A stretch of DNA of 30,044 nt, taken from positions 1 through 30,044 of the IMG/VR virus record IMGVR_UViG_3300047328_000006, one strand, 5' to 3'. Of the stretch, positions 1 through 30,044 are shown one piece after another (within the stretch, counting starts at the first letter, position 1; each line of letters starts with the position of its first letter). The notes below the pieces were generated by a model. That model was given only the letters and a program-made list of their open reading frames with translations, did not search any database and was not told the DNA's origin. The DNA is from a virus. Made by a program: the position numbers and the translations under genes.

Positions 1-54
1 TGAGCGCCCCTGAGCGCCCCTGAGCGCCCCTGAGCGCTCCTGAGCGCTCCTGAG
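1..54. repeat. 10-bp tandem repeat, cut by the window edge
   Basis: Five full copies of a 10-bp unit TGAGCGC(C/T)CC lie head to tail from the first base, followed by a partial TGAG. Three copies have CC and two have TC at positions 8-9. A 10-bp period shifts frame each time, so the TGA closes every plus-strand frame and the array is non-coding on that strand. On the minus strand the array is open and joins a short open frame starting at a possible GTG at position 82 without a clear ribosome binding site, so the end of a leftward gene that continues outside the window cannot be excluded. Array length beyond the edge is unknown. Confidence 0.85.
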
Positions 55-457
55 AGGCCGCCTGCGCCGAGATCTCCTCCACCCGGCCGTCTACCCCCAG
101 TCGAAGCTTTGCGCCGCTCTGCGGGGCTTATACGACGCCACAGACGGCACAAATCGCCCTATCGGGCTACTTGGGGTGTAAGGCGCCGCGCCCTGCCGGG
201 GCAGAAGGGCCACACACGGGATACCGGACTCGGTATGTCACCCCGTGCTCGCGATTTGCCGACCTCAGCGCTTGAGGGCGGCGGGTTACAGCGTTTTGTG
301 GCGACGGCAGGAGCGGGCGGTAATCGGTGGGGTCGCTGTCCGAAAGGCCGTGATCCGCCTCGCCCGGGTGTTTGTGTGCGGCGATTGGCTGCGGTGGCGC
401 GTGCCCCCCACCACCACAATGCGCGGCGACACGGGATTTTACATTTGTTTTGTACTC

Positions 458-482
458 TTTGGCCCGAGGATGCGGAGTACGG
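458..482 (+). repeat. 25-bp direct repeat, copy 1
   Basis: An exact 25-bp sequence beginning TTTGGCCCGAGGATGCGGAG recurs at 709-733, 251 bp downstream. Both copies are preceded by a T-rich stretch and followed by a GC-rich stretch containing runs of C. The two copies flank the 49-bp tandem pair at 591-684, which suggests a segmental duplication within the non-coding region. Confidence 0.85.
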
Positions 483-590
483 GCGAAGCCCCCCGGAGCT
501 CACCGGACCGCCCCCCAAGGGCGGGGCGGAGCGTCGCGTAGCTGGTGGGCGGTGGGGGGCTTCGCCCTCCGACCTCCCCAAACCTCTTTC

Positions 591-684
591 TATAAGGGGG
601 TAAACGTGCGGAAATCCTTTAGAATCAATGACTTACGTGTTAGGGGGTGAAAACGCGGGGAAATCCTTTAAAATCAATGACTTA
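591..684 (+). repeat. Two 49-bp iteron-like tandem units
   Basis: Unit 1 (591-635) and unit 2 (about 639-684) share an AGGGGGT core followed by AAACG, then a nearly identical 26-mer beginning GGAAATCCTTTA and ending CAATGACTTA, at 610-635 and 659-684; offset 49 bp with a single G/A difference in the 26-mer. The units are more AT-rich than their surroundings. Tandem, moderately long, AT-leaning repeats in a gene-free region resemble initiator-binding iterons, but no initiator gene is present in the window, so the role is not shown. Confidence 0.7.
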
Positions 685-708
685 GCGATGTTGCCCTCCT
701 TTCCGCAT

Positions 709-733
709 TTTGGCCCGAGGATGCGGAGTACGG
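709..733 (+). repeat. 25-bp direct repeat, copy 2
   Basis: Second exact copy of the 25-mer found at 458-482, placed just after the second 49-bp unit. The sequences downstream of the two copies differ after the shared GTACGG, so the exact repeat is limited to this length. Confidence 0.85.
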
Positions 734-842
734 CCGGGGCACCCCCGTCGCCGCAGCCCGCTCACCCCCAGAAGTGTGCCCTCGGCCGGCATGAACGGCT
801 CAGCGGCAGCGGGGGTCGAGACCGGCCCCCTCAAGATAGCCT

Positions 843-938
843 ATGGCCGGTTCCGTGGCCGGAATATTGCCTTTTGGGACAGGCTCTTGTCTCTGTTTCC
901 AGGGCCGGATTGGCCGGTATCGTGGCCGGTAACTTGCC
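843..938 (+). repeat. Imperfect 28-bp direct repeat pair rich in GGCCGG
   Basis: The sequences at 843-870 and 911-938 match at most positions (TGGCCGG, then CGTGGCCGG, then TTGCC), offset 68 bp. GGCCGG occurs several times in this stretch. The pair sits between the 49-bp units and the putative operator, so it may be part of the same control region. Function unknown. Confidence 0.55.
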
Positions 939-973
939 AACATCAGTTTACGAACTCACCGTTTGGTCCACTT

Positions 974-1001
974 TTGGTGACAATTCCAGACGAATTGTAA
1001 A
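974..1001 (+). promoter_or_regulatory. Putative early promoter overlapped by an inverted-repeat operator
   Basis: A weak sigma70-like pair, TTGGTG (974-979) and TGTAAA (996-1001) with 16 bp between, lies about 80 bp before the first gene of the rightward operon. Between and over these boxes is the perfect inverted repeat ACAATT-N7-AATTGT (980-998), the size and position expected of a dimeric repressor site. It is the best candidate for the start of early transcription. The assignment rests on pattern only and no repressor gene is visible. Confidence 0.4.
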
Positions 1002-1079
1002 CCTCTCACCTCTTCAACCCCCCTTGCATGTATGCTCAGTCTGGCGTAGCGTCAACCACGAGATAGCCAAGGAGGCCAT

Positions 1080-1487
1080 GTGCGTAATTCAACCAAATCG
1101 CCCACCTCGAGAACCCGGCTAACGCCCGCAGGCGAGGTCGCCGCAATCCGCGACCGCCTGCTCTCCGCGGAGCAGCAGGAGCAGCAGCAGCCGCAGGAGC
1201 AGCCCCTCGAGCCCGTCGCCGCACACGCTGAGCAGAGCGCCGCCGAGCATGTGTTTCTGCGTGCCCTTCGCCCCATCCCCGTCGAGCCTGCCCGCGGCTC
1301 GTACGGCTGGGTCGTAGAAGGCAGGCACTTTAGCAATCTGCGTTTTGCACGTGCGTTCGCGGATCGGCTGTCGGAAACCTACGGCCGAAACGTGGTTGTG
1401 CAGCTCGCGCGTCCTGGCTTCGGCGAGCTGCCGAACGGCAAACGCCCAATGTGCGGAACTCCTGTAAACGCAGGAGGTGCCCGATGA
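1080..1487 (+). CDS. Hypothetical phage protein, first gene of rightward operon
   Basis: 135-residue protein of unknown function. A GGAGG at 1071-1075 favours the GTG start at 1080; the ATG two bases earlier is in another frame that closes after 14 codons. The N-terminal third is hydrophilic with a Gln/Glu-rich stretch at about residues 36-45, suggesting a flexible linker, and the C-terminal half (GSYGWVVEGRHFSNLRFARAF) looks like a small folded domain. The stop overlaps the next start as ATGA, so the genes are probably translationally coupled. No family was recognised. Confidence 0.7.
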   Translation: MRNSTKSPTSRTRLTPAGEVAAIRDRLLSAEQQEQQQPQEQPLEPVAAHAEQSAAEHVFLRALRPIPVEPARGSYGWVVEGRHFSNLRFARAFADRLSETYGRNVVVQLARPGFGELPNGKRPMCGTPVNAGGAR

Positions 1488-1636
1488 ACTGCCGCGAGTC
1501 GATCACATTGCCGCATAACGTGCGGTTCACCGATCGCGCGCTGACCCGGCGGCTTCGGCGCCGCGCCATCGCCGCCTATCGGGAATGCGCCCGGGCGGGC
1601 GTGCAGTTCCTCTGCCCCTGGCGCGTGGTGCAGTGA
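1484..1636 (+). CDS. Small basic hypothetical protein
   Basis: 50-residue Arg-rich protein. The ATG at 1484 is preceded by a strong AGGAGG (1472-1477), overlaps the preceding stop by ATGA, and its own TGA overlaps the following ATG as TGATG. This packing is typical of small phage early genes. The middle segment (RALTRRLRRRAIAAYRECAR) could form a basic helix, which would fit nucleic acid or membrane-surface binding, but no family is recognised. Confidence 0.65.
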   Translation: MNCRESITLPHNVRFTDRALTRRLRRRAIAAYRECARAGVQFLCPWRVVQ

Positions 1637-1770
1637 TGCGCGGCTGGCGTTGGCTCGGGTGGCGCGTCGTCAACGGGCTGCTCGCGTTGGCCTTGGTGGC
1701 CTACGTGGCGTCCTGGCTGTGCGCGTATGCGCTCTTCTACTGTGTCTCAAAGCTCTTAATTTGGAGGTAA
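1636..1770 (+). CDS. Small single-span membrane protein
   Basis: 44-residue protein with basic N terminus (MRGWRWLGWR) followed by a hydrophobic stretch of about 25 residues (roughly 13-38) that would make one transmembrane helix. The ATG overlaps the previous stop (TGATG). Charge distribution predicts the N terminus inside the cell. Small membrane proteins in early phage operons often act on host envelope or exclude other phages, but here that is only a possibility. Confidence 0.6.
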   Translation: MRGWRWLGWRVVNGLLALALVAYVASWLCAYALFYCVSKLLIWR

Positions 1771-1776
1771 GCCCCC

Positions 1777-1866
1777 ATGCGGTTTAGCCCAACGACGCCT
1801 TCGTTCGTCGAAGCGTTCTCGCTGTACATGTGGCGCCCGCAAGGACGTGAACAGGTGCTGGCATGA
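1777..1866 (+). CDS. Very small hypothetical ORF
   Basis: 29-codon frame with ATG at 1777 preceded by GGAGG (1763-1767, nine bases upstream), ending TGA inside the ATGA overlap with the next gene. Good spacing and perfect fit between its neighbours support translation even though the product is too short to classify. It may serve mainly to couple translation of the gene at 1863. Confidence 0.5.
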   Translation: MRFSPTTPSFVEAFSLYMWRPQGREQVLA

Positions 1867-2090
1867 GCGCCGACGACCGCGAGGAGGCACGCCGGTATCG
1901 GCGGTCGAAGAGACGTTGGCGAGTACATCGCCACGCGAGTCAAGCCGGCTCATTTGAGTGGGTCCGCTTTGACCCTAGCCGGCGAAGGCTGTGCGTCGTT
2001 TGGAGCGGCCCGGGGGGCTTGACCCGAGCGGATCGAGCCGGGGTGCGCAGGGTTTGCGCTGATCCGCTGTCGTGGACGTGGGCGCGCTAG
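1863..2090 (+). CDS. Small basic hypothetical protein
   Basis: 75-residue protein starting at an ATG that overlaps the previous stop by ATGA. The first 30 residues are highly charged and Arg-rich (DDREEARRYRRSKRRWRVHRH); the rest has a strand-like FDPSRRRLCVVWSGPG section and a short C-terminal part. Net charge is strongly positive, compatible with nucleic acid binding. No known family is recognised. It ends the first small-gene cluster and is followed by about 230 bp of regulatory sequence. Confidence 0.6.
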   Translation: MSADDREEARRYRRSKRRWRVHRHASQAGSFEWVRFDPSRRRLCVVWSGPGGLTRADRAGVRRVCADPLSWTWAR

Positions 2091-2112
2091 CCGGGCTCGG
2101 GGCTAGACGGGC

Positions 2113-2248
2113 ACGTGCTACGCTGTGACGGCATCCGGATTCTCAGGATGTGACTTGCGTCACGGTCCCGGCCGCATATCGCCGTTCCATTTATCCAGAA
2201 ACAGGTCTAGAGTATAGCACGTGGCCTGTCTGAACGAGCGTACGTGCT
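2113..2248. promoter_or_regulatory. Three ACGTGCT motifs beside the attachment-like core
   Basis: ACGTGCT occurs at 2113-2119 and 2242-2248 on the plus strand and at 2216-2222 on the minus strand (read AGCACGT). The last two form a 7-bp inverted repeat with a 19-bp spacer that ends seven bases before the tRNA-like element. The first is inside the 8-bp palindrome GCACGTGC (2111-2118). Repeated short motifs in both orientations beside an attachment core are what integrase arm sites look like; operator sites for a repressor are the alternative. Confidence 0.4.
2149..2164. promoter_or_regulatory. CRP/FNR-family-like palindrome
   Basis: TGTGA-N6-TCACG fits the CRP-type TGTGA-N6-TCACA consensus at all but the last base. 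The same bases form the shorter perfect inverted repeat GTGAC-TTGC-GTCAC (2150-2163). An additional CATCC/GGATG pairing (2132-2136 with 2146-2150) could make an alternative RNA hairpin. A host CRP-like regulator or a phage protein could bind here; no good sigma70 promoter is positioned clearly beside it. Confidence 0.3.
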
Positions 2249-2254
2249 TGGATT

Positions 2255-2299
2255 TGGTGGGACATCGCGGACTCGAACCGCGAACCTTCTAATTAAGAG
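2255..2299 (-). tRNA. 3' half of tRNA-Lys(CUU), partial; probable attachment-site core
   Basis: Read on the minus strand, 2299-2255 matches a tRNA from the anticodon loop to the end: loop CTCTTAA with anticodon CTT (2297-2295), 3' strand of the anticodon stem TTAGA, five-base variable loop, perfect T arm (CGCGG, loop TTCGAGT, CCGCG; 2282-2266), acceptor strand ATGTCCC, discriminator A, and encoded CCA (2257-2255). The 5' half is absent: beyond the anticodon loop the sequence becomes a GA repeat with no D arm or matching 5' acceptor strand. It cannot make a tRNA. A 45-bp identity to a tRNA 3' end is the classic form of an integrase attachment core, where integration rebuilds the host tRNA. No integrase gene is visible, so a tRNA remnant is the alternative. 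Confidence 0.75.
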
Positions 2300-2314
2300 A
2301 GAGAGAGAGAGAGA
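2297..2314 (+). repeat. (GA)9 microsatellite in the ribosome binding region
   Basis: Nine GA units start inside the anticodon loop of the tRNA fragment and run into GGGACC immediately before the ATG at 2321. The purine tract probably provides the ribosome binding site for that gene. Simple dinucleotide tracts are prone to length change, so copy number may vary between isolates. Confidence 0.85.
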
Positions 2315-2320
2315 GGGACC

Positions 2321-2581
2321 ATGCAAACCAACCCGTTGGCACACTCGGTGTTTAGGAAGAAGCCGCCCGATGTGGCCGCCGTGCCCTCGCTGCCGCCGGC
2401 TCGCGCTGAAGGGCTCGGCGCCGCCTTCGTGGTCGTCACCGACCCCGCCGAGGTTGACGCCGTCCGCCGGTACGAAGCGGGCTACTACGATGGCGTCGCC
2501 GGCATCGAGCTTAACGGCCGCTGGTATGCGCACGTCGGCTCGCTTGCTCTCTGGCGTCGTTGCAACGGGCGCCCCCAGTGA
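2321..2581 (+). CDS. Hypothetical phage protein
   Basis: 86-residue protein starting at ATG 2321, directly after a GA-rich purine tract ending GAGGGACC. The C-terminal half (AFVVVTDPAEVDAVRRYEAGYYDGVAGIELNGRWYAHVGSLALWRR) has alternating strand and helix character and looks like a compact alpha/beta domain; the N-terminal 30 residues are likely flexible. No family recognised. It is the first gene after the attachment-like element and is separated by 71 bp from the Ala-repeat paralogue cluster. Confidence 0.65.
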   Translation: MQTNPLAHSVFRKKPPDVAAVPSLPPARAEGLGAAFVVVTDPAEVDAVRRYEAGYYDGVAGIELNGRWYAHVGSLALWRRCNGRPQ

Positions 2582-2652
2582 GCCCGGGCACGAACAGGGC
2601 GGCTCCGTCGTTGGCTGCCCGCCGCGCGACGGTCTCCCCCGGAGAGAACGCG

Positions 2653-3482
<830 letters not shown>

Positions 3483-3486
<4 letters not shown>

Positions 3487-4361
3487 TCCACCCCGACCGG
3501 CTCGCCGAGATCGAGCACATTGATCTCGCAGCTGGCGCCCACCACGATCGTGCCAAGGGGATGTGCGTCATGGAGGCGGTCAGCTACGTGGCCGGTGAGC
3601 CGTGGAGCGATTCCCCTGACTGCGCGTGCCCGGTCGTCGCGGCGTATTTGCGGACGCTGAACGACCGGATGCCGCACCGAGAGCGGCAAAAACTGAAGGC
3701 TCTGCTGCCCCGTCTCGTGGGCTCCCGCTCCGTACCCGCCGTCGCGCGTCGCCGCGCATGCGCCGCAGCGGACAGCACACTACGCGTGTTCGCCGCCGCC
3801 ACCCTCGACGCCGCGGGCCGGAAAGAGGACGCGGAGCGACTGCGTGCTCTGCCCGAGATTGTTGACGAAAGTACCGCCCGCGCCGCATCCACCGTCGCCT
3901 CCACCGTCGCCGCCACCGTCGCCTCTATCGTCGCAGCCCGCGCCGTCCGCGCCGCCTCCACCGCCGCCTCCACCGCCGCCTCCACCGCCGCCTCCACCGC
4001 CGCCTCCACCGCCGCCGCCCGCACCGCCCGCGCCGCCGCCTACGCCGCAGACGCCGCCGCCTACGCCGCAGACGCCGCCTACGCCGCACGCGCCGCCGAC
4101 GCCAAAGCCGCGTACGCCGCCGCCGACGCCAACACCATCGTCTACGCCGCCCACGCCACCGACGCCGCCGCCGCCGCCGCTGCCGCCGACGCCAACGCCG
4201 TCGCCTCCGCCATCTATGCTGCCTACGCCGCCTACGCGGCCTACGCCGCCTACGCGGCCTACGCCGCCTACGCGGCCTACGCCGCCGACGCACGGGACGG
4301 CGTGATTGAGCTGGCGGAGAGGATGCTGGATATCACAGAGTCACCGGACGCGGCTCCGTGA
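3483..4361 (+). CDS. Ala-repeat paralogue B with conserved MCVMEAV/GEPWSD domain
   Basis: 292 residues, starting at an ATG overlapping the previous stop (ATGA). The first 125 residues are highly similar to paralogue A (GMCVMEAVSYVAGEPWSD, CACPVV, LLPRLVGSR, RKEDAERLRALPEIVD). The tail differs completely in repeat type: a Val-containing section, five exact AAST units (3951-4010), a mixed AAYAADA section, and a terminal AAY repeat of period three (4221-4286). It ends with the shared DGVIELAERMLDITESP. Polar residues fall at every third or fourth position of an Ala helix. The different tails on nearly identical heads imply repeat expansion after duplication. Confidence 0.8.
3951..4010 (+). repeat. 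12-bp tandem repeat x5 encoding AAST
   Basis: Five exact copies of GCCGCCTCCACC in frame within paralogue B. A unit of four codons shows slippage-type expansion that keeps the reading frame. Confidence 0.9.
4221..4286 (+). repeat. 18-bp tandem repeat x3.6 encoding AAY
   Basis: Three exact copies of an 18-bp unit (4221-4274) alternating TACGCC GCC and TACGCG GCC, followed by a partial copy that degenerates to GACGCA. It encodes Ala-Tyr-Ala repeats with Tyr every third residue. The alternation of GCC and GCG shows that an 18-bp unit, rather than 9 bp, was amplified. Confidence 0.9.
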
Positions 4362-4450
4362 TCGCTGTGCTCGCGCGGGTGCCGGCCCGCGGCTTGTCGC
4401 GCCCGGCGGTCGATGAATCAGCCCAGCAACGCCCCCAGGGGGATAAGTAG

Positions 4451-4753
4451 ATGGACAACGGAATGGTGGGTAAGTACGTGATCGTTCGTTGCCGCGACGC
4501 CGGCGTACACGCGGGAGTGCTCGTGGCGCACGAAGGCCGCGAAGCGGTTCTCGCAGAGTCTCGACGGCTGTGGTACTGGAAGCCGTCGAAGAACAAGAAG
4601 TTCTTGAGCGGCGTTGCGGTGGCGGGGCTCGACCCGACGTCGAAGCTCGGCGCGCCGCTGCCCCGCCTCCATCTGACGGAGACGTGCGAAATCATTGAGT
4701 GCACGAGCGAGGCCGCGGAATCCATCCGCGCGCAACCTGATGACGACCGCTAA
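4451..4753 (+). CDS. DUF6948-like phage protein
   Basis: 100 residues; ATG at 4451 follows AGGGGGATAAGTAG. The pattern KYVIVRCRDAGVHAGVLVAHEGREAVLAESRRLWYWKP, then LSGVAVAGLDPTSKLGAPLPRLHLTETCEIIECTSEAAESI is that of a small, uncharacterised phage family which I recall as DUF6948; the family name is from memory. The family looks like an all-beta barrel with a conserved R(R/I)LWYW motif. It sits between the second and third Ala-repeat paralogues and overlaps the next gene by 14 bases. Role unknown. Confidence 0.75.
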   Translation: MDNGMVGKYVIVRCRDAGVHAGVLVAHEGREAVLAESRRLWYWKPSKNKKFLSGVAVAGLDPTSKLGAPLPRLHLTETCEIIECTSEAAESIRAQPDDDR

Positions 4754-5024
4754 AGAGGAGGGAGACGGGTGCGTACACGGCGCCGTGGACGGCCACGGCC
4801 ACGGGCACGGACTCGGGGACGGGGACGGGTTCGCGGACGGGTACGGATTCGGGGACGGGTTCGGGGACGGGAGCGGGGACGGGTTCGGGGACGGGAGCGG
4901 GTACGGGTTCGGGGACGGGAGCGGGGACGGGTACGGGTTCGGGGACGGGAGCGGGGACGGATTCGCGGACGAACTGAACAGGCAAGCCGGCGCCCCGGGC
5001 GATCAGACAGGAGGCGCACGATGA
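4740..5024 (+). CDS. Gly/Asp/aromatic low-complexity repeat protein
   Basis: 94 residues. After MTTAKEEGDG it is an HGHGHG patch followed by about 50 residues of GDG(F/S/Y) units such as GDGFGDGSGDG, ending ELNRQAGAPGDQTGGAR. This frame has C or G at nearly every third codon position, as real genes here do; the competing Arg-rich frame does not. It overlaps the upstream stop and its TGA overlaps the next ATG (ATGA). A GAGGAGGG at 4756-4763 lies inside it and would better serve a GTG at 4769 in the Arg-rich frame, so the start is uncertain. Asp-Gly repeats could bind calcium or phase-separate; this is speculation. Confidence 0.5.
   Translation: MTTAKEEGDGCVHGAVDGHGHGHGLGDGDGFADGYGFGDGFGDGSGDGFGDGSGYGFGDGSGDGYGFGDGSGDGFADELNRQAGAPGDQTGGAR
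4814..4970 (+). repeat. 6/12-bp G-rich tandem repeat (GGGGACGGGTTC/GGGGACGGGAGC)
   Basis: Degenerate 12-bp units alternating GGGGACGGGTTC, GGGGACGGGAGC and GGTACGGG variants, underlying the Gly/Asp repeat protein. G runs of three to four at close spacing on the plus strand could form G-quadruplex structures in DNA or mRNA. Confidence 0.8.
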
Positions 5025-5665
5025 TCCACCCCGACCGGCTTGCCGAGGTCGAGCGCCGTCAGCTCGCAGTGGGTGCCCACGACGGCCCCACCGAGGGTAT
5101 GTGCGTCATGGAGGCCGTGGCGTGGATCTCGGGCGAGCCCTGGAGCGACACGCCGCGGTGCGCATGTCCCGTGGTCTCCGCATATCTGCGAGCGCTGAAC
5201 GACGGGATGCCCGCCGGCGAGAGGCAGCGGCTGAAAGCGCTTATCCCGCGTCTGGTGGGCTCGCGCGCGACGACGGGCGTTGAGCAGCGCCGCGCAAACC
5301 TCGCCGCCGACACGGCCGTGCGAGTGTTCGCTTCCCGAGCATTAGACCGGCTGAGCCGGACGGAACGTGCGGCGCAACTGCGCGCGCTGGATCCGATCGT
5401 TGGCGTAGGCACGGCACGTGCCGCGCACAACGTCGTCCGCGCCGCCGCCGCCGAAGCCCCCGGCGCCGCCCGCGCCGCCTCCGTCGTCGCTTTCGCCGCT
5501 TACGCCGCCGACGCCGCCGCCCGCGCCGCCTCCACCATCGCCTACGCCGCGTACGCCGCCGACGCCGCCGCCAACGCCGCCTTCGCTGCCGACGCATGGG
5601 ACGACGCGATTGATCTGGCGGAGAGGATGCTAGATATCACGGAGTCACCGGCCTCCAGCCTATGA
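5021..5665 (+). CDS. Ala-repeat paralogue C with conserved MCVMEAV/GEPWSD domain
   Basis: 214 residues, ATG at 5021 with AGGAGG at 5009-5014 and ATGA overlap with the Gly/Asp gene. The head (MIHPDRLAEVERRQLAVGAHDG, GMCVMEAVAWISGEPWSD, CACPVV, LIPRLVGSR) is homologous to A and B but more diverged after residue 75. The Ala tail is shorter (about 65 residues) and less regular, with AAYAADAAARAASTIAYAAYAADAAANAAFAADA, and it keeps the terminal DLAERMLDITESP. An in-frame GTG at 4769 would add an Arg-rich extension; I reject it because the internal start is stronger and matches the paralogues. Confidence 0.8.
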   Translation: MIHPDRLAEVERRQLAVGAHDGPTEGMCVMEAVAWISGEPWSDTPRCACPVVSAYLRALNDGMPAGERQRLKALIPRLVGSRATTGVEQRRANLAADTAVRVFASRALDRLSRTERAAQLRALDPIVGVGTARAAHNVVRAAAAEAPGAARAASVVAFAAYAADAAARAASTIAYAAYAADAAANAAFAADAWDDAIDLAERMLDITESPASSL

Positions 5666-5701
5666 ATCGGGCCGCGAGGCTATGAAGAGAGGCGCTACTT
5701 C

Positions 5702-7615
5702 GTGCTTGAAGCGGACTTTGTGCCGCTCGCCGACACCACCCTAGTGTCGGCATTTGCATTCTGCCGCGCCGACGGTTACCTTGTCTCGGACTTGGGGACC
5801 ACTGCCCTGCGCACCTACACCGTCAGCACGATTGCCAGCCTCACGGACACTGCGGCGCCTTCGGTCCGCGAATACACCTGGGAAGGGCTGGTCGAGCTGC
5901 TGACCAGCGGCAAGCCCGTCGAGAGCGACAAGCGCGATCTGCCGCTGTTCTTTACGGGCCGGCTATCGCTCCGCGATAAGGCGCACACCGAGTCGGTGAG
6001 CTGCATCACCGTCGATTACGACGCGGGTGCGAACAGCCAAACCGGCGAACTGCTCTCGCTGGCGGATGCTCTCGATAAGCTGACGGCGCTAGGGGTTCTC
6101 GCGCTCGGCTACACATCGCCCAACCACGCCGACGCCGCACCGCGCTGGCGCGTGGTCTGCCCCTTGTCACGCGATTACGGCGTCTCGGACATTGCCACTC
6201 TCGCGGGGCTCGTTGATCGCGCGCTCGGTGGTTGTCTGGCCCGGGACTCGTTCACGTGGCGAGTTTACTTCTATGGCGCGCGGCTCGGCGGCACATATCG
6301 GACCGGCACGACGAGCGGCACGAAGTATATCGATCAGGTCGGTTTACAGCCGCTTTTACCGGTCCGCGCGACGGCTGAGGGGCCGGCAACTCCGGCGCGC
6401 ATTTACGACGGCGAGGGGCGGCGTGAGGCCATGCTATCCGCTGCCGCGAAGCTTCGCGACGCCGGCCTCTCGGGAGCCGCGCTTCGCGACGCCCTGTATG
6501 CGTGGGACGAGACGCACTGCGACCCGCCGCGCTGGACCACTCATGAGAGGGACTGCGAGCGCATCGCGTCCGACTACTCAGCCAAGGCGGAGCGCGTTCA
6601 CGCGTCGGATTACCTGACCGACGTGCCGCTACCGGCGCGCGGCCCTGCGCCCGTTTCGGCCGAGGCCCCGGCCCTCCCCGGGTTCCGGGCGGTGGAGGCC
6701 CGCATCGTCGACGTCGAGCACGTCGTCGACGGCTTCATCCCCAAGGGCGGAGTCGTGCTGCTGTATGGCGAGTCCGGGGCCGGCAAGTCCTTTCTCGCGA
6801 TTGACTTGGCCATGCGGATCGCCGCCGGGCTCGCCGTCGACGGCCGCGAGGTCAAGGCGGGGCCGGTGCTGTACCTTGCCACCGAGGGCGAAGGCGGCAT
6901 CGCCAACCGCGTCGTCGGCTGGCAGACCGCGAACGAGCTGCGCGATGTCCCGGCTCACTTCATCGCCTGCTCGCTGGACCTTGTGAACGGCGAATCGCTG
7001 GCCGGGGTGCTGGGGTGGGCCGAGGCGTTCAGGGCCCAGGAGGGCCGCCCGCCTGCCTGCGTCGTGATCGACACTGTTGCGAAGGCATTCGGGGGCGACG
7101 AGAATTCCGGGCAGGAAGTCAAAAAGCTAATTGACGCGTTGACGACGATCGCCCGGAGCACGCAGGCCACCGTGCTCGCCGTCTACCACACGGGCAAGAA
7201 CGCCGACCGCGGCGCGCGGGGATCCTATCGGTTCAAGTCGGACGTCGACACGTCAATCGTAGTCACCAAGGAAAACGACTACTGCGAGGCGGTCGTCGAC
7301 AAACAGAAGGATTCCGCCGACGGCGTCCGGTTGGCCTTCCGTCTCCGGCCCCAGGCAATTGGCCTTTCTGCGTCCGAAAAGCTTATCTCTACCTTGGTGG
7401 TTGACTACATCCCGAGCGCGGAAGTAGCGAAGCGGCCGAAAGCCGAGGAAATTTTGGAAGCGATGGGCGCCGGCCCGCACACCCGCGACGCGTTACGCGA
7501 AGCCGCCAACGACGCTGACGCCAAACACGCGGATCGTCTGTTCCGGCAAATGCTCCGCCGCTGCGAGCGCGACCCGGAAACCAATCTGTACACGATCAGG
7601 GCCTACGCCGAATGA
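5702..7615 (+). CDS. Primase-helicase (AEP-like N-terminal domain plus RepA-type ATPase)
   Basis: 637 residues from a GTG at 5702 after AGAGAGG. The N-terminal half has an AEP primase-like hhhDhD motif, ITVDYDAG (D105, D107), and a SPNHADAAPRWRVVCPLSR segment seen in phage prim-pol proteins. The C-terminal half is a RecA-fold ATPase like RepA: Walker A GESGAGKS at 356-363, LATEGEGG, Walker B CVVIDT with D457, and the AVYHTGKN sensor with H496. The last 60 residues may be a winged helix. It probably primes and unwinds DNA for the family A polymerase encoded downstream. Its stop overlaps the next gene. Confidence 0.85.
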   Translation: MLEADFVPLADTTLVSAFAFCRADGYLVSDLGTTALRTYTVSTIASLTDTAAPSVREYTWEGLVELLTSGKPVESDKRDLPLFFTGRLSLRDKAHTESVSCITVDYDAGANSQTGELLSLADALDKLTALGVLALGYTSPNHADAAPRWRVVCPLSRDYGVSDIATLAGLVDRALGGCLARDSFTWRVYFYGARLGGTYRTGTTSGTKYIDQVGLQPLLPVRATAEGPATPARIYDGEGRREAMLSAAAKLRDAGLSGAALRDALYAWDETHCDPPRWTTHERDCERIASDYSAKAERVHASDYLTDVPLPARGPAPVSAEAPALPGFRAVEARIVDVEHVVDGFIPKGGVVLLYGESGAGKSFLAIDLAMRIAAGLAVDGREVKAGPVLYLATEGEGGIANRVVGWQTANELRDVPAHFIACSLDLVNGESLAGVLGWAEAFRAQEGRPPACVVIDTVAKAFGGDENSGQEVKKLIDALTTIARSTQATVLAVYHTGKNADRGARGSYRFKSDVDTSIVVTKENDYCEAVVDKQKDSADGVRLAFRLRPQAIGLSASEKLISTLVVDYIPSAEVAKRPKAEEILEAMGAGPHTRDALREAANDADAKHADRLFRQMLRRCERDPETNLYTIRAYAE

Positions 7616-8103
7616 GGTACCCGAAAGTAGGTGACGAACAGTGCGTGATTGCTCGCGCCGCGAACGATGAAAAGACGCTGATGCTTGCGACGGCGTACTG
7701 GGCTCAAGTCGTCGGTTCAAAAACAGGGGCAGACATTGACGACGTCTACGACGCAATGCTGCATGTATCTCAAAACTGGCGGAAATGGGACCCGATGAAG
7801 GGCCGGTTTAGCGATTGGGCGAAAAAGTCATTGCGCACCCGGCTGCGTGAAATACATCGCAACCGGACCAACCGGGAACGGCTCGCCCCAATGGAGCCGA
7901 TTACGGACATGACGGACCCGCGCACGCCGGACGACCCGCTAGAGATCCTGATCGCGGACGAGACGGCCGACCTGTTGATGAGCGGGTACGGCCGGCGCTG
8001 CAAGGTCTGCGGCGAGGTCAAGCACCGCCGCGCGTTCCCACGCACGTCCCGCATCGCTGAGATCCGCCCGACGTGTACCGCCTGCACGGAGCGCGGCAAG
8101 TGA
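7612..8103 (+). CDS. Sigma70 region 2-like protein with C-terminal zinc finger
   Basis: 163 residues, ATG overlapping the helicase stop. Residues about 40-85 (DIDDVYDAMLHVSQNWRKWD, then PMKGRFSDWAKKSLRTRLREIHR) resemble region 2 of sigma70-type factors, including the WDPxxGxFSxWA pattern and basic helix. There is no region 4; instead residues 130-158 carry two CxxC pairs (C130, C133, C155, C158) in a CKVCGEVKHRRAFPRT context, a treble-clef-like zinc module common in phage nucleases and DNA-binding proteins. It may redirect host RNA polymerase to phage promoters, or be a DNA-binding protein using the same helical fold. Its stop overlaps the next start as GTGA. Confidence 0.65.
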   Translation: MRYPKVGDEQCVIARAANDEKTLMLATAYWAQVVGSKTGADIDDVYDAMLHVSQNWRKWDPMKGRFSDWAKKSLRTRLREIHRNRTNRERLAPMEPITDMTDPRTPDDPLEILIADETADLLMSGYGRRCKVCGEVKHRRAFPRTSRIAEIRPTCTACTERGK

Positions 8104-8831
8104 CCCATGCCCGGCTGTCGCCGTCGAGCGCAGCCCGCTGGCGCGCCTGCCCGGGCTCGGCGCGCATCATCGACGCGACACCGCCCGAGGCACCCAAGGC
8201 GTACACCCAGCACGGGACGTACTTGCACGGGATCGCGGCCGACTTGCTGCTGAACAAGTACCCGGTCGCGTCGCCCGAGGACACTCTTGCGGTTGCGCCG
8301 TACGTCGAGTACTGCCGCGGCCTGCGCGGCGAGCACCACGTCGAGAAACGCGTCGAATTGTCCGCTTGGGGGCTCCCCCAGGTCCACGGAACGGCCGACT
8401 TCATTGCCTTCGGGTCGGGGACGATTGAAGTCGTCGACCTAAAGACGGGCAAGGGCGTGGGCGTCAAGGCGCACGGCAACGCGCAGCTCGCGCTGTACGC
8501 CGCTGGCGCAGTGGACTACGTCGGTCGGCTGCACGTCCGCTCTGTCCGAATGACCATCGTCCAGCCGCCGCGGTCGCCCCTGCCGCAAACGTGGGCGATC
8601 ACGCTAGACGAACTCGCCACCGTCGTGCGCGAGCTACGCGACGCCGCCGCACTCGTCGCCGAGGCTGACGCCGCAGAGGACGTCACCCCGTATCTCAAGG
8701 CCGGGGCCCACTGCTACTCCACGTTTTGTCCTGCTCGCACGGCAGGAACTTGCCCCGCGTCTGGCAGCGTCGCGCGCAAGAAAATGATCGAGCTGCTAAC
8801 CGACCTACCTACAACCACTGAAACCGAGTAA
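8100..8831 (+). CDS. DUF2800 family Cas4/AddB-like PD-(D/E)XK nuclease
   Basis: 243 residues from GTG 8100 (GTGA overlap), giving the family-typical start THARLSPSSAARWRACPGS. Nuclease residues are H43 (GTYLHG), D100 (HGTADFI), D113 and K115 (VVDLKTGKG), the RecB/Cas4 pattern. One N-terminal cysteine, C17, and three C-terminal ones, C205, C210 and C218 (CYSTFC, then TCPAS), match the arrangement that holds an iron-sulfur cluster in Cas4 and AddB. It probably processes DNA ends in phage recombination together with the following ssDNA-binding protein. Confidence 0.85.
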   Translation: MTHARLSPSSAARWRACPGSARIIDATPPEAPKAYTQHGTYLHGIAADLLLNKYPVASPEDTLAVAPYVEYCRGLRGEHHVEKRVELSAWGLPQVHGTADFIAFGSGTIEVVDLKTGKGVGVKAHGNAQLALYAAGAVDYVGRLHVRSVRMTIVQPPRSPLPQTWAITLDELATVVRELRDAAALVAEADAAEDVTPYLKAGAHCYSTFCPARTAGTCPASGSVARKKMIELLTDLPTTTETE

Positions 8832-8833
8832 CC

Positions 8834-9454
8834 ATGCAGACCATTACTACCCCTGACATCTATAAAGACATCAAGGCCACGATTCAGACGACCGACAAGG
8901 GTGACGTGCTGATCACGGGCGTCGCGATCCTGAGTTACCCGGCGCTTTTCGAGCCCAAGGCGCGCAGCGAGGACAAGCCGGACGATAAGGTGTACTCCTG
9001 CCAGCTCGTGTTTCCCGCAGACCAAGCGGAAAACATCAAGGTCGTTCAGCAGGCATACATCAATGCCGGCATGCGCGACTTGGGTAAGGAGAAGTTCGCG
9101 AAGCTATCGAAGTCGTCGAGTTTCAAGCGGGGCTTGCGCGACGGGCAGGAGAAGGATTGGCCGGCGGGCTTCATGTTCCTTAACGCGTCGACCAAGTTCA
9201 AGCCGCAGATTCTTGATCACCTGCGGCAGGAAATTAAGGATCCGGCCCGCGTCGAGCCGGGCTACTGGGTGCGGGCGATCATCAAGCCGTATGGGTTCGA
9301 GAAGGCCGGCGCGGCGGGTGTCGCTGCGGGGCTTAACTCGATTCAGATTCTCGGCCCGTCGGGGCTGAAGCTCGGCGGCTCGAAGGATTACACCGACGCC
9401 TTTAGCGAGGTCGCCCTGCCGGCGGCCGCGCTCGAAGAGGACGTGTACGGCTGA
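8834..9454 (+). CDS. DUF2815 family single-stranded DNA-binding protein
   Basis: 206 residues, beginning two bases after the nuclease stop. The LITGVAILSYPALFEPKA start, the long KVYSCQLVFPADQ strand, the WPAGFMFLNAST segment and the EPGYWVRAIIKPYGF stretch fit the phage DUF2815 family, OB-fold proteins that bind single-stranded DNA. The acidic end (LEEDVYG) is like the acidic tail of SSB proteins that recruits partners. The pairing of DUF2800 and DUF2815 genes is common in phages and supports both calls. A terminator-like hairpin follows. Confidence 0.8.
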   Translation: MQTITTPDIYKDIKATIQTTDKGDVLITGVAILSYPALFEPKARSEDKPDDKVYSCQLVFPADQAENIKVVQQAYINAGMRDLGKEKFAKLSKSSSFKRGLRDGQEKDWPAGFMFLNASTKFKPQILDHLRQEIKDPARVEPGYWVRAIIKPYGFEKAGAAGVAAGLNSIQILGPSGLKLGGSKDYTDAFSEVALPAAALEEDVYG

Positions 9455-9461
9455 CGCTTGG

Positions 9462-9486
9462 CGGGGCGGTGCTTTCGGCCGCCCCG
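9462..9486 (+). terminator. Hairpin after the ssDNA-binding gene, probable partial terminator
   Basis: CGGGGCGG (9462-9469) pairs with CCGCCCCG (9479-9486) around a nine-base loop, followed by TTCTCTTAG. The 8-bp GC stem is strong but the T run is short, so it may act as a leaky terminator that raises the ssDNA-binding transcript relative to downstream genes, or stabilises its 3' end. Confidence 0.55.
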
Positions 9487-9511
9487 TTCTCTTAGTTCGG
9501 AGATAGCGAAC

Positions 9512-9733
9512 ATGGATAAAGCCGAACGCGATGCGGCCGCCCGTCACCTTGCCGCGATGAAGGTGGCCGCCGGTTACCCGGGCACGGAGCGGCCGGGCGC
9601 AATTTACGGTGTGGGCGCGTCCACTCAGCGCCACTGGGAATCCGATGCGTGGGGACAATTCGAGCGCCGCAAAGGGCCGGCACGGTCCCGCGGCCGCTAC
9701 TCGCCATACGTTCGGGTGGTGACACGTGCTTAA
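9512..9733 (+). CDS. Small hypothetical protein
   Basis: 73 residues from ATG 9512, preceded by CGGAG (9498-9502). The charged N-terminal helix (DKAERDAAARHLAAMKVAA) and the GYPGTERPGAIYGVGASTQRHWESDAWGQFERR part are not from a family I recognise. It overlaps the RusA gene by eight bases and sits between recombination genes, so a role as a small accessory of that system is possible. Confidence 0.6.
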   Translation: MDKAERDAAARHLAAMKVAAGYPGTERPGAIYGVGASTQRHWESDAWGQFERRKGPARSRGRYSPYVRVVTRA

Positions 9734-10127
9734 CGTGCGCCTATCGGGCATCAAGCCTTTGCCGACGCCACGCCCCCGCATCGCGGTCCGCGGCCGGTTT
9801 CCGGTGGCGTACTACCCGAAGGCATATGAGGACTACCGCCAAGAAATCGCGCGGCTGTTGGCCGAGTTCCGGCCCGAAAAGCCGCTCGACGGTCCGCTGG
9901 CCGCGCGCATGTGCTTCTACGTCAACGCGCCGCGCGCGACGAAGCTCCGCCACCCCAAGCCCGACATCGACAACTTCGTTAAGGGGCTGCTCGACGCCTG
10001 CACCAAGGCGGGCTATTGGCTCGACGATTCCCAGGTCGTCCATATCTTCGCTACGAAACGGTGGACGCACCGCGGCGAGCTTGAGGGCTTGTCCCTAGAA
10101 GTCTGGGATGGCGGGGCCTTCTTGTGA
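9726..10127 (+). CDS. rusA: RusA family Holliday junction resolvase
   Basis: 133 residues from GTG 9726. The motif PDIDNFVKGLLDACTKAGYW followed by LDDSQV is the RusA signature, with metal-binding D80, D82 and D90 or D101 and the conserved K86. RusA enzymes are dimeric endonucleases that cut four-way junctions symmetrically; phages use them to resolve recombination and replication intermediates before packaging. The length is normal for the family. It overlaps the preceding small gene and its stop overlaps the polymerase start as GTGA. Confidence 0.9.
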   Translation: MLNVRLSGIKPLPTPRPRIAVRGRFPVAYYPKAYEDYRQEIARLLAEFRPEKPLDGPLAARMCFYVNAPRATKLRHPKPDIDNFVKGLLDACTKAGYWLDDSQVVHIFATKRWTHRGELEGLSLEVWDGGAFL

Positions 10128-12079
10128 CCGGCTTTGCATCGTTCGATTTGGAGACGTTCAGCGAAGCCGACCTGTCCGAGGTCGGCACGTACCTATATGC
10201 CGAGCACCCGTCTACGCGCGTCCTGTGCGTCGCCTACAGCGTCAACGGCGGACCGGTCCAGCTCTGGCCGCACCGGGACTCGCTGCAACCGCTGATTGAC
10301 GTGATCAGAGCCGGCGGCACCGTGCAGGGCCACAATGTCGAATTCGACATGGTCCTATGGAATCGCACACTCCGCCGTAGCGTAGTCGTCCCCGAAATCA
10401 AGCCCGAGCAGCTGAGCTGCACGCGGGCTCGGAGCGCAATGCATGGCCTGCCGCAGTCGCTCGCCGACGTGGGCCAGGCCCTGGCGCTCTCGACGCAGAA
10501 GGATTTCGAGGGGCGCGCGCTGATGCTCAAGCTGTGCCGCCCCGCAAAGCCCGTCAAGGCCGAGGGCGACGCGCCAAACCCCCTGCGACTGCACACGCCC
10601 GAGAACCTGCAGCGGCTCGGCGCCTACTGCGCGCGGGACGTCGAAACCGAACAGGCCATCGGCGCGGTCGTGCCCGAGCTGACCCAGCCCGAGCGCACCG
10701 TCTACCTCGTCACCCATCGAATCAACGAGCGCGGATGGCGGGTCGACTTGCCGCTGGTCCGTGCGTTGAAGGAGCAGGCGGCAGCCCGGCAGGTTGAGTG
10801 CTCCGTGCGTATCGCAGAACTGACGGGCGGCAAGGTCAAAGCGTTCACCAAGGTCGCCAACCTGACGGAGTGGCTGCGCTCGAAGGGCGTCAACGTGCCG
10901 GGCGTCGATCGACACGCGCTTATGCGCGCGCTCAGGACAACCGAGGGCGACGTGCGGGCGGTCATCGAAGCCCGACTAAACGCCGCCCGGTCCAGTGTCG
11001 CGAAGCTCGACGCGATCCTGGCGCAGACGCACGACCGCTATTGGCTGTGCCGCGGGCAATTTGTCTACGCGGGGGCCGGCGCGACGGGCCGCTGGTCGGC
11101 TCGCGGCGTGCAGCTCCAGAATTTGCCGCGAGTGCCGGAGCCGGTCGCGGCTGCCTTCGACGCTTACCGCGAGCGCGCCATGTCGGGCTCGCTCACCCTC
11201 GCCGAAATCTCGCAGATGCTCCGCGGGTGCTTCACGGCAAGCCCGGCCCGGCTTCTGCTGCAGGGCGACTACAAGCAAATCGAGCTTCGCGTGTTGCTGT
11301 GGCTGGCTGGCGAGGACGAATGGTGCGAGTACTTGACTAGACCCGACGGCGATCTTTACAAGATAATGGCGGCACGCATCTACCGCACGACGCCCGAGAC
11401 GATCACCAAGCCGCAGCGGTTCGTCGGTAAGACGGCGGTATTGGGCTGCGGGTACGGCGTCGGCGCGGCGCGGTTCGCGGAAGCCTGCGACGAAGCCGGC
11501 CAGCCGGTCACGGACGACGAAGCCAAAAGCGCCGTGCTCGGGTATCGCCAGACGTTCGGGGGCGTCCCGGATCTCTGGCAGTCGTCGCAGATTGCCGCCT
11601 TTGACGCGGTCCGCGATCCGTCCCGCGAGTTCTCGTGCGCCAAGGGCCGGATCACCTACCGCATGGTAGACGGCGTGCTCCGGTGCCGGCTCCCGAGTAG
11701 CCGCGAGCTGTGGTATCGGAAGCCGCGCATAGAGCGCGCGATGAAAACATGGTCGTCTGGCGGCCGGACCGAGGAATGGGTCCTGTTCTATGACGGAATC
11801 AACACGCTGACTCGCCGCTATGAAAAGACGTCAACTTGGGGCGGCCGGCTGGTCGAGAACTTTGTGCAGGCGACGGCGCGAGACCTGATGGCCCGCGCGC
11901 TGTGCCGGCTTGAGGCGGCCAAGTTCTCCGTCGTCGGCACGATTCACGATAGCGCCATCTCAGACGAATACGGCGAGGGCCGCCTCGCGGAGTTCAAAGG
12001 AATCATGGAGAACGTGCCGGCATGGGCCGCGGGCTGCCCGATTGAAGTCGACGCGGAAGCGTCTTACCGCTTTAAGTGA
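10124..12079 (+). CDS. Family A DNA polymerase with 3'-5' exonuclease
   Basis: 651 residues from GTG 10124. The N terminus starts a DnaQ-like proofreading domain with FDLET (D8, E10) and continues through a helical linker. Polymerase motifs are A, DYKQIELR (D382), B, RFVGKTAVLGCGYG (R432, K436), and C, GTIHDSA (H608, D609), all intact. There is no N-terminal 5' nuclease domain, as in T7-type replicative polymerases. It is probably the phage replicase, working with the primase-helicase and ssDNA-binding protein encoded upstream. Confidence 0.92.
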   Translation: MTGFASFDLETFSEADLSEVGTYLYAEHPSTRVLCVAYSVNGGPVQLWPHRDSLQPLIDVIRAGGTVQGHNVEFDMVLWNRTLRRSVVVPEIKPEQLSCTRARSAMHGLPQSLADVGQALALSTQKDFEGRALMLKLCRPAKPVKAEGDAPNPLRLHTPENLQRLGAYCARDVETEQAIGAVVPELTQPERTVYLVTHRINERGWRVDLPLVRALKEQAAARQVECSVRIAELTGGKVKAFTKVANLTEWLRSKGVNVPGVDRHALMRALRTTEGDVRAVIEARLNAARSSVAKLDAILAQTHDRYWLCRGQFVYAGAGATGRWSARGVQLQNLPRVPEPVAAAFDAYRERAMSGSLTLAEISQMLRGCFTASPARLLLQGDYKQIELRVLLWLAGEDEWCEYLTRPDGDLYKIMAARIYRTTPETITKPQRFVGKTAVLGCGYGVGAARFAEACDEAGQPVTDDEAKSAVLGYRQTFGGVPDLWQSSQIAAFDAVRDPSREFSCAKGRITYRMVDGVLRCRLPSSRELWYRKPRIERAMKTWSSGGRTEEWVLFYDGINTLTRRYEKTSTWGGRLVENFVQATARDLMARALCRLEAAKFSVVGTIHDSAISDEYGEGRLAEFKGIMENVPAWAAGCPIEVDAEASYRFK

Positions 12080-12088
12080 GACCTCACG

Positions 12089-12277
12089 ATGTATGAGTTC
12101 AAGTATGCCGACGACCTGTCGTTGCACGTCGAGCGCCGGGCCGGGCTCGCGGGCGCGCTGGCGCTCACAGAAGCGTTTCTGCGGCTGCTGCGCGCGTCGG
12201 GACACAAAGACGAGTCGGTTAAGGCCGCGCTGCAACAGTGGCTGCTCACCTACCCCGACAAAGGGAGGCCCCAGTGA
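12089..12277 (+). CDS. Small hypothetical protein
   Basis: 62 residues, ATG at 12089 nine bases after the polymerase stop, with only a weak purine stretch upstream. Mostly helical (LHVERRAGLAGALALTEAFL, then RLLRASGHKDESVKAALQQWLLTY). No family recognised. Its stop overlaps the next gene start, GTGA, so it is in the operon. Confidence 0.6.
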   Translation: MYEFKYADDLSLHVERRAGLAGALALTEAFLRLLRASGHKDESVKAALQQWLLTYPDKGRPQ

Positions 12278-12507
12278 GCCAGACAAAGGTCGGGTCGGCC
12301 GCCGAGGCCGGCGCGAACATCGCCGTAGGCTTTGGCGTGAACTGGTGCGCCAATCTGGTCGTGCTCCCGCTATTCGGGCTCCGCATCACGGGCCACCAAG
12401 CGTTCCTGATGGGACTCGTGTTCACAGCGATCTCGCTAGTACGGTCCTACGCGCTGCGTCGCTTATTCAACGGGATGCGCTGGGGGTACACAAATGCTGC
12501 CGGTTGA
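12274..12507 (+). CDS. DUF7220-like two-span membrane protein
   Basis: 77 residues from GTG 12274 (GTGA overlap with the preceding stop). The pattern SQTKVGSAAEAGANIAVGFG, VNWCANLVVLPLFG and FLMGLVFTAISLVRSYALRRLFN fits a small phage membrane family that I recall as DUF7220, with two transmembrane helices at about residues 18-38 and 45-62 and a basic C terminus on the inside. Function unknown. Overlaps the next gene by 14 bases. Confidence 0.7.
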   Translation: MSQTKVGSAAEAGANIAVGFGVNWCANLVVLPLFGLRITGHQAFLMGLVFTAISLVRSYALRRLFNGMRWGYTNAAG

Positions 12508-12799
12508 CGCTAAGGCTCGAAAAGCCGTGCCCATCTACTCGGGCGTGTTGCGCTACTTCCCCGATGCGCTGATCGCCGTGGCAGAGTTGTCGCGCATCGG
12601 GAACGAGCAGCACAACCCAGGTAAACCGCTGCATTGGGACCGAACCAAAAGCGGAGACCAGTACGACGCGCTAGTGAGGCATTTGCTCGAAGCGGGAACG
12701 ATCGACAGCGACGGCGTGCGGCACTCGGCCAAAGTCGCATGGCGCGCGCTGGCCGCGTTGCAGATTGAGATTGAGGCGAGCCGTGCCGTACAGGGATAA
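12494..12799 (+). CDS. DUF5664 / dATP-dGTP diphosphohydrolase-like domain protein
   Basis: 101 residues. The sequence ARKAVPIYSGVLRYFPDALI, AELSRIGNEQHNPGKPLHWD, RTKSGDQYDALVRHLLEAGT and RHSAKVAWRALAALQIEIEA is the DUF5664 pattern, in Pfam described as the N-terminal part of dATP/dGTP diphosphohydrolases (from memory). All-helical; conserved Asn-Glu-Gln-His, Asp and His residues could coordinate metal and nucleotide. It may adjust the dNTP pool during replication. It stands alone here without the MazG-like catalytic part, so activity is not proven. Confidence 0.75.
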   Translation: MLPVDAKARKAVPIYSGVLRYFPDALIAVAELSRIGNEQHNPGKPLHWDRTKSGDQYDALVRHLLEAGTIDSDGVRHSAKVAWRALAALQIEIEASRAVQG

Positions 12800-13244
12800 G
12801 GAAAAGGCCCGGGCGTACAATCGGGCGTATCGCAAGGCAGACCCTGAGCGGGCCCGTAATTACAAACGCGGGTATGTCGCGGACCCATGGGGCCGAGCAG
12901 TAAAACTAGTCGGTGACGCGAGGCGCCGCGCGAGACAAAAGGGCCTGCCTTGCACCGTGACGGCCGAAGAAATAGTGAAGCGCCTAGCGCGCGGCTGCGA
13001 GGTGACGGGCGTTCAATTTGACCTGACACGTGGCGGCAGGCGCAGGCCGGATTCTCCTAGTCTGGACCGAATCGATAGCACGGAGGGCTATACACCCGAC
13101 AACGTTCGCGTCGTTTGTTGGTGGGTCAACGCGCTTAAGTCGGACGCGACGCTAGACGAGCTACGAAAAGTCGCTGAGTGGGTAGACCACCTAGCGGTAA
13201 CCCAGGCCGGCATCGCCGCGCTTTCTGACGTCCAAATTTCTTAA
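12783..13244 (+). CDS. HNH endonuclease-like protein
   Basis: 153 residues; GTG at 12783 is the likely start, overlapping the previous gene by 17 bases. The N terminus is basic (YRDKEKARAYNRAYRKADPE), followed by a DNA-binding helix region and a C-terminal nuclease-like block CEVTGVQFDLTRGG, SPSLDRIDSTEGYTPDNVRV and VCWWVNALKSD. SLDRID-GYTPDNVR-N-KSD is typical of small phage HNH-like proteins. Position at the end of the replication operon fits either a free-standing homing endonuclease or a packaging-associated nuclease. Confidence 0.7.
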   Translation: MPYRDKEKARAYNRAYRKADPERARNYKRGYVADPWGRAVKLVGDARRRARQKGLPCTVTAEEIVKRLARGCEVTGVQFDLTRGGRRRPDSPSLDRIDSTEGYTPDNVRVVCWWVNALKSDATLDELRKVAEWVDHLAVTQAGIAALSDVQIS

Positions 13245-13257
13245 CTCGGAGGTAGCC

Positions 13258-13401
13258 ATGTCCCCCGTATTTCTCTTTGGCGTGCTTGTGTGGGCCGCCA
13301 TTATCTCGGCCATCCTTGGCCAGTTCCAGGCCGCCGCCGCATGGCTCGTGGCATGTGTGTTCGCGGTGCTGTGGGTCGCAGAGCGCGATGGCGAGGCGTA
13401 G
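13258..13401 (+). CDS. Small two-span membrane protein
   Basis: 47 residues, ATG at 13258 with CGGAGGT at 13247-13253. Two hydrophobic segments (about 3-21 and 25-41) separated by GQFQA, then the acidic end AERDGEA. It is close to the end of the rightward operon. Function unknown; too short for family assignment. Confidence 0.6.
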   Translation: MSPVFLFGVLVWAAIISAILGQFQAAAAWLVACVFAVLWVAERDGEA

Positions 13402-13403
13402 CC

Positions 13404-13595
13404 GTGCCGCCGTTCGAATGGATCGACTCGGATCGCGTTACGCACGTGGTGCTTGCGAGTGACGACGCGGAGCCGCTGCGGCTTGAGCGGCAGGATCACG
13501 TCTGCGAATACCCGTGGAATTACGCTAGGCCCAAACAGCACAAAGCCCGCAAAGCGGGCTCGTTGCTCAACGTGTTATTTTTCTGGCGATCCTGA
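13404..13595 (+). CDS. Small hypothetical protein reading through a terminator
   Basis: 63-residue frame from GTG 13404, two bases after the previous stop. Its first 45 residues (PPFEWIDSDRVTHVVLASDD, AEPLRLERQDHVCEYPWNY) look protein-like. The last third crosses the bidirectional hairpin at 13544-13560 and overlaps the convergent metallopeptidase gene by 29 bases, so the annotated end may be unusual or the frame may be only partly used. An alternative short frame starts at ATG 13389. Confidence 0.4.
   Translation: MPPFEWIDSDRVTHVVLASDDAEPLRLERQDHVCEYPWNYARPKQHKARKAGSLLNVLFFWRS
13544..13560. terminator. Bidirectional terminator between convergent operons
   Basis: AGCCCGC-AAA-GCGGGCT is a perfect 7-bp stem with a three-base loop. 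On the minus strand it is followed by TTGTGCTGTTTGGG, on the plus strand by a weaker CGTTGCTCAACGTGTTATTTTT. It sits where the rightward early operon meets the leftward late operon and probably stops both. Confidence 0.7.
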
Positions 13596-13995
13596 CGTCG
13601 TGACGTTTACACGCCGCGGCGAAGCCCTCCCAGGGCACTAGCCGCATCGCGTCGAGCAGCGAACCATAGAGCCGCACGAACTCCGGTCCGTGCGGCGCTT
13701 TCTTGTCGCGCGAATTGAGGTACATCACATAGTGCGCCAGCTCGTGAGCGAGCACGAGCCCGTTGCATCCCTGCGTGCAGTCTAGCCGCAGCGTCTCCGC
13801 TTCCTGCTCGCCTGCCACGGCCAGCGCGAGAACTTCGATTCTCGGCGGTTTGACCCGCAACGACCTGCAGGCCCTGAGCGCGAGCCGTCGAAGTTGCTTG
13901 TACGGCAGTACGTGCTCGAACCAGCCAGCAAATTCGGCTGATTCCATCGCGTAGATTTTGTCGCGCTGAGGGTCGTTGGCCGGCGGGCGGCTCAC
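13567..13995 (-). CDS. Zincin metallopeptidase with HELAH motif (SprT/mini-zincin-like)
   Basis: 142 residues from GTG 13995, which overlaps the holin stop (GTGA); a longer frame from 14127 is not supported. The motif HELAH at 84-88 with H102 in the following HGPEF is the zinc site of a gluzincin-like family, closest in style to SprT-type peptidases. A helical N terminus (WFEHVLPYKQLRRLALRACR) precedes it. It has no signal peptide, so it probably acts in the cytoplasm. Last gene of the late operon, just after lysis genes; a role in virion maturation or host protein cleavage is possible but not shown. Confidence 0.7.
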   Translation of the reverse strand: MSRPPANDPQRDKIYAMESAEFAGWFEHVLPYKQLRRLALRACRSLRVKPPRIEVLALAVAGEQEAETLRLDCTQGCNGLVLAHELAHYVMYLNSRDKKAPHGPEFVRLYGSLLDAMRLVPWEGFAAACKRHDVRIARKITR

Positions 13996-14402
13996 GCTTT
14001 GCCCTTCAGGCGCTCCGCGGTACGCAGGCCGCCGAGGCCCAGCAGCCCCCCGAGGATCGTCATAAGGTCGGTCATGTCGAGCGACGGGATGGGCGCCACC
14101 TGAGCACCAAATAGCCCAACCCCCCAAGGCAGCAAAGGCCGGACGATGAACTGCACGGCCAACGCGGCGCCGCCCACCCAGCCCACGAACGGTCGCCAGC
14201 CCCCGCGGAACAAGTCGGGCGCGGCGGCCTCGACCTTGTTGATTTCGGTCTGCGCGATGGCGAGCTGCATCTCGGCCTCAAGCGCCTTGAGTTCGCCGGC
14301 TTGCTGAAGCTTTAGAACTTCAATCTGCGCGGCGGCCTTCGCGGCGGGGTCCGGAATGACTTTGTTCAGGATCTCTAGCGCAGCGCCAATGAGCGGCGTC
14401 AT
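13992..14402 (-). CDS. Holin, three-transmembrane GTA-type family
   Basis: 136 residues, ATG at 14402. A long N-terminal helix (residues about 15-55, AKAAAQIEVLKLQQAGELKA) leads to FRGGWRPFVGWVGGAALAVQ, a second hydrophobic segment FIVRPLLPWGVGLFG and a C-terminal glycine-rich segment LMTILGGLLGLGGLRTAERL. The GGWRPFVGW and LGLGGLRTxExxKG patterns are those of the 3TM holin family (DUF3154). It would make the membrane lesion that releases the lysozyme. Overlaps the exported protein gene upstream (ATGA). Confidence 0.8.
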   Translation of the reverse strand: MTPLIGAALEILNKVIPDPAAKAAAQIEVLKLQQAGELKALEAEMQLAIAQTEINKVEAAAPDLFRGGWRPFVGWVGGAALAVQFIVRPLLPWGVGLFGAQVAPIPSLDMTDLMTILGGLLGLGGLRTAERLKGKA

Positions 14403-14671
14403 GTTGACTGCTCCGCCTGTAGCTTCACTCGAATTGCTTCGACCGAGCCGTCAGGCTTGATCACCAAACAGTGCGCGTCGCGCGGCGCCACCGCTTCGAC
14501 GAAGCACGCGTAAACGAGCCCCACGACGCCCATGATTCGGACCGACGCGAGCACGACGTGCCCGGCGTTGTCCTGAATGAACAGCGGCGTTTGCGGGGCG
14601 CCGTCTGCCTTCGCGCCTACGTGGCAGATACTAGCCGCGACGGCACAGCAAGAGATAAGAAGTTTACGCAC
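14399..14671 (-). CDS. Small exported protein in the lysis region
   Basis: 90 residues from a GTG at 14671, overlapping the lysozyme end by eight bases. It starts with a basic MRK, a hydrophobic stretch (LLISCCAVAASICHVG) and a plausible signal peptidase site AKA-DG near residue 23, so the mature protein of about 67 residues would be periplasmic. Mature part has strand-like VVLASVRIMGVVGLVYACFVEA. Position between lysozyme and holin suggests a lysis function such as a spanin-like or regulator protein, but it lacks the usual spanin coiled coil or clear lipobox. Confidence 0.6.
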   Translation of the reverse strand: MRKLLISCCAVAASICHVGAKADGAPQTPLFIQDNAGHVVLASVRIMGVVGLVYACFVEAVAPRDAHCLVIKPDGSVEAIRVKLQAEQST

Positions 14672-15113
14672 GGGGTTTCCTGGCGGGGACGTCTTTCGGG
14701 TACTCGCCGGTTCGCATCATCGTGGCAAGCCGGGTAGCTCGGGCACCGACTTGAGTTGCCCATTTGCTTTTAAGCATCTCGTCGGCGGCGGAGCCGTACT
14801 GGCGGCAACGCAGGGCGATCATGAACCGCTTAAACGCGGTGAGCTTCCCATAGCCCATGTTGAAGCACATATCGGTAAGAACCATGCGCCGCACGGGGTC
14901 TAAAGCCTCAAACCCAGGAACATAGCGACGCAGCATATCCTCCGCGTGCGCAATGTCCTGCTCGAGCTGCGCATCTATCTGCGCGTCGGACCACGTCATG
15001 TTGATGTTCAACGGCAACAAATGCCCAACGCCAATCGTCGGGTTACCGAGCGAGTCGTAATAGGTTCTGTACCGCCGCCCTTCGTGGAATTCAAGCAAGT
15101 CGCGGATATCCAT
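14664..15113 (-). CDS. T4-type lysozyme endolysin (GH24)
   Basis: 149 residues. The N-terminal EG-x7-DSLGNPTIGVGH places the catalytic triad at E11, D20 and T26, the same numbering as in T4 lysozyme. The remaining helical lobe includes DPVRRMVLTDMCFNMGYGKL and SKWATQVGARATRLATMMRT, characteristic of the family. It hydrolyses the glycan strand of peptidoglycan. It has no signal peptide or SAR segment, so export depends on a holin. Confidence 0.93.
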   Translation of the reverse strand: MDIRDLLEFHEGRRYRTYYDSLGNPTIGVGHLLPLNINMTWSDAQIDAQLEQDIAHAEDMLRRYVPGFEALDPVRRMVLTDMCFNMGYGKLTAFKRFMIALRCRQYGSAADEMLKSKWATQVGARATRLATMMRTGEYPKDVPARKPRA

Positions 15114-15319
15114 TAGTCGCGATTCCGGGAAAGCTTATAAATGCTGTAGACGCCCGCAATAATCGCGATAAGGCTTGCGATCGAATGCAGCAGGGCGTCC
15201 CCGCGGATAAGTACATTGCCAATCGTGGTGACGAGTGACACGATGGCTCCTATGAAGCCGAGAGCGTGCTGCGCGGGGGTTTCTTGCATGGGCTGGGTGT
15301 GTGACATGGTGGAAGGCAC
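15113..15319 (-). CDS. Putative second holin, two transmembrane helices
   Basis: 68 residues (start GTG 15319, or ATG 15307; neither has a good ribosome binding site, and position directly after the upstream stop suggests coupling). Two hydrophobic helices (HALGFIGAIVSLVTTIGNVL and IASLIAIIAGVYSIYKL) with a basic C-terminal KLSRNRD, and TAATG contact with the lysozyme gene, are holin features. The end GVYSIYKLSRN resembles small phage holins. Together with the 3TM protein it could act as a holin/antiholin pair. Confidence 0.65.
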   Translation of the reverse strand: MPSTMSHTQPMQETPAQHALGFIGAIVSLVTTIGNVLIRGDALLHSIASLIAIIAGVYSIYKLSRNRD

Positions 15320-15320
15320 G

Positions 15321-15824
15321 TTAGTTGGGCTGGACGCTCTGTAGAACCGGCCAAGTCAGCCAACCTGCCTTTGCGCCCGGTTGGATGCCCCAGCCGAACC
15401 GCAGACGCCAGAGGTAGACGCACTGGTAAGGGCCAGACGTGCAGACCTGGATCGGGCCGAGGCGCGTCGTCACCGCGTCGGCCGGTAGCGGCAGCATCGC
15501 GCCCGGCAGCAGCCGCATGCCGTTGGCGCTGTTCCGGAGAGCACACCAGACATACGCCGCCCATCGCGGACGGCCGGGATAGCGCATGCGGAACCATTCA
15601 GGCCCGTACACGCCGTCCTCATCGTTCCCCCACAGCGCCGTGAGCCTCCCCCCGCGCCAAGCAAGAACCAGCCGGCCCTCGTAAGCCGGCAGATAGGAGC
15701 GGCGCAGCTCCGTGAGCCGCAGTGCCGCGAGCGGGGCCACCACGACGAACCCCACGGCGGACACCAGCACCGATGCCACGCTGTAAGCGATCCAATACGC
15801 CCAAGTCTTCACGATGCCTGCCAT
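15321..15824 (-). CDS. Membrane-anchored phage protein, DUF7338-like
   Basis: 167 residues from ATG 15824 (overlapping the cupin gene by 16 bases). An N-terminal transmembrane segment at about residues 8-33 (WIAYSVASVLVSAVGFVVVA) is followed by a Trp-rich region including WGNDEDGVYGPEWFRMRYPG and RWAAYVWCALRNSANGMRLL. I associate WGN(D/E)EDG with a phage family named DUF7338; confidence in that name is low. Function unknown. It lies between tail and lysis genes, and may modify or plug the host membrane. Confidence 0.6.
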   Translation of the reverse strand: MAGIVKTWAYWIAYSVASVLVSAVGFVVVAPLAALRLTELRRSYLPAYEGRLVLAWRGGRLTALWGNDEDGVYGPEWFRMRYPGRPRWAAYVWCALRNSANGMRLLPGAMLPLPADAVTTRLGPIQVCTSGPYQCVYLWRLRFGWGIQPGAKAGWLTWPVLQSVQPN

Positions 15825-16141
15825 GTCGGTCCACTCAGTGTGTAGTTGAGATCGTCGTAACCGAGCCCATTGTACTCGGCCGGGCGGCCGTTGATGAAGC
15901 GATTGACGATGACGGCCGGCTCGCGGCTCCAAAGCGCGTGCGGCTGGGTATTGTCAAAAACGTACTCGCCGTCGGCCGCCGTCAGGGTCACTGTCCGGTC
16001 GTCGAATACCACGTTGACGCTACCGGATTCGACGCGGATGGCGTGCGCAAGCGCCGCCGTGTGCACGTGCCGCGGGAAGCCCTCGCCGGCCGTGTCAAAC
16101 GTGTAACGCAGGCTGTCGCCCTGGTCTGTTTGAGTAATCAT
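15809..16141 (-). CDS. Cupin-fold protein in the tail module
   Basis: 110 residues, ATG overlapping the stop of the glycine-rich gene (ATGA). Residues 20-90 form a conserved beta-barrel pattern: HVH (H25, H27), AIRVESGSVNVVFDDRTVTL, GEYVFDNTQPHALW (H68), then EPAVIVNRFINGRP, consistent with one cupin domain that binds a metal. Substrate unknown. Found directly after tail fibre and tip genes, it may be a structural element or an enzyme acting on a surface polymer, but this is inference. Confidence 0.65.
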   Translation of the reverse strand: MITQTDQGDSLRYTFDTAGEGFPRHVHTAALAHAIRVESGSVNVVFDDRTVTLTAADGEYVFDNTQPHALWSREPAVIVNRFINGRPAEYNGLGYDDLNYTLSGPTWQAS

Positions 16142-16743
16142 GTGTAGCTGAACACCACGCGGCCGGCAGCGCCCTGCGTGCGCCCGTTGTTGGCGGAGCC
16201 CGTGCCGGCGTTACCGCCCGCGCCCGCGGATAGCGAGTTGAGCCCGACGATAGCGACGCCGCCGGCGCCGGCGCCTGAGGGCGCGTAAAGCGAACCGTTA
16301 CCCCCCGGGTTGCCCGTCGTGTTCACGACGCTGCCACCGGACGCGGAGCCGCCGAGGCCGCCGGCGGCGGTGGGCGAGCCGCCCGCGGCGCCGCCGTTGG
16401 CGGTTACGCCCGTAATGGTCAGTGTGCCGCTACTGATCGACGACGCGTTGCCGGGGTTGCCGAGGCCCGACGCGGCGCCGACGGCGTAGTTGATGGTTTT
16501 GCCGCCCTGGCCGAGCACGCTGAACGACGTGCGCGAATAGCCGCCCGAGCCGCCGCCCGAGCCGTTGATCGCGGCGCAACCCGTGCCCGTGCCTGTTCCG
16601 CCTGTTCCGCCGCCGCCCCACACCTGCACGACGCACGTGGTTGCGTTAAACGGGACGGTTTCGGCACCCGAGCCCGACGTGTAGTCACGGGTGACCGGCA
16701 CGAACGGGCTGTTGGCGAGCCGGAATGCGTTGTGCGCACCCAT
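16138..16743 (-). CDS. Glycine-rich tail tip / receptor-binding protein
   Basis: 201 residues; ATG shares bases with the tail fibre stop (TAATG). The first 35 residues include VTRDYTSGSGAETVPFNATT and lead to VVQVWGGGGTGGTGTGTG, followed by long Gly/Ala/Ser repeats (GGGSGGYS, GGAAGGSPTAAGGLGG, GAGAGGVAIVGLN) ending GRTQGAAGRVVFSYT. This is the glycine-rich domain found at phage tail fibre ends and probably forms polyglycine-II-like sheets between which variable loops bind the host. As the last tail protein it may decide host range. Confidence 0.75.
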   Translation of the reverse strand: MGAHNAFRLANSPFVPVTRDYTSGSGAETVPFNATTCVVQVWGGGGTGGTGTGTGCAAINGSGGGSGGYSRTSFSVLGQGGKTINYAVGAASGLGNPGNASSISSGTLTITGVTANGGAAGGSPTAAGGLGGSASGGSVVNTTGNPGGNGSLYAPSGAGAGGVAIVGLNSLSAGAGGNAGTGSANNGRTQGAAGRVVFSYT

Positions 16744-17951
16744 TAGCTAATGCCGCTCCCGGTGAGCAGTGCGTTGGCCGACGACTCGAACCACAGCGTA
16801 CAAACGCTGCTGGCCGCGATCGTCCGCGAGCCGACCGACGACGTGCCGCCCTGAAGCCAGATGATCGTGGCGCCCGAGCCGGCGAGCGTGAGAGGGCCGC
16901 TGCCGCGGTTGAAAATGACGACCGTGGCGCCCGCCTGGAACGTGCTGGCTGGGACCGTGTACGTATGCCCGCCCGCACCGTTGTAGTAGACGGCCTTTCC
17001 GCGGTCAGCGAGAGTGAGCGTGTAGTTGCCGGACTGCGAATTGGGCGGCGTGTCGCGCCAGCCGACGGTCTGCGGCGTGCCGCCGTCGTCGGTGGCCACC
17101 ACGACGCCCGCCGAGCTGATCGCGAACGGGATAGCGTTGCGCGTCAGGTCGCGAATATCGAACGAGTTATCCGTTCCGCCGTCCGTGTCAATACCGATCG
17201 CCCACGTCTTAGGCGTACCGCCCGACTGCGTGAACTGAAGGCTGACGCGGTTCGTGGTGTTGGCAGTCGAAGAAAGCTGTAGCGCGTTCTGGCTCGAAAA
17301 ATCGCCAACGATGTTCGCGCCGAGCTGGCCCGCCAAGGCGTTGACCGTCAGCGCGGTGCCGCTTGCCGGGGCGTTTACCGTCGCGTTGCCCGCCGCCGAA
17401 ATCGAGAGCCGGGTATTGCCGTTGGTTCGGAGGTTCAGCGCGGTCGCTGCAGTGCCGGACGGCGAGATATAGCCCGCGGTGTTGTCGGTGAAAATGTCGA
17501 GCGTCGTCGCATTGGCACCCGGATCGGTAACCCGAATCGCCGTCCCGCCGCTGAACTGGCCGAGCGCCAGCGTAACGCCCGACGTCGGCGCAACGAGCGA
17601 CCAATTGCCCGTCGAGTTGATGCTGCCGCGGGCCGTGCTGGCGGTCGAGAAACCGAGCGTATTGGTGCCCGGCAGATACAGGCCATTCGCCGGCAGCGTC
17701 ACCGAGGTCAGCGAGAGATAGCCCGCCGTGACCTGGTTGTTAGCCGTGATCGATCCGGCGTTTTGAATGTCCTGGCCGCCCATCGGCAGCGCGCCAGTCA
17801 TCGCCGCCTGACCATCGCGAGGCAACGAGCCCGTCAGAGCCGACGCAATGTCCGTCAACGTGGTGTTCGCCCACGTCGATTGAATCGTGGTGCCTGAAAT
17901 GACCGGGTTGCCGGCCGGCAGGTTGTACGTACCGCTCCCATTACGGGGCAT
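16743..17951 (-). CDS. Tail fibre protein
   Basis: 402 residues with ATG 17951 after AGGAG. N-terminal MPRNGSGTYNLPAGNPVISG and DGQAAMTGALPMGGQDIQNA are typical of podovirus tail fibre attachment domains. The middle is beta-rich with repetitive LDIFTDNTAGYISPSGTAAT-like stretches as in trimeric fibres, and the end (TYTVPASTFQAGATVVIFNR, GSGATIIWLQGGT, VCTLWFESSANALL) resembles fibre tips. It would bind the virion tail at the N terminus and the host at the tip, with the glycine-rich protein encoded next as partner. Confidence 0.85.
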   Translation of the reverse strand: MPRNGSGTYNLPAGNPVISGTTIQSTWANTTLTDIASALTGSLPRDGQAAMTGALPMGGQDIQNAGSITANNQVTAGYLSLTSVTLPANGLYLPGTNTLGFSTASTARGSINSTGNWSLVAPTSGVTLALGQFSGGTAIRVTDPGANATTLDIFTDNTAGYISPSGTAATALNLRTNGNTRLSISAAGNATVNAPASGTALTVNALAGQLGANIVGDFSSQNALQLSSTANTTNRVSLQFTQSGGTPKTWAIGIDTDGGTDNSFDIRDLTRNAIPFAISSAGVVVATDDGGTPQTVGWRDTPPNSQSGNYTLTLADRGKAVYYNGAGGHTYTVPASTFQAGATVVIFNRGSGPLTLAGSGATIIWLQGGTSSVGSRTIAASSVCTLWFESSANALLTGSGIS

Positions 17952-17976
17952 GCGTCACACTCCTAGAAAGTCGAAT

Positions 17977-18005
17977 TGCAACCGCGCCGTGTCCGAGATA
18001 AAGTC
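17977..18005 (+). promoter_or_regulatory. Promoter for the lipoprotein moron
   Basis: TTGCAA (17977-17982) and TAAAGT (18000-18005) are separated by exactly 17 bp and lie 29 bp before the ATG at 18035. Each box matches the sigma70 consensus at four positions. It lies on the strand opposite to the surrounding late genes, as expected of an autonomous moron. Confidence 0.55.
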
Positions 18006-18034
18006 TAGGCGCGTGCAGAATACGGAGTAAGCCA

Positions 18035-18331
18035 ATGATTCGCAAATCACATTTAGCCGCGTTGGCCATGGCGAGCGTCACCCTTACCGGGTGCATGAGC
18101 GTCGCGCGACCGATGGAAGTGGGCCCGGGCGTTTACTCGACGTCGGCGACGGGCGACGGCTTCCGGTCTGGCTCGTCGACGCGCCAACACGCGTTGGAAT
18201 CAGCGGAACGCTTCTGCCACGGTCAGGGCAAACACGTTCAGCTCGTCAACGCCGACAGCCGCAAGACGCGCTTGTGGGGCGTTGACACCACGGTTGACGT
18301 GACATTCTCGTGCGTCGACGCGACTCACTGA
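18035..18331 (+). CDS. Lipoprotein, probable moron
   Basis: 98 residues; ATG 18035 with GGAG at 18025-18028. Signal peptide MIRKSHLAALAMASVTLTGC ends in the lipobox LTGC with lipid-accepting C20; the following residue is Met, not Asp, so outer membrane sorting is likely. The mature domain (GPGVYSTSATGDGFRSGSST, HALESAERFCHGQGKHVQLV, WGVDTTVDVTFSCVD) has two cysteines that could form a disulfide and resembles small proteobacterial lipoproteins. The only rightward gene in the late region, overlapping the convergent virion gene by seven bases. Candidate functions are superinfection exclusion or host surface alteration in lysogens. Confidence 0.75.
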   Translation: MIRKSHLAALAMASVTLTGCMSVARPMEVGPGVYSTSATGDGFRSGSSTRQHALESAERFCHGQGKHVQLVNADSRKTRLWGVDTTVDVTFSCVDATH

Positions 18332-19959
18332 TCGGTGAGCGACGGCAGGGCGCCGAGCAGCGCGTTGGGCAGCAGGGCGGCCCGGTCGCGCGGCAACACA
18401 CTGCGCTGTAGCGGCCCGAACGCGGCGCCCCGGGCGGCTGCACGGCCGGCGGGGATCGCGAGCGCCGCCGCGGCGCCGTAGGGCGACCCGAACGCGTGCT
18501 CGCTGATCCCGGCTCCCCCGAGCGCGCCCGCGAGCATGCCGTACAGGTCCAAATGCGAGACACCCGCGCTATGCGTGGGCTCCGCGAACGCCCGGGGCGC
18601 CTGCGCGGCCGCCTCGCCAATCGTGCGCAGGCCGCCGCTCAGCGGCGCGTCGTTCTTGAGGGCCGCCGCGAGCTTGGTCGCGACGACGTTGCCGGTCGCG
18701 CCGTTGCGGGCTGCCTCAATGTCGTGGATCTTGGCGAACTGTTGTCGGCTCGCGCGGTAGTCCTTCACGACGTCGGCGTACTGGCCGCCCCGCCCGGCCA
18801 AATCGGACTCGACGGCGTTTTCTAGCACGCCGGACAAATCGCGATATGCCTTACCGGCCCCGTTGTCGCCGCGCCGGTAGGCCTCGCTGGCCTTATCGCG
18901 CAGGACAGAGATCGTGTCGACGGCGTCCGACGCGTCAAACGTCTTTGCGTTCTTCAGGCCCTCAACCGTCTGCTCGAGCGCCGTATCTTTCAGCGTCGGC
19001 GACAGGCGCGCGGCGCCCTGATTCTTCGACAGGACCGCGTCGAGCTGCGCCGCGAAGTTGGCCGGGGCACTGATCGTGCCCGCCGAGCGGATCGCGTCGT
19101 AGCCGGGCGAAGCCGCCGCCCGCGCGCTGGCCAGCTCCAAATCGGTCACTGCGCCCTTAGCGGGCGGCAACCCCAGTTCCTGCCGCGCAAGGTTGTTCGT
19201 GACTTCCTGGTTTCGCACCGAGGCGTGTTGCTGCGTGGCTTCCTTGCCCGCGAGCGTCTCGACGGCGCGGTTTAGGCCCGTCGGATTCGTCGTCGCGGGC
19301 GGGAACACGTAGCCCGCGTCCTGGCCTTGCTGAACAGCGGTATTCTTGATTGAATTTTCCGGCTTCACGGGCCCCTGACCGCGCGGCATGGCATACGTGC
19401 CGAGTGCCTGAGTAAGCACCGCAGCCGCATTGTTCGCCGTGTCGCTCTCGAACGGGCGCGCCTCGGCGACGTACTGCCCGGCCGCCGCGGGGACGGCCGC
19501 CGTGACCACGCCGCGCGTGACGGCGGGGACCGCGCCGCCACCCGCCACAGCGCCCGGCACGACGCTGCCCGCGGTCGAGAGGTAGCGAGACGCGGCGTCG
19601 TCGGGGCGGTTCACCTGGGTCGTCGTAAGGGGCGACTTGTCCATGAGTCGCGTCAGCGCAGCGCCGACCGGAGACACTTCCGAATTCACCTCGAGCGCGG
19701 GCGGCACCGGCTTGCCCGTCAGACCGCTGTACGCGGTGCCGACGCCCGCCTTGGCGAGGTTGTAGGCGTTAGCGACCGTATCCAGCGGCAGAGCCGCGAG
19801 ATAGGCGCCGCCCTTCAGGATGCCCGCCTCAGTCGCCTGGACGCGGTCGCCGAGCGTGGCCGGCGGCAGCGCGTCGACACCCTGCGCATATGCAGCCCAC
19901 GGCCCCGGCTGATCGGCGGCCGGCGGCTGCGGCTGAAACTGCTCCCAAGGGCCGCTCAC
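18325..19959 (-). CDS. Large internal virion / ejection protein
   Basis: 544 residues from GTG 19959, which overlaps the previous stop (GTGA); an upstream ATG-equivalent at 19974 is less likely. N-terminal SGPWEQFQPQ and GPWAAYAQG repeats are a hallmark of phage virion proteins. Long helical Ala-rich segments, a conserved middle (LELASARAAASPGYDAIRSA; VDTISVLRDKASEAYRRGDN) and a Gly/Ala-rich hydrophobic end fit an ejected internal protein that helps DNA cross the host envelope. Not assigned to a named family with certainty. Confidence 0.7.
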   Translation of the reverse strand: MSGPWEQFQPQPPAADQPGPWAAYAQGVDALPPATLGDRVQATEAGILKGGAYLAALPLDTVANAYNLAKAGVGTAYSGLTGKPVPPALEVNSEVSPVGAALTRLMDKSPLTTTQVNRPDDAASRYLSTAGSVVPGAVAGGGAVPAVTRGVVTAAVPAAAGQYVAEARPFESDTANNAAAVLTQALGTYAMPRGQGPVKPENSIKNTAVQQGQDAGYVFPPATTNPTGLNRAVETLAGKEATQQHASVRNQEVTNNLARQELGLPPAKGAVTDLELASARAAASPGYDAIRSAGTISAPANFAAQLDAVLSKNQGAARLSPTLKDTALEQTVEGLKNAKTFDASDAVDTISVLRDKASEAYRRGDNGAGKAYRDLSGVLENAVESDLAGRGGQYADVVKDYRASRQQFAKIHDIEAARNGATGNVVATKLAAALKNDAPLSGGLRTIGEAAAQAPRAFAEPTHSAGVSHLDLYGMLAGALGGAGISEHAFGSPYGAAAALAIPAGRAAARGAAFGPLQRSVLPRDRAALLPNALLGALPSLTDQ

Positions 19960-21809
19960 TGCACGGGCTCCCAATTCGCCTTATCGGCCGGATTGCCGCC
20001 CTTGAACCGGTAGCCGCCCATGACCGCGCCGACCGCGGGCGCTTTGACCGCCGGGGACGCGCTCTGCTGCGGGCCGTTGTAGAGCGACGTCAGCCGCGAC
20101 GCGATTTCGCCGGTATGTGCTTTCGCGAACTCGTCGATCGAGTGCGTCGACGAGTACCAGCGCTCGAAGTCGCGCGGGTCGCCGCCCCTGGCGCGGTACT
20201 GCGTGTAGTCGGCGGCCATGCGCTGCTGATAGGCCGAGTCAACGGCATCCGCAATCGACAACTTGAGAATCGCTTGCTGTGTCTGCGTGAGGTTCGGCGC
20301 CTGTTTCTGCACCGCGAGGTTGACCTCGCCCTGTGTGACTCGGCCGTACTTCGCGAGCAGGCCCTCGGTACCGTTGCGGCTCAGGTACTTGTCGGCGATC
20401 TGCGTGTCGGTCAGCTTGTCCAGCTCGCTCTGCGGCAACATACCAGAGTGCGCGATGACGCTGCGGACCGCCTGCAAGGCGTCCGCGCCCGCGCCCGTGG
20501 TCGAGTTCTTCAGGTGCGGAAGCATCAACTCGGTTTGCCGCACACGGTTCATCGCGGCGACGGCGGACTCGTTGAGCTTGGTGCGGTTGCTATCGTCCGC
20601 CTTGTTCACGGACTCGATCTGACCCTCGGTGTACTTACCGAGCGAGCCCGGACCCGACGGCGGCGCGAACTTCGTAATCCCCTGCCAGTAGTCCGGGGCG
20701 CTCTGGGGGGCCGCAGGCGCCGGCCCCGCCGCGCCGCGCTCGCCGGCTGCCCGCGGCGCGGATGCCGGGGCGGCGGGGCCGGCGGCCGGCGTCGCGGGCA
20801 CTGCGGACGGAGCGTTGCCGGGCGCGCGGCCGCCGAGATAGTCGCGGCCCAAGGCCGGCATCGGGGGGCCACCGCCCGCCTGCGGCACGTTCACGATGCC
20901 GCCGAGCGTCTGCCCGAGCTGCGTCGACTCGGCCGCAGACGCCGCCGCTTCCGGGGCACCCGGAATGACCGCGACGCCCGTCGGCTTGCCGTCCGGACCA
21001 TACTGCACCGTCGAGCCCACGGGCGTTTTCGGTGCCTGGAAAATCGGCCGGCCGCTCGGGTCGAGCGCGGTGCCGCCCTCGCCCACGACCGTCGGCGAAA
21101 TGAAGTTCTGCTTGGCGAGCTGCTGCTGAAGCAACATACGGCCAATCGTGCTGTTCGGGTCGATCGACGCGGCGCGCATCAACTTCTGGAAATCGGTAGG
21201 GCTGTACTGCGCGGCCACGAGCTTCGCGTATTCGGGCACGCCAATCTGAAGGCCGAGCGCCCGGTCCGCCGCCGCATCGCCCGTGAGGGACGGGAGAGCC
21301 CCACCCGCCGACGGCGAGGGGCTCGAGGGCGGCGGGGCAGCGGGGGCCGAACGCGGCGCAAGCGCGTCCGCAAGCGCACTCGTCGTCGGCGACAGGCCGG
21401 CCGTACCAGGCGCGCTCATGGCCCGCGCGGACATCGGGCCCGCCGAGGCGGCCTGCCCGGCGTCGAAGCCCACCGTGCCGTCCGCGGGCGCGGCGCGCGG
21501 GGCCGGGATCTGCCGCTCGCCCGGGAGCAGCTTGTCAAACTGCGCTTGCTGCGCAGCCGCCATTTCGCGCTGCGTGGCGTTCGCCTTATTCTGCGCGTAC
21601 AGGCCGACCGCGCCGCTCAGCAACTTTGCGAGCCCCTGGTACTTCGAGATCGGCGCGCGCGGGTCGGCCTGGATCGGCTGAGCCGCCTCCTGCTGAAGCT
21701 GCGCCGCGAGCTGCTGCTGAAGCAACAGGCGCTGGTTCGCGGCCAAAACGGCCTGCGGGTCATCCTGTACCAGCTTGACGGTCTGCGGCGCGAAAGGATT
21801 AGCTGCCAT
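19956..21809 (-). CDS. Large internal virion protein
   Basis: 617 residues, ATG 21809 abutting the upstream stop (TAAATG). The N-terminal part has Gln-rich helices (ANQRLLLQQQLAAQLQQEAA) and a Pro/Ala/Ser-rich linker (residues about 100-165 and 300-370), suggesting a flexible elongated protein. The C terminus ends VMGGYRFKGGNPADKANWEP, a motif I have seen at the ends of phage virion proteins. Position beside the next large virion protein and downstream of the tail adaptor suggests that both are ejected or internal core proteins. Confidence 0.7.
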   Translation of the reverse strand: MAANPFAPQTVKLVQDDPQAVLAANQRLLLQQQLAAQLQQEAAQPIQADPRAPISKYQGLAKLLSGAVGLYAQNKANATQREMAAAQQAQFDKLLPGERQIPAPRAAPADGTVGFDAGQAASAGPMSARAMSAPGTAGLSPTTSALADALAPRSAPAAPPPSSPSPSAGGALPSLTGDAAADRALGLQIGVPEYAKLVAAQYSPTDFQKLMRAASIDPNSTIGRMLLQQQLAKQNFISPTVVGEGGTALDPSGRPIFQAPKTPVGSTVQYGPDGKPTGVAVIPGAPEAAASAAESTQLGQTLGGIVNVPQAGGGPPMPALGRDYLGGRAPGNAPSAVPATPAAGPAAPASAPRAAGERGAAGPAPAAPQSAPDYWQGITKFAPPSGPGSLGKYTEGQIESVNKADDSNRTKLNESAVAAMNRVRQTELMLPHLKNSTTGAGADALQAVRSVIAHSGMLPQSELDKLTDTQIADKYLSRNGTEGLLAKYGRVTQGEVNLAVQKQAPNLTQTQQAILKLSIADAVDSAYQQRMAADYTQYRARGGDPRDFERWYSSTHSIDEFAKAHTGEIASRLTSLYNGPQQSASPAVKAPAVGAVMGGYRFKGGNPADKANWEPVQ

Positions 21810-22511
21810 TTATTCTCCGATGACCGCCTCTAACGGCGACGCGGCCGCGCGGATCGCCGCGCGTAGGTCCTGAAGTACGGCAAAGACGTGCTCGGCTTTC
21901 TCGGGGTGCTTCGCGCGCAGGTACGCAAGCTTGGTCGGGTTCTCTTCGAGATAGGCCGTGCAATTCCAGCAGTCGAAGCTAGTCGCCATCGACTCGTAAG
22001 TAGGCGGAAGTTCGGCGTCCACGCTGCGGAGGTACGCGTAGACTTCGGCGTCGGTCCAGCCCGCGAGCGGGTACTCATAGCGGATGCCGTCGGAAACTTC
22101 GCCGTCTCTCAGGGGCCCTTTCAGGCGGTCCGCGTCTTTCTGGCCACGAATGATAGTGGTGGCGCCGAGCGCGATCGTCGCGGCATGCAGCGGCGCCCAC
22201 AGCGAACGGCCGCAGCAGTCATACCGCGACTGAAACTTGTACCGTGTCGCGCCCCCGACCAGGTTGCCGAGCTGTGTCGACGCGGCGGGAACCACGTCGG
22301 CCGGATAGCCAAATTCCGGAATCGACTGCGCGGACCTGAGCACAATGAAGCGCGGCACCATCGTCGCCACACGCCGCATGTACGCTTCGATCTCGGGCAG
22401 CGGTTCCGCGGGGCTACACCATAGGACGGTGATGTCGGGCCAGCGATGCCTGTTCAGGTACAGACACGCGAGCGAGTCTTTCCCGCCGCTAAACTGCAAA
22501 ACGGTCGTCAA
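21810..22511 (-). CDS. PP-loop sulfonucleotide reductase-like enzyme with Fe-S cysteine pattern
   Basis: 233 residues from TTG 22511, overlapping the previous stop (TTGA). FSGGKDS at 7-13 is the PP-loop of the PAPS reductase/ATP pyrophosphatase family. Cysteines C99-C100 and C181-x2-C184 give CC-X80-CXXC, the pattern that binds a [4Fe-4S] cluster in APS reductases. The catalytic C-terminal ECGLH-type motif of sulfonucleotide reductases is absent, so it may adenylate or thiolate another substrate, as in DndC-like or tRNA-thiolation enzymes. It lies inside the virion operon. Known phage homologues are usually named PAPS reductase. Confidence 0.8.
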   Translation of the reverse strand: MTTVLQFSGGKDSLACLYLNRHRWPDITVLWCSPAEPLPEIEAYMRRVATMVPRFIVLRSAQSIPEFGYPADVVPAASTQLGNLVGGATRYKFQSRYDCCGRSLWAPLHAATIALGATTIIRGQKDADRLKGPLRDGEVSDGIRYEYPLAGWTDAEVYAYLRSVDAELPPTYESMATSFDCWNCTAYLEENPTKLAYLRAKHPEKAEHVFAVLQDLRAAIRAAASPLEAVIGE

Positions 22512-23440
22512 AAGAAGGCCGCGCCCGCAGAGATACCCGCCGCGCCGAGCCCGAAAAGGCCTTGCATCTGGTTGTTGTAGTCGCCTACCTGCTGCCCGTA
22601 GAGCTGCTGCGCGTACTGGCCCTGCGCCTGCGCGGCCGCGAACGTCGGGGCGGCCTGCGCGTTGCCCGGGGCATAGGTCGAGAACGTCGGCGCGGTGACC
22701 TGAGCGCCCGTGCGGAGCGCGTTTAGTTCGTTGAGCGGCAGAGAGCGCAAGTAGGCCTGCTCTTGAATGCCCTGCTGCCGACTCTGGTTGCCAAACTGGT
22801 TCGCCGCAAGCTGCTGATTGAAGGCCTGCGCATTCGCGCGCGAGGACAGGTCGAAGAGCCGTGACTGCTCCTGCCCGCCCGCGAGAATCGCTTGCATTTC
22901 GGCGTCATTGCGCTGGCGGCCCAGGTCGTCCTGAGCGCGCATCCACGCTTCAGAGCCCGGCGTTAGGCCCTGGTTAAGCAGCTGCTGGTTAAGCGACTCC
23001 TGCTGTCGGTTGAAGTCCGTGTTGTAGCGGGACATTACCGCTTGCTGGACTTTGTCGCGGTCGGCGCTGAAGTCGTTCGCGCCCGGGAGCGCCTGAACCT
23101 GCGGGGCGCCCTGAATCTGCGGCACGCCCGACAACGAGAACGGCGTCGACATGGCGTCCGAGACTCGGTCGAAGCCCTGGTTTTGCAGGCTCGACAGACT
23201 CAGGCTCGTCTGGTTCTGCGCGTCTAGTAGCCGCTGCTGCTCGGGCGACAACGAAATCGTCGACGTCCACGAGTTCTTGTCGTTGGGGTCCCGCTGCCAC
23301 GTCTCCGAGCCCCAGGGGGTAATCTGGTTAGGACGGCCGAGCTGCGCGTTGAGCTGCGCAACGGCGATATTGTCCTGGCCCTGCTGTTTCGCTGCGCCGA
23401 CGTAATCCGGCGCCGGGGGCGCCTTAGGCTTACTGCCCAT
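22508..23440 (-). CDS. Virion-associated protein, Gln/Asn-rich
   Basis: 310 residues, ATG 23440 overlapping the GNAT stop. MGSKPKAPPAPDYVGAAKQQ, then NQITPWGSETWQRDPNDKNS, is a typical start of podovirus virion proteins encoded near tail genes. Most of the rest is helical and Gln/Asn-rich (QQESLNQQLLNQGLTPGSEA), and the last 20 residues (GLFGLGAAGISAGAAFF) are hydrophobic, perhaps a membrane-interacting end. Likely ejected or internal virion component; not proven. Confidence 0.7.
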   Translation of the reverse strand: MGSKPKAPPAPDYVGAAKQQGQDNIAVAQLNAQLGRPNQITPWGSETWQRDPNDKNSWTSTISLSPEQQRLLDAQNQTSLSLSSLQNQGFDRVSDAMSTPFSLSGVPQIQGAPQVQALPGANDFSADRDKVQQAVMSRYNTDFNRQQESLNQQLLNQGLTPGSEAWMRAQDDLGRQRNDAEMQAILAGGQEQSRLFDLSSRANAQAFNQQLAANQFGNQSRQQGIQEQAYLRSLPLNELNALRTGAQVTAPTFSTYAPGNAQAAPTFAAAQAQGQYAQQLYGQQVGDYNNQMQGLFGLGAAGISAGAAFF

Positions 23441-23888
23441 GCTTGGCTAACTCCAATTTGTATTCGGTGCCCGAGGCCCGGAACCCGGCGCGCTTCAGGA
23501 AGTCGTCTAGGCCCCGCTCGGGCGCGACCGTCAGCGTTAGCTCATCGACCGCTTCGGTGCCGAGCGTCGTGAGAACGAGGCGCATCAGGCCGTAGGACAC
23601 GGACTTGCCGCGGTGCTCGGGGCGGACGTAGGCGACACCCTCGGAAGCAACGCGGCGACCGCTAAACGGATCGTCGATGATGTATCCCGTGGCGAAGCCG
23701 ACGATGGCCTCACCGTGCAGGACGACGAACACCCGCAGCGCGCCCGTGTCCCAGTAGTGCCGCACGAGATCGAAGTCGGGAGCGTAGGGCTGCCCCGGGT
23801 AAATCTCTTCGTGCGCCTCGCGGAACAGCGGCAACAGGTCAGGGAGCACGCGCTCCAAGTCGAGCAGCTGCGCGACGCGGTACTTCAA
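23430..23888 (-). CDS. GNAT family N-acetyltransferase
   Basis: 152 residues from TTG 23888, which overlaps the preceding stop as TTGA; the longer frame from 24005 has a non-conserved start. The fold is visible as FREAHEEIYPG, FVVLHGEAIVGFATGYIIDD, the acetyl-CoA loop YVRPEHRGKSVSYGLMRLVL (R/Q-x-x-G-K/A type), then LTLTVAPERGLDDFLKRAGF. Substrate unknown. GNAT genes recur in podovirus virion operons, where they may modify a virion or host protein; that role is inference. Confidence 0.85.
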   Translation of the reverse strand: MKYRVAQLLDLERVLPDLLPLFREAHEEIYPGQPYAPDFDLVRHYWDTGALRVFVVLHGEAIVGFATGYIIDDPFSGRRVASEGVAYVRPEHRGKSVSYGLMRLVLTTLGTEAVDELTLTVAPERGLDDFLKRAGFRASGTEYKLELAKHGQ

Positions 23889-25459
23889 AGCACGCCGCCC
23901 GGTTCGAACAAGTAGTCGATGGCCGAGAGCTGCACGGTGATACCGCGGCTCGCCGTCGCCATCCGGAAGGCCGCCGCGTAGCCCAGGCCGCCAATAAACT
24001 GCCACGTCTTATTGAGCGCGAGGCCCCCGCCCCATATGCCCGAATCCCAAAGCGCGCCGTCCCAAGTGCTCGACGACGACGGGACGAACGTCGGGACACC
24101 CGTGACGGTCGAATCGTCGTAGTCAAGATTGATGCCGTAAGTAATGCCCGGGCTGCCGTCCGTGTAGATGATCGGGCGGCACATAGTGAACCGCTTAAGG
24201 CGCCCCGGAGCGTCGAAGTAATCGAACGCCGTCTCTAGGTCGGTCGTGATGGTCGAGCCGTTGTCGTCATTGTTGAGCCACGACACGTTGACCGATGTGG
24301 CGCCACCCCAGTACAAATTGTCCCGAAAAACGCAGAAGCACGACGCGTTCCAATTCCGGAACTGGCACCACGCCCCCGTAATGGTGTTCATTACGTACTG
24401 CTCGATCTGCGTCGAGCTGATCGGCACGTTGAGAAGAAGCGCGTTTTCTTTGGGAAAGCTAACGCACTGCCAGCCGAAGTTGCCGCTGTACGTCGAAATC
24501 GCGAAGCTGATCGCCTGCTGAATCTTGTACGTCAGCGTCTGCTGAGTGTTCAGCACGACCGATTGCAAGAGCGACGAGACCGGCAAAAGCCCGTACTGGC
24601 AGATCAATAGAAGGTCGCCGCCGAACCGGCAGAAGGGGCGGCGCCCGACTACGCCACCGACGTAGTAGACGCCAACCAGCGTCCACGTGCTCGCGCTGCT
24701 CGGGTCTGTGCCCTTGTAGATCGCGACTTCGCCCTGGTCGGTGACCGCAACGAGGTGGTCGTCTAGCCCCTGGCCCGCGTCGATCGTCCAGGTGTCGATA
24801 CCGACGAGCGTGCCGCCGCGCTTGAACACGGGGCGCAAGTCGAAGAGCGAGGCCGCGCCGCCCGCGAGGCCCGCGGGGAGGTAATAGCACTCAAGCGTAT
24901 TCTTGCGGGTGAACCACAAGCGCGACTTGTGCGTGCCGACGTTGATGAATTCGGACGTATTGAACGACAGACCCGTAATCGCCGGAGTCGAGACGCCCGT
25001 GACCGCGGTCCAGTTCGTGCCGTCGTAATAGCGTGGCGAGTCTGCGCCGTTCACCATCACTAGGTACTTCACACCGCCCGTGGTCGTGAAGTTGAGATCC
25101 TGCCACCGGGCGTTAGACAGCCCCGACTGGACGGCCGCCCCGACCACGCCCGGCGTCGACGCGTCATAGATCGCAGTGCCAGACGCCGCAAATAGCTTCG
25201 ACGTCGTGTTGCCGTTGTACGGCGCCAACGTCTCGACGGCGGCCGCGAACCCGGTAACGGACGCCGTATAGCCCGGCCGCACGCCAATATAGGTCGTGTA
25301 CGGAAACCAGTTGATGAGCTTGACGGCATCCGTCGGCGGCATGCTGGCCAGCGCGTCGCGCGCGTTCCAGCCCCCGACGGGAGGCGGCCGAGATACGACT
25401 TTGCCTGCCTGCTGCGTGCGCTCGGGAGGCGTCGGCCGCTTGGTGCCTGCAATCCCCAC
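23885..25459 (-). CDS. Tail nozzle / stabilisation protein
   Basis: 524 residues from GTG 25459, three bases after the adaptor stop. N-terminal SRPPPVGGWNARDALASMPP, DAVKLINWFPYTTYIGVRPG resembles tail nozzle or P22 gp10-like proteins of podoviruses. The body consists of repeating beta segments (LAPYNGNTTSKLFAASGTAI; RYYDGTNWTAVTGV; KSRLWFTRKNTLECYYLPAG) like a beta-propeller. Encoded after the adaptor, as in T7-type tails. It probably completes the tail channel and contacts fibre. Confidence 0.8.
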   Translation of the reverse strand: MGIAGTKRPTPPERTQQAGKVVSRPPPVGGWNARDALASMPPTDAVKLINWFPYTTYIGVRPGYTASVTGFAAAVETLAPYNGNTTSKLFAASGTAIYDASTPGVVGAAVQSGLSNARWQDLNFTTTGGVKYLVMVNGADSPRYYDGTNWTAVTGVSTPAITGLSFNTSEFINVGTHKSRLWFTRKNTLECYYLPAGLAGGAASLFDLRPVFKRGGTLVGIDTWTIDAGQGLDDHLVAVTDQGEVAIYKGTDPSSASTWTLVGVYYVGGVVGRRPFCRFGGDLLLICQYGLLPVSSLLQSVVLNTQQTLTYKIQQAISFAISTYSGNFGWQCVSFPKENALLLNVPISSTQIEQYVMNTITGAWCQFRNWNASCFCVFRDNLYWGGATSVNVSWLNNDDNGSTITTDLETAFDYFDAPGRLKRFTMCRPIIYTDGSPGITYGINLDYDDSTVTGVPTFVPSSSSTWDGALWDSGIWGGGLALNKTWQFIGGLGYAAAFRMATASRGITVQLSAIDYLFEPGGVL

Positions 25460-25462
25460 GCG

Positions 25463-26173
25463 TCAGCGCGTCCAGCTTCCGGCCGGGACGAGAATGGCCG
25501 GGAAAATGTCGGTCTGGAACCCCTGAAGGTTCAGACGCGGCCGCGGCGCGTCGCGGTTCATTTCGTCGTGAAGCGCGACGTTGTACTTCTCGAAATCCTC
25601 GGCGTAGGTCAGTCCCTTGGCCTGCCGATAGCGCCATATGACACCGAGCGTAATAACCCGCTCGTCGATCAGCGCGACGTCGGTGTCGAGCGTCATCACC
25701 GTTTTGCCGGTGACGCCCGTCGAGTCCGTCGCCCAGTTCTTCGACTTCCACTCGAAAAAGACCGACTGCCCCGCGGGCGGAGCCGGCAGGAAATACAGGT
25801 TATTCTGGCGGATGCGGTACTGCTGCCACGGCCCCTGCATGAACTGGGCCTGAATCTGCTGCCACTCGGCGGGCGACTTCGGGCCGAAGACCGGGCGCCG
25901 CTGCGTGCGGTTCCACATCGTCTCGGTGAGGACGTAGTCGAAATCCGCGCCCGCAAGGGTCGTCATCGCCCCTTGCAGCTGCGCGGCGACCGTCGTGAAC
26001 GACGACTCTTTAGTGAGGTTCTGCCAGGTGAACGAAGCGGCCATTTCCTGGCCGGCTTCGTTGGCGAACCCCACGAGCTGCAAAATGTTCTGGTCCGGCG
26101 AACTGGCAGCGACACTCGGCAGCGGTAAGCCGAACCGCAGCGCCGCCGTCTGGACGATGGTCAGAAGTGACAC
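25463..26173 (-). CDS. Head-tail adaptor protein
   Basis: 236 residues from GTG 26173, directly after the previous stop. Helical N-terminal part (VQTAALRFGLPLPSVAASSP, NILQLVGFANEAGQEMAASF, TWQNLTKE), then a loop region YVLTETMWNRTQRRPVFGPK and a C-terminal part ITLGVIWRYRQAKGLTYAED, are the features of P22 gp4/T7 gp11-like adaptors. It forms a ring below the portal and joins it to the nozzle encoded next. Confidence 0.8.
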   Translation of the reverse strand: MSLLTIVQTAALRFGLPLPSVAASSPDQNILQLVGFANEAGQEMAASFTWQNLTKESSFTTVAAQLQGAMTTLAGADFDYVLTETMWNRTQRRPVFGPKSPAEWQQIQAQFMQGPWQQYRIRQNNLYFLPAPPAGQSVFFEWKSKNWATDSTGVTGKTVMTLDTDVALIDERVITLGVIWRYRQAKGLTYAEDFEKYNVALHDEMNRDAPRPRLNLQGFQTDIFPAILVPAGSWTR

Positions 26174-26767
26174 TTAGGCAGCCTTCGGCTTTTTGGCGGC
26201 TTCGAGCGCGGTCAGCCGTGCCTTAAGCTCGTTGATCAACGCTTCCTGATCGGCAAGGCGGGCTTTCGCGTCCGCCAGTTCGCGCGCGTTGATGCCCTTA
26301 TCCTTGGCTTCGTTGATCCAGTTGCGGGCGAGGTCCCGAAGGTATCGACCGTCGAGCCCAATCGGCGCGAGCTCGGAGTCGGGGCACTCGGCCAAATCCT
26401 CAATCGTGGTGTAACCGAGCGCGTGGAGCCGCAGGGCCTGTTCCTTGGTAAGCGCGGGCCACGTCTTTACCGGCGAGCCCTCGCGCGGCATCTCGTTGCC
26501 CTTCTTAAATTCGTCGTACTGCGCCGTGAACAGATTGACCCATTCCAGCGGGTACTCGTTCTTCAGTGCCTTCGAGCGGATCTGCGCAAGCCACTCTTCG
26601 GCGATCTTTTCGACGACGTCCTTAGACCCGTGCGGCGTGATGCACGCGAGCGTGACGACACGCGGGATGGGGCGGCCGGCAACCTCGGAGGCTTCGGCGT
26701 TAATGCCCTGCTCGCGCTCTTCAAAGCGAACATACGGAGGGCGCTTGTCGAAAACGTGGGGAATCAT
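26174..26767 (-). CDS. Phage structural protein with C-terminal coiled coil
   Basis: 197 residues. N terminus MIPHVFDKRPPYVRFEEREQ is followed by a proteobacterial-phage specific region (VVTLACITPHGSKDVVEKIA), a helix-hairpin-like block HALGYTTIEDLAECPDSELA and a long C-terminal coiled coil at about residues 160-195 (ELADAKARLADQEALINELK). Positioned between the capsid genes and the adaptor, so likely a structural, assembly or chaperone protein. No family name is certain. A terminator-like hairpin lies just upstream of it. Confidence 0.65.
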   Translation of the reverse strand: MIPHVFDKRPPYVRFEEREQGINAEASEVAGRPIPRVVTLACITPHGSKDVVEKIAEEWLAQIRSKALKNEYPLEWVNLFTAQYDEFKKGNEMPREGSPVKTWPALTKEQALRLHALGYTTIEDLAECPDSELAPIGLDGRYLRDLARNWINEAKDKGINARELADAKARLADQEALINELKARLTALEAAKKPKAA

Positions 26768-26800
26768 TCGGGGTTGTCCCTATCTATGATTTAAGAAAAC

Positions 26801-26823
26801 GGGGCGGCCTAAAACACCGCCCC
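26801..26823 (-). terminator. Rho-independent terminator after the capsid genes
   Basis: On the minus strand GGGGCGG pairs with CCGCCCC around a nine-base loop, followed by GTTTTCTTAAAT. It ends the block of capsid-associated genes and lies between genes at 26832 and 26767. If partly efficient it would keep capsid transcripts more abundant than tail transcripts. Confidence 0.75.
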
Positions 26824-26831
26824 GCGTCTGT

Positions 26832-27200
26832 TTAGGCAGACTGGAACGCAATGAACTGCGTCGGGGTGACGCAGATAAACACCGCAGTCGGCGTGGCCGT
26901 CGCGACGCTGTACGCGCCGTTGGTCGCCACTGCGTTAATCGCTGCACCGACCGGCGGGTAGACGGCGAGCGCGTTAGCGCCCGCATTCTGCACGACGATC
27001 ATATCGCCCGGGTTGCTCGGTGGCAGGATCGCCCCCGTGCTCGCCGCTACGGTCGTGAAGCGGTTGACGTCCGCCGGCAGCGGCAGAGCCGTTGCCTGCG
27101 TAGAGCCCGCCGCAGTGAGCCCGTTGGCGACGGTGCCGACGGTGGCCTGCGCCTGAAGCGCAGAGACCCCCGCCGTAACCAATCGACTCTGATTAGGCAT
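26832..27200 (-). CDS. Small capsid-associated protein
   Basis: 122 residues, ATG 27200 after GGGAGG. MPNQSRLVTAGVSALQAQAT, then an Ala/Thr-rich region with GDMIVVQNAGANALAVYPPV and TAVFICVTPTQFIAFQSA, predicts a small beta-sandwich. This pattern, an exposed beta domain coded right after the major capsid and decoration genes, fits a head decoration or head fibre protein. No firm family. Confidence 0.6.
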   Translation of the reverse strand: MPNQSRLVTAGVSALQAQATVGTVANGLTAAGSTQATALPLPADVNRFTTVAASTGAILPPSNPGDMIVVQNAGANALAVYPPVGAAINAVATNGAYSVATATPTAVFICVTPTQFIAFQSA

Positions 27201-27212
27201 AGCGCCTCCCTA

Positions 27213-27926
27213 TTAGGTGATGGCGCCCTGCACGAACGGCCGCGAGATGACCGCGACACCGAGACCCGTAAAGGTCCCCGTGATCGTCACCGAACCGGTC
27301 GCCGTGGCAGTCTTGTCGAACGTGCCGACCGCCGAGCCCATGTACGCGCGCTTGCCATCCGGGTCGAGCCCAGCGACAACCGTGGACGCAGGCACGCCCG
27401 TGCCCGACAGTGCGAGACCCAGCACGAAGCCGTCGTAGCCCTTCGGGAAGTACAGCGTGCCCGACCCGGTCTGCGTGCTCGCAGTGCCAGTCACGGTAGC
27501 CGTCGCCGCCTTGCGGTTGCGGGTGCTGAGCAGCTGCTTGCCGGCCGAGTTCGTGCCCGCGATGCCCGCAGCCGCCACGCCGATCGCCGCATCCGCAGCC
27601 ACCGTCGCGTTGGTCGCGATCACCGCCGTGCCGCTGATCTGAATCCAGCCGTAGTTGCCGGACGCAATCGGCGCCATCGCCACGCCGAACGGAAAGCCCG
27701 TATTGGCCGTGTTGACGAGCAGTACGCCCGTATAGGTGTCATCGTACTGAACCAGCGAGCCCTTGACAATCGCAGCGTTAGACTTGATGTACAAGAACTC
27801 GCCGTAACCCCAGTACGGGTCGACGGCCGGAATCACTGCACCCAGCGGATGACGCTGGACCGTGTCGGGGGCAAACCAGTCGTTAAACGGCTGACTGCCA
27901 AGAACAGGAGAAAGTGAAGCAAACAT
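27213..27926 (-). CDS. Capsid decoration-like protein
   Basis: 237 residues, ATG 27926 preceded by AAGGGGGTAATACC. N-terminal half (NDWFAPDTVQRHPLGAVIPA; YWGYGEFLYIKSNAAIVKGS; LLVNTANTGFPFGVAMAPIA) is a compact beta domain; the second half contains Gly/Thr-rich sequence TATVTGTASTQTGSGTLYFP and SVTITGTFTGLGVAVISRPF. Comparable proteins follow the capsid gene in many podoviruses and are likely capsid surface proteins. Confidence 0.65.
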   Translation of the reverse strand: MFASLSPVLGSQPFNDWFAPDTVQRHPLGAVIPAVDPYWGYGEFLYIKSNAAIVKGSLVQYDDTYTGVLLVNTANTGFPFGVAMAPIASGNYGWIQISGTAVIATNATVAADAAIGVAAAGIAGTNSAGKQLLSTRNRKAATATVTGTASTQTGSGTLYFPKGYDGFVLGLALSGTGVPASTVVAGLDPDGKRAYMGSAVGTFDKTATATGSVTITGTFTGLGVAVISRPFVQGAIT

Positions 27927-27941
27927 TTTGGTATTACCCCC

Positions 27942-28940
27942 TTAAGCCTTCAGGACGCCCTGGAGCGACCGGTTCGAGCAAACAAGGTTGCCCATCCAGA
28001 GCACCGGCATCACGACGGCGTCCTGGTTAACCGACTTCAGCTCGTCCATCAGCGTCATGTTTGCGTCGCGATGACTGACCAGCTCCAGGTAATCCGTATT
28101 GACGAAGTACCCGTGAACCGCCGGGATGCCGCCGCTCGAATCGAAGAACACGTCGCTGTTCTTGTACTTGAGCGACACGAAGCCCGCATTGCCATCCGTC
28201 TCCGGGTTGCCGTTGTCACTCGTGTATCGCTTAATCGACGTCTGCGACTGCTCGAAGAACGTGTACAGGTCGTCACTCAGGACGATAAAGTCCGGAATGT
28301 CGGTGCCACGCGTCAGCTTGATGTACAGCGGCAGCATCAGCGACTCAATCGTCGACGGGCCGAGCGTCAGAGCCGAACCGCCCTGCAACGGCGCCGCCGC
28401 CGACTGCACGACGTTCTGCCAAAACGGATAGGTAGAACTGTTGATCTGCCCGACCGTGCCCGTGCCCGCGTCCGCGATGAGCGCCTGAAGGCCGTTGATC
28501 TGGTTCGCGGCCGTGCCGTCCGAATACAGGTCCGCGCTCAGGCCGTTCTTAAACGAGTTCATCGCATTACGAATCTTTGCCTTCGTAAAGTTGATGATTC
28601 GCGACTCGCCCATGTTCGTGCGCAGCTCGAGGCCCGACGCTGCGACGTTCACGGCCACCTGACGCCACGGAAATTCGGCCGCGGTCAGCACGTCGACCGC
28701 GTTGATGTTCAGCGTGTCGAAGCCGCTGTAACGCTGGTAGGTGCTGTTAGTCGCATACTCAAGCGGGGCGACAATCGAAAGGCCGCCGTCCTCGGTACGG
28801 AGCCGACCCTTGCTAGTCAGCCGGCGGAATAGAGCGTTGTGCTTGCTGACGTTGTCGGCAACCTCGCTCTCGTGCTTACGAAACGTCGTGGCAGCAAGTT
28901 CCGTCCACGCCGTAAAAAGTGAACTAATGCCAGCAGGCAT
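27942..28940 (-). CDS. Major capsid protein (HK97 fold)
   Basis: 332 residues, ATG 28940 after GGAG. The pattern NALFRRLTSKGRLRTEDGGL, PLEYATNSTYQRYSGFDTLN and TNMGESRIINFTKAKIRNAM, then LYSDGTAANQINGLQALIAD, TGTVGQINSSTYPFWQNVV and the C-terminal DAVVMPVLWMGNLVCSNRSL, is characteristic of a large family of phage major capsid proteins. The gene directly follows the scaffold-like gene in transcription order. It would assemble the head shell; length is normal for the family and no protease or pro-domain is visible. Confidence 0.88.
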   Translation of the reverse strand: MPAGISSLFTAWTELAATTFRKHESEVADNVSKHNALFRRLTSKGRLRTEDGGLSIVAPLEYATNSTYQRYSGFDTLNINAVDVLTAAEFPWRQVAVNVAASGLELRTNMGESRIINFTKAKIRNAMNSFKNGLSADLYSDGTAANQINGLQALIADAGTGTVGQINSSTYPFWQNVVQSAAAPLQGGSALTLGPSTIESLMLPLYIKLTRGTDIPDFIVLSDDLYTFFEQSQTSIKRYTSDNGNPETDGNAGFVSLKYKNSDVFFDSSGGIPAVHGYFVNTDYLELVSHRDANMTLMDELKSVNQDAVVMPVLWMGNLVCSNRSLQGVLKA

Positions 28941-28962
28941 AGTGCTAACTCCAAGTTAAGGT

Positions 28963-30044
28963 TTACGCAGAAATCAATCCGAGTTGGCGCGCCGTATCGC
29001 GCAGCGTCTCGTCCAACGAACCGGGTTTGCCGGTAGACGGAATCGACGCTCGACGCGGGACGTTCACGCTGGCCGCTCGTTTGGCTTCCGCGACCCTTTG
29101 CTGGCTATCAGCAAGTCGCTTTGCCTCGGCTGCGGTCTGCTGCTCTCTCAGCAGCAACTGGCGTACTTCGGGGTTAGCCCAACACGCCTGTTCATACGCT
29201 TCCTGCAAGATATCGGCATGCGAAGCACCGGGCTTCGCCTGGCGGATAAGCGGCATGTACGCCGACATTTCCGACGCCACGTCATCAACGTAAGGGCGGA
29301 GGGGATTTCCCGCCGCATCCTTCGCATTGGCCCAGTTGGAAACAGCCATTTCGCGCTCACGCGCTTCGGCCTGCGCTCTCTGCTGCTCCTGTTGGGTCAA
29401 GTACTGGTAAATCTGATCGACGCGCGGATCGCCCGGCGGCGGCGGCGCCGGCTGTGGCGCGCCCTCGGCACCCGGCTGCACGAGCGCGCGGAGATCAACG
29501 CCGTATTCCTGCGCAATGCTCGCGATGGCCTGCTGTTTCTGGACGGGGCTACCCATCGCGAACACGGCGGCGGTACGAAGCAGGTTGCTGACAGCAATCT
29601 CAGGGGTGCCGCCCTGCGAGCTGATCAAAGCGCGATACGGTTCGATCACCTGCCGCAGCGACGCGCCGAATTTCGCATCCGGCAGTAGCTGTGACTGCCC
29701 GGCCATGAAGTCCGCCTCGCGCCGATGAATCTCGGCCTGCACGGCCGGCGGCAGCTTCGCCCACTCGGCACGCGCGGTCGGCTTCCACGTCGACGGCGGC
29801 CGGCTCGTGTCGCGCTGGGTGCCCTCCGTGGTCGGCTCGGGCGTTGCGGCAGCGGCGGCCTTCGCGGGCTCCGCCGCGGGCGCCCCGCCGGCCTTGACCG
29901 GCTCCGGAACCGCCGCGGCGCTAGCCTTGGCCGGATCGGCCTTGACCGCGTCGCGCTTCACGAAGCGGCCGGACGCATCGCGGACCGTGTCGGTGTCGCT
30001 CTTTGCCGGCTCGGTCTTGACGGCTTCGACCGAGGCCGGGGCAC
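28963..30044 (-). CDS. Scaffold protein, N terminus beyond window edge
   Basis: The frame is open to the right edge, so the true start lies outside; at least 360 residues are present. Visible sequence begins with an Ala/Pro/Lys-rich part (VKTEPAKSDTDTVRDASGRF, with PVKAGGAPAAEPAKAAAAAT following), then ARAEWAKLPPAVQAEIHRRE, helical charged segments (ADILQEAYEQACWANPEVRQ; REQQTAAEAKRLADSQQRVA) and a short C-terminal helix ETLRDTARQLGLIS. Acidic-to-basic helical layout and place before the capsid gene are typical of scaffolding proteins that shape the procapsid. Confidence 0.8.
   Translation of the reverse strand, partial: APASVEAVKTEPAKSDTDTVRDASGRFVKRDAVKADPAKASAAAVPEPVKAGGAPAAEPAKAAAAATPEPTTEGTQRDTSRPPSTWKPTARAEWAKLPPAVQAEIHRREADFMAGQSQLLPDAKFGASLRQVIEPYRALISSQGGTPEIAVSNLLRTAAVFAMGSPVQKQQAIASIAQEYGVDLRALVQPGAEGAPQPAPPPPGDPRVDQIYQYLTQQEQQRAQAEAREREMAVSNWANAKDAAGNPLRPYVDDVASEMSAYMPLIRQAKPGASHADILQEAYEQACWANPEVRQLLLREQQTAAEAKRLADSQQRVAEAKRAASVNVPRRASIPSTGKPGSLDETLRDTARQLGLISA

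Follow-up and report, generated by a model that had tools for sequence, protein, structure and literature searches.

A tRNA-Lys(CUU) 3′ half in a soil phage is probably the core of a tRNA-type attachment site

tRNA genes are the usual docking sites of temperate phages, and insertion repairs the gene that is interrupted. The known crossover sublocations within tRNA genes are the anticodon loop, the T loop and the T/acceptor junction. In Islander, an attP made of a tRNA fragment is the rule for such islands: 3760 have 3′ fragments as against 159 with 5′ fragments, and the anticodon is the centre of 2083 sites (PMC4383910). In mycobacteriophages, tRNA-Lys(CTT) cores of 45–49 bases are typical (PMC2884959, PMC10865867). 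For the mycobacteriophages Tweety, Che8, Llij and PMC, attB lies in tRNA-Lys and the phage supplies the hybrid tRNA from its anticodon stem on; the int gene lies next to the site, and experiments demonstrated integration (PMC2884959).

The DNA analysed here, which we call the window, is the complete record IMGVR_UViG_3300047328_000006, a soil phage sequence of 30,044 bases that is placed in the linear class in IMG/VR and is probably a fragment of a phage genome. Inspection of the minus strand at 2255–2299 gives CTCTTAATTAGAAGGTTCGCGGTTCGAGTCCGCGATGTCCCACCA, which reads as a tRNA-Lys(CUU) gene reduced to its 3′ half, with the anticodon loop at one end and CCA at the other. The anticodon loop CTCTTAA (i.e. 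CU-CUU-AA, anticodon CTT) and the variable loop AGGTT are canonical. The T stem CGCGG/CCGCG consists entirely of Watson-Crick pairs and encloses the loop TTCGAGT with the invariant loop bases present, and the acceptor 3′ strand ATGTCCC is followed by the discriminator A and CCA, again in canonical form. The claim in the original prediction of a tRNA-Lys(CUU) 3′ half on the minus strand, lacking its 5′ half, is therefore exact at 2255–2299.

There is no complete cloverleaf at 2255–2299, where the D arm and the acceptor 5′ strand are missing, and neither a D arm nor a 5′ half of a tRNA was found elsewhere in the window. A functional tRNA gene at this position is ruled out by the missing 5′ half. 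No tRNA was called in the window by ARAGORN or by Rfam at gathering scores, as expected for half a gene. At a permissive Rfam threshold there were two matches at chance level, both rejected: one, sub-threshold, to the Plastid-ycf2 5′UTR (E 0.54) and one to mascRNA (E 7.5), the latter spanning the T arm and nothing else.

The tRNA half is far above chance. A pattern made of the T arm, acceptor strand and CCA occurs at one place in the window, compared to a mean of 0.0 per 30 kb in 200 Markov shuffles. When the window was compared to the 3′ halves of tRNA-Lys(CUU) genes from bacteria and phages, the best match was always at exactly 2255–2299, with 30–37 of 45 bases identical, and the top score among 200 shuffled windows, over all references, was 29/45. 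For the reference genes called by ARAGORN, the identities were 34/45 (Nonomuraea), 36/45 (Tsukamurella), 33/45 (Thermomicrobium) and 37/45 (a faecal phage).

The stretch has the form of an attP-type core, in which one portion of a host tRNA gene is present, in most cases the 3′ portion up to and including CCA, and the other half is missing. It also starts at a known crossover sublocation, the anticodon loop CTCTTAA, although this border is blurred by a dinucleotide repeat. With its 3′ fragment, anticodon start and length of 45 bases, the window core fits the pattern of tRNA-type integration. Like the tDNA fragments in Islander, it is a 3′ fragment whose crossover would be centred on the anticodon, the commonest kinds (PMC4383910). 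Islander requires an integrase within the element, however, whereas the window fragment has none in the 30 kb seen. The same difference separates it from Tweety, Che8, Llij and PMC, and its structural module also differs from theirs.

For comparison we used 22 longer IMG/VR relatives that have the structural module in common with the window and major head proteins 65–88% identical. Integrases of family PF00589 were found in 8/22, and a ninth (9/22) is present in G014, where a 364-residue protein (11909–13003 of its record) was missed by Pfam and is 26–28% identical to the integrases of G003, G013 and G008. Six of these nine integrase-bearing relatives have a tRNA 3′ half ending at CCA (G001, G002, G003, G008, G013 and G014). 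The six halves start at or near the anticodon loop, come from different tRNAs and lie about 20–960 bases from the integrase; in G014, the half is from tRNA-Asp(GTC) and is separated from the integrase by ∼1 kb with small genes in between. A close counterpart is in G003 (IMGVR_UViG_3300044710_000020), where a tRNA-Lys(CUU) 3′ half runs from the same CTCTTAAT as in the window core to CCA. Unlike the window, G003 has an integrase about 200 bases from the CCA end, and its replication module is a different one. The two cores are identical at only 30/45 positions, so the host tRNA of G003 differs from that of the window phage.

The other three integrase-bearing relatives are G022, in which the 5′ part of a tRNA-Arg(TCT)-like gene (7260–7313) adjoins the integrase and is an attachment site of the rarer 5′-fragment type, G016, with a whole tRNA-Val beside the integrase, and G010, whose integrase runs up to the end of its contig. 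No tRNA fragment is present in any of the 13 relatives in which no integrase was detected. Partial tRNA genes are thus present in 7/9 integrase-bearing relatives compared to 0/13 of the others (Fisher p about 2e-4, ignoring relatedness). Across the phages with this structural module, attachment sites come from several different tRNA genes, including those for Lys, Asn, Asp and Val.

No tyrosine integrase was found in the 30-kb window by Pfam (PF00589) or by a profile of the relatives' integrases, in agreement with the earlier remark that none was visible. Small or diverged reading frames were dismissed as candidates, the best match to the profile having E 2.2. The integrase-free flanks of the core extend 2.2 kb to the left and 27.7 kb to the right. 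In the relatives, integrase and fragment are separated by at most about 1 kb, while an integrase of the window phage would sit more than 2.2 kb left of the core. The window is unusual in this respect, and for this reason we call the stretch a probable attP core and go no higher. Two of the relatives, G008 and G013, have 127-base end repeats, giving circular genomes of about 39 and 41 kb. If the window genome is alike, about 8–11 kb of it is absent, which is room enough for an integrase.

Taken together, 2255–2299 is probably the tRNA-type attP core of a temperate phage, in a known arrangement. We consider this the best explanation because phages with the same structural module have tRNA 3′ halves near tyrosine integrases, and because the form matches that of documented tRNA-Lys attP cores (PMC2884959, PMC10865867). 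The phage would carry the 3′ half of the host tRNA-Lys(CUU) gene, beginning with the anticodon loop and ending with CCA, and a tyrosine integrase encoded outside the fragment would recombine the core with the host gene by strand exchange in the anticodon loop. The host 5′ half would then be joined to the phage 3′ half, so that the tRNA gene would stay functional with the prophage sitting behind it. We infer that the integrase lies in the missing part, that the lifestyle is temperate and that crossover takes place in the anticodon loop. For the attP core of the original prediction, it is shown that half a tRNA gene is present with its features intact and that relatives have such an arrangement near their integrases, but no integrase and no integrated copy of the window phage was found. 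The temperate lifestyle it proposed follows from the attP reading by inference only, as the 30 kb present, including the 2.2 kb left of the core, has no integrase. An uncultured phage without an integrase in its fragment is hereby marked as probably temperate. The arrangement is ordinary and well known, and nothing here alters what is known on tRNA-type integration.

The anticodon-loop end of the core touches an (AG)10 dinucleotide run at 2296–2315 (Tandem Repeats Finder and inspection), which forms the purine-rich stretch before an ATG at 2321. As the loop end merges into this run, the tRNA-derived stretch can be delimited on its 5′ side only to within a few bases. The run is perfect and may be an expansion, by slippage, of the CTCT in the anticodon loop. 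An 86-aa gene (2321–2581, plus strand) with no family match follows immediately to the right of the core. Only 21 bases separate the core from this next start codon, leaving little space for a non-genic right arm.

On the CCA side, an intergenic stretch of 164 bases (2091–2254) is a candidate attP arm. It holds both window copies of CACGTGCTA, an inverted pair at 2112 (plus) and 2215 (minus), both left of the core. The pair would weakly favour phage DNA left of the core, but its statistical weight is low because 137/663 comparable windows equal this level of repetition of a 7-mer. Further left, at 1080–2090 on the plus strand, gene calls give small, overlapping and translationally coupled genes, several with Shine-Dalgarno-like stretches, that resemble phage early genes in form; no homologues of them were found. 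The first ∼1 kb (1–1070) is without convincing genes. It has a tandem repeat, (TGAGCGCCCC)n, where the contig ends, a direct repeat of 25 bases without mismatch (458–482 and 709–733) and two copies of GGAAATCCTTTA(G/A)AATCAATGACTTA at about 610 and 659. This region is possibly a control or origin region, or host DNA.

These flanks bear on whether the stretch is instead a displaced tRNA fragment at the end of a prophage, with 1–2254 being host chromosome, the phage starting at about 2300, and the intact tRNA and the integrase at the missing end. Such an end would explain the lack of a nearby integrase, and the orientation is that of the distal end of an integrated element, with the anticodon side toward the phage genes and the CCA side toward 1–2254. 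The gene-poor 1–1070, the lack of a phage match in 1–2254 and the somewhat deviant tetranucleotide use of 1–2254 (0.298 compared to a median of 0.234) also point this way. The gap in composition is small, however, and the Ala-repeat region, which lies within the phage, deviates more; nor does 1–2254 match plasmid records. G008 and G013 carry their fragments in circular forms. The coupled genes at 1080–2090 look like phage early genes, so that we prefer an attP core and regard a prophage end as unlikely, though a rival of some weight.

The lack of an integrase in 30 kb, together with a complete lytic-type replication module that includes a polymerase and an exonuclease of the phage itself, would also suit a fossil attP from a temperate ancestor, the integrase having been lost and the phage now being lytic; 13/22 relatives are likewise without a detected integrase. 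Yet none of those 13 has kept a fragment, the missing part of a genome like those of the circular relatives could accommodate the integrase, and the preserved pairing and invariant bases argue against decay, of which the tRNA features have no visible trace. A fossil is therefore quite improbable. We give still less credence to a phage without its own integrase whose functional, integrase-free attP is served by a recombinase from the host, from another prophage or from a co-infecting phage. The least probable account is that a tRNA-Lys gene encoded by the phage has left this remnant, or that a whole tRNA gene was cut when the assembly was joined at (AG)10. Whole tRNA genes do occur in some relatives (G004), and the anticodon end falls on a simple repeat, a common spot for assembly errors or slippage, but the break is at the anticodon loop, exactly where the integration-derived 3′ halves of the relatives begin, which would be rare for a random cut or decay.

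With the attP core as the preferred reading, the 45 bases provide an exact test for the host, a genome whose tRNA-Lys(CUU) ends in this sequence. Pairing with the core predicts GGGACAT as the acceptor strand and TCTAA as the anticodon-stem strand in the 5′ half of that gene. No match to an exact 41-mer of the core or to one degenerate 31-mer was found in 84,980 species genomes, and none to four exact or moderately degenerate core patterns in IMG/VR viral contigs; neither search tolerated a mismatch at a fixed position, and neither included a positive control. The host clue in the original prediction thus led to no host, as these searches returned this tRNA from neither the genomes nor the viral contigs. 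Likewise, no bacterial tRNA-Lys(CUU) gene compared had an identical 3′ half (the best known agree at 33–37/45), and no integrated copy of the phage was found. BLAST against plasmids and E. coli turned up nothing but ordinary tRNA-Lys(CUU) genes and other tRNAs, all of lower identity. The closest halves seen are mostly actinobacterial, which is a weak hint at the host and no assignment, and the host may be absent from the sampled genomes. In a conjugative plasmid of the actinobacterium Xylanimonas allomyrinae (NZ_CP035496.1; L141 301-340), a gap between genes contains an incomplete stretch of tRNA-Lys(CUU) that is probably the plasmid's own attachment site.

The replication module (5702–12079, plus strand) comprises an AAA helicase (5702–7615), a DUF2800/exonuclease (8073–8831), a Gp2.5/Enc34-type ssDNA-binding protein (8834–9454) and a family A DNA polymerase (10124–12079). 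No close IMG/VR relatives of the helicase, exonuclease or polymerase of this left arm were found. The lysis and structural module, which is the part in common with the comparison relatives, lies on the minus strand at 13992–30042 (about 13.6 to 30 kb) and includes a holin, lysozyme, tail genes, an amidase and the major head protein (27942–28940). The head protein has 80 kept IMG/VR relatives, up to 88% identical, and its distant named relatives include Bradyrhizobium phage ppBjS10J-1 and Myxococcus phages Mx8 and Mx9, among others. Among the structural genes are a PAPS-reductase-like gene (21810–22511) and an acetyltransferase-like gene (23430–24005).

Between the core and the replication module are three tandem paralogues (2560–3486, 3483–4361 and 4769–5665). 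In all three, the N-terminal domain is conserved (IHPDRLAEIE..., ...MCVMEAVSYVAGEPWSD...) and precedes long Ala-rich repeats (AAYAADAA...). Pfam gave no match for the two tested (2560–3486 and 3483–4361), and phrog_13065 matched all three weakly. Further copies of these paralogues are present in the relatives G008 and G019.
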